This document shows positions 1 through 53,978 of a stretch of DNA of 53,978 nt, piece by piece. Made by a program: the position numbers and the translations under genes. The notes below the pieces were generated by a model. It made no database searches and had not been told where the DNA came from. It worked only from the letters and a program-made list of their open reading frames with translations. The stretch is from contig CAJQSZ010000034.1 of NCBI GenBank assembly GCA_905618805.1, positions 1-53,978 of the forward strand, in the 5' to 3' direction. Within the stretch, counting starts at the first letter, position 1; each line of letters opens with the position of its first letter. This stretch comes from an uncultured Candidatus Pelagibacter sp. GTDB lineage: Bacteria > Pseudomonadota > Alphaproteobacteria > Pelagibacterales > Pelagibacteraceae.

Positions 1-581
1 TTATCATAATCCCAGTTCATCTCAAATTGTCCATTAGCATCTTCGTGGTCATTTTGATATGGCCGCCAGCCCATCTTAATCATGCTATCACAAATCTCTT
101 TGATTAAATCATATCTACGCATTAATGCTGATTGGTCATAACAAGGTTTGGATTGTGTGTCTCTTGGGTCAGCAATGCTTGAACCATCTTGAGAAATTAG
201 AAAATACTCACACTCTACTCCTGACTTCATTTCTAATTTTTTTTTATTTAGTTTATTCATTTGCTCTTTAAGCATAACACGTGGTGAAGCTTTTACAGGC
301 TTACCACCCATCCATAAGTCAGATGCTAACCAACCTATTTCTTTATTCCAAGGTAGTTGAATTAAACTGTCAGGGTCTGGTATAGCAAACATATCAGTAT
401 CAGCTGGTGACATATCCAACCAAGTTGCAAACCCAGCAAACCCAGCTCCATTTTTTTGCATCTCAGAAATTGCTTCTGTTGGAACTAATTTTGATCTTAG
501 GACGCCAAATAAATCTACAAAGCTAATTAGAAAATATTTAATTTTTTTAGCTTTAGCAATTTTAGATAAATTTTTCACCAT
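1..581 (-). CDS. gmaS: Type III glutamine synthetase-like protein, probable gamma-glutamylmethylamide synthetase (partial, C-terminus off the window)
   Basis: About 193 N-terminal residues are visible, starting MVKNLSKIAKAKKIKYFLIS; the rest lies beyond the left edge. The glutamine synthetase fold is shown by the DLFGVLRSKLVP beta-grasp segment, GVECEYFL (a metal-ligand glutamate region) and NDHEDANGQFEMNWDYD. The GAGFAGFATWLDMSP segment resembles, from memory, GmaS proteins of marine bacteria more than ordinary GlnA. GmaS ligates methylamine to glutamate with ATP, the first step of the N-methylglutamate pathway. The start codon shares one base with the stop of the upstream small gene (TAATG), so the two are translationally coupled. 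It lies downstream of amt, which suits methylamine or ammonium assimilation. Family membership is secure; the GmaS rather than GlnT assignment is inference. Confidence 0.75.
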   Translation of the reverse strand, partial: MVKNLSKIAKAKKIKYFLISFVDLFGVLRSKLVPTEAISEMQKNGAGFAGFATWLDMSPADTDMFAIPDPDSLIQLPWNKEIGWLASDLWMGGKPVKASPRVMLKEQMNKLNKKKLEMKSGVECEYFLISQDGSSIADPRDTQSKPCYDQSALMRRYDLIKEICDSMIKMGWRPYQNDHEDANGQFEMNWDYD

Positions 582-733
582 TACTTAAAAAATGAAAAAA
601 TTGTTTCTTTATAATAAATTAAATTAACACTGATGATGATTATTATAGCTGCAATAACGCCATATTTTGCTTTTGGGAAAAGCACACCTATCATCTTGCT
701 TGGTCTTTGGTCTTCGTTATTATTTTCTGTCAT
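581..733 (-). CDS. Small single-pass membrane protein upstream of gmaS
   Basis: A 50-aa protein starting MTENNNEDQRPSKMIGVLF, with one hydrophobic helix (about residues 22-39, rich in Ile and Val) and a short aromatic/Lys tail. The in-frame GTG further upstream (763) falls inside a terminator hairpin, so the ATG at 733 is preferred. Its stop overlaps the gmaS start by one base. No family is recognised. Position between amt and gmaS suggests a membrane accessory or simply a coupled leader gene; no function is proposed. Confidence 0.6.
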   Translation of the reverse strand: MTENNNEDQRPSKMIGVLFPKAKYGVIAAIIIIISVNLIYYKETIFSFFK

Positions 734-748
734 ATTGAATTTTTCTAT

Positions 749-778
749 AAAAAAGGGCACCACATTAAAGTAGCGCCC
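749..778 (-). terminator. Rho-independent terminator after the amt/small-protein unit
   Basis: Read on the minus strand, GGGCGCTAC pairs with GTGGTGCCC (9 bp with two G-U pairs) around the loop TTTAAT and is followed at once by TTTTTT. It lies 15 nt beyond the stop of the 74-aa gene and ahead of the 50-aa gene, so gmaS is probably in a different transcription unit from amt or is expressed by read-through. Confidence 0.75.
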
Positions 779-793
779 AAATTTTAATTTATA

Positions 794-1018
794 TTACCAG
801 TCGGTAATATTACTTTTATGATCATTTGCGCCATGTCTTTTTCTAGCTAATCTGGCAAGTTTTTCACTTTCAGATTTGTTAGTAATGACATGCCAGCCAA
901 TCCAGAAAACTACACCTAGAATAACTAGTAAAGTTTCACTAGATCCTGCTCCCGGATAAACTGCTCCGACAACTTCCTTAGCACTTAAATGATCTATCCA
1001 GTTTGTTACTGTAGCCAT
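794..1018 (-). CDS. Small membrane protein cotranscribed with amt
   Basis: A 74-aa protein with one clear transmembrane helix (about residues 29-46, ETLLVILGVVFWIGWHV) and a basic C-terminal tail (KSESEKLARLARKRH). The start is preceded by a strong AGGAG-type ribosome site in the 12-nt gap after amt, so both genes are one operon. No family is recognised. Position directly behind an ammonium transporter suggests a regulatory or accessory subunit. There is no PII (GlnK) protein in the position where many amt genes have one. Confidence 0.7.
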   Translation of the reverse strand: MATVTNWIDHLSAKEVVGAVYPGAGSSETLLVILGVVFWIGWHVITNKSESEKLARLARKRHGANDHKSNITDW

Positions 1019-1030
1019 ATTTTTTCTCCT

Positions 1031-2431
1031 TTATCTAGTTGAAGAGGCGACTGCTTTTTCAGCATCTCTATCGTCCTCCATCATTTCATAGTCTAGTCCA
1101 GCTATTTCAACATCACGTGGTATTCTTAATTTACCAAATGCGTTAAGTATTCGAGCTAAAACATAACCAGGTAGCATTCCAAGAACTCCAAACATTATAA
1201 TTGCTCCTAGAAATTGTCCAAGCGGATTGATTGATGCATAAGTTGATCCGTCCCACATAGCTCCAACACTGTATCCAGATGAAGGATAGCCATTCAAAAC
1301 AAATCCACAAATTATAAGTCCAGCAAACCCTGCATAACCATGTACTGCTACTGCACCAACTGCATCATCAATTTTGAACTTGCGCTCAACCCAGTAATGC
1401 ATCTTATATGCAATAACAACACCGATCGCACCGATAAGCATTGCTTGTATCGGGTGATACAGATCATTACCTGCAGATGCACAGATGATACCAGCCAGTC
1501 CACTTGAGTAAGTCCAGAAAGGATCACCCTTGGCGACCACGTATCCAGCCAATAATCCACCCGATAATGACATCAGGAAGTTATAGGTTATTCCACTCAG
1601 TGTGGTTGGGGTTACATATATGTTTGTTGCCGTCCAGTATGTGACACCTTCCATTCCATACTCAGGTCCAAGATCAAATATTGGTATATTACATGCCGCA
1701 TAAAATCCCCAGAAGCCAGTATAGATTAAAAACAATCCAACTGTAACTAGCCAAGGGTTTCTTGGTCCTATATTTCTTGGCTCACCACTTGATGAGAATT
1801 TTCCAATTCTAGGTCCTAAAACGATTAGAACACCTAAAGCAAATCCACCTGCAATTGCGTGAATTACTCCTGATGCATAAGCGTCATGATATCCTAAAAT
1901 TTTGAGCATCCATCCATCAAAGTGCCATCCCCAAGCAGCATCAATTACCCAGAAAAACGAACCTATTGCAATTGCTAAAATACCAAATGCAAAAGTTGTA
2001 ATTCTTTCGATGATTGCTCCAGAAACAATTGAAGCAGCTGTCCATGAAAATAGTAGAAACGCAGCCCAGAATACTCCACTTATGTGGTCACCTAAGTTAA
2101 CCGCCATAAATTCAGAGTTGGCCAAATACCATTTTGCACTAAAAGTACTGTCATCTGTAATCAGAGCTGTACTCTCAGTCATTATTGAAGGTGCTATTCC
2201 CGGTCCTGTTGGAAATGCCCAGTAAATCCACCAACCAAAGAAAAACCAAGTGACCGTAACTAACGGTATGACCATGGTATTTTTCATTAAAGTATGTTGG
2301 TGATGTTTATAACGTGAAGCTCCAACTTCATACATACAGAAACCGACGTGAATTAAGAACATCAGTACCACTGTTACCCAGTAGTAAAACTCTGTAAATA
2401 TGACTGTAAGAGCACCTAATTGATCAGTCAT
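1031..2431 (-). CDS. amt: Ammonium transporter (Amt/MEP/Rh family)
   Basis: A 466-aa polytopic inner-membrane protein of usual Amt length with about eleven hydrophobic helices. The paired pore histidines are visible in GVIHAIAGGF and AVHGYAGFAG, and the family Trp/Gly-rich segments are present. It would import ammonium, or possibly methylammonium. The start is preceded by AAGGAGAGAGAGATT, an extended ribosome site. Downstream is a small membrane protein, then a terminator. Neighbouring synthetases of the GlnT/GmaS type suggest expression under nitrogen limitation or methylamine use, but no sigma-54 or NtrC site was recognised in the 127-nt upstream gap. Confidence 0.95.
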   Translation of the reverse strand: MTDQLGALTVIFTEFYYWVTVVLMFLIHVGFCMYEVGASRYKHHQHTLMKNTMVIPLVTVTWFFFGWWIYWAFPTGPGIAPSIMTESTALITDDSTFSAKWYLANSEFMAVNLGDHISGVFWAAFLLFSWTAASIVSGAIIERITTFAFGILAIAIGSFFWVIDAAWGWHFDGWMLKILGYHDAYASGVIHAIAGGFALGVLIVLGPRIGKFSSSGEPRNIGPRNPWLVTVGLFLIYTGFWGFYAACNIPIFDLGPEYGMEGVTYWTATNIYVTPTTLSGITYNFLMSLSGGLLAGYVVAKGDPFWTYSSGLAGIICASAGNDLYHPIQAMLIGAIGVVIAYKMHYWVERKFKIDDAVGAVAVHGYAGFAGLIICGFVLNGYPSSGYSVGAMWDGSTYASINPLGQFLGAIIMFGVLGMLPGYVLARILNAFGKLRIPRDVEIAGLDYEMMEDDRDAEKAVASSTR

Positions 2432-2530
2432 AATCTCTCTCTCCTTATTAGTTTAAGAAAGCATATGAAATTTTTAGGGGTGTGACAAACTAAACAGTCA
2501 TTAAATAAACTAGCAATGACGTCAGATTAT

Positions 2531-2554
2531 AAAAAATAATCAACCTTTGATTGA
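2531..2554 (-). terminator. Possible weak terminator between the 135-aa gene and amt
   Basis: On the minus strand TCAATC AAA GGTTGA forms a 6-bp stem (one G-U pair) followed by TTATTTTTT, just after the stop of the 135-aa gene. The stem is short and AT-rich and the loop only 3 nt, so partial termination is the most that can be claimed. Confidence 0.35.
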
Positions 2555-2558
2555 CGGA

Positions 2559-2966
2559 TTAAAATTTAAGGTAAGCTTTTTTTAAATCAACAAGCGGGTG
2601 TTTTGGAGACATTTGAAACTTAACTAAAAGCTCTCTTGCGATCATATCTCTATCTTGTTGATTGTTGGGTAATTTAATTGATTTTGGAATTGTAACCCAA
2701 CCATTTGCATTTCTACAAAATACAGCAGGTCTATCTTCCTCATAACCCATATGGACATCTTCTAACCAGTTAAGATCATCCCATCCCATAGCTTCTACAT
2801 ATTTTTTTAAGAATGGGGTAATCTTTTTATAATCAGGTAATAAGTTAACATCATATCTATATCCAATATGTTGGCCAATTAGCTTCTCTCTAGCAGTCTC
2901 TTTAAAAGTACCTAGTTTAAGTTTTTTTTCTTTTTTAACTTTTGCTTTTACTTTTTTTTTAACCAT
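2559..2966 (-). CDS. Conserved-looking hypothetical protein at the end of the mgs/glx operon
   Basis: A 135-aa soluble protein with a very Lys-rich N-terminus (MVKKKVKAKVKKEKKLKLG) and a body with EDVHMGYEEDRPAVFC and NGWVTIPKSIKL. The gap to the upstream glutamate-synthase-like gene is only 9 nt, so it belongs to that operon. I recognise no domain. The Lys-rich leader resembles the one on the neighbouring MgsC-like protein, perhaps from composition or for interaction. It is a candidate extra subunit or assembly factor of the MgsABC/GlxBCD complex; this is inference from position only. Confidence 0.75.
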   Translation of the reverse strand: MVKKKVKAKVKKEKKLKLGTFKETAREKLIGQHIGYRYDVNLLPDYKKITPFLKKYVEAMGWDDLNWLEDVHMGYEEDRPAVFCRNANGWVTIPKSIKLPNNQQDRDMIARELLVKFQMSPKHPLVDLKKAYLKF

Positions 2967-2975
2967 TTTTAATCC

Positions 2976-4400
2976 TTATATTTTATGATAATTATCAACA
3001 CCAACGGTATAGTTAGTTCCAGTCATCGGAACTTTTGCTAATGCAGACGCTTCCATTGTTAATGCAGCTAAATCTTCAGGCTCTAAAGAGTGAATGTTGG
3101 TTTTACCACAAGCTCTTGCTAAAAGTTGAGCTTCTAATGTCATTGCATGTAGGTAATTATAAACTCTTAATGCGGCATCGTCAGGATTTAATCTAGCTCT
3201 TAATTTAGGATCTTGTGTTGCAACACCAACTGGGCAACGTCCAGTATGGCAGTGATAACAGTCGCCAGCTTTAACACCCATCTCTTTTTCAAAGTTTGCT
3301 TCTGGTATATCTTTATTACAGTTCAAGGCTATTAAAGCACCGGTCCCAATTGCTATTGCATCGGCACCTAGTGCTAAAGCTTTCGCCATATCTGCACCAT
3401 CTCTAACACCGCCTGCATAAATTAAAGTTACTTGTCCAGTTTTACCAACATCATCAATGGCTCTTCTTGCTTCTCTGATTGCAGCAATACCAGGAATACC
3501 GGTATTTGCAGCAGCTATGTGAGGGCCTGCTCCAGTTGATCCTTCCATTCCATCTAAAAAGATTGAGTCAGGATTACATTTTGCAGCCATACGAACATCA
3601 TCATAAACTTTTGATGCACCTAGTTTTAATTGAATTGGCACTTTATTTTTTGTTAATTGTCTTAACTCTTCAACTTTTAGAGCTAAGTCATCTGGACCTA
3701 ACCAGTCTGGATGTCTTGCTGGAGATCTTTGATCAATACCAGATGGTAGAGATCTCATTTCTGCAACTTGATCGGTAACTTTTTGACCCATTAAATGTCC
3801 ACCCATTCCAACTTTTTGTCCTTGACCAATAAACACTTCAATTGCATCAGCAAGTTGAGCGTGATGAGGGTTAAAACCATATCTTGATTGAATACATTGG
3901 TAATACCATTTTTCAGAATATCTTCTTTCATCTGGAATCATTCCACCTTCGCCAGAGCATGTAGCACTTCCAGCCATTGTTGCTCCTCTTGCTAAAGCAG
4001 TTTTTGCTTCATAAGAAAGTGCACCAAAACTCATGCCGGTAACATATACTGGTATATCTAGCTCAATTGGGTTTTCACAGTTTGGTCCAATTATAGTTTT
4101 TGTTTCACATTTTTCTCTGTAACCTTCGATTACAAACCTTGTAAGAGTACCTGGTAAGAAAACTAAATCATCAAATGTCGGAATTTTTTTCATTAATGCC
4201 ATTCCACGCATTCTATATCTTCCAAGCTGAGCTTTAATATGTATGTCGTCTATGACTTCGGGAGTAAAAATAGCATTGTGACCTAGTAGACTTTTGTTTC
4301 TTTTTCCTTCTTCATGTAAATGAACATCAGCTTTTCCACCAACGTTATCGTTTGTTTTTTTTAATTTTTTTTCATTTTTTTTAGTTTTCTTTTTAGCCAT
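2976..4400 (-). CDS. mgsC: Glutamate-synthase FMN-domain subunit: N-methylglutamate synthase subunit C / GlxD-like
   Basis: A 474-aa protein matching the central FMN-binding domain of glutamate synthase large subunit (GltB2). Visible marks are VYVTGMSFGALS, FLDGMEGSTGAGP, IYAGGVRDGADMAKALALGA and the cluster motif with Cys381, Cys384 and Cys389 followed by PVGVATQDP, the 3Fe-4S region. The first 20 residues are an unusual Lys-rich extension. Its ATG overlaps the upstream mgsB-like stop by one base. With subunits A and B it forms a split glutamate synthase; beside GmaS/GlnT-type ligases this set is known either as N-methylglutamate synthase (MgsABC) or as GlxBCD of unclear function. The symbol is tentative. 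Confidence 0.8.
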   Translation of the reverse strand: MAKKKTKKNEKKLKKTNDNVGGKADVHLHEEGKRNKSLLGHNAIFTPEVIDDIHIKAQLGRYRMRGMALMKKIPTFDDLVFLPGTLTRFVIEGYREKCETKTIIGPNCENPIELDIPVYVTGMSFGALSYEAKTALARGATMAGSATCSGEGGMIPDERRYSEKWYYQCIQSRYGFNPHHAQLADAIEVFIGQGQKVGMGGHLMGQKVTDQVAEMRSLPSGIDQRSPARHPDWLGPDDLALKVEELRQLTKNKVPIQLKLGASKVYDDVRMAAKCNPDSIFLDGMEGSTGAGPHIAAANTGIPGIAAIREARRAIDDVGKTGQVTLIYAGGVRDGADMAKALALGADAIAIGTGALIALNCNKDIPEANFEKEMGVKAGDCYHCHTGRCPVGVATQDPKLRARLNPDDAALRVYNYLHAMTLEAQLLARACGKTNIHSLEPEDLAALTMEASALAKVPMTGTNYTVGVDNYHKI

Positions 4401-5254
4401 TATATAGCTCCTTTCTTTTCATGAGGTTCTAAATTATCATAATTCCAAAGTTTTTTCCCTGCGACTATTTTTGTCATTTTACTGACATCAAATTTTTCAC
4501 CTATCTCTGCAACTTTTAATTTTCTTTTTAGCCAGTCTTGGTCACTATCAGTTAGGTCAGCAGGAATTGCATCACTTCCAAAAGAGCCAATTTTACCACC
4601 AATAAAAATTGTTCCATCATACATTGAGTCACCTAAATTTATTCCAACATCACCTAGAATGATTATTCTTCCTCTTTGCATCATAAAACCAGTAAACGCT
4701 CCAGCATCACCACCAACAATTATAGTTCCACCTTTCATATCGATACCTGTTCTTGCACCAACACTACCTTTACAAATTAAATCACCACCTCTAATAGCAG
4801 CACCAAAACAAGACCCAGCATTTTTTTCTATAACAACTTTGCCAGCCATTAAGTTTTCAGCACAAGACCACCCAACTCTTCCATTAATTCTAACTGTAGG
4901 TCCATCACAAGAGCCCATACCAAAATAACCTAAACTTCCTTCAAAAATTAAGTTTAGTTTATTTAAAATACCAACACCTAAACTATGTTTACCTTGAGGG
5001 TTTTTGATAACAATTGTTCCATAACCTTGGCTCATTAAATTATCAATCTCTTTATTAACTTCAGCAGCTGTCATTTCTTTAACGTCAAGATCTGTTCTTT
5101 TATTAAAGTCAACATCGTAAGTACCAAAGTAGTAAAAGCTTTCAGCTTCTGAAGGGTTGAAAAACTTTTGTTGAGTTCTACCTGTTAGCACTTCGGAGTG
5201 CATACCCATTGATTGGGATTTTGATTTTTTGTCTGTTGTTTTTAGATTTGCCAT
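4400..5254 (-). CDS. mgsB: Glutamate-synthase beta-helix domain subunit: N-methylglutamate synthase subunit B / GlxC-like
   Basis: A 284-aa protein equivalent to the C-terminal GXGXG beta-helix domain of GltB (GltB3). The repeated glycine turns are visible in GGDLICKGSVGARTG, KGGTIIVGGDAGAFTG, RGRIIILGDVGINLG and GTIFIGGKIGSFG. This domain is a scaffold between the amidotransferase and FMN domains. It overlaps the mgsA-like gene by 13 nt at its start and mgsC by 1 nt at its end, so the three subunits are translationally coupled and probably made in equal amounts. Mgs versus Glx naming is uncertain for the same reason as its partners. Confidence 0.8.
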   Translation of the reverse strand: MANLKTTDKKSKSQSMGMHSEVLTGRTQQKFFNPSEAESFYYFGTYDVDFNKRTDLDVKEMTAAEVNKEIDNLMSQGYGTIVIKNPQGKHSLGVGILNKLNLIFEGSLGYFGMGSCDGPTVRINGRVGWSCAENLMAGKVVIEKNAGSCFGAAIRGGDLICKGSVGARTGIDMKGGTIIVGGDAGAFTGFMMQRGRIIILGDVGINLGDSMYDGTIFIGGKIGSFGSDAIPADLTDSDQDWLKRKLKVAEIGEKFDVSKMTKIVAGKKLWNYDNLEPHEKKGAI

Positions 5255-6186
5255 ACTTTTACCTCTCCATCATATGGATCATATGTATCAATTTCTTGAG
5301 GAAGAATTGCTCTAATCGCAATTTCTTCAGATCCCATTGCTATTAAATTATCAGATTCGTAAAGAACCAATGGTTTTGCAGCCATAGTATCTTTTGCCAT
5401 TCCTAATGAATCTTTAGTTGCAACAAAGTAAGTAAATACTCCATCTAGACCAGTTAAAGAGGCTTTCATACCTTCTTTAAGTGTTGCTCCGTCTCTTAAT
5501 TTCTTTGCAAGATATACTGCGATTAACTCTGAATCACATTCAGACATAAACCTCATACCTTCATTTTCTAAAAGTCTTCTGTTATTCCAATAATTTGTTA
5601 ATTGACCATTGTGAACTACAGACACATCGCTAAATGGATACCCCCAAAAAGGGTGAGCTGACTTAATATCTACCCCAGATTCAGTAGCCATTCTTGCATG
5701 CCCAATAGCATGAGTACCTACAATTTTATCTAAATTGTATCTATCACAAACATCTTTGGCATTACCTAAATCTTTAATAACCTCTAAAGATTTTCCCATT
5801 GAAAGTATTTCAACTCCAGGAACACTCTCAATTTTTCTAGAAAATTCTCTTAAATCTTTTTCATCATAACTAACTTCATATCTCAAAGAGTAGGGAAGTA
5901 TTCTTTCTTCTTTAATAATTTTTGCACCCATACCTAAGATATGTGACTTAACTATTTTAATTCTTTCATCATAAACAGAGGTCTCTTCACTTACAGAAGA
6001 ACTACCCTCACCAACATTTTCTCCAACCTTAAAACGCATGATAAAATTTTCTCCATCTGTATCCCCATAAAGTGCATAACCAGTAGAATCTTCTCCTCTG
6101 TGCTTTAACGCCTGAAGCATCCCTTGCAATTGAGTTCCAATATTGACTGATTTATCTTTATATATTAATCCTGCTATTCCACACAT
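5242..6186 (-). CDS. mgsA: Class II glutamine amidotransferase subunit: N-methylglutamate synthase subunit A / GlxB-like
   Basis: A 314-aa protein that begins MCGIAGLI, giving the N-terminal nucleophile Cys2 after methionine removal. GHARMATES, VVHNGQLTNYW and ECDSELIAVYLAKKL are typical of class II (Ntn) glutamine amidotransferases. It would strip the gamma-amide group from glutamine or, in the Mgs reading, methylamine from gamma-glutamylmethylamide, passing it to the FMN subunit. It follows the GlnT-like gene by 24 nt and overlaps mgsB by 13 nt. A split amidotransferase of about 300 aa is the normal size for MgsA/GlxB. Confidence 0.8.
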   Translation of the reverse strand: MCGIAGLIYKDKSVNIGTQLQGMLQALKHRGEDSTGYALYGDTDGENFIMRFKVGENVGEGSSSVSEETSVYDERIKIVKSHILGMGAKIIKEERILPYSLRYEVSYDEKDLREFSRKIESVPGVEILSMGKSLEVIKDLGNAKDVCDRYNLDKIVGTHAIGHARMATESGVDIKSAHPFWGYPFSDVSVVHNGQLTNYWNNRRLLENEGMRFMSECDSELIAVYLAKKLRDGATLKEGMKASLTGLDGVFTYFVATKDSLGMAKDTMAAKPLVLYESDNLIAMGSEEIAIRAILPQEIDTYDPYDGEVKVWQI

Positions 6187-6210
6187 ATATTTCCCCTATT
6201 TTATTAAAGA

Positions 6211-7680
6211 CTATGGTAGGCAGTCCAGATACGTATCTAGATCCCACTGAGTTGTTGCACCTAAAAATTTTTCCCATTCATCATTTTTATACCAATGAAA
6301 AACTTTATACATTTCATCTGGCATAGCTGATTTTATAACCTCATCATCTGCTAAACGATTTAAAGCCTCACCAAGACTCATTGGTAATTTTTTAACTATT
6401 TTTCCAGCAGCTTGAGCTTCGTACATACTTCTAGACTCAGGTTTTCCTGGGTCAATATTATTTGTTATTCCGTCATCAAAACATTTTAACAATCCAGAAC
6501 CCATTAAATATGGATTATGCATTGAATCAACCGAACGATATTCAAATCTTCCTGGAGCAGATACTCTTAATCCACAAGTTCTATTTTGAAATCCCCAGTC
6601 AGCGTAAACTGGTGCCCAAAAACCTGTATCCCACAATCTTCTATATGAGTTCACAGTCGAAGAACCGATTGCAGTTAAGGCGCCTAAATGCTTCATTACT
6701 CCACCGATAGCTTTTAGACCAATTTTGCCTGGTAATTGAATATCTTTAGTATCTGGCATAAAGGTATTTGTTCCACCTTCAACGTAAGTAAATACTTCAT
6801 CCATCCCTGGTAGAGATTTGTGAGATAGTTTATTAACCACATCTTTTCCACCTGTCCATAAAGACATATTGGTGTGACAACCGCTTGCTGAAACTCCCAT
6901 AAATGGTTTTGTCATAAAGCAAGCTATCAAATTAAACTCTCTAGCAACTTGCGCGCATATTTGCCTGTAAGTAGAAAGTCTATCTGCATTTCTTAAAACA
7001 TCATCGTACATCCAGTTTAATTCTAATTGTCCTGGTGCGTCCTCATGATCACCTTGAATCATATCAAAACCCATTGCTCTAGCGTATTTAAAAACCTGCA
7101 TAAAAACTGGTCTTAGGGATTCAAATTGATCTATATGATAACAATAAGGTTTAGAAAAACCTTTACCGGTAGGTGAGCCATCTTCATTTTTAGTTAACCA
7201 CATCATTTCTGGCTCTGTTCCAACTCTTAATTGGTAGCCATGTTTCTTTTTAAATTCTTGAGCATGTATTCTTAAATTTCCTCGACAATCTGAAGTTAGG
7301 TGAGCACCAGGATTTTCTCTCTCTTCTCTATTTCTGAAACAAGTAACAAATACTCTTGCAACTTTTTTATCCCAAGGAAGTTGACAGAAAGTTTCAGGAT
7401 CAGGTATGCCAACCAGCTCTTTTGCTTCTGGGCCATAACCAATATAGTCTCCATGACGATCAACAAATAAGTTTGCTGTTGCTCCATAAACTAATTGAAA
7501 TCCCTTTTCACAAGTTCTCTCCCAGTGATCAGTAGGAATGCCTTTTCCGACAACTCTTCCAGTTACAGAAATAAATTGAAAATAAATATATTCAATACCT
7601 AACTCATTAATTTTAGCTCTAACTTGTTTTACTAACTTGTCTCTACCAGGTTGCGCAACATGTTTGTCTAAATCTGTCAT
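6211..7680 (-). CDS. glnT: Type III glutamine synthetase-like protein (GlnT)
   Basis: A 489-aa complete glutamine synthetase family protein. The N-terminal beta-grasp segment carries YIYFQFISVTGRVVGKGIP; the catalytic part shows VGTEPEMMWL, GDHEDAPGQLELNW, SASGCHTNMSLW and CGLRVSAPGRFEYRSVD. It is a paralogue of the partial gene at the left edge but clearly diverged: it has HYA-type 'GATANLFVDRHGDY' where the other has 'GAGFAGFATWLDMS'. It heads the operon glnT-mgsABC-135aa and has a GA-rich ribosome site (AGGGAGAGAGATA). It may make glutamine or a gamma-glutamyl amide for the downstream split synthase; substrate cannot be settled from sequence. Confidence 0.85.
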   Translation of the reverse strand: MTDLDKHVAQPGRDKLVKQVRAKINELGIEYIYFQFISVTGRVVGKGIPTDHWERTCEKGFQLVYGATANLFVDRHGDYIGYGPEAKELVGIPDPETFCQLPWDKKVARVFVTCFRNREERENPGAHLTSDCRGNLRIHAQEFKKKHGYQLRVGTEPEMMWLTKNEDGSPTGKGFSKPYCYHIDQFESLRPVFMQVFKYARAMGFDMIQGDHEDAPGQLELNWMYDDVLRNADRLSTYRQICAQVAREFNLIACFMTKPFMGVSASGCHTNMSLWTGGKDVVNKLSHKSLPGMDEVFTYVEGGTNTFMPDTKDIQLPGKIGLKAIGGVMKHLGALTAIGSSTVNSYRRLWDTGFWAPVYADWGFQNRTCGLRVSAPGRFEYRSVDSMHNPYLMGSGLLKCFDDGITNNIDPGKPESRSMYEAQAAGKIVKKLPMSLGEALNRLADDEVIKSAMPDEMYKVFHWYKNDEWEKFLGATTQWDLDTYLDCLP

Positions 7681-7755
7681 TATCTCTCTCCCTCTAATGG
7701 ATTTTTTATTTTATGAACCGTAACTGAAAAAATTATTAGTGTCTAGACTTGAAGT

Positions 7756-9084
7756 TTAACTCCAAGGGAAGGGACTGTTAGAAGTTGGGTGAAGTTCACC
7801 CTTCTCGTAACGGTTGAATCTAAACGGTTTTAATAATTCACTTTCAGTTCCAAGAATTTCTTGTGCAACAAGCTCGCCTACACCAATCATTTTATATCCA
7901 TGGTTTGCATCTGCTATCATGTAAACGTTTTCTAAAAATCTATCAAAAATAGGAAAATTATCTGGCGTCATACATCCAAGACCACCTGAGGGTCCTTTTC
8001 TATATAAACCAGATTTGCCTTCAAACCTTTTATGACAATGAGCTAAAGCTGAACACCACATATCATTAAATGATTCAGTTGTTTGAAACTCAGGAGAGTC
8101 CAGTCCATAAGGATCAATATTTACTTTATCAAAATGTTTATCAACTATGTAGGGAGATGTTCCACCCTGAACACCAAGACCTTCAATATCTGGCTTATAA
8201 TAAATTCCCCAAAGTTCGTCTGTAATTAATTTTTTAGTTGTATCAGAATATAATGGTGCAGTAGAGTCGACATGCATTACAGGAGGTTGACCACCGTCAT
8301 TCATTCTTAAAAAATCTTTATCAACACCAATAACACCTTCTTGTAGCATCCAATATTTCCACATATCTTCTTTATGAAATTTTCCATCTTTCCCTTTGAT
8401 GTTTGCAACTTTTGGAAGCTCCAACATATTCCAAAAATCTCTAACCCAAGGACCAGCACCAACAACAACTTGTTCGCACTCAATAATTCCCTTGTCTGTT
8501 TCAACTCCAGTAACTGCTTTACTAGCACTACCTTTTTGGAAGCCTGTAACCGTCACACCCTTAATAATCTCAACACCGTTTGTAGTAGATTTTTCTTCTA
8601 GAGCTTTTATGGAAGCTTTGTTGAATGCATAACCACCTTTTTTTTCATGTAACACAGAAGTTATACCTTGTGCTTGCCAATCATCAAACATACCCTTCAT
8701 ATATTTAGTGCAGTCTGCTTCACCCTCTATAAATTCTGATTCATATCCAATAGCTTTTTGTTGTTCATAAATTGTAGCAACATCTTCGTGCATAACTTCT
8801 GGAGATATTTGTAAGTATCCTACAGCATTATATTTCCATGCTTTGGGATCACTTTCCCACACCGATACAGAGTGGGCCATTAGTTCTCTCATAGCTGGTT
8901 GAAAATAATTATTTCTTATAACACCACAGGCTATTCCACTTGCACCTGCTGCGGTATCTTTTTTTTCTAAAATTACAATATCACCTGGATTTTTATAAGT
9001 TTCAGAAAGTTTCCAAGCTGTACTTAAGCCATGAATACCACCACCTATAATTACAACTTTTGCTTTTTTGGGAAGTGTTGACAT
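7756..9084 (-). CDS. FAD-dependent amine oxidoreductase, D-amino-acid-oxidase/sarcosine dehydrogenase family
   Basis: A 442-aa DAO-fold flavoprotein with an N-terminal dinucleotide site VVIIGGGIHGLSTAWKL, then AAGASGIACGVIRNNYFQP, VVVGAGPWVRDF and a C-terminal GLGCMTPDNFPIFDR / ADANHGYKMIGVGELVA region that closes the FAD site. It lacks the GcvT domain of dimethylglycine dehydrogenases and has no SoxA/D/G partners beside it. It lies between the glnT/mgs operon (75 nt upstream of glnT) and the tdm unit. Candidate substrates are N-methylglutamate, dimethylamine or another N-methyl compound formed in this locus; the choice is inference. Confidence 0.8.
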   Translation of the reverse strand: MSTLPKKAKVVIIGGGIHGLSTAWKLSETYKNPGDIVILEKKDTAAGASGIACGVIRNNYFQPAMRELMAHSVSVWESDPKAWKYNAVGYLQISPEVMHEDVATIYEQQKAIGYESEFIEGEADCTKYMKGMFDDWQAQGITSVLHEKKGGYAFNKASIKALEEKSTTNGVEIIKGVTVTGFQKGSASKAVTGVETDKGIIECEQVVVGAGPWVRDFWNMLELPKVANIKGKDGKFHKEDMWKYWMLQEGVIGVDKDFLRMNDGGQPPVMHVDSTAPLYSDTTKKLITDELWGIYYKPDIEGLGVQGGTSPYIVDKHFDKVNIDPYGLDSPEFQTTESFNDMWCSALAHCHKRFEGKSGLYRKGPSGGLGCMTPDNFPIFDRFLENVYMIADANHGYKMIGVGELVAQEILGTESELLKPFRFNRYEKGELHPTSNSPFPWS

Positions 9085-9139
9085 AAAGAAACATTATTTT
9101 TTTAGACAAAAATAAATATAATTTTTTTTAGAACTATTA

Positions 9140-9166
9140 ATTATATATATAAAATATATATTCCAA
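9140..9166 (-). promoter_or_regulatory. Possible promoter of the FAD oxidoreductase/glnT/mgs unit
   Basis: On the minus strand TTGGAA and TATAAT are separated by 15 nt of alternating AT inside a 101-nt gap between the winged-helix-like gene and the FAD oxidoreductase. The spacer is shorter than the usual 16-18 nt and the region is so AT-rich that chance matches are common. Confidence 0.3.
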
Positions 9167-9185
9167 TATCTTTTTGAATAAGTAC

Positions 9186-9536
9186 CTAATAACTTATGTT
9201 TTTTAATGTATTTAGATATTCTTTAAACTCATTAATAAACGTTTCACTAGGCATTATATTTTTTATTCGCTGATCAGTTGAAGTTTTTTCAAGACGAAAG
9301 AATCCTTTTTCACACGCTTCATTAATTATTAAAGCAGATTTTGGTCTAGAGGTTTTAAATAATTTAGTTTTTAATCCTTCTACAGACAATTTTTCATTTA
9401 GTTTATATGCAGACATTACCAGTAACATCATGTGATAGTGAGAGGGTGACTTTCTAAAAAAATAGTTACTTGAAGTATGTGACTGCTTCATTTGATCTTC
9501 CCAAAAATTTAATAAGTCCTTGCTGCTATCAGACAT
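9186..9536 (-). CDS. Small winged-helix-like protein coupled to tdm, possible regulator
   Basis: A 116-aa soluble protein starting MSDSSKDLLNFWEDQMKQSH. Residues about 30-80 read as helix-rich, and SALIINEACEKGFFRLEKTSTDQRIKN-like spacing (residues about 72-95) recalls the recognition helix and wing of MarR-type proteins, followed by MPSETFINEFKEYL. Only 2 nt separate it from the tdm stop, so it is translationally coupled to the TMAO demethylase. A role as a local regulator of methylamine genes is plausible. No specific family is identified, and the winged-helix reading is by eye. Confidence 0.6.
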   Translation of the reverse strand: MSDSSKDLLNFWEDQMKQSHTSSNYFFRKSPSHYHMMLLVMSAYKLNEKLSVEGLKTKLFKTSRPKSALIINEACEKGFFRLEKTSTDQRIKNIMPSETFINEFKEYLNTLKNISY

Positions 9537-9538
9537 TG

Positions 9539-11866
9539 TTAAGCTCTAACTCTTGATTTTGTTGGATCATAGAAAGGGAGAGGAACTACCTTTGCTCCAA
9601 TTCTTTTTTGGTGACCATCAAGTTTGCCAACTTCAACTTCGGTTCCTATCTCTACATATTTTATATCAATTCTACAAAGTGCAATATTCTTTCCAAGTTT
9701 AGGTGATAGCATGCCACTAGTTATTGTACCAATTTGCCCTCGACCAATGTGGACACAATCTCCATTTACTGCTGGCTCATGACCAACTAACTCTAAACCA
9801 ACTAATTTTTTTTGTGGGTTGGCTTTTCTTTTAATTAAATCTTCTTTACCTATAAAATCATCTTCTTTAGTTTTTAAAGGAACAGTAAAACCAATTCCAG
9901 CTTCAAAAGGATCTGTTTGATCATCAAATTCATAGCCATAAAAAATAAGTCCAGCTTCAATACGAAGCATATCTAAAGCTTCCAAACCTAAAGGAGTAAT
10001 ATCAAATTCTTTTCCAGCTTCCCAAACTTTATCCCAAACTTTAGCAGCATCTTTTGGGTGACACCAAATTTCATATCCAAGCTCTCCAGTATAACCTGTT
10101 CTCGAAACAACTATTGGAGTTCCAGTCTCATGATCTATTCTTGCAATATTAAATCTAAACCACTCAAGTTCAGTGATTGATGGCTGTATTGGAGGCGTCC
10201 ATACAAATTTTTCTAAAATTTTTCTACTATTAGGTCCTTGGACTGCAATATTGTGAATATGATCTGTTGCTGATTTAATCCAGACTTTATAATTTTTTTT
10301 TATAGCCTGTTCTTTTAACCACTCACCACTATATTCGTCTCCACCTATCCATCTAAAGTTGTCTTGTCCCAACTTAAATAATGTACCGTCATCTAGCATG
10401 CATCCATTTTCATAACACATTGCAGTATAAACCACTTGCCCAACTGATAATTTTTTAACATTCCTTGTAAGAGTGTATTGCATTAAATTTTCTGCATCTG
10501 GACCCAAAATTTCAAACTTTCTAAGAGGTGAAAGGTCAGTTGCTATCGCACTTTCTCTACATGCAGTATATTCTTTTATAGTTCCGGAGTTAGTAAAATT
10601 ATTAGCAAGCCAAAAACCTTTATACTCAACAAAGTTTCTTGTTAGCTCAGAGGTTTTATTATGGAAGCCTGTTTCTTGTGTCAATTTTGGTTCTGAGTCT
10701 GTTTTCATTCTAAATGCTATAGCTTTTGAATATTTTTTATCTTTAGGATAAGTCCTAACAAAAATATCAGTGGGATTCCAGCCATTTGCACCATCAACAT
10801 CGCAAGGGCAAGCAGAAGAAATGCATGTTAGATCTTTTAAGGCTCTAAATAAAACATAGTCACCTGGTCTAGACCAAGGTTCATCAAAGGAAGCAACATT
10901 ATTACCATCTATAGCTGTATTAAAAAAAAGATTTATAGCTGACCAACTTTTTTGTGAATTAATATCATATTTATTTAATCCATTATTAAAATTATCAGTA
11001 CAGTTAATGTGCCCCATATAACCCATATCTTCATAATACTTAGAGGTACAAGCAAGATTAAAAGTGTCATGTCTTCCAACAGTATCTCTTACAACTTCTA
11101 TCATTGCCTCATGATTGCTATCATAAAACTTTGAAAATAATCCTGGTCCTGGATAAGCTCCACCCATGAATGTGCGAGTTGCTTTATCATCTATAATACT
11201 TTGAATTCCATCATTTAATTTACGAGTATCAAAAGCTAAAAAATCAGAACATTGTCTTCCACCAGGATCAATTATCTGAATATACTCACCTGCTTTTACC
11301 TCATATGTTTCAGCTGTTCTTCTTTTTACAAGCTGTTCAAAAATTGGATCACTAAGTGGGTCTGGCAAAATAAACTGCTCATCTGTTTCAGTAAATTGAG
11401 CTTTATTTAAAAAAATTGTTAAATCAGTTGGAGGGTTTTGTTCATGGACATTCATCGCATCACCAGGTGCAGCAATCATAACCACACATTTATCTTTTGA
11501 AGTTAAAATTATTTTTTCACCCATCAAACAATCTTTGTTAAAAATAATTGATGACTTAGCTTTGCTAAGATCTAAGTTTTTCTTCTTAAATAGTTTTGTA
11601 ATTTTTTCATCACTAGAAATAGTTTTTTTTGAAAAATCTGCATTTGCATTTTCTTTTAAATTTAAGATTGATAAATCTGATTTACCATTTGAATTAAAAA
11701 CAATTACTTCACAGATTTGTCTTCCTTCTTCGTTAATTATTTCTATCTTATCTTCTGGTGCAACTTCTATTACAGATAGTCCACCACCTTTTACGAAGTA
11801 TCTTTCAACTCCTGGTGGTAAAGTTCTTAACCCCGGATTTCTTATGTCTTTACTAGTATGTAGCAT
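9539..11866 (-). CDS. tdm: Trimethylamine N-oxide demethylase
   Basis: A 775-aa two-part protein. Residues about 1-390 are DUF1989-type, seemingly two related barrels (IEIINEEGRQICEVIVFN and IQIIDPGGRQCSDFLAFD). Residues about 400-775 are a GcvT-type tetrahydrofolate-binding domain (SRTGYTGELGYEIW, ALDMLRIEAGLIFYG). Asp208, Cys273 and Cys353/Cys355 in SACPCDVDGANGW match the one-Asp, three-Cys zinc site that I recall for Methylocella Tdm. The enzyme splits TMAO to dimethylamine and formaldehyde in the cytoplasm; the GcvT part is thought to catch formaldehyde on tetrahydrofolate. It diverges from tmoX, the binding protein of the TMAO importer, across 113 nt. Confidence 0.9.
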   Translation of the reverse strand: MLHTSKDIRNPGLRTLPPGVERYFVKGGGLSVIEVAPEDKIEIINEEGRQICEVIVFNSNGKSDLSILNLKENANADFSKKTISSDEKITKLFKKKNLDLSKAKSSIIFNKDCLMGEKIILTSKDKCVVMIAAPGDAMNVHEQNPPTDLTIFLNKAQFTETDEQFILPDPLSDPIFEQLVKRRTAETYEVKAGEYIQIIDPGGRQCSDFLAFDTRKLNDGIQSIIDDKATRTFMGGAYPGPGLFSKFYDSNHEAMIEVVRDTVGRHDTFNLACTSKYYEDMGYMGHINCTDNFNNGLNKYDINSQKSWSAINLFFNTAIDGNNVASFDEPWSRPGDYVLFRALKDLTCISSACPCDVDGANGWNPTDIFVRTYPKDKKYSKAIAFRMKTDSEPKLTQETGFHNKTSELTRNFVEYKGFWLANNFTNSGTIKEYTACRESAIATDLSPLRKFEILGPDAENLMQYTLTRNVKKLSVGQVVYTAMCYENGCMLDDGTLFKLGQDNFRWIGGDEYSGEWLKEQAIKKNYKVWIKSATDHIHNIAVQGPNSRKILEKFVWTPPIQPSITELEWFRFNIARIDHETGTPIVVSRTGYTGELGYEIWCHPKDAAKVWDKVWEAGKEFDITPLGLEALDMLRIEAGLIFYGYEFDDQTDPFEAGIGFTVPLKTKEDDFIGKEDLIKRKANPQKKLVGLELVGHEPAVNGDCVHIGRGQIGTITSGMLSPKLGKNIALCRIDIKYVEIGTEVEVGKLDGHQKRIGAKVVPLPFYDPTKSRVRA

Positions 11867-11979
11867 TGCCAGTGTAAATTTAAATAAATCAAGGTTAGCA
11901 TAATATAATCAAAGGGCATTGACTATAAATTTAATAAATGAGAACATAAGTACTTAACTTAATATTGGGAGAGAAAAAT
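11867..11979. promoter_or_regulatory. Divergent promoter region of tdm and tmoX
   Basis: This 113-nt gap must carry the start signals for both tdm (minus) and tmoX (plus). TTGACT near 11923 on the plus strand is a fair -35 candidate, but no convincing -10 lies at the right distance. The plus side ends with GGGAGAGAAAA as the tmoX ribosome site. A shared regulator could control import and demethylation from here; no clear operator palindrome is seen. Confidence 0.5.
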
Positions 11980-12948
11980 ATGAAAAATAAATTACCGTTA
12001 ATTATCGGTGCTGTGGTAATTGTTGTTGCCGCAATTTTCTTTATGCAAGGAGGAGACAAAACTGCCAAAAAAGCTGGTGATAGTAGTCAGCCTATAGTAA
12101 TTGCTACTCATAACTGGTCAAGCCAAATTGTAATGGCTCACGTTATTGGTGGAATTTTTGAAAGCATAGGAAATAATGTAAGCTATGTAAATACTGACTC
12201 ACAAGCTGTGTACGAATCAATTCGTATAGGTGACGTAAGTCTAGCACACGAAGTTTGGGAATCGGCTTTTGGTAAATCATTCACTACAGCACTTGATAAA
12301 GGTGGCATAGTTGATTGGGGAGATCATGAAGCAAGAACTCTTGAAGATATGGGATATCCAAACTGGGTTACTGATAAAGGATTATGTCCAGGTCTTCCAG
12401 ATTGGACGGCTTTAAAAAATCCTGATTGTGCAAAAAACTTTGCAACACCTGACTCAGGTGGAAAAGGAAGAATGTTAGAAGGTCCACAAACTTGGCACGG
12501 AGATTTGATACCTCAGAGAGTTGACGCTTTAGGGTTGGGAGATCTTTGGACAGTTAAATTTGCTGGAAGTGCAGACGCACTTTGGGCAGAACTTAAAGCT
12601 GCTGAGAAAGAAGGAAGAGGAACTATAATATTCAACTGGACTCCAAACTTTACGGATGGAAAAGGATTTACATTTATAGACTTCCCTCCATATTCTGCTG
12701 GTTGTAGACCAGAAGATGGTGGTGATGGAAAATGTGGATCTCCAGATGGTTATTTGAAAAAAGCTGTAAATGCAGATTTTCCAACAACTCATCCGGCTGC
12801 AGCAGCAGTGTTTAAAAAAATGTCATTCTCAACAAGTCACATTGGAGCAATGGCTGCTTTAGTAGACGAAGATAAGATGACTCACGAAGATGCTGCTAAA
12901 AAATGGTTAGCTGACAATAAGAGTGTTTGGCAATCTTTTACTAAATAA
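11980..12948 (+). CDS. tmoX: TMAO-binding periplasmic protein of an ABC transporter (glycine-betaine-binding family)
   Basis: A 322-aa substrate-binding protein of the OpuAC/ProX type. It has an N-terminal hydrophobic anchor or signal (residues about 5-22), then IVIATHNWSSQIVMAHVIGGI, VWESAFGKSF and RGTIIFNWTPNF; the conserved tryptophans suit an aromatic cage for a quaternary or N-oxide head group. The ATG at 11980 behind GGGAGAGAAAAAT is chosen over an upstream in-frame TTG. Family alone would say glycine betaine or proline betaine; the TMAO assignment rests on divergence from tdm, nearby tmm, and the tmoXVW clusters known from roseobacters and SAR11. A strong terminator follows, so it can be made in excess over the membrane parts. 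Confidence 0.82.
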   Translation: MKNKLPLIIGAVVIVVAAIFFMQGGDKTAKKAGDSSQPIVIATHNWSSQIVMAHVIGGIFESIGNNVSYVNTDSQAVYESIRIGDVSLAHEVWESAFGKSFTTALDKGGIVDWGDHEARTLEDMGYPNWVTDKGLCPGLPDWTALKNPDCAKNFATPDSGGKGRMLEGPQTWHGDLIPQRVDALGLGDLWTVKFAGSADALWAELKAAEKEGRGTIIFNWTPNFTDGKGFTFIDFPPYSAGCRPEDGGDGKCGSPDGYLKKAVNADFPTTHPAAAAVFKKMSFSTSHIGAMAALVDEDKMTHEDAAKKWLADNKSVWQSFTK

Positions 12949-12970
12949 AGGTAAAAATTAACAAATTAAA

Positions 12971-13004
12971 ATCTCCCCCAACAAAACTGGGGGGGATTTT
13001 TTTT
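12971..13004 (+). terminator. Strong rho-independent terminator after tmoX
   Basis: ATCTCCCCCA pairs with TGGGGGGGAT (10 bp, one G-U) around the loop ACAAAAC and runs straight into a T tract. It is the most GC-rich hairpin in the window and lies 22 nt after the tmoX stop, separating tmoX from the genes up to tmoVW. Confidence 0.92.
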
Positions 13005-13051
13005 AAGTACATCGTCTTATCAAAAACCCAAACTACGGATTTATTATTTAA

Positions 13052-13495
13052 ATGATTAAGTATTTTTTATATATCTCTCTTGTCTTATTAACCTTCAATT
13101 TATCTTTTGCAAAAAATATAGATATACAGGAAGATATTAAAATTGGCTTTGTATGTGAATTAGAAAAAAAAATACTTAAAAATTTAGAATATAATTATAA
13201 AACTTTTCTAGCCAAAGACTTAAATGAAAAAAATTTAGATCAATTTGAAATTGATGCAAAAAAACCAGAAAAACTTTTGATTAATGGATTATCAATGTTT
13301 CTTTCAAAAAATAAAAAATTTGATGTAAAGGTTGTAAACAAAGACATAGTTTTATTTAAAGCTTTTGATGAAGAAAAAAATTACTCAGAATCGGGTATAA
13401 TTAACAGACAGTCAGGTGAATTAGTTCATGAAATTACAAGAAATTTAAAAAGTGATAACTTTGAAAAAGATATTTCTTTTTATACGTGCAGCTAA
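13052..13495 (+). CDS. Secreted hypothetical protein
   Basis: A 147-aa protein with a clear signal peptide (hydrophobic residues about 4-18, cleavage probably after LSFAK or LSFA) and a mature part rich in Lys, Asp and Asn with one Cys near the start and one near the end (FYTCS), which could form a disulfide. No family is recognised. It lies between the tmoX terminator and a MORN-repeat gene, 9 nt upstream of the latter. There is no sequence reason to link it to TMAO transport other than position. Confidence 0.7.
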   Translation: MIKYFLYISLVLLTFNLSFAKNIDIQEDIKIGFVCELEKKILKNLEYNYKTFLAKDLNEKNLDQFEIDAKKPEKLLINGLSMFLSKNKKFDVKVVNKDIVLFKAFDEEKNYSESGIINRQSGELVHEITRNLKSDNFEKDISFYTCS

Positions 13496-13504
13496 AATAG
13501 AAAA

Positions 13505-13879
13505 ATGAAAAAATATATTTTTTACATAACTTTAAGCCTTTTAATTGCAACCTCATTATCAGCTCGAAAGACGGGCTGTGAAGGAAACTGTGAAAATGGC
13601 TTAGGTAAATGGACCTATACAGACAAAACAACTTATGAGGGGAATTGGGTTGGTACACAAAAACATGGACAGGGAATTGAAACATGGCCTAATGGATATA
13701 TTTATAAAGGGGAATTTAAAAATAGTGAGTGGAGTGGGAAAGGAATTTTAACTTTTCCAGATAGCTCTAAATATGAAGGTGAGTGGGTCAATGGTTTCAT
13801 GAATGGAAAAGGAAAGTTTACTTGGTCCGATGGAAAAGAAAAAAAAGGAATTTGGATTAATGGTAAATTACAAGAATAA
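13505..13879 (+). CDS. Secreted MORN-repeat protein
   Basis: A 124-aa protein with a signal peptide (MKKYIFYITLSLLIATSLSA) and about four MORN-type repeats: YEGNWVGTQKHGQGIETWPNG, YKGEFKNSEWSGKGILTFP, YEGEWVNGFMNGKGKFTW and a degenerate first copy. MORN repeats form beta-hairpin scaffolds; bacterial versions have poorly known roles, often at the envelope. Two N-terminal Cys (CEGNC) may form a disulfide or bind a ligand. It forms a short same-strand run with its neighbours. Confidence 0.8.
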   Translation: MKKYIFYITLSLLIATSLSARKTGCEGNCENGLGKWTYTDKTTYEGNWVGTQKHGQGIETWPNGYIYKGEFKNSEWSGKGILTFPDSSKYEGEWVNGFMNGKGKFTWSDGKEKKGIWINGKLQE

Positions 13880-13890
13880 TTAAAATAATT

Positions 13891-14445
13891 ATGAAGGATA
13901 GATATTTGAACAAGTTAAGAGAACTATTACCCAAACCAGTTAGACAATTTGGTGGTCTTGTCTCTTTAATGTTTATTATAATTTTATCTTTTGCAATTTT
14001 AAATGTATTTTTTGGTCAAGGCGAAGAATTGGTAGAAAAAATGAAAAAGGAAGAGATAAGAATTGCAGAAGCCAACAAATTAAGTGAAATAATTTCAACT
14101 CTTCCATCAGGTATTTTAACTTTCTATGACGGAAGTGATCATTATAAACTGTCTAAAGAACAATACGAAACAGTCTGCAAAATAACAAAGATTATTCCTC
14201 AACGTGCTGTTATGGGAGCAAATTTAATAAATTTTAAAGCAAAAAAAATTTACACTACCAATGGCAATCAAATTGCTGAAACATTTGTTAATTGGGATAA
14301 TGAAAACAAAAAATGTATTGCTGGTTTTGTTTTAAGTGGAAGTATTGAAGATGGAAAAAATGAAAAAATTACTGTTAGTGGAGAGGTTTTAAATTTTTTA
14401 AGTACTGGAATTGATACAAGAGTTTATTTTATTAAAAATTTTTAA
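13891..14445 (+). CDS. Hypothetical single-pass membrane protein
   Basis: A 184-aa protein with a basic N-terminus (MKDRYLNKLRELLPKPVRQ), one transmembrane helix (about residues 22-41, LVSLMFIIILSFAILNVFF) and a periplasmic domain with two Cys (TVCKITKII and NKKCIAGFV) spaced about 60 residues apart. No family is recognised. It follows the MORN gene by 11 nt and precedes tmoV by 74 nt. The whole trio 13052-14445 interrupts the transporter genes. Confidence 0.7.
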   Translation: MKDRYLNKLRELLPKPVRQFGGLVSLMFIIILSFAILNVFFGQGEELVEKMKKEEIRIAEANKLSEIISTLPSGILTFYDGSDHYKLSKEQYETVCKITKIIPQRAVMGANLINFKAKKIYTTNGNQIAETFVNWDNENKKCIAGFVLSGSIEDGKNEKITVSGEVLNFLSTGIDTRVYFIKNF

Positions 14446-14519
14446 GAAAGGAAAACAATAAGTATAAATAATATAAAAAGTGTATTTTATTTATATTTCG
14501 TATAGCTTAGTAAAATATT

Positions 14520-15551
14520 ATGACTGATACCATAATTAAATGTGATTCTGTATATAAAATTTTTGGTGCAAATGCTAAAAAGATGCTCCAAGAAGCAAAT
14601 GGCAATGTTGATGCAAAAACATTCCAAGAAAATGGATGCATAGTAGGCGTGAACAATGCTTCCTTTGAAGTTTCAAAAGGAGAAATGTTAGTTGTGATGG
14701 GTTTGTCAGGCTCAGGAAAATCAACGCTATTAAGGTGTATTTCTAGATTAACAGAAGCAACTGGAGGAAAAATTTTCATAGAAGGTCAAGACTTACTTTC
14801 ATTAAATAATAAAGAACTAATAGATCTTAGAAGAAATAAAATGGGAATGGTGTTTCAAAGTTTTGCATTACTTCCACACAAAACAGTCTTGGAAAATATT
14901 GCCTTCCCACTTCAAATTAAAGGAGTTGAAGATCAAGAATGTATTAACAAGGCTATGAACATGGTTAAACTTGTTGGTCTTGATGGAAGAGAAAATTATT
15001 TTCCAAGAGAGCTTTCAGGTGGACAACAACAAAGAGTAGGTATTGCTCGGTCATTAGCTGTTGAACCAGATATTTGGTTTTTAGATGAACCTTTTTCTGC
15101 ACTAGATCCATTAATTAGAAAAGAAATGCAGGATGAATTTTTGAGACTTCAAGAAAAATTACAAAAAACCATTATGTTTATTACGCATGATTTTGATGAA
15201 GCGCTAAAGCTTGCTGATCGTATTGCAATTATGAAAGATGGAATAATTGAACAGCTTGATACACCTGCAAACATTGTATTAAATCCAGCGACAGAATACG
15301 TAAAGAAATTTACGGAAGAAGTTCCTAGAGAAAAAGTTTTGAAAATAGAAGATGTCATGGGAAAACTTGATAGTGAAAATTTATGTGATTTAAAAGTCTT
15401 AAAAAGTGAAATAATCGAAAATGTAGCTAAAAAGATTTTAACTCAAGAAAAATCAGTAGCAGTAATAGATGAAAATAATAAAATTGTTGGATCTGTACAC
15501 CCTTCAAAAATAATTAATACTGTTTTTGGTGGGAAAAAAAATAGTGATTAA
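14520..15551 (+). CDS. tmoV: ABC transporter ATP-binding protein, TMAO/betaine importer (ProV-like)
   Basis: A 343-aa ABC ATPase of the ProV/OpuAA type. Walker A is GLSGSGKST (residues 61-69), the signature is ELSGGQQQRVGIARSL, Walker B is IWFLDEPFSALDP and the switch His is in FITHDFDEALKLADR. The C-terminal 90 residues (ending EKSVAVIDENNKIVGSVHPS) look like a short CBS-type regulatory segment; osmolyte importers use CBS domains for ionic-strength sensing, but it is less complete here. It is separated by 3 nt from the permease gene. Together with tmoX it forms the likely TMAO importer; glycine betaine is the main alternative substrate. Confidence 0.85.
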   Translation: MTDTIIKCDSVYKIFGANAKKMLQEANGNVDAKTFQENGCIVGVNNASFEVSKGEMLVVMGLSGSGKSTLLRCISRLTEATGGKIFIEGQDLLSLNNKELIDLRRNKMGMVFQSFALLPHKTVLENIAFPLQIKGVEDQECINKAMNMVKLVGLDGRENYFPRELSGGQQQRVGIARSLAVEPDIWFLDEPFSALDPLIRKEMQDEFLRLQEKLQKTIMFITHDFDEALKLADRIAIMKDGIIEQLDTPANIVLNPATEYVKKFTEEVPREKVLKIEDVMGKLDSENLCDLKVLKSEIIENVAKKILTQEKSVAVIDENNKIVGSVHPSKIINTVFGGKKNSD

Positions 15552-15554
15552 AAT

Positions 15555-17708
15555 ATGGAATTATTAAAAAGATATCCAAAATTATTTCAATGGTTGTTTT
15601 TATTAGTCGTATTTTTTTCCTTATGCTTTGCAATTGATGTTCCTGAAACATACAAATTCATAAGAGGTCAAGCTGAATTCATTAAAGATCCAAATCAAAG
15701 CACATATACACTACTTGGTGCGGAAGTAAGATATTATGCATTTAATGTTTTTTGGCGATTACCTCCTTTACTTGGATGGTTACCTATTTGGATAAATGAT
15801 TCCTTATTTTTTTTAATGAACGAGTGGATGCCAATGGAGTTTTGGAATGAAAGTACTCAATCATACAAAACCCGACCTCTAGTCCTTCAAATAACAAGAA
15901 ATGTTACTGCACTAATGACATTTCTCATTGAATTAATTAGAGAAATTTTATTAGGTGGTGTTCAAACAGTTGTTTCATTTACTAGTTGGGATTGGATAGA
16001 CGCAAACCCATGGGCGGAACTACCAGGGTTACCTTGGACAATTGTTGCAGCTGGTGCTGTAATACTTGGATACAACTTAAGTGGTAAAGGTCTAGCGTTA
16101 TTCGCCGGTATAGTTATGGTTTATATTTCTATTTTCGGTCAATGGAAACCTTCGATGCAAACACTATCCTTTATATTAGTTGCAGCACCACTTTCTTTTA
16201 TTTTTGGTTTGGGCCTGGGTATTGCAGCATTCAAAAGTAAACGTGTTGAGAAATTCTTATCCCCAATCCTTTTAGTTATGCAAACTATGCCTCAATACGC
16301 AGTATTAGTTCCCGCAATCATACTTTTTGGTGTTGGTGACCATGCGGCTGTTATTATAACCATGGTTGTTGCCGTTCCTCCAATGATATTATTAACTCTA
16401 TTAGGTCTTAGAGGAATACCTCCTGAAATTACTGAAGCTGGCAGAATGAGCGGATGTAATAATTGGCAACTAATGTTTAAAGTTTTAATTCCAACTGCAA
16501 GAAGAGATATCTTAATCGGAGTAAACCAAGTTATTATGGTTTGTTTTTCTATGGCAGTTATTTCAGCTTTTATAGGTGCTAAAGGATTGGGGTTTAATCT
16601 ATTATTAGCATTAAATCAGTTGAATATTGGATTAGCATTAGAAGCGGGTTTGTGTATTAGCTTGATTGCAATATTATTAGATAAAATGTCTTTAGCTTGG
16701 GCAAATAAACAAATAGATTATTTTGGTAACCTAACTTTTTTTGAGCGTCATAAAAGTGGATTGTTTTTTGCTAGTGCAGTAGTAATTGGAATTATACTTG
16801 CCTACGCAGGATCATTTTATTTTAAAGAAGGTTTCAATTATTTATTTGAAGTTCCACACAATAAAGGAATATCTACAGCAGATTTTTGGAATAGAGGTGT
16901 TGATTGGATTTGGGATACCTTCTTTCATACTTTAAAAATTTTTAACACATGGTTGATAGTAGATGTATTACAGCCCATGCGTGCTGCTTATTTACGGATG
17001 CCTATTGTTGCAACTTTCGTTTTAGTCATGGGTGCGGGATATATAATTGGAGGAATACGTTCTGCTTTTGTAGTGGGTGCATTAACATTGTTTATAGCTC
17101 TAAGTCCATGGTGGGACAGGGCATTAGTTACAACATATATGGCAACATTTGGAGTTATTATATCTTGTACAATTGGATTTACTGTTGGAACATTATGTTT
17201 TCAGAATAAACATACTACAAATTTTATGTTGGCAGTTTGTGATATTTTTCAAACATTCCCTTCGTTTGTATATTTAATTCCAGTAATGATGCTTTTTGGG
17301 GTTACAGATACATCTGTTTTGATTGCAGTAGTAGTTTATGCAACTATACCTGCCACAAGGTACACTATTGAAGGATTGAAAAGTGTTCCATCTTCTTTAC
17401 ATGATGCCGCTTCAATGTCGGGTGTAACAAAAATACAAAGATTGATGAAAATAGAATTTCCATTAGCATTTCCCCACATGATGCTTGGTTTAAATCAAAC
17501 AATTGTATTTGCTTTGTTTATGGTAATTATTGGAGCATTTATTGGAACAGAGGATTTAGGACAATATATTCTAAAAGCTTTATCTGATAAAAAAGGTGCG
17601 GGTATAGGTTTAACATTGGGTATTTGTGTTGCTTTCATAGGTCTAGTATTTGACCACTTAATTCGAACTTGGGTGGAGAAAAGAAAAAAACACCTTGGAA
17701 TAGATTAG
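15555..17708 (+). CDS. tmoW: ABC transporter permease with two fused ProW-type domains, TMAO/betaine importer
   Basis: A 717-aa membrane protein, about twice the usual ProW length. Two permease domains are visible, each with an EAA-type ATPase-contact loop: EAGRMSGCNNWQLMFKVLIP then AFIGAKGLG, and DAASMSGVTKIQRLMKIEFP then AFIGTEDLG. The fusion gives a complete two-permease pore in one chain. An N-terminal region of about 150 residues and a central linker with extra helices precede and join them. It directly follows tmoV and ends 4 nt into the convergent dddK gene. The stated substrate is inferred from the locus. Confidence 0.85.
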   Translation: MELLKRYPKLFQWLFLLVVFFSLCFAIDVPETYKFIRGQAEFIKDPNQSTYTLLGAEVRYYAFNVFWRLPPLLGWLPIWINDSLFFLMNEWMPMEFWNESTQSYKTRPLVLQITRNVTALMTFLIELIREILLGGVQTVVSFTSWDWIDANPWAELPGLPWTIVAAGAVILGYNLSGKGLALFAGIVMVYISIFGQWKPSMQTLSFILVAAPLSFIFGLGLGIAAFKSKRVEKFLSPILLVMQTMPQYAVLVPAIILFGVGDHAAVIITMVVAVPPMILLTLLGLRGIPPEITEAGRMSGCNNWQLMFKVLIPTARRDILIGVNQVIMVCFSMAVISAFIGAKGLGFNLLLALNQLNIGLALEAGLCISLIAILLDKMSLAWANKQIDYFGNLTFFERHKSGLFFASAVVIGIILAYAGSFYFKEGFNYLFEVPHNKGISTADFWNRGVDWIWDTFFHTLKIFNTWLIVDVLQPMRAAYLRMPIVATFVLVMGAGYIIGGIRSAFVVGALTLFIALSPWWDRALVTTYMATFGVIISCTIGFTVGTLCFQNKHTTNFMLAVCDIFQTFPSFVYLIPVMMLFGVTDTSVLIAVVVYATIPATRYTIEGLKSVPSSLHDAASMSGVTKIQRLMKIEFPLAFPHMMLGLNQTIVFALFMVIIGAFIGTEDLGQYILKALSDKKGAGIGLTLGICVAFIGLVFDHLIRTWVEKRKKHLGID

Positions 17709-18079
17709 TTAAAATATTCAACCTCAGAAAAAGTATCTGTTGGAAAGATCCAATAAAATTCCAAGGTTTCTTTTCCAACATTTTTTAAGGCATGTTTTGC
17801 ATTTCCAGAAATATAAACCACATCACCTTTCTTAATCTCCTCAAGTTCACCAGATTTATTCAATATTCCTTGGCCATTAGTAACTACATATATTTCTGCT
17901 GGCGAATGATAGTGGAGTGTTAAGTCACCCCCTGGAGCAATTTCAGCAAAACCAAGTGAAAGTCCTGAACTTCCTATAAAATCTGCATCAATTAAAAATT
18001 TCCACCTGACACCCGGATATTTCTCGGTTGTTGACCACTCTTGATCGGAAACAGATTTAAGATTTTTTACAAATATCAT
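17705..18079 (-). CDS. dddK: Cupin DMSP lyase DddK
   Basis: A 124-aa single-domain cupin. The metal ligands are all present: His56 and His58 in LHYHSPAEIYVV, Glu62, and His96 in GNAKHALKN. Tyr64 and Tyr122, which I recall as active-site residues of Pelagibacter DddK, are kept. The opening MIFVKNL and VRWKFLIDADF are nearly those I remember for HTCC1062 DddK. The enzyme cleaves dimethylsulfoniopropionate to dimethylsulfide and acrylate. It lies 20 nt downstream of tmm on the same strand and is probably cotranscribed with it. A generic cupin is possible but much less likely. Confidence 0.9.
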   Translation of the reverse strand: MIFVKNLKSVSDQEWSTTEKYPGVRWKFLIDADFIGSSGLSLGFAEIAPGGDLTLHYHSPAEIYVVTNGQGILNKSGELEEIKKGDVVYISGNAKHALKNVGKETLEFYWIFPTDTFSEVEYFN

Positions 18080-18099
18080 GCAAAATTACAACTTATGGC

Positions 18100-19440
18100 T
18101 TATTTTTTAGGTTGATCTAAAAATGTTTTTAAAGAATCGTCCATTGCCACTTCCCAGGCCGTATGATGTTTTGGACCAATTGATCCAGTCACAGGCGAAG
18201 AAAAAGACTTATTTCTATATGTCATAATATTTTCTACTTTATGATGTTCCCACTCTTTAAAAGTTTTTCTAATCAATTCAAAATCAATTTTTGGATAGTC
18301 AGATAAAGTATGAAGTTCTTTTGTATACTCAGTTTGAAAATCTATCATTTGATCAGCACTTTCTAATTTTTCTTCCATCGATACCCATTTATTTATATCT
18401 TTTTCTATTTTTGAATTATCTGGAATTTTAATCTTTCCCATTATAACATCTCTTGCAAACCAAGCCTGACAATCAAACATATTAAAAGTGTGAAATTGAT
18501 CTTGCATGCCTAGGTACATTAATTTGTGATTATTTTGCCAAACCACACCTTTATACAGCTTTGGTGGATACAATCTATTTCCTGTCTTTAATTTCAAGTC
18601 TTCAGATAAAAAAGGAAAATGATGAAGGTAACCTGTACATAAAATTATAGCATCTGCTTCTTGCACATGACCATCTTTAAAAATTGCTTTATTGCCCTCA
18701 AGTCTATCTAAGTGATAAACTTCTTTCATTCCTTTTGGCCAATTAAATCCCATTGGATTATGCCTGTAAGCTATTGTTACACTTTTCGCACCATATTTAT
18801 GACATTGGAGAGCTACATCTTCTGCAGAATAACTACTTCCTAAAACAACTACATTTTTATCTCTAAATTCCTCTGCATCTCTAAAATCATGAGAGTGCAT
18901 TATTCTTCCAGGAAAAGCTTTCATGCCAGGATACTCTGGAATGAATGGAACAGAAAAATGTCCATTAGCTACAACAACATAATCAAAAATATCTGTTGAA
19001 GAAGTAGCATTTTTTTTATCACGATAAGTAACTTCAAAATTATTATCATTATAGACAACACTAGTAACTGTAGTGCTAAATTTTACTTTATTTTTTGAAT
19101 TCCCTTTTTTAATTCTACCCAAAATATAATCATACAAAACTTCTCTAGGTGGAAATGATGGAATTGGTTTACCAAAATGCTCATCAAAAGAATAGTCAGC
19201 AAATTCTAGACATTCTTTAGGACCATTTGACCAAAGATATCTATACATACTATTAGGTACAGGGTCACCGTATTGATCAGATCCTGTTCTCCAACTGTAG
19301 TTCCATAATCCTCCCCAATCTTCCTGTTTATCAAAACAAACTATCTCAGGTATTTTTTCACCTTTTTTCTCAGCTTGCTCAAAAGATCTCAAAGTGGATA
19401 ATCCACATGGTCCAGCACCAATTATTGCTACTTTTGTCAT
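18100..19440 (-). CDS. tmm: Trimethylamine monooxygenase (flavin-containing monooxygenase family)
   Basis: A 446-aa FMO. The FAD site is AIIGAGPCGLSTLRSFE, the NADPH site VVVLGSSYSAEDVALQC, and the FMO fingerprint GRIMHSHDFRD. Segments such as SMYRYLWSNGPKECLEFADY, AIILCTGYLHHFPFL and GMQDQFHTFNMFDCQAWFARD agree with bacterial Tmm as I recall it. It oxidises trimethylamine to TMAO with NADPH and O2 in the cytoplasm. The GA-rich ribosome site (GGGAGAGATATTTAG) resembles those of amt, glnT and tmoX. It heads a unit with dddK and is divergent from a GpsA-like gene. Length and motifs are complete. Confidence 0.93.
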   Translation of the reverse strand: MTKVAIIGAGPCGLSTLRSFEQAEKKGEKIPEIVCFDKQEDWGGLWNYSWRTGSDQYGDPVPNSMYRYLWSNGPKECLEFADYSFDEHFGKPIPSFPPREVLYDYILGRIKKGNSKNKVKFSTTVTSVVYNDNNFEVTYRDKKNATSSTDIFDYVVVANGHFSVPFIPEYPGMKAFPGRIMHSHDFRDAEEFRDKNVVVLGSSYSAEDVALQCHKYGAKSVTIAYRHNPMGFNWPKGMKEVYHLDRLEGNKAIFKDGHVQEADAIILCTGYLHHFPFLSEDLKLKTGNRLYPPKLYKGVVWQNNHKLMYLGMQDQFHTFNMFDCQAWFARDVIMGKIKIPDNSKIEKDINKWVSMEEKLESADQMIDFQTEYTKELHTLSDYPKIDFELIRKTFKEWEHHKVENIMTYRNKSFSSPVTGSIGPKHHTAWEVAMDDSLKTFLDQPKK

Positions 19441-19522
19441 CTAAATATCTCTCCCTTTAGTAGATTTATAAGTGTACTTTATTCATATAATGCTAAAAAT
19501 TAAAATAAAATAATATATAATT

Positions 19523-20551
19523 ATGAAAAAAATCCTTATTATTGGAGCTGGAGCTATGGGGTCAGCCTTTGCTGTACCTTGTCTTGAAAACCAAAATGAT
19601 GTGACTCTGGTTGGCACACATCTTGAAGATGAGCTAATAAAAAGCATTAAATCTAATGAAAACTTTCATCCTGCTTTAAAAATGAAATTACCATCAGAAC
19701 TGAGGGTGGAAAAATTTGAAAAATTAAGCTCAATATTTATGGGTGGGGTTGATATAATTGTTGCAGGAGTAAGCTCTATAGGAATTGAATGGTTTGTTGA
19801 GCAAATATCAAAATATTATAAAAAAAATCTTCCAATTGTTTTGTTAACTAAAGGCCTAGCAATTGAAGAAAATGAATTAATAACACTTTCAGATAAAATC
19901 AAGAAACTTCTGAAAGAAAAAGGTCATACAGGAGTGAATGTTTCAGCAATTAAAGGACCATGTTTAGCGGCGGGACTTGCAAACAAGATGAGAACAGGAA
20001 CAGTTATTGCAAATCCAGATATCAAACAAACTGAATTATTAAAAAAAACAATATCAACATATTATTATTCGACAGAAATATCTGATGATTTAACAGGCAT
20101 AGAGTTATCTGGTGCAATCAAAAATATTTATTCAATGTTAATTGGAGCATCTGAGGGATTAAGTAACTCTAAAGCACCTAAGGAAATTCAATCAAAATAT
20201 TATTTAAATACATCAGCTTCATTAATCCATAGATCAATTTCTGAAATGGTTGAATTTGTTTCTCACTATGGAGGTAGATCAGAAACAGTTTATGGCCTAG
20301 CAGGTCTTGGAGATTTGTACGTCAGTGCAATAGGTGGTAGAAATAGTCAGATGGGTAAATATCTTGGAGAAGGTTACCTATATAAAGATGCTAAAGAAAA
20401 ATTTATGAAAAATATCACAGTTGAAGGTGCGCAGCTTGCTTTAGAAATTGGACCAAAAATCTTACAAGATCTTAATCCAAAACATTTTCCATTAATGTTT
20501 AGCATGTTAAAAACAATTTGTGAGAATAAAAAATTAGAGATAATCTGGTAA
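19523..20551 (+). CDS. gpsA: NAD(P)-dependent glycerol-3-phosphate dehydrogenase-like protein
   Basis: A 342-aa protein with the N-terminal Rossmann motif ILIIGAGAMGSAFAVP, the family segment AIKGPCLAAGLANKMRTGTV, the catalytic-lysine region ELSGAIKNIYSMLIGASEGL and AGLGDLYVSAIGGRNSQMGK near the C-terminus. GpsA makes sn-glycerol 3-phosphate for phospholipids from dihydroxyacetone phosphate. It lies in a region of amine and C1 genes, and a second housekeeping gpsA may exist elsewhere; the gene could be a paralogue with another 2-oxo or hydroxy substrate. A tiny gene starts immediately after its stop. Confidence 0.75.
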   Translation: MKKILIIGAGAMGSAFAVPCLENQNDVTLVGTHLEDELIKSIKSNENFHPALKMKLPSELRVEKFEKLSSIFMGGVDIIVAGVSSIGIEWFVEQISKYYKKNLPIVLLTKGLAIEENELITLSDKIKKLLKEKGHTGVNVSAIKGPCLAAGLANKMRTGTVIANPDIKQTELLKKTISTYYYSTEISDDLTGIELSGAIKNIYSMLIGASEGLSNSKAPKEIQSKYYLNTSASLIHRSISEMVEFVSHYGGRSETVYGLAGLGDLYVSAIGGRNSQMGKYLGEGYLYKDAKEKFMKNITVEGAQLALEIGPKILQDLNPKHFPLMFSMLKTICENKKLEIIW

Positions 20552-20746
20552 ATGATTAAAAACATTTTAATTTTTTTTTTTATAGTCCTGGCCATGATCG
20601 TTACTTTAAACTTTAGTGATTATAACTTAAAAAGAGCTGTTGATGCTTGTCTTGCGGGAAGTCAAAAATTATCCAAATCCAAAATAACTGACCTCAAAGA
20701 AGCTAAAAAGTTTTGTGAAGAGGAAATTAAAAAAAATAAAGATTAG
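20552..20746 (+). CDS. Small protein with N-terminal membrane helix
   Basis: A 64-aa protein with one hydrophobic N-terminal helix (about residues 3-19) and a charged tail containing two Cys (VDACLAGSQ and KKFCEEEI) spaced to allow a disulfide in the periplasm. It starts on the base after the gpsA-like stop, so it is cotranscribed. No family is recognised. Confidence 0.65.
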   Translation: MIKNILIFFFIVLAMIVTLNFSDYNLKRAVDACLAGSQKLSKSKITDLKEAKKFCEEEIKKNKD

Positions 20747-20789
20747 TAAAAAAATAAAGTTAATTTAATATTTTGAGTAATTATTTTAG

Positions 20790-21581
20790 ATGAAAAGTTT
20801 AAATATTTTAATTTGTGAAGGAAACACTCCTGCAGAAGGGAAAATCTTCCAAGACGTTGGTATACCCACACACACAGAAAGTTTAAAAGAAAGTCTTGCT
20901 TATTATAATCAAAATTTAAAAATAGATGTATTGAATCCTTGTTTGGAACTAGATCTAAATGAAATTATTCCTAATTTAAATAAATATGATGGATTAATTT
21001 GGGGTGGAAGTAGTTTGAATATTTATAATGATACACCTGAGATAAGAAGACAAATATCTTTCATGAAGGAATGCTTTAAAAATATAAATAAAATATTAGC
21101 AATCTGTTGGGGTATGCAAGTTGCCGTAACGGCAGCAGGAGGAGAAGTTAAGAGGGGAACTAAAGGTTCTCACATAGGAATTGCAAATGATATTGAATTA
21201 ACTAATAATGGTTTAAATAATTTACTCTATAAGGATAAAAAAAATAAGTTTAATACTCCAGCCTTTAATTTTGATGAAGTTGTTACAACACCAACGGGTA
21301 CAATACATCTGGCATCAAATAAAATTAATAAGATACAAGGCCTTAATTTTAAAATGGGTGTTAGTGAAATTTGGGGTCTACAATACCATCCAGAAATTAC
21401 TTATAAAAAGATGGTTGATATTATTAAATTCAGAAAAGATGCACTAATTGAAAAAAGAAATATATTTAAAAATGAAGAAGAGGTAAATAATCATATCAAA
21501 TTCATTGAAGAAGAGATCAAAATTTCAAAAAAAGATTCTAGAATGTTAGAAATAAGAAATTGGCTAAATTTAATTAACTAA
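20790..21581 (+). CDS. Class I glutamine amidotransferase-like protein
   Basis: A 263-aa single-domain class I amidotransferase. The nucleophile is Cys106 in AICWGMQVAV, with His200 and Glu202 in WGLQYHPEIT completing the triad; GLIWGGSSLNIYN forms the oxyanion strand. Such stand-alone proteins resemble the glutaminase domain of GMP synthase or gamma-glutamyl peptidases. Given the gamma-glutamyl amide chemistry elsewhere in the window, a gamma-glutamyl hydrolase role is conceivable but unproven. It converges with fhs (3-nt gap). Confidence 0.8.
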   Translation: MKSLNILICEGNTPAEGKIFQDVGIPTHTESLKESLAYYNQNLKIDVLNPCLELDLNEIIPNLNKYDGLIWGGSSLNIYNDTPEIRRQISFMKECFKNINKILAICWGMQVAVTAAGGEVKRGTKGSHIGIANDIELTNNGLNNLLYKDKKNKFNTPAFNFDEVVTTPTGTIHLASNKINKIQGLNFKMGVSEIWGLQYHPEITYKKMVDIIKFRKDALIEKRNIFKNEEEVNNHIKFIEEEIKISKKDSRMLEIRNWLNLIN

Positions 21582-21584
21582 CTA

Positions 21585-23270
21585 TTAAAATAAACCTTCT
21601 ATTTCACCATCTTTATTTAACTTAATAGAGTCTGCTGCTGGAACTCTTGGTAGTCCTGGCATGGTCATAACCGCTCCACAGACAACTACTATGAATTCTG
21701 CACCAGAGGAAAGTCTAATCTCTCTTATGGGTAAAGCATGTCCTGTTGGAGCGCCCTTTAAACTTGGATCTGTTGAAAAACTGTATTGAGTTTTTGCGAT
21801 ACAGATAGGAAAGTTCCCATAACCAGCTTCTTCAAAGCCTTTTAATTGATCTCTAATTTTTGTATCAGCAATAACTTCATCTGCTCTATAAATTTCTTTT
21901 GCAATCGTTTCAATTTTCTTAAATAGAGGAGTTTTACTTTCATATAAGAATTTGAATTTATCATCATTCTTTTCACATAATTCAGCTACATGGCTTGCTA
22001 ATTCTTTTGTTCCTTCTCCACCATTAGCCCAATGAGTACAAAGACTTGCTTTAACTCCAATACCATCACAAAATTCTATTAAAGCTTTCACTTCATTATC
22101 TGTATCCTTAATAAAATGATTAACCGCAACTGCAACAGGTAAGTTAAACTTTTTAACATTTTCAATATGTCTTTCAAGGTTAACTAACCCTTTTTTTAAA
22201 GCTTCGACATTTTCTGTTTTAAGCTCATCTTTAGCTATACCACCATGCATTTTTAATGCTCTTATAGTTGCAACAATCACAACACAGCTTGGTTTTAAAT
22301 CAGATTTTCTACATTTTATATCAAGAAATTTTTCAGCACCTAAGTCAGCACCAAAACCCGCTTCTGTAACAACATAGTCGGCAAGTTTTAATCCAGTTTT
22401 AGTTGCAATTACTGAATTACAACCATGTGCTATATTTGCAAATGGTCCACCATGAATAATTGCAGGGTTATTTTCTAATGTTTGAGTTACATTAGGTCTA
22501 ATTGCATCTTTTAGTAATACAGTCATTGGACCATGAGCTTTTAAATCCTTAGCATAGACTGGCTTTTTATTCCGAGTATATGCAATTGTAATATTTCCTA
22601 TTCTTTTTTCTAAATCACCCAAATCATTTGATAGGCAGAAAATTGCCATGATTTCAGAGGCAACAGTTATGTCAAAACCGTCTTCTCTTGGAAAACCATT
22701 TGCTACACCACCTAGATTTATATTTATTGACCTTAAAGAACGATCATTCATATCCATTACTCTTTTCCAAACAATTCTTCTAACATCTATATCCAATTTA
22801 TTTCCCCAATAGATATGGTTATCAATCAAAGCTGATAATAAATTATGAGCAGACGTTATTGCATGGAAATCTCCAGTAAAGTGTAAATTAATCTGCTCCA
22901 TTGGAACAACCTGAGCATAACCACCACCAGCAGCACCACCTTTCATTCCAAAAGAAGGTCCAAGACTTGGTTCTCTTAAACAAACAATAGATTTTTTTCC
23001 AATTTTATTTAATCCATCACTCAAACCAACAGAAGTTGTAGTTTTACCTTCACCAGCTGGTGTAGGAGTAATTGCAGTTACTAAAATTAGTTTTCCATTG
23101 GGTTTATCTTTTAAAGTGTCTAAATATTCTAAGTTAATTTTTGCGATATGTCTGCCCATTGGGCTAAAAGCTGTACTTTCATCAGGTACATTTATTTTTG
23201 CTAAAATATCATTTATAGGTTGCATTTTAGCCTCTCTAGCTATCTGAATATCTGACTTAACTTCACTCAT
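21585..23270 (-). CDS. fhs: Formate-tetrahydrofolate ligase
   Basis: A 561-aa enzyme of the usual length. The ATP-binding P-loop is [17 protein letters not shown] (around residues 68-83); other hallmarks are [36 protein letters not shown] and [19 protein letters not shown]. It interconverts formate plus tetrahydrofolate and 10-formyl-tetrahydrofolate with ATP. In methyl-oxidising SAR11 it can run in the direction that releases formate and conserves ATP. The start has a good AGGAG site. It is divergent from soxBDAG, whose product is methylene-tetrahydrofolate, which is a functional link. Confidence 0.97.
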
Positions 23271-23400
23271 TTAAAACTCCTATAAATTTAAATTAATATC
23301 TTGGCAGATTGATATCTTCTTTTTATATTTTTTAAAACTTCTAAAAAATAGATATAAAAAAAATAAGATCTATTTATATTGCTTTATATAAAATTAAAAA
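23271..23400. promoter_or_regulatory. Divergent promoter region of fhs and soxB
   Basis: The 130-nt AT-rich gap separates fhs and soxB and must hold both promoters. Two direct copies of the ATATCTT core (about 23297-23322) are seen but may be chance in such AT-rich DNA. soxB has no evident ribosome site next to its ATG (ATAAAATTAAAAA), which suggests a leaderless or weakly initiated message. No glycine-riboswitch-like structure is recognised. Confidence 0.4.
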
Positions 23401-24657
23401 ATGCAAAAATACTCTATATTTAATCTAATAAAAAATGCTTTTTCTAGTCATCAAAATTGGGACCTAGCCTGGAAAGATGCAACTCCAAAAAAAGAATATG
23501 ATGTTGTTATTATTGGTGGTGGAGGCCATGGTTTAGCTACTGCATACTATCTAGCCAAAGAACACAATATTACGAATGTAGCTATCATTGAAAAAGGATG
23601 GCTTGGTGGTGGAAATATGGGAAGAAATACTACAATTATAAGATCAAATTATATGTACGACGATAATGCATTGTTTAGTGAGTTTGGAATGGATCTTTGG
23701 AGAAAGATGAGTCAGGATTTAAATTACAACGTAATGTTTTCTCCAAGAGGAATAATTAATCTTGCACACTCAGATGCTCAAATGAATGTTTTTGCAAGAA
23801 GAGGTAATTCAATGCGTTTAAATGGGATTGATGCAGTTCTTTTAAATAGAGAGGAGGTAAAAGAAATTATTCCAATGGCAGACTTTTCAGACAATGTTAG
23901 ATTTCCTATATATGGTGGATTAATGCAACCAAGTGCGGGAACAGCAAGACATGATGCTGTAGCTTGGGGTTATGCACGTCAAGCAGACTCAATGGGGGTA
24001 GATATAATTCAAAATTGTGAAGTAACTGGATTCGATGTTTCGGGGGGGAAAATTAATGGTGTCAGAACTTCTAGAGGAGATATTAAGGTTAAAAAAATTG
24101 GCTTATGTGTTGCGGGTAGTACAAATATTTTAGCTGAAAAATTGAATATGATAATACCAGTAGAAACTCATCTTCTTCAAGCGTGTGTTACAGAACCTGT
24201 AAAACCTGTGTTAGATAGTGTGGTTACTTTTGGAGCAGGACATTTTTATATTAGTCAATCTGATAAAGGTGAAATGGTAATGGGAGGTGATCTGGATGGA
24301 TATAATAGTTATGCCCAAAGAGGAAATTTACCAACACTCCAACATGTACTAACAGAAGGAATTGCAATGATGCCGTTTCTAAGTAAATTAAAAATGCTTA
24401 GAACATGGGGAGGGATTATGGATATGTCTATGGATGGCTCACCCATTATTGATAAAACTCATATTGAAGGATTGTATTTAAATTGTGGTTGGTGTTATGG
24501 TGGGTTCAAAGCTACACCGGCATCAGGGTGGACATTTGCTCATACAATTGCACAAGACAGAGTTCACAAATTAAATGAAGGTTACAGTTTAAGCAGATTT
24601 AACACAGGCCACCTACTTGATGAAAAAGGACTTGGAACAAAAACTTGGATTTCATAA
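23401..24657 (+). CDS. soxB: Sarcosine oxidase beta subunit / N-methylglutamate dehydrogenase subunit A
   Basis: A 418-aa DAO-family flavoprotein. VVIIGGGGHGLATAYYLAKE is the FAD site. GGGNMGRNTTIIRSNYMYDD is typical of heterotetrameric sarcosine oxidase, and His184 in TARHDAVAWGYA aligns by count with the covalent-FMN histidine (His173) of the Corynebacterium enzyme. LYLNCGWCYGGFKATPASGWTFAHTIA closes the FAD site. It oxidises the N-methyl group of sarcosine or, in the Mgd reading, N-methylglutamate. The operon soxB-D-A-G has gaps of 0, 3 and -4 nt. The two substrates cannot be told apart here. Confidence 0.9.
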   Translation: MQKYSIFNLIKNAFSSHQNWDLAWKDATPKKEYDVVIIGGGGHGLATAYYLAKEHNITNVAIIEKGWLGGGNMGRNTTIIRSNYMYDDNALFSEFGMDLWRKMSQDLNYNVMFSPRGIINLAHSDAQMNVFARRGNSMRLNGIDAVLLNREEVKEIIPMADFSDNVRFPIYGGLMQPSAGTARHDAVAWGYARQADSMGVDIIQNCEVTGFDVSGGKINGVRTSRGDIKVKKIGLCVAGSTNILAEKLNMIIPVETHLLQACVTEPVKPVLDSVVTFGAGHFYISQSDKGEMVMGGDLDGYNSYAQRGNLPTLQHVLTEGIAMMPFLSKLKMLRTWGGIMDMSMDGSPIIDKTHIEGLYLNCGWCYGGFKATPASGWTFAHTIAQDRVHKLNEGYSLSRFNTGHLLDEKGLGTKTWIS

Positions 24658-24924
24658 ATGCTACATATTAAATGTCCACATTGTGGAATGAGATCACAAA
24701 ATGAATTTTCCTACGGAGGTGATGCAAGCGTTAAAAGGCCAGAGTTAAATAAAGAAATTTCAGACCAGGATTGGGATAATTTTGTTTACAATAGAAAAAG
24801 TTTAAGAGGAAAACACATCGAATTTTGGCAACACTTATCAGGATGTAGACAGTGGATTAAAGTAGAGAGAGACACTGCCACTCATGAAATATTTAAAACA
24901 TTAAAAGCTAACGAAGATTTTTAA
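24658..24924 (+). CDS. soxD: Sarcosine oxidase delta subunit (zinc-binding)
   Basis: An 88-aa protein with the family zinc site Cys6, Cys9 (IKCPHCGMR), His59 and Cys63 (QHLSGCRQW). This subunit stabilises the heterotetramer. It begins on the base after the soxB stop. The equivalent subunit in N-methylglutamate dehydrogenase is MgdB. Size and ligand spacing are normal. Confidence 0.92.
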   Translation: MLHIKCPHCGMRSQNEFSYGGDASVKRPELNKEISDQDWDNFVYNRKSLRGKHIEFWQHLSGCRQWIKVERDTATHEIFKTLKANEDF

Positions 24925-24927
24925 AAA

Positions 24928-27924
24928 ATGAAACAAAATTTTAGATTAGATAATATTGGATTAATAAATAGAGATAAGAAATTATCGTTTAAATTTAATG
25001 GAAAAAGCTACTCTGGTTATGAGGGGGATACATTGGCATCTGCACTGCTTGCTAATGGAGTTCATTTAATTGGAAGAAGTTTTAAATATCATAGACCAAG
25101 AGGCTTTTTTGGTGCTGGAGTTGATGAACCATATGCAATTGTTCAGCTATATAGAAATAATGAGACAGAACCCAATGTGAAATCTACAGAACAGGAGCTT
25201 TTTGAAGGATTAGAAGCAACCAGTGTTAATTGTTGGCCTAGTGTAAATTTTGATATTGGAGCAATTAATAATTTTTTAAAAGTATTTCTTCCAGCTGGAT
25301 TTTATTACAAGACATTTATGTGGCCGAAAAGTTTTTGGTATAAATTTTATGAACCAATTATCAGGAAGGCAGCTGGTCTTGGTGTAGCATCAATTAAACA
25401 TGATAAAGAAAGATATGAACATAAGTATGAGTACTGTGATTTATTAATTGCTGGGTCTGGCCCATCAGGTTTAGCTAGTGCATACGCTGCTGCAAAAAAT
25501 GGAGCAAGAATAATATTGGCAGAAGACAAGCCAAGATTTGGAGGAACATTATTAACTAGTGAAGTTAATATTGGAAACCAAACAGGGAAGGAGTGGGTAA
25601 AAAATATAATTGCTGAACTTAAAAAAATGCCCAATGTTACTGTGAAAAATAGATCTCAGGTTTTTGGTTATTATGATCATAACATGTTAGTTATGTTAGA
25701 AAAAATAAGTGATCACTTACCTAAAACAAGAAAATATCATCCAAAACAAAGACTTTGGTATATCAGAGCAAAAGAAGTTTTAATTTCATCAGGATCGATT
25801 GAAAGGCCATTAGTTTTTGGAAATAATGATACACCAGGTGTAATGCTGTCATCAGCAGCAAAAGAATATTTAAAAGTCTATGGAGTGTTAGTTGGGAAAA
25901 AACCTTTAATATTTACAAACAACGACAGTGGCTATGAAGCTGCAATAGAGTTTAAAAAAAATGGAGTTGAGCCAGTCATATTAGACACTAGAAAAGAACC
26001 TAACTCAGAAATAATAGAAGAAGCAAAAAATTTAGGTATACAAATTAAATTTTCCTATGTAGTTGTTGCTGCAAAGGGTTATAAAAAAGTAAATGCTGCA
26101 GAAATTGCTAAAATTTCAGATAACAAAAATGAATTAGGGGTTTTAGAAAATATTATTTGTGATTGTATTTGTGTATCTGGTTTTTGGACACCAACAATAC
26201 ATTTAGCATCTCAATCAGGTAATAAAACTAAATTTGATAAGGATATAGATGCTTTTGTGCCCGGTATATCAAAACAAAATGAAACTACCTTAGGAGCAGC
26301 AAATGGAACATTCACACTTGCAGAAACTTTAAAAGATTCATTTAATGCTGGTTATGAACTATCAAAAAAAATAACTAAAAATGATAATAAAATTTCATAT
26401 CCTAAAGTTGTTGAAAAAAATAAAACAACCCATGATAAATTTTGGTGTGTTCCCTTACCAAAGGGAAAAACTTATAAAAGATTTTTAGATTTTCAAAATG
26501 ATGTGGCTGTTTCAGATATAGAAATTGCTCTAAAAGAAGGGTATCGATCAATTGAACATGTAAAAAGATACACAACGCTTGGAATGGCCACAGACCAAGG
26601 AAAAACAAGCAATCTCAATGGTTTGCAGTTAGTTTCAAATATAGAAAATAAAATTGTTCCAGAAGTAGGTCATACTACCTTTAGACCTCCGTATACACCA
26701 GTTACTATTGGTGCAATTGTTGGAAGAGAAGTGGGAAAATATTCGAGACCAACAAGAAAATCACCGATACACTCTTGGCATGAAAAAAATAATGCAGTAT
26801 TTGTTGATGCAGGTGTTTGGTTGAGACCAAGATATTATAAAATTGGAGAAGAAACTTTATTTGAAGGTTCAAAAAGAGAAGCTAAAAATGTTAGAGCAAA
26901 TGTTGGTGTATGTGATGTAACTACTTTAGGAAAGATAGATATTAAAGGACCTGATGCAGCAGAATTATTAAATAGAGTATATACAAATGCTTGGTTAAAA
27001 CTTCCAGTTGGTAAAGCAAGATATGGTGTAATGTTAAGAGAAGATGGAATTGTAATGGATGACGGAACCACTACTAGAATTTCAGAAAACCATTATCACA
27101 TGACAACAACTACTGCTCAAGCAGCAAACGTTTTATCGCACCTTGAATATTATTTGCAATTAGTATGGCCAGAATTAAATGTTAATGTAGTTTCTTCAAC
27201 AGAACAATGGGCAGGAGCGGCTATTGCAGGACCTAAATCCAGAGACTTGTTGCAGAAATTATTTCCAAATATAGATTCATCAAATGATGGCCTGCCATTT
27301 ATGGGTTATTTAGAAGGAGAATTATTTGGTGTCCAAGCAAGAATTTTTAGAATTTCATTTTCAGGTGAACTTGCATATGAAGTTAATGTCAACTCAGATA
27401 ATGGAAACTTCATGTGGGAAAAAATTATGGAAATTGGTAAAGAATTTGAAATCCAACCGTATGGAACTGAAGCATTATCAACATTAAGAATTGAGATGGG
27501 ACATGTAGCTGGTTCGGAGTTAGATGGTAGAACAATTTCTTATGATAATGGTTTAGAAGGACTGATTAGTAAAAAGAAAGACTTTATTGGCAAGAGATCA
27601 TTAAATAGAAAAGCTTTTATAGCAGAAGATAGACAAAAAGTTGTTGGAGTTGTTCCACTGGATAAAAAAACTAGTATTCCAGAAGGATCCCACTTAGTAA
27701 AAGATGCGTATGCACAACTTCCAAATCCTAAATTGGGATATATCTCAGCATCTTGCTGGAGTGTAGAACATGATAACCCATTTTCTCTAGCTATTCTCAA
27801 AGATGGAAAAAATATGATTGGCCAAAAGTTATTTGTAATGTCACCATTAAAAAACATAACAATACCTGTTGAAATAGTTTCTTCGCATTATGTGGATCCA
27901 AAAGGTGAAAGAGTAAGATCATGA
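24928..27924 (+). CDS. soxA: Sarcosine oxidase alpha subunit / N-methylglutamate dehydrogenase subunit C
   Basis: A 998-aa subunit. The N-terminal region (residues about 15-90) is a ferredoxin-like fold with GRSFKYHRPRGFFGAGVDEP. A dinucleotide-binding domain follows with LLIAGSGPSGLASAYAAAKN (residues about 171-190), and GSIERPLVFGNNDTPGVML belongs to the same part. The last 400 residues are a GcvT-type tetrahydrofolate domain (GVCDVTTLGKIDIKGPDAAE, ISFSGELAYEVNV, ALSTLRIEMGHVAG). The domain traps the released methyl group as methylene-tetrahydrofolate. Its stop overlaps the soxG start by 4 nt. The length is normal for the family. Confidence 0.93.
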   Translation: MKQNFRLDNIGLINRDKKLSFKFNGKSYSGYEGDTLASALLANGVHLIGRSFKYHRPRGFFGAGVDEPYAIVQLYRNNETEPNVKSTEQELFEGLEATSVNCWPSVNFDIGAINNFLKVFLPAGFYYKTFMWPKSFWYKFYEPIIRKAAGLGVASIKHDKERYEHKYEYCDLLIAGSGPSGLASAYAAAKNGARIILAEDKPRFGGTLLTSEVNIGNQTGKEWVKNIIAELKKMPNVTVKNRSQVFGYYDHNMLVMLEKISDHLPKTRKYHPKQRLWYIRAKEVLISSGSIERPLVFGNNDTPGVMLSSAAKEYLKVYGVLVGKKPLIFTNNDSGYEAAIEFKKNGVEPVILDTRKEPNSEIIEEAKNLGIQIKFSYVVVAAKGYKKVNAAEIAKISDNKNELGVLENIICDCICVSGFWTPTIHLASQSGNKTKFDKDIDAFVPGISKQNETTLGAANGTFTLAETLKDSFNAGYELSKKITKNDNKISYPKVVEKNKTTHDKFWCVPLPKGKTYKRFLDFQNDVAVSDIEIALKEGYRSIEHVKRYTTLGMATDQGKTSNLNGLQLVSNIENKIVPEVGHTTFRPPYTPVTIGAIVGREVGKYSRPTRKSPIHSWHEKNNAVFVDAGVWLRPRYYKIGEETLFEGSKREAKNVRANVGVCDVTTLGKIDIKGPDAAELLNRVYTNAWLKLPVGKARYGVMLREDGIVMDDGTTTRISENHYHMTTTTAQAANVLSHLEYYLQLVWPELNVNVVSSTEQWAGAAIAGPKSRDLLQKLFPNIDSSNDGLPFMGYLEGELFGVQARIFRISFSGELAYEVNVNSDNGNFMWEKIMEIGKEFEIQPYGTEALSTLRIEMGHVAGSELDGRTISYDNGLEGLISKKKDFIGKRSLNRKAFIAEDRQKVVGVVPLDKKTSIPEGSHLVKDAYAQLPNPKLGYISASCWSVEHDNPFSLAILKDGKNMIGQKLFVMSPLKNITIPVEIVSSHYVDPKGERVRS

Positions 27925-28508
27925 CCTCCATATCCGCTCTAGAAAAAATTCATTTAAAAGGTCTTTTTGGTGATTATGGGGATAAAAATGAAAAAGATTT
28001 ATTAAAGATTTCAGAAACTAAAGATTTATTAATCATTCAGATAGTTCAATATAAAAATTCTTCAACTTCTTTAGAGAGCTTAAAAATTGATGATTTAAGC
28101 TTAAAGAATGAAGCCCTTAATGTGTCTAGTAATTTTGACACAAGGATTTTATGGAATGGACCAAATAATTGGCTTTTAGTTTCAAAAAAAAAAGATCTTT
28201 TAAAAGAAATTGTTAGAAAATTTGATGAAAATAACTTTGCTGTTACCAATTTATCCAATTCAAGAGCAATAATTGAGCTTGAGGGTGAAAATGCAAAAGA
28301 AGTACTAAAAAAAGGATGCCCTTATAATTTTAATGAATTAAAAAAAGATAACTGTTTAAACTCAACATTTAATGGCATGTCGGTTACAATTGATTTGTTA
28401 GACAACAATCCAAATAAAATAAGAATATTTACCTTAAGAAGTTTTGGAGAATCTTTATACCACTCGATTACAGATAACTGCTTAGAGTTTGGTTACAAAA
28501 GTATTTAA
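27921..28508 (+). CDS. soxG: Sarcosine oxidase gamma subunit
   Basis: A 195-aa protein, last gene of the soxBDAG operon and overlapping soxA by 4 nt. WNGPNNWLLVS and NLSNSRAIIELEGENAKEVLKKGCPYN match the family's GcvT-derived fold. The gamma subunit is the most diverged part of the complex and has no catalytic residues. It converges with the EamA transporter gene, overlapping it by 4 nt. MgdD is the alternative name. Confidence 0.87.
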   Translation: MTSISALEKIHLKGLFGDYGDKNEKDLLKISETKDLLIIQIVQYKNSSTSLESLKIDDLSLKNEALNVSSNFDTRILWNGPNNWLLVSKKKDLLKEIVRKFDENNFAVTNLSNSRAIIELEGENAKEVLKKGCPYNFNELKKDNCLNSTFNGMSVTIDLLDNNPNKIRIFTLRSFGESLYHSITDNCLEFGYKSI

Positions 28509-29362
28509 ACTTTATTTTTTCTTGTAGCAATATAGACACCAAGTGTAGCTATAGCAAAACCGATTAAATCTAAATTAGTTAATACTTCATTTAGAAATAG
28601 CCAAGCCATTACTGCTGTAATAGGAGGTATTAAAAAAAATATAGATACAGTTTTGCTTGCTGAATTATTTTTAATTAAAAACATTAATATTGTAAATGCA
28701 CCAAATGAAACTAAAAATATTTGATGAGTCATAGCTATAAAAAAAGTAGAAGTGAAATTAATATAAGGATCTGTGAAAATAATAATAACTATTATATGAA
28801 AAACACATCCACCTATAGCTTGGTACATATTACTTACAGATAAAGGCAAATTGTTGCTTATTTTTTTTTGCCACAAAGTTGATGTTGTGATTGCTAACAA
28901 AGCTACAAAGGAAGATATGATACCAATTACTGGTAGGTTTGAGTCAATATCAAAACCCAAAACTAAACTTGCACCTAAAAATCCAAGAAAAACACCAATC
29001 CATTGTTTAAAAGAAATGTCTTCATTTAAAAACCTGCCTGCTAAAGCATTAGTTAAAATAGGCTGTAAGGTTACAATTAATGCTGCAATACCAGTGGGCA
29101 CTCCAATTGAAACCGAATAAAAAACACCACCTAGATAAACACCGTGAAATAAAACGCCACTAAAAATAGACTGAATTAGATTTTTATTATTGGTAAAAAC
29201 TTTATGTTTTTTGTATATTGCAAAAATCAAAAAACCCAAAGCTACAAAAAAAAATCTAAAGGCTAGTGCTGAAAAAGGATCACTATTATCTATTATCGGT
29301 TTTGTAGTAACAAAAGCTGATGACCATAAAATAATAAAAATGAATGGAAAAACTTTAATCAT
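28505..29362 (-). CDS. EamA/DMT-family transporter
   Basis: A 285-aa inner-membrane protein with about ten hydrophobic helices in two EamA-type repeats. WSSAFVTTKPIIDNSDPFSALAFRF opens the first and GVFLGFLGASLVLGFDID joins them. Members export or import amino acids and other metabolites; the substrate cannot be told. It is convergent with soxG. No other gene shares its transcription unit on this strand. Confidence 0.85.
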   Translation of the reverse strand: MIKVFPFIFIILWSSAFVTTKPIIDNSDPFSALAFRFFFVALGFLIFAIYKKHKVFTNNKNLIQSIFSGVLFHGVYLGGVFYSVSIGVPTGIAALIVTLQPILTNALAGRFLNEDISFKQWIGVFLGFLGASLVLGFDIDSNLPVIGIISSFVALLAITTSTLWQKKISNNLPLSVSNMYQAIGGCVFHIIVIIIFTDPYINFTSTFFIAMTHQIFLVSFGAFTILMFLIKNNSASKTVSIFFLIPPITAVMAWLFLNEVLTNLDLIGFAIATLGVYIATRKNKV

Positions 29363-29473
29363 TTTGTCTTATAATATAAATTTTTCTTTATTCTTAGTGT
29401 TAATACTCAATATGGGTATATTCATACTTGCGTTGCTCTTAAAAACACTTAGAAACGATATAGAAGTCATTTT

Positions 29474-29782
29474 ATGATTCTAAAAAATATAATTATTTGC
29501 TCATTTTTAATGTGTTTTCTAAATGGTTGCATACAAAATTCTGCATTTTTGGGACCAGTTATAACTGTAGCTAGCACGGGAAGTGTGCACAATGCTGGAT
29601 TATCATACGCCTCAAGCAAAACTATCACTAAAGTTACAGGAAAAACACCAGTAGAAAATATTAAAAGTTTTTTAGAGAAAGATATGAATGAAGAGAAAAA
29701 TAATGAGAATTCAGATAATTTTTTTAATATAGTTAAAAGTATAAATAAAAGTTCTGGTATTAAAATTTTAGCTAATCGATAA
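29474..29782 (+). CDS. Small lipoprotein
   Basis: A 102-aa protein with a lipoprotein signal: hydrophobic residues 6-16 then LNGC, with Cys19 as the lipidation site. A Gly/Ser/Ala-rich stretch (GPVITVASTGSVHNAGLSYA) could be a further hydrophobic segment, and the rest is polar. It overlaps the convergent 146-aa gene by 11 nt. The family is not recognised. Conserved small lipoproteins of this pattern are common in SAR11. Confidence 0.7.
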   Translation: MILKNIIICSFLMCFLNGCIQNSAFLGPVITVASTGSVHNAGLSYASSKTITKVTGKTPVENIKSFLEKDMNEEKNNENSDNFFNIVKSINKSSGIKILANR

Positions 29783-30212
29783 TATTCAATACAATCTGCT
29801 CGGATTGACCCACTTCCTTACACCAAAGTTCATAGCTTTCACACATTCTCCACAAAAAATCAAAAGCTCGCTGAGAAATTTCAAGAGGAAAAGAACTTTT
29901 TGCATAGTACAGTTCTGGATATTTTATTAATTGTTTGACTGTAGCATCTTTTTGAACATGAAGGAGTTTAACAGTTTCACTGGGTATCTTTTCACCACTA
30001 TCCTTATCAATAAAATTATTATTTTCTAAATATTTAAACCAAGTATCATGAAACATACCACTGCTTATTTCTTCATACTTTTTTGTTCCTATAAAACCCT
30101 CAATAGCATCCACATTAGAAATATCTGAATTATTTTTCTTAATATTTGCCACATCTTTATAAATAACTTCAGCTAAATATATGACGTAAGGTTTTTTGGT
30201 TTTAAAAAGCAT
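29772..30212 (-). CDS. Hypothetical protein
   Basis: A 146-aa soluble protein starting MLFKTKKPYVIYLAEVIYKD. Distinct stretches are SSGMFHDTWFKYLENN, LPLEISQRAFDFLWRM-like (residues about 107-125) and ESYELWCKEVGQSEQ. It is helix-rich with no membrane segment. No family is recognised. It follows the racemase gene by 5 nt and is probably in its operon. Confidence 0.65.
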   Translation of the reverse strand: MLFKTKKPYVIYLAEVIYKDVANIKKNNSDISNVDAIEGFIGTKKYEEISSGMFHDTWFKYLENNNFIDKDSGEKIPSETVKLLHVQKDATVKQLIKYPELYYAKSSFPLEISQRAFDFLWRMCESYELWCKEVGQSEQIVLNIID

Positions 30213-30217
30213 CTTTT

Positions 30218-30964
30218 TTATTTTCTATATTTTTTCATAGATGAATTTGCCAAAATCAAATTTGGGTCCAAATACAGTTTTGACATTTTTACATTCTTTA
30301 ATGATTTAAATGCAAAAATTGCTATAGGTAACTCTGTACAACCTAATATAATTTTTTTACAATTATTTTTAATTAAGTAATTTATGGCTGGCATAATGGA
30401 TTTTTCAGCTAATTTTATATTTCCCATTTTAACATGTTTAATAGTTTTATTAACAGATTTGATTTGTAAATTATACAGAGGCGTAATTAAATTATATTCT
30501 TCTTTGAATAGTTTTTCATAAATCTTTGTTTTTAAAGTGCCTTCTGTGGCAAGAAGTCCAATTTTTGAATTTTTTTTACAAATTCTTTTTGTATATAAGA
30601 AAACCTCTTTGGGCATATCTATAATTGGAATCTTAATTTTTTTTTTTAAATCTTCATACCAATAATGAGCAGTGTTACAAGGTATTACAATAAACTTACA
30701 ACCACCTTTCTCTAGTGACCTACAGCCATCAAGTAAACTTTTTAAAACCTTATTATATCTGGTATTGTTTTGAGCATTTCTTGGAAGGTCTGAAAATTTT
30801 TTAGTTTGAACACCAATTGATTCAGGTCTCCCAGGTATATTAGATTTATTGTAGAGTATGAATAGAGGATATTCCTGATCAATCTTCCCTCTATTAAGCA
30901 TTGCTAGTTTGTTGCAAAAATCAAGCCCAGCTTGTGTTCCCATTCCTCCTAAAATGCCAATCAT
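30218..30964 (-). CDS. Aspartate/glutamate racemase family protein
   Basis: A 248-aa protein of the Asp/Glu racemase fold. GILGGMGTQAGLDF is the family opening, and the two catalytic cysteines are Cys96 in VIPCNTAHYWY and Cys209 in ILGCTELPIA. It would racemise an acidic amino acid without PLP; some members act on other amino acids or hydantoins. Length is normal. It heads a two-gene unit with the 146-aa hypothetical. Confidence 0.87.
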   Translation of the reverse strand: MIGILGGMGTQAGLDFCNKLAMLNRGKIDQEYPLFILYNKSNIPGRPESIGVQTKKFSDLPRNAQNNTRYNKVLKSLLDGCRSLEKGGCKFIVIPCNTAHYWYEDLKKKIKIPIIDMPKEVFLYTKRICKKNSKIGLLATEGTLKTKIYEKLFKEEYNLITPLYNLQIKSVNKTIKHVKMGNIKLAEKSIMPAINYLIKNNCKKIILGCTELPIAIFAFKSLKNVKMSKLYLDPNLILANSSMKKYRK

Positions 30965-31005
30965 AATTATTAATACTTTTTTATATTGTAAAAAAATTTG
31001 TTTTG

Positions 31006-31353
31006 CTACAAAGGTTGATTAATACCTCTCATGAAGACCAAAACCAAGCAACCATTTATTGTGTGCGATGAATGTTTTGATCCAGGTTCAAAAGAAATAA
31101 AATCACCTTTTTTAAAAATTTTTCCATCAGGATCAGTTAATTCTCCACTTAATATTAAAAATTCCTCAAAACCTGTGTGTTCATGAGGTAGACTTTTTGC
31201 ACCAGGTTCCATTTTTAAAACATATGTTCCTTGTCCACCACTTTCTTTGCTATAGCTAATTTTATGCCAACTCATGCCAGGTATAACCACTCCATAGTTA
31301 TCAAATGGTACAAACTCAATATCTTGTAGATTAGTTATTTTTCTTTTAATCAT
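31006..31353 (-). CDS. Cupin-domain protein
   Basis: A 115-aa single cupin starting MIKRKITNLQDIEF. The conserved motif PHEHTGFEEFLILSGE gives two His and one Glu ligand, and GSKHSSHTINGC gives the second-motif His. The in-frame TTG 15 nt upstream is less likely than this ATG. Function is unknown: it could be an anti-sigma-like sensor or a small-molecule isomerase or dioxygenase. It is divergent from the hydrolase gene by 37 nt. Confidence 0.78.
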   Translation of the reverse strand: MIKRKITNLQDIEFVPFDNYGVVIPGMSWHKISYSKESGGQGTYVLKMEPGAKSLPHEHTGFEEFLILSGELTDPDGKIFKKGDFISFEPGSKHSSHTINGCLVLVFMRGINQPL

Positions 31354-31390
31354 AATTGATATATTCAATGATTATTAATTAATAATAAAT

Positions 31391-32149
31391 ATGCAAGATA
31401 TATTTGCTAAAGATGTTGGTAGCGGAGCTCCTTTAGTTTTAGTTCATGGTTTTTTAGGTTCACCAGACATGTGGAGCCCACAAATAAATTTTTTTAAAGA
31501 CAATTTTAGAGTCATTGTGCCAGCACTTCCCGGTTTTGGAGGTAGTAGTAACATTAACTCATGTGAATCAATTGAATGTATGGCTAAAGCAATATTAAGC
31601 TCTTTAGAAAAGAAAAAAATAAAAAAATTTAATCTATTAGGACATTCAATGGGCGGAATGGTTGTTCAAGAAATGGCAAAAAAAGCAGGTGAAAAAATTT
31701 TAAAATTAATTTGTTATGGTACTGGTCCAAGAGGAGATATGCCTGGTCGATTTGAAACTATTGATCGATCTAGAGAAAAGTTAAAGATTAATGGATTGAA
31801 AGATACGGCATACAAGATAGCAAAAACTTGGTTCATAGATGAAGACAAGGCAAAATATTTTTATCTTTGTGAGGAGGCTGGAAAACAAACTACTGTAGAG
31901 GCTGCTGATAATGGACTAGTTGCTATGAAAAATTGGGATGGAGTTAAAAATTTAAAAAATATTAAGAATGAAACATTGATAATTTGGGGTGATCAAGATA
32001 AAGCCTATAACTTTAATCAAGTTAAAACTTTGAATAACAATATTCCGAATAGTGATTTAAAAATAATTAGAGGATGCTCTCACAATGTTCATTTAGAAAA
32101 GCCAGATGAGTTTAATGTAATTGTGGAAGAATTTCTTAAAAATAACTGA
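31391..32149 (+). CDS. Alpha/beta-hydrolase
   Basis: A 252-aa hydrolase. The nucleophile elbow is GHSMGG with Ser86, the oxyanion loop HGFLGSPDMW, the acid in IIWGDQDKAYN and the base in GCSHNVHLEKP. Similar to carboxylesterases, lactonases of the beta-ketoadipate enol-lactonase kind, and dienelactone-type enzymes; substrate not defined. It stands alone on its strand and converges with cspA. Confidence 0.85.
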   Translation: MQDIFAKDVGSGAPLVLVHGFLGSPDMWSPQINFFKDNFRVIVPALPGFGGSSNINSCESIECMAKAILSSLEKKKIKKFNLLGHSMGGMVVQEMAKKAGEKILKLICYGTGPRGDMPGRFETIDRSREKLKINGLKDTAYKIAKTWFIDEDKAKYFYLCEEAGKQTTVEAADNGLVAMKNWDGVKNLKNIKNETLIIWGDQDKAYNFNQVKTLNNNIPNSDLKIIRGCSHNVHLEKPDEFNVIVEEFLKNN

Positions 32150-32153
32150 TTGG

Positions 32154-32216
32154 TATTGGCTGAAATATTTAGTTAAACAATTAAAAATTAATTTAATTAA
32201 AAAATTGCAGCCAATA
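32154..32216. repeat. Long inverted repeat between hydrolase and cspA
   Basis: TATTGGCTG (32154-32162) and its exact complement CAGCCAATA (32208-32216) flank about 45 nt that is almost all A/T and itself has ACAATT/AATTG arms. It lies in the 80-nt gap between convergent genes, where a bidirectional terminator or transcript-stabilising stem would be expected. The large loop makes a plain intrinsic terminator unlikely. Confidence 0.5.
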
Positions 32217-32229
32217 GAAAGTGTGAATG

Positions 32230-32436
32230 TTATGCAGTTTTTAAGTTCACTGCTGAAGGACCTTTTGGACCATCTTCAACATCAAAAGTCAAAGCTTGAC
32301 CTTCATCTAAACCATTCATGCCAGCATCTCTTACTGCTGAAACGTGAACGAATACATCTTTTTCTTTATCTTCTCTTTCAATAAAACCAAAACCTTTAGT
32401 TGGATTGAACCATTTTACTTTTCCTTGTAGACTCAT
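32230..32436 (-). CDS. cspA: Cold-shock-domain protein
   Basis: A 68-aa single cold-shock domain. The RNA-binding motifs RNP1 (KGFGFIERE) and RNP2 (DVFVHVSAV) are intact, with [11 protein letters not shown] at the start. It binds single-stranded RNA or DNA and acts as an RNA chaperone. The 122-nt upstream leader is long for this genome, as is usual for csp genes. The ribosome site is AAGAAG a few bases before the ATG. Confidence 0.95.
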
Positions 32437-32524
32437 ATTTATCTTCTTACTTTTTATTAAGTTACTTTTATTACTTATAATTAAGCAATTGGGAGTTTGT
32501 TTAGATTTATTATGGTTTTGTCAA
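32437..32524 (-). promoter_or_regulatory. cspA leader with candidate -35 box
   Basis: TTGACA on the minus strand at 32519-32524 is a consensus -35 box; a matching -10 is poor (TAAACA at 15 nt). Transcription from here would give a leader of about 60 nt, fitting the 5' regions through which cold-shock genes are often controlled. No specific fold was established. Confidence 0.4.
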
Positions 32525-32558
32525 CCAATTTTAACTGATTAAAACACTTAAAATCTTA

Positions 32559-33023
32559 TTAGTTGCTAATTAGCATACTCATATAAGTGGAATTAACATC
32601 CTTTTCATAATGTGAGAAGGGTTCACATTTTGTAAAGCCACATTTAGTAAATAACTTTCTAGCATTTTGAAAGAATTTACCAGCACCTGTTTCTAAGCTT
32701 AATTGCTCGATTTTAAGTTTTTTTGCTTCATTGATTAGGTGATTAATTACTTTTAACCCACACCCTTTGTTTCTGAATTTATCATTAATTCTTATCGACT
32801 TAAATTCTCCATGGATTTTATTTAGAAATTTAAGAGCACCAACACCCACTAATTCATTACCCTCCCATAAACTCCAAAACTTAATAGAGGAATCTTTTAA
32901 TCCAGCTATATCAAGAACATGAGCGCTTCCCTCAGGCGAAACTGACCTTAATTCAATAAAGTGTTTAGTAAGCAGATTATGCACTTCAATATTATCAAAA
33001 TTACCTTCTATAGATTTTAGCAT
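32559..33023 (-). CDS. GNAT-family N-acetyltransferase
   Basis: A 154-aa acetyltransferase. Motif A for acetyl-CoA binding is RNKGCGLKVINHLINEAK, preceded by the strand GEFKSIRINDKF, and LSLETGAGKFFQNARKLFTKCGF is the C-terminal motif B region. Substrate unknown. It follows purK by 10 nt and probably belongs to the purEK operon. Confidence 0.85.
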   Translation of the reverse strand: MLKSIEGNFDNIEVHNLLTKHFIELRSVSPEGSAHVLDIAGLKDSSIKFWSLWEGNELVGVGALKFLNKIHGEFKSIRINDKFRNKGCGLKVINHLINEAKKLKIEQLSLETGAGKFFQNARKLFTKCGFTKCEPFSHYEKDVNSTYMSMLISN

Positions 33024-33033
33024 TTGTGAGGAT

Positions 33034-34080
33034 TTAAATAATTAAGGTTGTGAGGTGGCCCATTTTTCTTTTATTTTTAATCTCTTTTTTTAAATAATCA
33101 AAGAAAAATTCATTATTTTCAAATTTTTTATTTCTGTAAATGGTGATTTGATCACCGATAATGTTAGCCATTTTGGCGTTAGTAATTTTTTTGAGTGAAA
33201 TTTGTTCTAGTTTACATACGGCTCTTACATGATTTTCAAATTGACTTATATTGTATGCATTAATTGTAAGGTGGCCTGAATTATGAACTCTTGGTGCAAT
33301 TTCATTTACATACAAGTTATCATTTCTATCTATAAAAAACTCAACACATAATGTGCCAACATATTTAAGCTCTTCTGCAATTTGCGTGGCCCATAATTTT
33401 GATTGCTCAAAAATTTTATCGTTAATTTCAGCTGGTATTTTTGAATGTCTTAATATTTGATCTTCGTGGACATTCTCAATAGGTTCATAGATTTCATATT
33501 TTTGATGATCGAATCTTGTAATAATTATTGAAATTTCTTTTTTTAACTTAACTAATTTTTCTAAAATATATTCTTTTGAATAATCCAAATTTAAAGAATC
33601 AAGATCTTCTAAATTTTTAATGGGATGTTGTCCTTTTCCATCATAGCCTAAGGTTGTAGTTTTAAGCAAACCAGGCAATAAATCTTTTAAAGATTCCAAT
33701 TCAGATTTTTTTTTAATAGATGCATATCTAGTTGTTCTTATATTTAATTTGTTGATAAAATCTTTCTCTGCTAATCTGTGTTGAATTATTCTATTTATTG
33801 AAGGTTTAGGAAAAACAGGTTTAATTTTATTGATTTTATTTAGTGTTTCATAAGGTATATTTTCAAATTCATATGTAACAACATCTACCTTGTTTATGAA
33901 TTCACCTATCTTACTCTGATCGTTATATTGTCCATAAATAAATTCATTAGAAAAATTTTGTGCTGGCGCATCAATGTCATCACAAAAAACTATTGTTTTA
34001 ATTTCTAATTTATTTGCAGCTACAGCAAGCATACTACCTAATTGACCACCACCAATAATACCAAGGGTTGATTTAGACAT
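33034..34080 (-). CDS. purK: 5-(carboxyamino)imidazole ribonucleotide synthase
   Basis: A 348-aa ATP-grasp enzyme of normal length. GIIGGGQLGSMLAVAANKL is the N-terminal pre-ATP-grasp motif, LLKTTTLGYDGKGQHPI the ATP-binding loop, and VNEIAPRVHNSGHLTINAYNISQFENH the C-terminal signature. It carboxylates aminoimidazole ribonucleotide with ATP and bicarbonate in purine synthesis; purE lies 8 nt upstream. Confidence 0.96.
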   Translation of the reverse strand: MSKSTLGIIGGGQLGSMLAVAANKLEIKTIVFCDDIDAPAQNFSNEFIYGQYNDQSKIGEFINKVDVVTYEFENIPYETLNKINKIKPVFPKPSINRIIQHRLAEKDFINKLNIRTTRYASIKKKSELESLKDLLPGLLKTTTLGYDGKGQHPIKNLEDLDSLNLDYSKEYILEKLVKLKKEISIIITRFDHQKYEIYEPIENVHEDQILRHSKIPAEINDKIFEQSKLWATQIAEELKYVGTLCVEFFIDRNDNLYVNEIAPRVHNSGHLTINAYNISQFENHVRAVCKLEQISLKKITNAKMANIIGDQITIYRNKKFENNEFFFDYLKKEIKNKRKMGHLTTLII

Positions 34081-34088
34081 ATATTAAT

Positions 34089-34580
34089 TTACTTTGGTAT
34101 TTTTTTAACTGACTTACTTTGAGTTAGCCGCCACTGATCTAGGCGCTGTTTAACTTTACTGTCACAAATTGCAATAATTGATGCTGCCAATAAAGCTGCG
34201 TTGATTGCACCATCTTCACCAATTGCTAGTGTGCCAACAGGAATTCCTTTTGGCATTTGTGCTATTGATAATAAGCTATCTAGACCTTTAAGTTTTTTAC
34301 TCTCAATTGGAACCCCTAAAACAGGTAAAGAAGTAAGCGCTGAAATCATTCCAGGTAAGTGAGCTGAACCGCCAGCACCAGCTATGATAACGCTAATATT
34401 ATTTTTTTCTGCATTTATAGCATATTCGTACATACGTTTTGGAGTCCTGTGAGCAGATATAATTTTTGTTTCAAATTTAATATCTAATTTTTTAAGTACA
34501 TTTTGACAAAATATCATAGTTTTGAAGTCAGACTGGCTACCCATTACAATTGATATTTTTTTGGATTTATTTTTAGTCAT
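34089..34580 (-). CDS. purE: 5-(carboxyamino)imidazole ribonucleotide mutase
   Basis: A 163-aa PurE. MGSQSD at the N-terminus binds the phosphate of the nucleotide, ISAHRTPKRM carries the catalytic His, and AGAGGSAHLPGMISALT is the family core. It moves the carboxyl group from N5 to C4 of the imidazole, following PurK. First gene of purE-purK-GNAT. Confidence 0.96.
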   Translation of the reverse strand: MTKNKSKKISIVMGSQSDFKTMIFCQNVLKKLDIKFETKIISAHRTPKRMYEYAINAEKNNISVIIAGAGGSAHLPGMISALTSLPVLGVPIESKKLKGLDSLLSIAQMPKGIPVGTLAIGEDGAINAALLAASIIAICDSKVKQRLDQWRLTQSKSVKKIPK

Positions 34581-34691
34581 TTGATATAATTCTATTCTAA
34601 CTTGAATTGTTATTTCAAATTAAGCTTAAAATTTCAATAAAATTAATAGAAATTAGCCAACTTATTGGTATTCTTTGAATCAAAAAAGATC

Positions 34692-35663
34692 ATGATAAAT
34701 TTTAAAATTGATAACTTACAATATTGCAACTGGTCTAGAGAGATCTTTGAGATAAATAGGCAAGCAGGACTTGACGCTATACATGTAACTATTGTTTATC
34801 ATGAAGACTTTGATGAATTAAAAACAGTAATAAAAATTTGGGAAAAACATTTTTTAGATAATTCAGATTTAATTTTTCATGGTAAAAGCTTTAAAGATAT
34901 TGAAAAAGCCAAATCTGAGAATAAAACAGCAGTGTTTTTTGGTTTTCAAAATTGCTCACCTATAGAAGATGACATAGGCTTAGTTGAAAAGGTTTACGAC
35001 TTAGGGTGCAGATTTATGCAGCTCACTTATAACAACCAGTCATTACTAGCAACAGGTTGCTATGAAAGTTTAGATAGTGGAGTTACTAATTTTGGAAGAG
35101 AAGTCATTAAAGAAATGAATAGACTTGGCCTTGTAGTTGATATGTCACATTCATCTGAAAAAAGTACAATCGATGCAATCGAAATAAGTGAAAAACCAAT
35201 TGCAATCACACATGCTAATCCATCATTTTGGCATCCAGCTAAAAGAAATAAATCAAACGAATTATTAAAAATTCTATCTGACCATAAAGGAATGTTGGGT
35301 TTGTCTTTGTACCCACATCATTTAAAAGACGGATCAGACTGTTCTTTAGAAAGCTTTTGTGAAATGACTGCTAAAACAGCTGAAATTATGGGGGCTGAAA
35401 AAATAGGCATAGGGTCAGATCTCTGCTTAAATCAACCAGACACTATTGTAGAATGGATGCGTAATGGAACGTGGACTAAAAGTAAAAACTTTGGTGAAGG
35501 ATCAAAGAATAAACCTGAATTTCCTAAACAACCTGATTGGTTTTTAGATGCAAGAGGTTTTAGTAATTTAGAAATTAGTTTAAAAAAAGTTGGTTTCTCA
35601 GAAAATGAAGTCAATGGTATTTTAGGAAACAATTGGTACAATTTTTACAAAGGAATTAACTAA
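34692..35663 (+). CDS. M19 membrane-dipeptidase-like protein with a degenerate metal site
   Basis: A 323-aa TIM-barrel protein of the renal-dipeptidase family; the ATG at 34692 is chosen over an upstream TTG. His153 (VVDMSHSSEK) and His174 (AITHANPSFW) are retained. The N-terminal HxD ligand pair of true M19 enzymes is replaced by IDNLQYCNW, and the bridging Glu by Gln86 (FFGFQNCSPIED). A binuclear zinc site is therefore unlikely. The same variant, as I recall, is found beside dimethylglycine/glycine-betaine catabolic genes in pseudomonads (PA5396 type), and this window carries such genes nearby. Its stop abuts the next gene's start, so the two are coupled. Real substrate unknown. Confidence 0.8.
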   Translation: MINFKIDNLQYCNWSREIFEINRQAGLDAIHVTIVYHEDFDELKTVIKIWEKHFLDNSDLIFHGKSFKDIEKAKSENKTAVFFGFQNCSPIEDDIGLVEKVYDLGCRFMQLTYNNQSLLATGCYESLDSGVTNFGREVIKEMNRLGLVVDMSHSSEKSTIDAIEISEKPIAITHANPSFWHPAKRNKSNELLKILSDHKGMLGLSLYPHHLKDGSDCSLESFCEMTAKTAEIMGAEKIGIGSDLCLNQPDTIVEWMRNGTWTKSKNFGEGSKNKPEFPKQPDWFLDARGFSNLEISLKKVGFSENEVNGILGNNWYNFYKGIN

Positions 35664-37315
35664 TGGATATTCCACTAAGAGATCCAAATATTGTAATGAA
35701 GCTTTCTAGATTAGGATCATTTCATCAATCTAGACTTTCTTTTTTAAGAAGCTTCCTGAAGGAATTTAAAGATTGGGATTATAAAAGAGATTTATTTGAA
35801 TTAAATCAAAATGGCTTTGGTACAGCAGTCTTTTCATTTAAGAAAAAAGATAGAGTTTATTCGTTAATTTGTTTTGCTAATGAATTGGATGAGAATGAAA
35901 GGTCAGATAGAGTTATTGCAACAAAATGGGACGCAGCTTTTACTCTCTTTGATGGTGTGCCAACAAAAATAGACATTGAAAGGTTAAAGAATGAAGTTCC
36001 AAAACAAGAATTTGGAAGACTTTCTTACAAAGAGCTAACTTTATCTAGAGCTAATAAGTCTGTTCGGGTATTTAACCATGTAGTTAAAAGTCTAAGTAAT
36101 GGAGTTCAGCCAGATAAAGAATTGTTAGCTAAAGTTGGCTATTTATACAGAACTACAGCTGTTTATGGATCTGGTAAATTTGGTTTAGCTGATAGATTTA
36201 GAATAAAAGATAGAGAGGAAATATATGGACCCTTTAGATTAGAAATGATGCTTGTATATTTGGTAAGACAATTTACGTTTGATCAAGTCAACCACGTAGC
36301 AAAAAATAGAAACCCTCAAAAAGCTGTAAATCTAGATCCAGAAATATGTAAAAGTTTAGGTATTGGTAATTCAACTGGATTGGGAATGGCACCTTTTATT
36401 GTTAATCATCCAACTCTTTTGAATAATTGGATTTATGCAAGGGAAGTTTCTTTAAAAAAAATAAGAGAAATTAAAAATGCAGCCATTACTGAAAGTAATT
36501 TATTTAAAGATTGTTTAAAAAAATCAATAAAAAATATTACATCATGGAATACTGAAAGTGAATATCAAATAAAGAAAATAAAATCTTTATTAAAAGATTT
36601 AAACCAATTTATTTTATTTCTTGATAATGAATTTGATTTTAATCAAGAATATCCATTTAACAAGTTATATCAGCATTTAGAAGAAAATTATCAAGAAGAA
36701 TGTGTTGAGTATGTTGTCTCAATGATGATGGAGCCTTATGAGAGTATTGTAGCACCTTTAATAAAAGAAATGAGTTCTGAAGAAGATAAATATTTTAATA
36801 TTCCTACAGAAAGAACGGTATTAGAATTAAAGACTATAATTGAAAATAAATATTCTGAAATATTAAAAATAAATTTTAAAAAAAAAGAAAATAATTTAAA
36901 CTTTTGGTTTATTTCTAAAAATAAAGAAGAACCAAGACTGGCAAATCGGTTTGATGAAAATGGATCTAATTTAGAACAGCCTCTAGCAGTAGCAAGAGAT
37001 ATAAAAAAACTTTATGAGAATTTATCGGTGTCTAAAAATAACTTAACAATTGCAATTTTTTTGTCAAATAATGCTGATTTAAGGCATGTTGTGAGAAGAG
37101 CATTTATTGTTGAGAAGTTTCCTTACTCTGAAATTCAAGACAATACTATTGGTCAAGAAATAGTTCCAATTGATATGTTAAGACTTAAACTATCTTTCTT
37201 TGGAGCATTAAAATTTGACCCAAGATCTGATAAGTGGTTAAGAATATGTATGTTTCAAGGTGCACCATTACCTGAGCAATTAAAGAATTATGATGAGCAT
37301 TGGGTTTATAATTAA
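35663..37315 (+). CDS. Large conserved-looking protein of unknown function
   Basis: A 550-aa soluble protein starting MDIPLRDPNIVMKLSRLGSF. It is mixed alpha/beta with notable blocks FDGVPTKIDIERLKNEVPKQ, GKFGLADRFRIKDR, RPFRLEMM-like YGPFRLEMMLVYLVRQF, GNSTGLGMAPFIVNHP and a C-terminal KFDPRSDKWLRICMFQGAPLP. No catalytic motif or nucleotide site is recognised. The gene begins on the last base of the M19-like stop and is followed at 5 nt by the DUF3726-like gene, so the four genes 34692-38095 form one operon. A role with them in an unidentified small-molecule pathway is inferred from order only. Confidence 0.78.
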   Translation: MDIPLRDPNIVMKLSRLGSFHQSRLSFLRSFLKEFKDWDYKRDLFELNQNGFGTAVFSFKKKDRVYSLICFANELDENERSDRVIATKWDAAFTLFDGVPTKIDIERLKNEVPKQEFGRLSYKELTLSRANKSVRVFNHVVKSLSNGVQPDKELLAKVGYLYRTTAVYGSGKFGLADRFRIKDREEIYGPFRLEMMLVYLVRQFTFDQVNHVAKNRNPQKAVNLDPEICKSLGIGNSTGLGMAPFIVNHPTLLNNWIYAREVSLKKIREIKNAAITESNLFKDCLKKSIKNITSWNTESEYQIKKIKSLLKDLNQFILFLDNEFDFNQEYPFNKLYQHLEENYQEECVEYVVSMMMEPYESIVAPLIKEMSSEEDKYFNIPTERTVLELKTIIENKYSEILKINFKKKENNLNFWFISKNKEEPRLANRFDENGSNLEQPLAVARDIKKLYENLSVSKNNLTIAIFLSNNADLRHVVRRAFIVEKFPYSEIQDNTIGQEIVPIDMLRLKLSFFGALKFDPRSDKWLRICMFQGAPLPEQLKNYDEHWVYN

Positions 37316-37320
37316 TCAAT

Positions 37321-37932
37321 ATGAAATCATTAAGTGAGATAGACACAGTTTCTAAAAGATCAAGTCGTGCAGCAGGGTATTCATGGGGTATAGCAGAAGA
37401 AGTTGGAAAAAATATAAAATTACTTGAAATTTTTAGTCTCCCAGGAATTAAAAATTTAAACGATTTTTTAAACAGTAAAAAAAATATAAAATTAGAAAAC
37501 TTAAATCTTATTACTGAAGAAAATAGTTCAAATAATTTTCAATATTGTCCAGTTATTGCTGGTGTAAATTTTTTAGATCAAATCAAAACCTTGGAAAATT
37601 TAAACGAAATTAAGTTTAAAAACATTGCATATCCAATGCTTTTCTTGCCATTTGTGAGTAGAGCATCAGAAATAATAGGGAAAAGAATTCTCCTAAAATT
37701 AGATGAGAAAGAATTTTTAATGAATTTTAACAACTGTATTCATTCTAATTTTTTTAAAAAAGAAATTATCAAGATTGCAGAAAGTGTATCTATAAAAATT
37801 TTAAAAAATGAAGATTCATTTACTGAGAACGAATGGAAAGAACTTTATAAACTTTCAGAAGAGACGTTTGTAGAGGAAAGTGAAAGTTTAAAGAATAGTG
37901 GGGCAGGAGCGGGTCTTACAGATAATGACTAA
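37321..37932 (+). CDS. DUF3726-like protein
   Basis: A 203-aa protein starting MKSLSEIDTVSKRSSRAAGY. The opening with SRAAGYSWGIAEEVGKN and the end SGAGAGLTDND agree with my memory of DUF3726 proteins, which have no known function. The middle third is poorly conserved-looking and Asn/Lys-rich. It overlaps the next tiny zinc-ribbon gene by 8 nt. The ordered C-terminus with GAGAGLTDND suggests an exposed functional tail. Confidence 0.7.
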   Translation: MKSLSEIDTVSKRSSRAAGYSWGIAEEVGKNIKLLEIFSLPGIKNLNDFLNSKKNIKLENLNLITEENSSNNFQYCPVIAGVNFLDQIKTLENLNEIKFKNIAYPMLFLPFVSRASEIIGKRILLKLDEKEFLMNFNNCIHSNFFKKEIIKIAESVSIKILKNEDSFTENEWKELYKLSEETFVEESESLKNSGAGAGLTDND

Positions 37933-38095
37933 AGATTTTGATGATCAAATAAATGGTAATCACGAAGTTCTTGAATTAGATGATTTCTGTGAAGAGTGTA
38001 AAAAAGAAGACCCAAGTGTTTCTCAAAATTTAATCCTAACTGGATTCAAAACCTGCAATTCATGCAAGCTTTCTAAGACTATTTTTCCTATCTAG
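37925..38095 (+). CDS. Tiny zinc-ribbon-like protein
   Basis: A 56-aa protein (start ATG at 37925, inside the end of the DUF3726-like gene). Two CxxC pairs, FCEEC and TCNSC, are 21 residues apart and suggest one zinc ion. The rest is acidic. Last gene of the M19-like/550-aa/DUF3726 operon, ending 4 nt into the convergent Yip1-like gene. Function unknown; a partner or regulator of the upstream proteins is possible. Confidence 0.65.
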   Translation: MTKDFDDQINGNHEVLELDDFCEECKKEDPSVSQNLILTGFKTCNSCKLSKTIFPI

Positions 38096-38637
38096 CTAAT
38101 ATTGCTTATGGGTAGAGCGTTCATTTTACTCATTACAAAAGATATTGATAAAAATGCAATTATTAAAAAAGCTAAAAAGACTATTCCAAATGATTTAAAA
38201 TTAGACTTTAAATTTAAAACTTGTTTTGTTGAAATTATTAAACTCGCAAATATCCAGAACTGAGTTAGAAATATTATTGGGATCATTAAATCTGGAGTTA
38301 CAGCAAAAAACCTTAGAAGGCCTGGCGCATGAGCAAAACCAACAGCTGTTAATACTTTTTTAAATGGAACTTTTGTTTCTTTATCTGGAAATATTTTTAC
38401 ACCTATGACATAGATAAAAAGTGCCCAAACAAACCAAGTAAGAAGGGCAGTTAAACCAGACATTGCAACAGCAGTTTTAATCACAGTATTCGCAGCGACA
38501 GCTCCCGCTAAGCCATCTAGTATCATTATTAAGCCAGCAAAATATATAGCTGCTTCACCAAAATTTTTATTATCTTTGTAAAGTGTTTTGTCTAATTTTA
38601 TAGATCTTACAATTATGCTTAAAAATTCACCAAACAT
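38092..38637 (-). CDS. Yip1-family membrane protein
   Basis: A 181-aa membrane protein with five hydrophobic helices. ALFIYVIGVKIFPDKETKVPFKKVLTA contains the spacing of bacterial Yip1 domains, followed by GFAHAPGLLRFF, a signature of the family. Bacterial Yip1 proteins have no firm function. Its start overlaps the stop of a 35-aa upstream gene by one base (TAATG). Confidence 0.75.
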   Translation of the reverse strand: MFGEFLSIIVRSIKLDKTLYKDNKNFGEAAIYFAGLIMILDGLAGAVAANTVIKTAVAMSGLTALLTWFVWALFIYVIGVKIFPDKETKVPFKKVLTAVGFAHAPGLLRFFAVTPDLMIPIIFLTQFWIFASLIISTKQVLNLKSNFKSFGIVFLAFLIIAFLSISFVMSKMNALPISNIS

Positions 38638-38744
38638 TATTTTTTTTTGTTATTTTTTTGTGCCTTGTATGAAACTAATAGTGGAAAGAGTATTAAAGCA
38701 ATTACTATTATTATGCAAACTGCGATTAGGAATGTTTTTGTCAT
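38637..38744 (-). CDS. Predicted 35-aa membrane peptide upstream of the Yip1-like gene
   Basis: An ORF of 35 codons: a short MTKTF start, a hydrophobic helix (IAVCIIIVIALILFPLLV) and a basic tail ending in KNNKKK, typical of a single-pass inner-membrane peptide. Its TAA shares one base with the next ATG, a junction this genome uses repeatedly. The ATG lacks a clear ribosome site (UCUCCUCC sits upstream instead), which lowers confidence. Confidence 0.5.
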   Translation of the reverse strand: MTKTFLIAVCIIIVIALILFPLLVSYKAQKNNKKK

Positions 38745-38751
38745 TATTAAT

Positions 38752-38773
38752 GGAGGAGAATTTAATCTCCCCC
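38752..38773 (-). terminator. Hairpin after the DmdA-like gene
   Basis: On the minus strand GGGGGAGA pairs with TCTCCTCC (7 of 8 positions) around TTAAAT, 11 nt after the DmdA-like stop. No T tract follows (ATTAATAATG), so it may be a 3'-end stabiliser or attenuator rather than a true intrinsic terminator. Confidence 0.4.
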
Positions 38774-38784
38774 AAGTAATTAAT

Positions 38785-40143
38785 TTAACCTTTAACGACT
38801 TCTCTTGTGTTTGCGTTAAAAGATTCTTTAAATGGAATGTCCACTACTACTGCATCAACAGGCGTTCCTGGTTTATCAGAGTATTCCGCTGGTAAATGAA
38901 CTTTATATTTAGTCCCAACTTTACCTTTTGGAAAACCATTAGCATTTAATGTTCCATCAAAGGGTACATATCCCATGGCTATATTCTGCTTTTTTTCTGG
39001 ATGATACCAAGGAGACGTAATAAATCCAACGGGATCTCCACCATCTTCATTTGACACTAACCAAAAATCAGGAGCATACTCTTCAATAGGTTTTCCACCC
39101 ATTTCAAGTCCAACTAACTGAAGTTTGTAGGGTTTTTTCCCATCCTTAATTTCAGCACCCATTTTTTCTAAAGCAGCTTTACCAACATAGTCAGCTTTCT
39201 TATTCCACTCACCTTTACCAGCTAATGAAACTTGATAACCAAGGTTACACTGGAAGGGGTTATGTTGATGATCCATATCTTGTCCCCAAGAAAGAATTCC
39301 AGCTTGAATTCTTCTATGGTGAGCAGGAGCAATAACCATTAGTTTGTGTTTTTTACCCGCTTCAAGAACTGCATTCCACATATCATCAGCATATTTAGTT
39401 GCTTCTCTTAAGTAGATTTCATATCCAGCTTCACCTGAGAAACCAGATTGTGAAATTACACAACTTCTGCCACCAACCTTAACCTCAGCTAAACCATAGA
39501 AAGGCATGTTGTCCAAATCTACCTGGTCACCAAGTAAATCCTTCATTAATGCTTTAGACTTTGGTCCTTGGATTTGAACTGGACACACATCAATTTCTTC
39601 GATTGTGCAATCAAATCTTCCATCAGCATTAACACCTTGAAGATACATTCCAATATCAGAGTCTGATAATGAGAACCAAAATTCATCTTTTGAAATTCTA
39701 AGAAGAATTGGATCATTCAAAACACCACCATAAGCATTACATAAAATTACGTATCTTGCTCTCATAGGTGAGATTTTAGTTGCATCTCTAGTTATTACAT
39801 AGTCGGTAAACTTTTCTGCATCGGGACCTTTAACTCTAATTTGTCTTTCAACAGCAACATTCCACATTGTAACGTGATTAACAATTGCATCATACTCAAC
39901 CATCGCACCACCATCTTCTGGTTTTACATATCCTCTAGGATGATAAATACGATTGTAAACAGTTGCTCTCCAACAACCAGCTTCCATTGATAGATGCCAG
40001 TATGGAGACTTTCTTACTCTTGTTGAGATTAACATTTCAACTTTTGTAGGCCCACTTTGTCTTAAGTTGTATGGTACTTCACGATCTGATTGATCAACTG
40101 AAGTCACATGATTTAGTTTAGTATAGTCAAATTCTTTAGACAT
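38785..40143 (-). CDS. DmdA-like GcvT-family aminomethyl/methyltransferase
   Basis: A 452-aa tetrahydrofolate-dependent protein. GGVLNDPILLRISKDEFWF, SLSDSDIGMYL, SGFSGEAGYEIYL and RRIQAGILSWGQDMDH closely resemble DMSP demethylase DmdA as I recall it. It differs by an N-terminal extension of about 45 residues and a longer C-terminal part (DmdA has about 370 aa). It should remove a methyl group to tetrahydrofolate as 5-methyl-THF. The coupled MetF-like gene upstream (8-nt overlap) is just what is needed to oxidise 5-methyl-THF. Substrate unknown: DMSP, a betaine or an O-methyl compound. The family is secure, the substrate not. Confidence 0.8.
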   Translation of the reverse strand: MSKEFDYTKLNHVTSVDQSDREVPYNLRQSGPTKVEMLISTRVRKSPYWHLSMEAGCWRATVYNRIYHPRGYVKPEDGGAMVEYDAIVNHVTMWNVAVERQIRVKGPDAEKFTDYVITRDATKISPMRARYVILCNAYGGVLNDPILLRISKDEFWFSLSDSDIGMYLQGVNADGRFDCTIEEIDVCPVQIQGPKSKALMKDLLGDQVDLDNMPFYGLAEVKVGGRSCVISQSGFSGEAGYEIYLREATKYADDMWNAVLEAGKKHKLMVIAPAHHRRIQAGILSWGQDMDHQHNPFQCNLGYQVSLAGKGEWNKKADYVGKAALEKMGAEIKDGKKPYKLQLVGLEMGGKPIEEYAPDFWLVSNEDGGDPVGFITSPWYHPEKKQNIAMGYVPFDGTLNANGFPKGKVGTKYKVHLPAEYSDKPGTPVDAVVVDIPFKESFNANTREVVKG

Positions 40144-40876
40144 AACCGTTCTCCTTCAACCACTTGTTAGTTTCCTTCAAGCCGCCGAATGTATAAATGT
40201 GGAAGTTTCCAGTAAATTCCTTCACTTTCCCAATTAATTCATTAGGGTCTTTAGGTTTCAATAAATCTAATGCCTTACTAAAATTAGACTTAAGAAAGTT
40301 AATGGAATTTTTTGCCCCTACAATATTAGCAAATTTTATTAAGCTAGATATTTTCATTGGCCCAGTAATTCCTACATGCACTGGCACTGACTGCTTAGAA
40401 ATGAAATCTATGATAGGTTGACTCTCTAGTAACCACTGGGTCACTATATAGTCGGCATAAGGCTTTTTATCTATCATGGCTTTTTCTAATTTTGTATCGG
40501 ACATATCTTGACTTCCTTCTGGATGTCCTGCTATTCCTATTTTAATTCCGTCAAAAAATCCTGTCTCTAAAATTTGAATTGAGCTGTCAAATTTTCCAAT
40601 CGGATCTCTACTTCCTCCAATTACCAAAGCTTGTTTTGCACCAACATCTTTACATCTTGAAATATAATCTTTCAGCTGATCTTCATCAGTAATTGATCGT
40701 GCTGGAAAATGTGGAACTGGATTAAATCCTTTTTTCACCAAATCACCTGATTTTTCAGCTGTCTCTTTATAGTCTCCACCGGGAAGCATGGTAACATAAA
40801 CATCCTTAACAGGAGGTAGTGTGTCTAAATCTGTGTGAGGACCAACCTCAAGAGAAAAATTCATTTTTCCGATCAT
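40136..40876 (-). CDS. Short MetF-like methylenetetrahydrofolate reductase
   Basis: A 246-aa TIM-barrel protein starting MIGKMNFSLEVGPHTDLDTL; this ATG is preferred to an upstream TTG. VTMLPGGDYKETAEKSGDLV, VPHFPARSITDEDQLKDYI and ALVIGGSRDPIGKFDSS match the MetF family, and HVGITGPMKISSLIKFA its C-terminal side. It is shorter than typical MetF (about 290 aa). It would interconvert 5-methyl- and 5,10-methylene-THF with a flavin. The 8-nt overlap with the DmdA-like gene suggests it works in the oxidative direction for that demethylase. Confidence 0.82.
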   Translation of the reverse strand: MIGKMNFSLEVGPHTDLDTLPPVKDVYVTMLPGGDYKETAEKSGDLVKKGFNPVPHFPARSITDEDQLKDYISRCKDVGAKQALVIGGSRDPIGKFDSSIQILETGFFDGIKIGIAGHPEGSQDMSDTKLEKAMIDKKPYADYIVTQWLLESQPIIDFISKQSVPVHVGITGPMKISSLIKFANIVGAKNSINFLKSNFSKALDLLKPKDPNELIGKVKEFTGNFHIYTFGGLKETNKWLKENGYV

Positions 40877-40963
40877 TATCTTTTTTGTAAAAGCTGTCAA
40901 AGAAATTCATCTTGTGGACAAAGATAATTGTTGTCAAAAGTTTCTCCAATGTTAGGATTTTTT

Positions 40964-42160
40964 ATGGGTAAAAAAGATGACAATTCTTTGCTATCAGCAA
41001 TCCTTGACCTTAAAAAAATAGAGGCTGTTGATAAACCGATTGAGGAAGCTCATGGCCTTCCTAATGAGTGTTATACCAGTAGTAAATACCTAAAGATTGA
41101 AAGAGACAAGATATTCTCAGATAAATGGACTGTAATTGGTGTTGGAAGTTCAATTCCAGATATAGGAGACGCCAAACCATATGAGCTTTTGGGGATACCC
41201 TTAATTATGATTAGAGGAAAAGATCAGAAAATTAGAGTTTTTCATAATGTTTGTAGTCACAGAGGGTTAAAGATCTTAAGTGAACCTTGCAGCCTAAAGA
41301 ATGTCTTAAGATGCCCATATCATTCGTGGGCGTATGATTTTAGAGGCTCCTTAGTTGCAACCCCCCATATAGGTGGCTTAAATATTCATCAAGTAGATAA
41401 CTTTGATAAATCCAAGAGTAACCTAAAAGAGGTCAGATCTAAGATTTGGATGGATATGATTTTTATTAATTTAAACAATAATGAAATGGAATTTAATGAT
41501 TATATTAAACCACTTGAGGCTAGGTGGTCAAAATTTATATCCAAAGATGATCAACAACTAATAAGACACGCTAAGGATTATGGTTACATTGATCTAAATG
41601 TTAAGAGTAACTGGAAATTTGCAATTGAAAATTATTGTGAGAGCTATCATTTACCAACTATTCATCCTGAGTTAAATAAAACGTCAAATATAAGCGATCA
41701 TTACCATATACAAGGGTTACCAAATAGATTTGCTGGACAGGGTAGTTATAAATACAATCAACCAGTTAAGGGAGATAAAAAATTTAATAGCTTTCCTTCT
41801 TGGCCAGAAGAGCTAGCTTTAAATGCAGAGTATGTTGCTTTATTTCCAAATGTTATGGTTGGTTTACACATAGACCACTTTTATATTTTTTGGTTAGAGC
41901 CTATATCTACCAATGAAACTAAAGAACATATCGAGATGTATTATGTTGGGGAAGAGAGCGCTTATGGTGATAACTTTAAGGAAATGAGAAAAGAAAATTC
42001 AAAATTTTGGAAAGAAGTTATGACAGAAGATATTTTTGCTATTGAAGGAATGCAAGCAGGTAGAGCCTCACTAGCATATAATGGGGGTAATTTTTCACCA
42101 GTTATGGATAATCCAACCCATCAATTTCACAAGTGGATTGCAACAAATCTGATAGCTTAA
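40964..42160 (+). CDS. Rieske-type oxygenase, choline/glycine-betaine monooxygenase-like
   Basis: A roughly 398-aa oxygenase alpha subunit; the ATG at 40964 follows AGGA at 6 nt, while an ATG at 40949 has no such site. The Rieske 2Fe-2S ligands are CSHRGL and CPYHSW. The catalytic iron site is NWKFAIENYCESYHLPTIHP, with two His and the bridging Glu seen in betaine-type members. Such enzymes demethylate or hydroxylate N-methyl compounds with electrons from a reductase, which is absent nearby. It is divergent from the MetF-like gene across 87 nt, forming a probable functional unit with it and the DmdA-like protein. Confidence 0.85.
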   Translation: MGKKDDNSLLSAILDLKKIEAVDKPIEEAHGLPNECYTSSKYLKIERDKIFSDKWTVIGVGSSIPDIGDAKPYELLGIPLIMIRGKDQKIRVFHNVCSHRGLKILSEPCSLKNVLRCPYHSWAYDFRGSLVATPHIGGLNIHQVDNFDKSKSNLKEVRSKIWMDMIFINLNNNEMEFNDYIKPLEARWSKFISKDDQQLIRHAKDYGYIDLNVKSNWKFAIENYCESYHLPTIHPELNKTSNISDHYHIQGLPNRFAGQGSYKYNQPVKGDKKFNSFPSWPEELALNAEYVALFPNVMVGLHIDHFYIFWLEPISTNETKEHIEMYYVGEESAYGDNFKEMRKENSKFWKEVMTEDIFAIEGMQAGRASLAYNGGNFSPVMDNPTHQFHKWIATNLIA

Positions 42161-42224
42161 TTTTAAAAATTCCTATAATATCGATTTTTTTATTAACCCA
42201 TATGTGCAGAAAGTAATAATCACT

Positions 42225-42629
42225 ATGAAAAAAATATTAATTATGGGTTTACCTGGTTCAGGAAAAACAACTTTAGCAAAAAACTTGGTACCATTAATAA
42301 ATGCAAAATGGATTAATGCAGATGAAGTGAGAAAAGCTGCAGATGATTGGGATTTTTCAGAGGATGGAAGAAAAAGACAAGCTAAAAGAATGGCAGAAAA
42401 AGCAGAAAAACACAAGCAAGATGGCAACCATGTAGTTGCAGACTTTATTTGCCCAACACCTGCTGCTAGAGAGTTATTTAATGCAGACTATATAGTTTGG
42501 GTTGATACTATAAAAGAAGGAAGGTTTGCTGATACAAATGCCATGTTTGTAAAACCAGAAAAATATGATTATCATGTAACAACACAGGATGCTGAAAATT
42601 GGGCTCCTAAAATAGCAAAGGAAATATAA
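42225..42629 (+). CDS. P-loop kinase, adenylylsulfate-kinase-like
   Basis: A 134-aa P-loop protein; the ATG at 42225 is preferred to a GTG at 42204. Walker A is LIMGLPGSGKTTLAKNL. INADEVRKAADDWDFSEDGR and VVADFICPTPAARELF parallel APS kinase, and VWVDTIKEGRFADTNAMF is a further shared block. It is shorter than true CysC. The nucleotidyltransferase gene follows at 2 nt, so the pair may phosphorylate and nucleotidylate an unknown alcohol or acid; a real APS kinase role is doubtful. Confidence 0.75.
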   Translation: MKKILIMGLPGSGKTTLAKNLVPLINAKWINADEVRKAADDWDFSEDGRKRQAKRMAEKAEKHKQDGNHVVADFICPTPAARELFNADYIVWVDTIKEGRFADTNAMFVKPEKYDYHVTTQDAENWAPKIAKEI

Positions 42630-42631
42630 AT

Positions 42632-43006
42632 ATGGCTCACGAATGGGATAATAAAAAACCAACAGCACAAATGTTAGGAAGATGGCAACCATTTCATGAT
42701 GGTCATTATGCATTATTTCAAGAAATAGTTAAAAAAACAGGTCAAGTTTGTATTCAAATAAGAGATGTGCAAGGTGTTGACGATAACCCATTTGATTTTG
42801 AGACTGTCAAAAAAAATATTGAAGAAAAGCTAAACCCAGAATTCGAAGGGCAATTTAAAGTGATGATGGTGCCAAATATTACCAACATTTGTTATGGAAG
42901 AGGTGTTGGGTATAAAATTGAAGAAGTAGTATTATCTGAAGAGATACAGCAAATATCAGCTACAAAAATTAGAGCTAAAATGAGAGAAGATGGAAAGCTT
43001 GAGTAA
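42632..43006 (+). CDS. Small nucleotidyltransferase (cytidylyltransferase-like)
   Basis: A 124-aa protein of the HxGH nucleotidyltransferase fold. GRWQPFHDGHYALFQEI contains the HDGH version of the signature, and QQISATKIRAKMRED the C-terminal ISxTKIR motif that binds the triphosphate. It would join a nucleotide to a phosphate-bearing compound. It lies 2 nt after the kinase gene and overlaps the crotonase gene by 17 nt. Acceptor unknown. Confidence 0.8.
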   Translation: MAHEWDNKKPTAQMLGRWQPFHDGHYALFQEIVKKTGQVCIQIRDVQGVDDNPFDFETVKKNIEEKLNPEFEGQFKVMMVPNITNICYGRGVGYKIEEVVLSEEIQQISATKIRAKMREDGKLE

Positions 43007-43775
43007 TATTAAGATTAAAATTTTAGATAAAGAAATAGCTTCAATAATTATCGATGAATCCAAAACATATAACTCACTTTCATTTAGAAATTTAGGTGAT
43101 CTAATTAAAGCTTTTAAAAATTTAGATAACGATAAAAACATTAAAGTAATAATTATTGAGGGTGCTGGAAAAGGTTTTAGTGCTGGACATAATTTAAAAG
43201 AAGTAAATGGTCTAAAAAATAGAGCTAAATATCAAAAATTATTTAACCTTTGTTCTAAATTAATGCTTCATATTGTTGAGGGTAAAAAGCCTGTTATTGC
43301 TAAAGTTCATGGAGCAGCTTTTGCTGCTGGATGTCAATTAGTTGCAAGTTGTGATTTAGCTTACAGTACTAATGATGCAATATTTGCAACACCAGGAGTA
43401 AATATAGGATTATTTTGCAGCACTCCGATGGTAGCAGTTAGCCGAAAAGTGAATAGAAAAAGACTAATGAAGATGCTCTTAACCGGTGAACCTATTAAAG
43501 CAAATTATGCCAAAGAAATTGGTTTAATTAATGATCATTTTTCTAAATCAAAATTAGATAATGAGGTTCTAAAATTATCTAAAAAAATTGCTTCAAAATC
43601 TAATTTAACAATTAAAATTGGTAAGCAAACTTTTTATAAACAGTTAGAGATGCCACTAAGAAAAGCATATGCTTATACCAGTAAAATGATGACACAAAAT
43701 ATGATGGCAATGGATGCTAAAGAAGGCATATCTGCATTCTTAGAAAAAAGAAAACCCATATGGAAAAACAAGTAA
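42990..43775 (+). CDS. Enoyl-CoA hydratase/isomerase (crotonase) family protein
   Basis: A 261-aa crotonase. The oxyanion-hole loops are AGKGFSAGHNLKEV and KVHGAAFAAGCQLVASCDLA. The usual glutamate position in FGxPE is changed (FATPGVNIGLFCSTP), as in ECHDC3-like members, so the reaction may not be ordinary hydration. It starts 17 nt inside the nucleotidyltransferase gene and overlaps the next gene by 16 nt. Acryloyl-CoA hydration after DMSP cleavage is one conceivable role, not supported by specific residues. Confidence 0.82.
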   Translation: MESLSNIKIKILDKEIASIIIDESKTYNSLSFRNLGDLIKAFKNLDNDKNIKVIIIEGAGKGFSAGHNLKEVNGLKNRAKYQKLFNLCSKLMLHIVEGKKPVIAKVHGAAFAAGCQLVASCDLAYSTNDAIFATPGVNIGLFCSTPMVAVSRKVNRKRLMKMLLTGEPIKANYAKEIGLINDHFSKSKLDNEVLKLSKKIASKSNLTIKIGKQTFYKQLEMPLRKAYAYTSKMMTQNMMAMDAKEGISAFLEKRKPIWKNK

Positions 43776-44185
43776 TTGACGATAAGATTAAAGAACTATT
43801 TATTAGCTCAAGAGTAATAGCTTTAGTAGGCGCAAGTAAAAAAAAAGAAAAAGATTCAAATATAGTAATGAAATTCTTACAAAAATTTGGTTATAAAGTT
43901 ATTCCTGTAAACCCAACATGTGTAAATGACACAATACATGGGGAAAGAGTTTATGGAACTCTATTAGATATAAAAGAAAAAGTTGACATAGTAGACGTCT
44001 TTAGGCCAAGCGAAGAGACTATAGACATAGCCAATCAAACTAAAGAAATTGGAGCACATGTTTTGTGGCTACAACTTAATATTGAAAATGATAAGGCTAA
44101 AGAAATAGCTATAAAAAATAAAATTTATTACATTGCTAACAGATGCACTAAAATAGAATTTGAAAAATTATTTGGAATAATTTAG
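43760..44185 (+). CDS. CoA-binding (Rossmann) domain protein
   Basis: A 141-aa single CoA-binding domain like the N-terminus of succinyl-CoA ligase alpha (YccU type). VIALVGASKKKEKDSNIVM is the dinucleotide-like loop, VIPVNPTCVNDTIHGERVYGTL the second conserved block, and VFRPSEETIDIANQ the third. No catalytic partner domain exists. It may carry or sense a CoA ester. Overlaps the crotonase gene by 16 nt; last of the four-gene cassette. Confidence 0.85.
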   Translation: MEKQVIDDKIKELFISSRVIALVGASKKKEKDSNIVMKFLQKFGYKVIPVNPTCVNDTIHGERVYGTLLDIKEKVDIVDVFRPSEETIDIANQTKEIGAHVLWLQLNIENDKAKEIAIKNKIYYIANRCTKIEFEKLFGII

Positions 44186-44297
44186 AAAATATTTTTATTA
44201 AATTAATAATTGATATTTTAAGGATAAATCTTACTTTTCCAGTTTTACAGAACTAGTTTTTGATTACCCAAGCTCGATGATAAAAATCATCTATATT

Positions 44298-44435
44298 TTA
44301 TTGAATTAATCCCTTGGCAAATTGAGTGGCTTCTTTCTCTTCAAAAGGACCATGTTTCTTTTCGGTATTTTTTAACATTGTTTTAATTTCGTTAGGGTTT
44401 GTATGCTCACCTTCAAGTACATAAAAATTTTTCAT
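44298..44435 (-). CDS. Predicted 45-aa protein
   Basis: An ORF of 45 codons on the minus strand, starting MKNFYVLEGEHTNPNEIKTM and ending QFAKGLIQ. Composition is soluble, charged and protein-like, and it starts after AAGAAAG at 2 nt. It fills most of the 284-nt space between the CoA-binding gene and the quinone-reductase-like gene. The remainder of that space holds two copies of AGAACTAGTTT (about 44248 and 44446) and no other visible signal. Confidence 0.55.
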   Translation of the reverse strand: MKNFYVLEGEHTNPNEIKTMLKNTEKKHGPFEEKEATQFAKGLIQ

Positions 44436-44469
44436 GGCTTTCTTATAGAACTAGTTTAAAAATACACAA

Positions 44470-45039
44470 ATGAAAAAAATATTTCTTATATATGGTCATT
44501 ATAATGACAAATCTTTTAATGCAGCAATAAGAGATACCTTTATCAAAACAGCAGAGGATAATGGTAATAAAGTTGATGCTGTTGATCTTTATAAAGAAAA
44601 ATTTGATCCAGTTTTTGCCGGTGAGGAACCAGGTGAAGATGTTTTAAATCATCGTAAAAGAATAGAAGAATGCGATATAATTGTTTTAATTGCACCAATT
44701 TGGAATTTTAGAATGCCAGCAATAGTTGAGGGATGGATAGATAAAGTTCTAGCACCACCTTGGGCGTTTACGTTTAAGCAATTATGGGGAAACTATGGTT
44801 TTCCAATTGGTAATTTAAAAGATAAAAAAGCTATAATCTTTTGTACTTATGGTTCTCCAAGGCTTGCAATCACAACCTTCTTCTTAAACTTACCTATAAG
44901 AAGACTGAAGAGAGGTGTTTTTCATATGTGTGGCATTTATAATATTGTCTACAGAAGATATTTTGCTGTACCGTTTGTGAGTGATAAAAAAAGAAAACAA
45001 TTTTTGGAAGACGTCAAAATTACAGCACTTAATATATAG
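44470..45039 (+). CDS. Flavodoxin-fold NAD(P)H-quinone oxidoreductase
   Basis: A 189-aa protein of the Flavodoxin_2 fold (MdaB/KefF/NQO type). IYGHYNDKSFNAAIRDTF is the phosphate-binding start, IIVLIAPIWNFRMPAIVEGWID the FMN-contact block and WAFTFKQLWGNYGFPIG the middle family motif. It probably reduces quinones by two electrons with NAD(P)H. Its 3' end overlaps the next gene by 59 nt. Confidence 0.85.
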   Translation: MKKIFLIYGHYNDKSFNAAIRDTFIKTAEDNGNKVDAVDLYKEKFDPVFAGEEPGEDVLNHRKRIEECDIIVLIAPIWNFRMPAIVEGWIDKVLAPPWAFTFKQLWGNYGFPIGNLKDKKAIIFCTYGSPRLAITTFFLNLPIRRLKRGVFHMCGIYNIVYRRYFAVPFVSDKKRKQFLEDVKITALNI

Positions 45040-45484
45040 GGTAATTTTAGTTACTTTATTTACCTCTTCAATATCTCATGCTGAGTTAGTAAAGCCTAAC
45101 AATGGGATTGAACCCTTTTTAGTTGTCCAAATTCAATTAAGAAGCCTAAAACAGAATGACAACCCTAAAAAAGATAATGGGATTGAACAGACCTGGGAAT
45201 TTGCACATCCAAATAATCAAAAAAACACAGGTCCTTTAGAACGATTTAAGACTATGATTAAGGGTAAGTCCTATGGAATGCTTCTTAACCACCTAGATCA
45301 TAAAGTCGTTGAGATAAAATCGACTGATTTATCAGCTCTTTTTGAAGTAACAGTTCTTGATAAGGATAAGGCCTATTATAAATTCAATTGGACTGTTGAA
45401 AAATATGCTGCAGAAGGTCCGCTGAAAGGTTGTTGGTTGACCACAATGGTCACAGCCCCAACGCCACTTGGATCCTCAATTTAA
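44981..45484 (+). CDS. Secreted DUF4864-like protein
   Basis: A 167-aa protein with a signal sequence (hydrophobic YRVILVTLFTSSISHA) and a mature domain with QIQLRSLKQNDNPKK, WEFAHPNNQKNTGPLERFKTM-like spacing, which resembles DUF4864, a small NTF2-type fold. The only in-frame start before the signal is the GTG at 44981, so it overlaps the upstream gene by 59 nt, unusually long here. Function unknown. Confidence 0.7.
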   Translation: MIKKENNFWKTSKLQHLIYRVILVTLFTSSISHAELVKPNNGIEPFLVVQIQLRSLKQNDNPKKDNGIEQTWEFAHPNNQKNTGPLERFKTMIKGKSYGMLLNHLDHKVVEIKSTDLSALFEVTVLDKDKAYYKFNWTVEKYAAEGPLKGCWLTTMVTAPTPLGSSI

Positions 45485-45543
45485 CTTAATAACTAAACGA
45501 ATTTTGTTTCGTAAATTATAAAAATTTAGTAGGAATCGCATTA

Positions 45544-47976
45544 ATGAAATCTAAAGCAAAAGTTGTAGTAGTTGGTGGTGGTGTAGTAGGAGTAAGTGCT
45601 CTTTATCACTTAGCAAAAAAAGGTTTATCAGATGTTGTTCTTGTCGAGAGAAAAGAATTAACTTCAGGATCAACTTGGCACGCAGCAGGTCTGCTTCCAT
45701 TATTCAATATGAGTTATTCGGTTGGACAACTTCACAAGTATGCAGTTGATCTTTATAAAAAATTAGAAGAAGAGACTGGACAGAATGTTGGTTTCAGTGT
45801 TGTGTCAAATATTCGTTTAGCAAGCACCAAAGATCGAATGGATGAGTATCATCAGTATGCAGGTGTTGCACAAACTATAGGTGTTGATGTAAAATTTTTA
45901 ACGCCAGATGAAGTAAAAGAAATTTGGCCTCTATGTCGTACAGATGATTTGCTTGGAGCAATCCAACACCCAGAAGATGGCTATATTCAGCCTGCTGATT
46001 TAACTCAAGCAATGGCTACGGGTGCAAGAAATATGGGTGCAGAAATTTATAGAAACACAGCTGTAGTTGGAATTAAACAAACTAAAGATGGATGGGTTGT
46101 TGAAACTGACAAGGGACCTATTGAATGTGAACATGTAATTTCTTGTTCAGGAAACTTTGCAAGACAAACTGGAAAAATGGTTGGTTTAGATATTCCTGCC
46201 ATACCTGTTGAGCATCAATATATTGTTACAGAAGCACACCCAGATATTTTAAAGAGAAAAAAAGAAGGCTTACCAGAGATGGGAGTTTTAAGAGATAGTG
46301 ATAGCAGATGGTACATGAGAGAAGAAGCAGGTGGTTTAATTTTAGGACCCTATGAAGATGGTGCTCCAGCTTGTTATGTTGATGGACCATCAAAAGATTC
46401 TGAGTATGAATTATTTCAAGAAGATTTAGATAGACTGGCTCCACATATTGAAGGTGCAATTCATCGAGTTCCAGCCTTTGGAGAGGTGGGTGTTAAAAAA
46501 GTTTATAATGGTGCAATTTGTTATACACCAGATGGAAACCCTATTGTTGGTCCAGCTTGGGGACTTAAAAATTTTTGGATTAATGAAGGACATAGTTTTG
46601 GTATTACTGCAGCAGGTGGAGCGGGTTGGCAACTTGCTGAATGGATAGTTGATGGAGAACCAACGGTTGATATGCTCGGTGTTGATCCAAGACGATTTGG
46701 TGACTATGCAACAAAATCATACTTAAAAGAAAAGAATGAAGAAGCTTACAATCATGTATTTAAAGTTCATTATCCTGATGAAGAAAGAGGTGCTGCTAGA
46801 GAATTAAGAACATCACCTTGTTATGACAGAATGAAAGATTTAGGTGCTGTATTTGGACAAAAATTTGGTTGGGAGAGACCAAACTTCTTTGCAACAGATG
46901 GAATGGAGCAAAAAGACGATTGGTCTTTTAGAAGATCCAAGTGGTTTGAAGCAATAAAAAAAGAATGTAAAAATGTAAAAGAAAATGTGGGTCTTTTAGA
47001 TATGACTGCATTTGCAAAGTGTAGAATTAAAGGTCCTGGTGCAGAGGAGTTTTTAGATTATTTAGTAGCTAACAAACTTCCAAAAAAAATAGGAAGAATT
47101 GGTTTATGTCATGCCCTTAATACTAAGGGAGGAGTTCATTCTGAATTTACGATAATGAGAGAAGCATCAGATAGTTTCTATTTAGTCTCTGCAGGAGCAA
47201 ATCAAAGATTAGACCATGATTGGATTCAAAAATGGATGCCAACTGATGGGACAGTTCAATTTGAAAATTTAACCAATAGTATGGGTGTACTTGTTGTATC
47301 TGGTCCAAAAGCTAGAGAATTAATGACAAGAGTATCAAGAGATGACTTCTCAAAAGAAAACTTTAAATGGTTAAGTGCCAAAAACGTAAACGTTGGAAAC
47401 GCTCCAGTGAATGCTATGAGAGTAAACTTTGTTGGTGAGTTGGGTTGGGAGCTTCATCATCCAATTGAATATCAAAATCATATATTTGATAAATTGATGG
47501 AAGCAGGAAAAGATTTAGGTATTAAGCCATATGGGATTAGAGCAATGAATAGTTTGAGACTTGAAAAATCTTATAAACTTGTTGGAACAGAATTATCAAT
47601 TGAATACTCTCCCTACGAATCTGGGTTAGATAGATTTATACATCCTAATAAAGGAAACTTTATTGGTCTGGATGCACTTAATCAATGGAGAGAAAAAGGT
47701 TTTTCAAATAAATTAGTAACAATGGAAATTCATAACGTTGAAGATGCAGATGTTTTGGGTAATAATCCAATTTATGAAAATGGTAAAGTTGTAGGACGTG
47801 CAACTGGAGGTGATTTTGGATTTAGGTTAGGAAAATCTATTGCATTAGGAATGATAAAACCTGATATTGCGACAACTGGTCAAAAATTGAAAATTGATAT
47901 TCTTGGTAAAATGTATGATTGTACTATTTTAGAGGAAAGCCCTTATGATCCTGAAAATAATTTATTGAGATCATAA
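45544..47976 (+). CDS. Dimethylglycine dehydrogenase-like flavoprotein with GcvT domain
   Basis: An 810-aa two-domain enzyme. The N-terminal DAO half has [20 protein letters not shown] and [14 protein letters not shown], where His46 is in the position of the covalent-FAD histidine of DMGDH. The C-terminal half (about residues 430-810) is GcvT-like: [54 protein letters not shown]. It demethylates dimethylglycine or sarcosine, gives methylene-THF, and passes electrons to ETF. The etfB gene starts on its last base (TAATG overlap). The substrate is likely dimethylglycine; sarcosine or another methylamine is possible. Confidence 0.87.
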
Positions 47977-48725
47977 TGAAAATATTAGTCGCTGTTAAAA
48001 GGGTAATTGATTACAACGTTCAAGTTAGAGTTAAAGAGGATGGAACTGGAGTCGTTACAGATAATGTTAAAATGTCTAGTAACCCACCTGATGACAATGC
48101 AATTGAAGAAGCTGTAAAAATTAAAGAAGCAGGTAAAGCAACAGAAATTATTGCAATTACAGTGGGTGAAGAAAAGTCACAAGAAACAGTAAGAAAAGCT
48201 TTAGCAGTGGGTGCTGATAGAGGAATATTAATCAAAACCGAAGGAACTGTTGAGCCATTAGCTGTAGCAAAAGCACTTCAAAAAATTGTTGATAAAGAAA
48301 AACCAGACTTAGTATTTATGGGTAAACAAGCAATTGATGATGATTGTAACCAGACAGGTCAAATGTTAAGTGCCTTATTAAATTGGCCTCAAGCAACATT
48401 TGCATCAAAAATTGAAATAAAAGATAAAATTCTAGAAGTAACAAGAGAAATCGATGAAGGATTAGAAACAATTGAAGTTAACCTTCCAGCTATTGTGACG
48501 TGTGATTTAAGATTAAATGAACCGAGATATGCGTCTTTACCAAATATTATGAAAGCTAAAAAAAAACCTATAGAGATATTTACAGCTGCAGACCTAGGGG
48601 TTGATATAACACCTAGAGTTCAACAAATTAAAGTAGAAGAACCACCTAAAAGAAAAGCAGGAATTAAAGTTGCAAGTGTTGCTGAATTAGTTAGCAAACT
48701 TAAAAATGAGGCAAAGGTAATATAA
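47976..48725 (+). CDS. etfB: Electron transfer flavoprotein beta subunit
   Basis: A 249-aa Etf[20 protein letters not shown] opens the family, [19 protein letters not shown] binds AMP, and [20 protein letters not shown] is the beta-family signature. With EtfA it carries single electrons from the dehydrogenase to ETF-QO. Its gene overlaps both neighbours by one base. Confidence 0.96.
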
Positions 48726-49678
48726 TGTCAGTTTTATTAATAGCAGAACATAACAACAAAGAAGTAAAACCTTTTACATTAAATGCAATTACTGCAGCAT
48801 CACAAATGGATACCGATGTACATGTTTTATTAATTGGAAATAATTGTGGTGATGTTGCTAAAGCATTATCTGAAATGTCAGCTGTTAAAAAGGTGTTGCA
48901 TGCTGAAGCTGCTCATTATGAAAACTATTTAGCTGAAAACTTTGCTCCATTAGTTGTAAAAGTTTCAGAAAATTATTCTCATATTGTTAGCTCTGCAAAT
49001 ACATTTGGTAAAAACTTAATGCCAAGAATAGCAGCACATTTAGATATATCTCAAGTAAGTGATATTACTAAAGTTATATCATCGGATACATTTATAAGAC
49101 CTATTTATGCAGGAAATGCATTTGCTACAGTAAAAAGCATAGATAAAAAAAAATGCATAACAATTAGACCAACTTCTTTTGAACCCTGTGAAACGTCTGG
49201 TGGATCTGCTCCAATAGAAAAAATGGAAGCAACTGAAGAATTTACTTTATCAAAATTTATTAAAAGAGAAGAGGTTAAATCAGATAGACCTGAGCTTGGA
49301 ACAGCTAGAATTGTAATTTCAGGTGGTAGAGGAATGCAGAATGGAGAGAATTTTAAATTGATTGCTGATATTGCAGATAAATTAAATGCTGCAATCGGCG
49401 CATCAAGAGCTGCAGTTGATGCAGGCTATATAAGCAATGAACACCAAGTTGGTCAAACAGGTAAAGTAGTTGTACCTGATTTATATATTGCAGTTGGAAT
49501 TTCAGGGGCAATTCAGCATCTAGCTGGAATGAAAGAAAGTAAAATAATTGTTGCTATAAATAAAGATGGTGAAGCTCCAATATTTAGTGTCGCAGACTAC
49601 GGTCTAGAAGCTGATTTATTTGAGGCATTACCTCAATTCCTAGAAGAATTGAATAAATTAAATAGTATACAAAAATAA
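48725..49678 (+). CDS. etfA: Electron transfer flavoprotein alpha subunit
   Basis: A 317-aa EtfA. The FAD site is GGRGMQNGENFKLIADIADK to YISNEHQVGQTGKVVVPDLY, then GISGAIQHLAGMKESKIIVA and EAPIFSVADYGLEADLF. It forms a heterodimer with EtfB. The gene begins on the last base of etfB. Confidence 0.96.
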   Translation: MSVLLIAEHNNKEVKPFTLNAITAASQMDTDVHVLLIGNNCGDVAKALSEMSAVKKVLHAEAAHYENYLAENFAPLVVKVSENYSHIVSSANTFGKNLMPRIAAHLDISQVSDITKVISSDTFIRPIYAGNAFATVKSIDKKKCITIRPTSFEPCETSGGSAPIEKMEATEEFTLSKFIKREEVKSDRPELGTARIVISGGRGMQNGENFKLIADIADKLNAAIGASRAAVDAGYISNEHQVGQTGKVVVPDLYIAVGISGAIQHLAGMKESKIIVAINKDGEAPIFSVADYGLEADLFEALPQFLEELNKLNSIQK

Positions 49679-49701
49679 TCAGTACTGTAAAAATTTAAGA
49701 T

Positions 49702-51321
49702 ATGCCTAGAGAAGCAATGGATTATGATGTGGTAATCGTTGGTGGTGGTCCATCAGGACTGTCTACAGCTATTAAGCTTAAACAATTAGATCCAGAATTA
49801 AATGTTTGTTTACTTGAAAAAGCTTCAGAGATTGGTGCCCATATTTTAAGTGGTAACGTGTTTGAAACTAGAGCTTTAGACGAGCTATTTCCTAACTGGA
49901 AAGAGTTAAATGCACCAGTTAAAACAAGGGTTTTAAAAGAAAAATTCTTATTTTTGAGTAAAACAAAATCTTTAAGTTGGCCAACTTGGCTACTTCCTTC
50001 AGTTCAGCAAAATCATAATAATTATATAATAAGTTTAGCAAACCTATGTAGATGGCTTGCAGAACAAGCTGAAGCTTTAGGTGTTGAAATATTTCCAGGA
50101 TTTCCTGCTAGTGAAATTTTATACAATGAAGATGGATCAGTTAAGGGAGTTGCAACTCAAGATATGGGAGTTGATAAAGCTGGAAACAAAAAAGATGGCT
50201 TTGAACCAGGCATAGAGCTTTTAGGAAAAGTCACTGTTTTTGCAGAAGGATGCAGAGGACATCTTGGAAAACAATTAATTGAAAAATATAATTTATCAGA
50301 AGATAAAGATCCTCAACAATATGGAATTGGATTTAAAGAAATTTGGGAAATCAGTGAACAAAATCATGAAGAAGGAATGGTAATGCATACTGCAGGTTGG
50401 CCACTTGATAATAATATTTATGGTGGAAGCTTTATCTATCATGCAGAAAACAAACAAGTTTTTTTAGGTTATGTAATTGGTCTTGATTATAAAAACCCAC
50501 ATCTTTCACCGTTTGATGAATTTCAAAGATTTAAAACTCACCCTGCAATTAAAAAGATAATTGAAGGTGGAAAACGTATTTCTTATGGAGCAAGAGCCCT
50601 AATCGAAGGTGGTTTACAAAGTTTACCCAAAATGTTTATGCCAGGTGCCTTGTTAATTGGGTGTGATGCAGGAACATTAAATATGCCTAAAATTAAAGGC
50701 TCTCACACAGCAATGAAGAGTGGAATGATTGCAGCTGAATCAATAATTGAAAGTATAAAAGAAAATAAAGATTTATCTAATTATGAAGATAGGTTTAAAA
50801 AAAGCTGGATATATAATGAACTATATAGGGCTCGAAATGTTAAGCCTAGTTTTAGTTGGGGGCTGATACTTGGAATAATATTTACAGGAATTGATCAAAT
50901 TTTATTTCAAGGTAAATTACCTTTTACATTGAAACATAAACATGTAGATCACGAAACATTAAAACCAGCAAATAAAATGCCAAAAATTAATTACCCAAAA
51001 CCTGATAATATTATAACTTTTGACAAAACAAGTTCAGTTTATTTAACTGGTACTAATCATGCTGATAATCAACCCGTACACCTTCAGCTTAAAGATCCTA
51101 ATTTACCAATTAGTTACACTTTAGAAAAATTTGATGAACCAGCACAAAGATATTGTCCTGCAGGAGTGTATGAAGTTCAAAAAGAGAACGGTATAAATAA
51201 ATTTATAATTAATTCACAAAATTGCATTCATTGTAAAACTTGTGATATCAAAGAACCTTCCCAGAATATTACCTGGGTTACACCTGAAGGAAGCGGTGGA
51301 CCTAAATACGGTAATATGTAA
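49702..51321 (+). CDS. etfD: Electron transfer flavoprotein-ubiquinone oxidoreductase
   Basis: A 539-aa ETF-QO of normal length. The FAD site is DVVIVGGGPSGLSTAIKLKQ, with ASEIGAHILSGNVFETRAL following; GALLIGCDAGTLNMPKIKGSHTAMK is the second FAD block. The C-terminal 4Fe-4S domain shows CPAGVYEV and NCIHCKTCDIKEP. It passes electrons from ETF to ubiquinone at the inner membrane. It follows etfA by 23 nt and completes the chain DMGDH to ETF to quinone. Confidence 0.95.
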   Translation: MPREAMDYDVVIVGGGPSGLSTAIKLKQLDPELNVCLLEKASEIGAHILSGNVFETRALDELFPNWKELNAPVKTRVLKEKFLFLSKTKSLSWPTWLLPSVQQNHNNYIISLANLCRWLAEQAEALGVEIFPGFPASEILYNEDGSVKGVATQDMGVDKAGNKKDGFEPGIELLGKVTVFAEGCRGHLGKQLIEKYNLSEDKDPQQYGIGFKEIWEISEQNHEEGMVMHTAGWPLDNNIYGGSFIYHAENKQVFLGYVIGLDYKNPHLSPFDEFQRFKTHPAIKKIIEGGKRISYGARALIEGGLQSLPKMFMPGALLIGCDAGTLNMPKIKGSHTAMKSGMIAAESIIESIKENKDLSNYEDRFKKSWIYNELYRARNVKPSFSWGLILGIIFTGIDQILFQGKLPFTLKHKHVDHETLKPANKMPKINYPKPDNIITFDKTSSVYLTGTNHADNQPVHLQLKDPNLPISYTLEKFDEPAQRYCPAGVYEVQKENGINKFIINSQNCIHCKTCDIKEPSQNITWVTPEGSGGPKYGNM

Positions 51322-51537
51322 CTAAAGGGATAAAAGAATTCCTACAATTAAGATAAGTATGGCAAACATGCCAAAGAAAATTAAATTTACTTGATAATCT
51401 TTTTTCTCTTCTTTTCTAACTCTAGCTAATAGTTGATTTATATCAACTCGACTAGAAAAGTTTTTTTCATTCAATTTAGGTGTCTGCTTCGTATTGAAAG
51501 TTTCTTCATTTATATTAATAATTTTTTCAGCACTCAT
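51322..51537 (-). CDS. Small membrane protein
   Basis: A 71-aa protein with a polar N-terminus and one C-terminal transmembrane helix (about residues 51-70, NLIFFGMFAILILIVGILLS). It converges with the ETF-QO gene with no gap. The tail-anchored layout has its soluble part, with RVDINQLLARVRKEEKKD, in the cytoplasm. Family not recognised. Confidence 0.7.
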   Translation of the reverse strand: MSAEKIININEETFNTKQTPKLNEKNFSSRVDINQLLARVRKEEKKDYQVNLIFFGMFAILILIVGILLSL

Positions 51538-51585
51538 AATATTATTAAATCATCTGAATATATATTACACAATTAAATGAATGCT

Positions 51586-51628
51586 CATTTTGGGTTGACA
51601 TCCAGTATAACTATGTCCATTTCAGGTT
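51586..51628 (+). repeat. Direct-repeat operator candidate upstream of the two-HTH regulator
   Basis: CATTTTGGGTT (51586-51596) and CATTTCAGGTT (51618-51628) agree at 9 of 11 positions and start 32 bp apart, close to three helical turns. TTGACA (51595-51600) overlaps the first copy. They lie just before the regulator gene, fitting autoregulation. The statistical weight is modest. Confidence 0.4.
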
Positions 51629-51640
51629 AAAGTAAAATTT

Positions 51641-52609
51641 ATGCCCACAAAGATTCCTGAAATATCGAAGCAAATTCGTAACAAGGAGATATTAAGCATA
51701 TTAGAAAAAAATTATTCTGAGATTGTGTCAGTTTGGGTTCCAATGCAAACACGGTGGATGAATAATCTTTATAGAACCTTTCATGATTATGATAAATTCA
51801 TGATTATTATACATCTAGTACTTAAAACATTTGATTTTTATTCAAAGAATTTTGTGAAATTGAATTATCAAGAATATTTTGATCAAAGAGAGGTTGAAAT
51901 AAAAGAGATTAATATAATGGAAATATCAAGCTCACTCAATTTAGCAAAAGAAACTACTAGAAGAAAAGTTAATGAATTAGAAAAATTAGGAGCAATTAAA
52001 AGAATAAAAAAAAGAATTATAGTAGATAAAGAAACTTGGCCAAGTATTAAACCAGATGACACAATGAAAAGAATGTCACATTTTTTATCAATTTTGTCAA
52101 AAATGCTTTACACGGAAAAAATGATATCAGAATCACTTACCCCAAATCAAATAATTAAAATATCTAAAGAAAATTTTTCACATGTTTGGAAACTTTATTT
52201 TGAAATGCAAATGCTAATGTTGTTGAGTTTTAAAAAAATTTATGGAGACCTAGAAACCATGCATGTTCATGGCATTTGTTTAACCAATCAAGTTTTAAAC
52301 TCAAAAAAAATTGATAATAGTAAAATGAATAAAGAATTTTACCTAGAAAAGTATTTTATTAATAATAAAAAAGATTTCACAGGCATAAATGCAATGTCAA
52401 TTTCAGATATTACAAGCATACCAAGAGCTACGGTTACTAGAAAATTAAATAAATTAATTAAAGAAAATTTTGTAACAATAGATGATAAAAAACGTTATTC
52501 TGTATCAGGTGGTCACATTAATAAAATAACGGCAGTACAGAAAGATACTTTTAAAAACCTATCTCTGTTTGCTGAGCGTATTTACAATTTGTGTTTAATT
52601 AAAAAATAA
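51641..52609 (+). CDS. DNA-binding regulator with two helix-turn-helix segments
   Basis: A 322-aa protein with two related winged-helix-like units. The first is MEISSSLNLAKETTRRKVNE then LEKLGAIKRIKKRIIVD (residues about 91-120); the second MSISDITSIPRATVTRKLNK then LIKENFVTIDDKKRYSV (residues about 255-290). Such a pair of helix-turn-helix plus wing in one chain is unusual. The middle is helical with many Met and Phe. No ligand domain is recognised. It stands alone and may regulate its own promoter or nearby betaine genes. Confidence 0.75.
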   Translation: MPTKIPEISKQIRNKEILSILEKNYSEIVSVWVPMQTRWMNNLYRTFHDYDKFMIIIHLVLKTFDFYSKNFVKLNYQEYFDQREVEIKEINIMEISSSLNLAKETTRRKVNELEKLGAIKRIKKRIIVDKETWPSIKPDDTMKRMSHFLSILSKMLYTEKMISESLTPNQIIKISKENFSHVWKLYFEMQMLMLLSFKKIYGDLETMHVHGICLTNQVLNSKKIDNSKMNKEFYLEKYFINNKKDFTGINAMSISDITSIPRATVTRKLNKLIKENFVTIDDKKRYSVSGGHINKITAVQKDTFKNLSLFAERIYNLCLIKK

Positions 52610-52616
52610 TTAGATT

Positions 52617-53471
52617 TTAAGTATTTTTTTTAATTATAAATATAAAAATTATCGAAGTTATCATCATTATTAGTGCATACGCAGCAGCTGGCACTATAAA
52701 AACCATTGAACTTCCATCAAAGATTTGAGTTCCAACAAATACAGCTAGTGTACCATTCTGAAGTCCACACTCTAAGGAGATACATCTTTGTTGAGCAACA
52801 CCAGAAGCAAAAGATTTAGCAACATAAAAACCTATAATCATCATTGTTATATTTAATGTTGCAGCAATTAATCCTGCACGTGCTATAAAGCTGACAATAT
52901 TGTCCCATTCTTCAATGTAGATAGAAATAAATACTAACACAAACAAAGCAACCGATATTTTTTGAATTATTAAAGCTTTGCTATTAATAAAATTGTTTGC
53001 AAAATGCTTTATCGTCATTCCAATTATTACTGGTACAGTAACAACAAAAAACATTTTTAAAGCAATTCCTGTCATGGAGATGTTTTTTGAAACATTGGTT
53101 ATTTCAAAAAAATCAATTGAATTAAAAACGATAAATGGAACTGATACAATACTAATTAAGCTTATAATGGCAGTTAGAGATATTGAAAGTGCAACATCAC
53201 CTTTAGCAAATTTTGTGAGTACATTTGATGTAACACCACCAGGTGCTGCTGCAATAAGCATTACTCCAATAGCTAGTTCTGCAGGTGTGTTTAATAATTT
53301 GATTAAAAGGAATGCAACGATTGGCAGTAAAATTAATTGACCAATAAAGCCAATCAAGAAATCTTTTGGAATTTTAGCTACTCTTACGAAGTCTTGAATT
53401 GTTAAACTCATTCCAAGTCCCAACATTATAAGAGCCAAACCAATTGGAGCTAATTTTGTAGCAATTTCCAT
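52617..53471 (-). CDS. Bile acid:sodium symporter (BASS) family transporter
   Basis: A 284-aa membrane protein with about nine hydrophobic helices. LGMSLTIQDFVRVAKIPKDF opens the family, AAAPGGVTSNVLTKFAKGDVALS is the sodium-site crossing, and LECGLQNGTLAVFVGTQIF the second crossing with an ECG motif. Many bacterial members carry organic acids or pantothenate rather than bile acids. It converges with the regulator gene. Confidence 0.87.
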   Translation of the reverse strand: MEIATKLAPIGLALIMLGLGMSLTIQDFVRVAKIPKDFLIGFIGQLILLPIVAFLLIKLLNTPAELAIGVMLIAAAPGGVTSNVLTKFAKGDVALSISLTAIISLISIVSVPFIVFNSIDFFEITNVSKNISMTGIALKMFFVVTVPVIIGMTIKHFANNFINSKALIIQKISVALFVLVFISIYIEEWDNIVSFIARAGLIAATLNITMMIIGFYVAKSFASGVAQQRCISLECGLQNGTLAVFVGTQIFDGSSMVFIVPAAAYALIMMITSIIFIFIIKKNT

Positions 53472-53532
53472 TTATAAAACCTATTAGTTCATTTTGAGTT
53501 TTACAAGAAAATGATTTTAAACTTAGGATTAA

Positions 53533-53907
53533 CTAAGACAAATCAATAGCATTTTTTTTTAGAACTTCCATGGAAACAAGCTTTAAAGTTTTTTCATGTG
53601 TTCTTTTTAGATAAACAGGGCAAGGCTTTCCAGCATCTGCAGCTCTTGCGTACCAACTAGCGCAAACACACCAACCATCTCCTGCTTTTAAACCTGGAAA
53701 ACCAAATTCTGGATGAGGAGTAATTAAATCGTTACCAGCTTCTTTACACCATTCTAAAAATTCAGTTGTAACTTTTGCACACACAGTATGAATGCCATGA
53801 TCATTTTCATCAGTACTACAACATCCATCTCTATGCCACCCTGTTAACGGATCATTAGAACACTCTTCCAGATCTTCACCTAGAACATTTTTTTGTTTAG
53901 CACTCAT
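53533..53907 (-). CDS. DUF2237 family protein
   Basis: A 124-aa protein full of conserved Cys and Trp: NVLGEDLEECSNDPLTGWHR, DGCCSTDENDHGIHTVCAKV and GDGWCVCASWYARAADAGKP. These match DUF2237, a widely conserved small family without a known role. Metal binding is likely from the Cys/His pattern. It starts on the base after the stop of the next upstream gene. Confidence 0.88.
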   Translation of the reverse strand: MSAKQKNVLGEDLEECSNDPLTGWHRDGCCSTDENDHGIHTVCAKVTTEFLEWCKEAGNDLITPHPEFGFPGLKAGDGWCVCASWYARAADAGKPCPVYLKRTHEKTLKLVSMEVLKKNAIDLS

Positions 53908-53978
53908 TTAAATTTTTGTTGGATTGGGTTGCCCTTTGTAAACAATTTCAGGATCAAATGATTTTTCATTTTCCTCAA
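53908..53978 (-). CDS. C-terminal end of a gene continuing past the right edge
   Basis: On the minus strand the frame reads about 22 residues ending FDPEIVYKGQPNPTKI and a TAA directly before the DUF2237 start. The remainder lies outside the window, and too little is visible to name the product. Probably cotranscribed with the DUF2237 gene. Confidence 0.6.
   Translation of the reverse strand, partial: EENEKSFDPEIVYKGQPNPTKI

Follow-up and report, generated by a model that had tools for sequence, protein, structure and literature searches.

The window, a 53,978-nt stretch of DNA from an uncultured Candidatus Pelagibacter sp., encodes a 452-aa DmdA-like protein of the GcvT superfamily, designated as DmdAL, together with an adjoining MetF-like gene. 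On balance, we favor the view that DmdAL is a THF-dependent demethylase, most likely acting on glycine betaine, with the MetF-like partner run backwards and DMGDH and sarcosine oxidase catalyzing the next steps. This view builds on the observed genes, protein family, fold, conserved gene pair, genomic context, and distribution. Glycine betaine is an important and abundant marine osmolyte that protects cells against salt and is oxidized by SAR11. If the assignment is correct, the burning of betaine carbon in SAR11 would be explained by a folate-linked enzyme that acts together with an oxidative MetF, and DmdAL provides a single gene to test, including in the culturable Marinobacter, Halomonadaceae, and Arthrobacter.

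Identity of DmdAL and its MetF-like partner

The putative demethylase gene lies at 38785..40143 on the reverse strand and is preceded, on the same strand at 40136..40876, by the MetF-like gene, whose product is a candidate oxidative 5-methyl-THF dehydrogenase resembling the MetF of SYK-6. Divergently, at 40949..42160 on the forward strand, lies the gene for a Rieske oxygenase alpha subunit whose closest kin are the carnitine/glycine betaine monooxygenases. Re-derived open reading frames placed the three genes where the preliminary description had located them and reproduced the 8-nt overlap between the DmdAL and MetF-like frames. At full extent, the latter frame spans 40136-40900 on the reverse strand (254 aa from TTG) and the Rieske frame 40928-42160 on the forward strand (410 aa from TTG). 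Sequence and homologue starts make ATG at 40876 a likelier start of the MetF-like gene than TTG at 40900, and ATG at 40949 or 40964 the likelier start of the Rieske gene, so that about 70–90 bp separate the divergent genes. The N-terminal extension of DmdAL, previously put at about 45 residues, comprises 31 residues relative to DmdA, because residue 1 of DmdA aligns with residue 32 of DmdAL. No Rfam family reached its gathering score in the window.

DmdAL had been regarded as a DmdA-type protein outside canonical DmdA, and both profile scores and phylogeny bear this out. The protein scored 232.4 bits against the DmdA model NF009133/PRK12486, the curated equivalog cut-off of which is 410 bits; the Marinobacter and Arthrobacter members scored 264.3 and 254.9 bits, respectively. 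Scores were likewise below the curated cut-offs of LigM and DesA (36.6 and 42.1 bits vs 580 and 800 bits, respectively) and of GcvT (131.5, 150.4, and 116.1 bits vs 235.85, 300, and 459 bits). In the tree against canonical DmdA that the preliminary description had called for, a quick one without bootstrap and with a long outgroup branch, 28 DmdAL sequences formed a clade of their own outside the DmdA clade (SH-aLRT 96); five sequences were omitted from it, namely the organism's own GcvT, the C-terminal parts of SoxA and of two DMGDH proteins, and the window's own copy (L187). DmdAL is 27–29% identical to seven DmdA sequences that exceed the cut-off (L172, L173, L176, L178, L181, L182, and L188), and the N-terminal block VP.NLRQSG is invariant across 22 DmdAL sequences.

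An AlphaFold model of DmdAL from a 45-row alignment (pLDDT 89) replaced an earlier model from 22 similar sequences (pLDDT 64). The best PDB match of the predicted structure is DmdA (3tfh; Z 44.8, rmsd 1.9 over 368 residues), and LigM gave a Z of only 24.7. The folate-binding residues of DmdA and a Trp residue key to DMSP (W171) have been named in PMC7487153; the mapping of these residues onto DmdAL (E242, Y244, and D161-S162-D163) and of W171 onto W197 is our own. E242, Y244, D161, and D163 are the same as in DmdA in all 28 DmdAL sequences, and S162 in 27 of them; one sequence (L055, 53% identity) was outside the DmdAL set in one residue scan and is counted in this 28-sequence scan. DmdAL thus has the DmdA fold and the THF-binding residues. 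The DMSP-linked position is occupied by Phe (Phe235) in 27 of the 28 sequences and by Trp in one, a difference to be read with caution as regards specificity, as Trp is also found there in 8/8 sequences of another, non-DmdA group. W49, H68, H275, and W286 of DmdAL likewise depart from DmdA and might build a cage that binds a cation.

DmdA being the closest solved relative of DmdAL, the protein might take the second methyl group of DMSP, from methylmercaptopropionate (MMPA), as was guessed for SAR11_1265 by Sun et al. (2011). The presence of canonical DmdA above the cut-off in 8/8 same-genus genomes tested, the incomplete own genome aside, would suit this role. However, five of the 16 DmdAL genomes tested yielded no such DmdA, namely the own genome, which is incomplete, and G002, G004, G429, and G544, and, among the best 80 of 577 relatives, the family also occurs in Arthrobacter, Brevibacterium, and Gemmatimonadetes records and most DmdAL clusters have one-carbon neighbors. 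Furthermore, MMPA is a thioether and a poor methyl donor. We consider this role very unlikely.

The MetF-like protein scored 14.7 bits against the MTHFR family PF02219 (gathering score, 24 bits) and had no Pfam match at E 0.001. By sequence, its closest solved structure is the MTHFR of SYK-6 (7xg9; E 1.3e-31, next best 0.37), and the same holds for the MetF partner from Rhodospira (E 4.9e-56 vs 2.8e-9 for the next). These comparisons place the protein nearer to SYK-6 MTHFR than to other solved MTHFRs. The SYK-6 MTHFR subfamily is described as preferring CH3-THF oxidation and as having coevolved with LigM (PMC13001107), and the MetF of the window would presumably work in the same oxidative direction.

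Conservation and genomic context of the pair

A search of the order's 247 genomes at E ≤ 1e-60 gave DmdAL matches in 211, more than chance would explain; eight of these are probably canonical DmdA, because their best E values are just 9e-63 to 2.5e-70, which leaves 203. Eighty genomes were picked among the DmdAL matches listed with coordinates, and MetF adjacency was scored in 74 of them, the other six being left out; since the genomes were picked for a listed DmdAL, these counts do not measure how frequent DmdAL is. In the 74 genomes so chosen, the MetF-like gene adjoins DmdAL without exception. Together with the SYK-6 kind of MetF, this substantiates the coupling proposed earlier and shows that the two genes belong together as a genuine unit. 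In keeping with a probable SAR11 identity of these genomes, in a record titled Pelagibacteraceae (L159), MetF and a neighboring membrane protein are 79% and 80% identical to those of the window, respectively.

The preliminary description had gone further and viewed the three genes as one demethylation system, in which the Rieske enzyme removes one methyl group of a single substrate and DmdAL another. In favor of this view, the Rieske gene is divergent from the pair in the window and lies within 10 kb of DmdAL in 55/80 genomes of the order; at L092, which is a distant locus, DmdAL has a GbdR-like gene nearby as well as Rieske, MetF, and DMGDH genes. Against a single system, a Rieske match at E ≤ 1e-100 was obtained in 58 of these 80 genomes and none in 22, including near-complete genomes such as G048, G062, G040, and the family f2 genomes G002 and G004. 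Furthermore, the window's Rieske type is near DmdAL in only one of the 80 named loci, taken as the best 80 among 577 relatives, and its frequency near cluster representatives (1/27 vs 0/40 control windows) is not distinguishable from chance. The conservation of the pair therefore stands and that of the trio does not; the Rieske gene is a frequent neighbor and no obligate part, and a three-gene system acting on one substrate is highly improbable. The nearest solved relative of the Rieske protein is the carnitine monooxygenase CntA (6y8j; E 2e-35), and its score against the glycine betaine monooxygenase GbcA was 127.7 bits (cut-off, 670 bits). In line with the earlier remark that no reductase accompanies it, a Pfam scan covering 30 of the window's proteins, out of 52 ORFs of at least 120 aa, showed no protein of the GbcB/CntB type. 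The oxygenase is probably a separate accessory that acts on a related methylated amine.

The named loci include many metagenome-assembled genomes, the titles of which may mislead, and distant members are under-sampled because only the best 80 of 577 relatives are covered. Within this set, DmdAL occurs in records titled Arthrobacter, Brevibacterium, Gemmatimonadetes, Marinobacter, and Halomonadaceae, and the family is thus reported from several phyla (Pseudomonadota, Actinomycetota, Gemmatimonadota, and others). A DMGDH homologue is near DmdAL in 55 and Fhs in 22 of these best 80 loci, and Fhs is divergent from MetF in five family f2 loci (L085-L089). When the same loci were grouped at 85% identity, MetF was found in 16, DMGDH in 18, Fhs in 7, and SoxB in 7 of the 27 clusters. 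Cluster representatives were compared with 40 control windows of 20 kb, placed evenly, not randomly, in four alphaproteobacterial genomes: MetF neighbors occurred in 15/27 vs 0/40, DMGDH in 16/27 vs 1/40, and Fhs and SoxB each in 6/27 vs 1/40. GbdR taken alone was not enriched near DmdAL (4/27 vs 2/40); in favor of betaine, a regulator near the Marinobacter DmdAL is of the GbdR type (504.8 bits; cut-off, 480 bits). MetF is near DmdAL in just 4 of 16 alphaproteobacterial loci, and 17 of the best 80 loci, some on short contigs, have none of MetF, DMGDH, SoxB, and Fhs nearby; among these are seven of the eight loci titled SAR86 and that of Arthrobacter sp. C2.

Proposed pathway and substrate

The window encodes further candidates for such a pathway. 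On the forward strand are the sarcosine oxidase subunits SoxB (23401-24657; TIGR01373, 660 bits) and SoxA (24928-27924; TIGR01372, 1300 bits), both over the cut-off, and within 23401..28508 a 195-aa ORF that is a putative soxG by position, having no Pfam match at 1e-8. The formate-THF ligase Fhs, which acts late in folate oxidation, is at 21585..23270 on the reverse strand (PF01268, 895 bits). An 810-aa DMGDH-type protein (45544..47976, forward strand) carries the Pfam domains DAO, FAO_M, and GCV_T, with no NCBIfam model over its cut-off, and is followed on the same strand by ETF beta, ETF alpha, and ETF-quinone oxidoreductase (47976..51321; Pfam).

In the proposed pathway, DmdAL would convert betaine and THF to dimethylglycine and 5-methyl-THF, requiring neither oxygen nor cobalamin. 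The MetF-like partner would then oxidize 5-methyl-THF to 5,10-methylene-THF, a step that would be needed because SAR11, to our knowledge, has neither MetE nor MetH with which to put this methyl group to use. The DMGDH-type protein, the presumed next enzyme after DmdAL, and sarcosine oxidase would then release two further methyl groups directly as methylene-THF. Folate oxidation would finally yield formate and CO2, and the ETF proteins may provide the electron outlet for the DMGDH-type enzyme.

Membership in the GcvT superfamily and the location beside DMGDH and Sox genes are also what one would expect of a GcvT-like methylene acceptor that serves DMGDH or sarcosine oxidase and transfers no methyl group. 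We regard this as unlikely: the window's DMGDH-type protein and SoxA already carry GCV_T domains of their own, DmdA is nearest to DmdAL in both fold and sequence, and the invariable presence of MetF beside DmdAL within the order points to 5-methyl-THF. DmdAL thus appears to transfer a methyl rather than a methylene group.

Context and distribution both point to glycine betaine. Across 385 alphaproteobacterial genomes, a DMGDH-type protein was present in 19/19 DmdAL genomes (p 1.7e-9). GbcA or MTTB was found in 2/19 of these vs 85/120 other genomes with a DMGDH-type protein (p 7e-7; Bhmt is outside this count) and, by family, in 2/13 vs 39/56 (p 0.0005), shared ancestry being allowed for in the family-level test only. 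The limits (E 1e-120 for GbcA and 1e-50 for MTTB) were chosen to bound output, before overlap was counted; no GbcA-like match in the 385 genomes reached the curated cut-off, and the members of the MTTB superfamily act on several substrates. A Rieske protein with a sub-cut-off GbcA match is present in 17/20 DmdAL genomes, so a divergent Rieske enzyme could perform the betaine step.

Alternatively, DmdAL may demethylate another quaternary ammonium or sulfonium compound (e.g., proline betaine, carnitine, choline, gonyol, or homarine), the product of which feeds the DMGDH/sarcosine route. The context points to a pathway and not to a single molecule, and the window, which also encodes a trimethylamine monooxygenase and a TMAO demethylase, forms a methylated-amine island of a general kind. 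In 5/20 sampled loci of the order, genes for an OpuAC binding protein and a ProW-like permease lie upstream of MetF-DmdAL on the same strand; they agree with glycine betaine as the substrate but would suit various other betaines too, and neither exceeds a curated NCBIfam cut-off, the permease being below its own. Nevertheless, the replacement pattern described above involves families to which known glycine betaine demethylases belong, and the DMGDH- and SoxB-type neighbors represent the steps directly after glycine betaine. Another substrate is accordingly possible but clearly less probable than glycine betaine.

More tentatively, and with reservations that keep it below the assignment itself, we suggest that DmdAL may be the first known quaternary-ammonium-to-THF demethylase, an aerobic one that is independent of cobalamin, zinc, and oxygen and apparently spread by transfer, and the main entry of betaine in SAR11, with Bhmt serving methionine only. 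Counting against the glycine betaine assignment, no enzyme known to us transfers a methyl group from a quaternary ammonium directly to THF. Because Bhmt forms one methionine per betaine, it could hardly carry energy metabolism.

Comparison with known systems

The pair, considered undescribed in the preliminary description, probably corresponds to SAR11_1264/1265, which Sun et al. (2011; PMC3160333) described as a DmdA-like aminomethyltransferase gene (SAR11_1265), substrate unassigned, next to metF (SAR11_1264). The window pair is presumably orthologous to it. The available text of that paper proposes the second DMSP methyl as mentioned above, does not contain the term "rieske," and does not cover the extent of the family, the betaine context, or the SYK-6-type MetF. 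Both genes are also tabulated with parallel changes by Smith et al. (2016; PMC5069961), and the accessible parts of PMC3691474 and PMC5395565 contain nothing on the DmdAL family. A THF-dependent glycine betaine demethylase was not described in the titles and abstract beginnings searched, which lay outside preprints and most subscription journals.

An MtgBCD cobalamin route operates in other marine bacteria, and, as a point against the DmdAL assignment, a Bhmt has been proposed to perform the betaine step in SAR11 and called not experimentally validated (PMC12478193, 2025). GbcAB, MtgBCD, and Bhmt form dimethylglycine, the product also proposed for DmdAL, and GbcA or MTTB seldom co-occurs with it (2/19 genomes, as above). 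They depend on Rieske iron, cobalamin, and zinc, respectively, and differ in fold from DmdAL. The DmdA of Ca. Pelagibacter ubique (3tfh), in contrast, has the fold and folate-site residues in common with DmdAL, and by homology the methyl group would pass to THF, although DmdA differs in its low identity, its separate clade, and the Trp in place of Phe. The methyl donors are a sulfonium for DmdA and an aryl ether for LigM. The LigM/DesA and MetF system of Sphingobium SYK-6 combines a THF-dependent demethylase with an oxidative MetF (PMC13001107), the very MetF to which that of the window is nearest, whereas LigM itself is far from DmdAL (37 of 580 bits). What is new here is a DmdAL clade that stands apart from DmdA, extends over several phyla, and has MetF and DMGDH neighbors far above the level of control windows.

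The DmdAL gene and its surroundings

An ORF check located all three genes where the preliminary description had placed them: the gene of the 452-aa DmdA-like protein (DmdAL, a name used here also for its family; 38785–40143, minus strand), a MetF-like gene (40136–40876, minus strand) that overlaps it by 8 nt, and a divergent Rieske gene (40949–42160, plus strand). DmdAL has GCV_T and GCV_T_C domains (Pfam); among curated families it scores highest against DMSP demethylase, but its 232 bits fall short of the 410-bit cut-off. The MetF-like protein had no Pfam match at E 0.001 and reached 14.7 bits in separate scoring; it is 79% identical to MetF of a locus titled Pelagibacteraceae, which helps to assign the window, probably, to SAR11. 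The Rieske protein has both the Rieske and the catalytic domain (Pfam), and its nearest solved structure is carnitine monooxygenase CntA. In the CntA alignment its CxH and CxxH motifs are conserved, and a Glu, probably a mark of quaternary-amine oxygenases, shares the column of the CntA Glu. Two small genes, one APS-kinase/AAA_33-like (P-loop) and one nucleotidyltransferase-like, lie downstream of the Rieske gene (42204–43006), as they do in several sampled loci.

By gene content, the window is a methylated-amine island. It carries ammonium transporter, glutamate-synthase-like and glutamine-synthetase-like genes, TMAO demethylase (1159 bits), trimethylamine monooxygenase, SoxB and SoxA (each of the four above cut-off), an OpuAC protein with ABC transporter genes, formate-THF ligase (Fhs), and a dimethylglycine-dehydrogenase-type protein (DMGDH), ETF and ETF-QO. 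Of the seven GCV_T matches in the window's own genome (64% complete), six are above cut-off.

DmdAL as a family apart from DmdA

In a 53-row tree, built by a quick method and with a long outgroup branch, all 28 DmdAL rows grouped in a single clade (SH-aLRT 96) that excludes 24 DmdA-like rows. Canonical DmdA was found above cut-off in 11 of the 16 DmdAL genomes examined and in all eight same-genus genomes besides the window's own incomplete one. Several DmdAL genomes also contain another DmdA-like group (L191–L196; 364–398 bits to PRK12486, below cut-off), in some cases together with DmdA. DmdAL occurred at E ≤ 1e-100 in 19/385 alphaproteobacterial genomes from 13 families in a class-wide search, and a collection scan gave at least 577 relatives. 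The titles among the best 80 of these 577 (the named loci) include Alphaproteobacteria, Gammaproteobacteria (Marinobacter, Halomonadaceae, SAR86), Arthrobacter, Brevibacterium, Gemmatimonadetes and others.

The closest match to the structure model of DmdAL (pLDDT 89) was DmdA (Z 44.8), followed by GcvT and DMGDH, with LigM lower (Z 24.7). E242, Y244 and D161-S162-D163, which we map to the DmdA folate site, are conserved in DmdAL. PMC7487153 describes 'W171' of DmdA as key to DMSP; we mapped this residue to DmdA Trp197, the position of which is Phe235 in 27/28 DmdAL rows. The substitution is only a suggestive mark, because another non-DmdA group has Trp at this position in 8/8 rows.

Gene neighborhoods of DmdAL

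The preliminary description had joined the three genes into one demethylation system. Among genomes of the window's order, chosen for having a listed DmdAL, MetF adjoins DmdAL on the same strand in 74/74. The Rieske gene lies <1.5 kb from DmdAL, directly past MetF, in 20/80, at 1.5–5 kb in 20/80, at 5–10 kb in 15/80, and farther away or on another contig in 3/80, and 22/80 have no Rieske match at E ≤ 1e-100. The DmdAL–MetF pair is thus conserved but the trio is not; the genes are as first described, and their reading as a unit is not supported.

Among 20 sampled loci, OpuAC and ProW-like permease genes lie upstream of MetF–DmdAL on the same strand in five, and a homocysteine S-methyltransferase-type gene with a second DMGDH-type paralog is near in six; Fhs is divergent from MetF in five loci of family f2. 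Divergent from MetF in L074 (1058–4505) and L078 (12475–15001), a homocysteine S-methyltransferase-type gene (PF02574), possibly Bhmt although it scores below the curated cut-off, lies beside a DMGDH-type paralog that shares ~36% identity with the one in the window. A 209-aa SAM-methyltransferase-like protein (Methyltransf_11; e.g., L082 10306–10932, L079 5730–6350) is encoded near the Rieske/MetF genes in 7/20. In L082 (8118–10297), MetF and the Rieske gene are separated by a 405-aa EgtB-like protein (FGE-sulfatase and DinB_2) and a 320-aa ORF that may, as a guess, be EgtD, together a possible ergothioneine gene pair.

Within up to 10 kb per side of DmdAL in the best 80 relatives, we found DMGDH in 55 loci, MetF in 48, SoxB in 27, Fhs in 22, a GbdR-like gene in 17 (one Marinobacter homolog above the curated cut-off) and Rieske in 1. 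Counted over 27 clusters (any member), the numbers were 18, 16, 7, 7, 4 and 1, respectively, and 25/27 clusters had at least one marker other than Rieske. MetF and DMGDH occur together in 40/80 loci and at least one of MetF, DMGDH, SoxB and Fhs in 63/80; all four are missing within this distance from 17/80, including 7/8 titled SAR86 and Arthrobacter sp. C2. In one Arthrobacter locus, DmdAL has SHMT and FolD as neighbors. In 16 alphaproteobacterial DmdAL loci, DMGDH was found in nine, SoxB in seven, MetF in four and Fhs in one. Compared with 40 control windows, the 27 cluster representatives were enriched in MetF (15/27 vs 0/40, p 5e-8) and DMGDH (16/27 vs 1/40, p 2e-7) and weakly in Fhs and SoxB (p 0.015 each); GbdR and Rieske were not enriched. 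In L092 (2570–5149), an alphaproteobacterial MAG, a Rieske gene, at 42% to that of the window, immediately adjoins a homolog (58%) of the window's DAO protein (7756–9084), near DmdAL, MetF, DMGDH and a GbdR-like gene.

Glycine betaine as the probable substrate

The solved structure nearest to the window MetF is SYK-6 MTHFR (E 1.3e-31; next 0.37), as it is for the Rhodospira MetF partner. The MetF pairing suggests that the DmdAL product is methyl-THF rather than methylene-THF. In the betaine–dimethylglycine–sarcosine route, betaine alone is quaternary and hence closed to flavin dehydrogenases; a methyl product would therefore point to betaine as the substrate, a reading we somewhat favor. Building on the family, fold, MetF pairing, context and distribution established here, we propose that DmdAL would bind THF and a betaine and move one methyl to N5, that MetF would oxidize the methyl-THF, and that DMGDH and sarcosine oxidase would yield methylene-THF, with formate and CO2 as the end of the route. 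We know of no precedent for cobalamin-free methyl transfer from an ammonium to THF, and this is the weak point of the proposal.

The distribution of known glycine betaine demethylase families bears on this reading. In the 385 genomes, DMGDH type (PF16350) was found in 139, MTTB (E ≤ 1e-50) in 81 and GbcA-like proteins (E ≤ 1e-120) in 23, with 0/23 above the GbcA cut-off. A DMGDH-type protein is present in every one of the 19 DmdAL genomes (p 1.7e-9). MTTB or GbcA accompanies it in 2/19 genomes with DmdAL (G491 and G544), compared with 85/120 DMGDH-type genomes without DmdAL (p 7e-7); with one vote per family, the counts were 2/13 and 39/56 (p 0.0005). Families f30 and f66 each contain one genome with DmdAL but without MTTB/GbcA and another with the reverse. 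This is the pattern to expect if a non-homologous enzyme had replaced the one for the first betaine step. Three points weigh against replacement: sub-cut-off GbcA-like Rieske proteins occur in 17/20 DmdAL genomes, 35 DMGDH-type genomes lack DmdAL, MTTB and GbcA alike, and, of the families MTTB, GbcA and Bhmt, the counts take in the first two. PMC12478193 proposes Bhmt as the SAR11 enzyme for glycine betaine, which argues against betaine demethylation by DmdAL unless both enzymes exist for different ends.

The same paper states that MetE and MetH are absent from SAR11; 5-methyl-THF would thus accumulate unless oxidized. A review (PMC13001107) describes the SYK-6 MTHFR subfamily as favoring CH3-THF oxidation and as having coevolved with LigM. 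Most probably, the window pair is orthologous to SAR11_1265/SAR11_1264: Sun et al. 2011 (PMC3160333) present SAR11_1265 as a DmdA-like aminomethyltransferase of unknown substrate adjoining metF SAR11_1264 and guess that it takes the second methyl off DMSP, and Smith et al. 2016 (PMC5069961) list both with parallel changes. The DmdAL–MetF pair is therefore already known, but without an assigned function; what is new is the testable claim that DmdAL may be a widespread family of THF-dependent glycine betaine demethylases.
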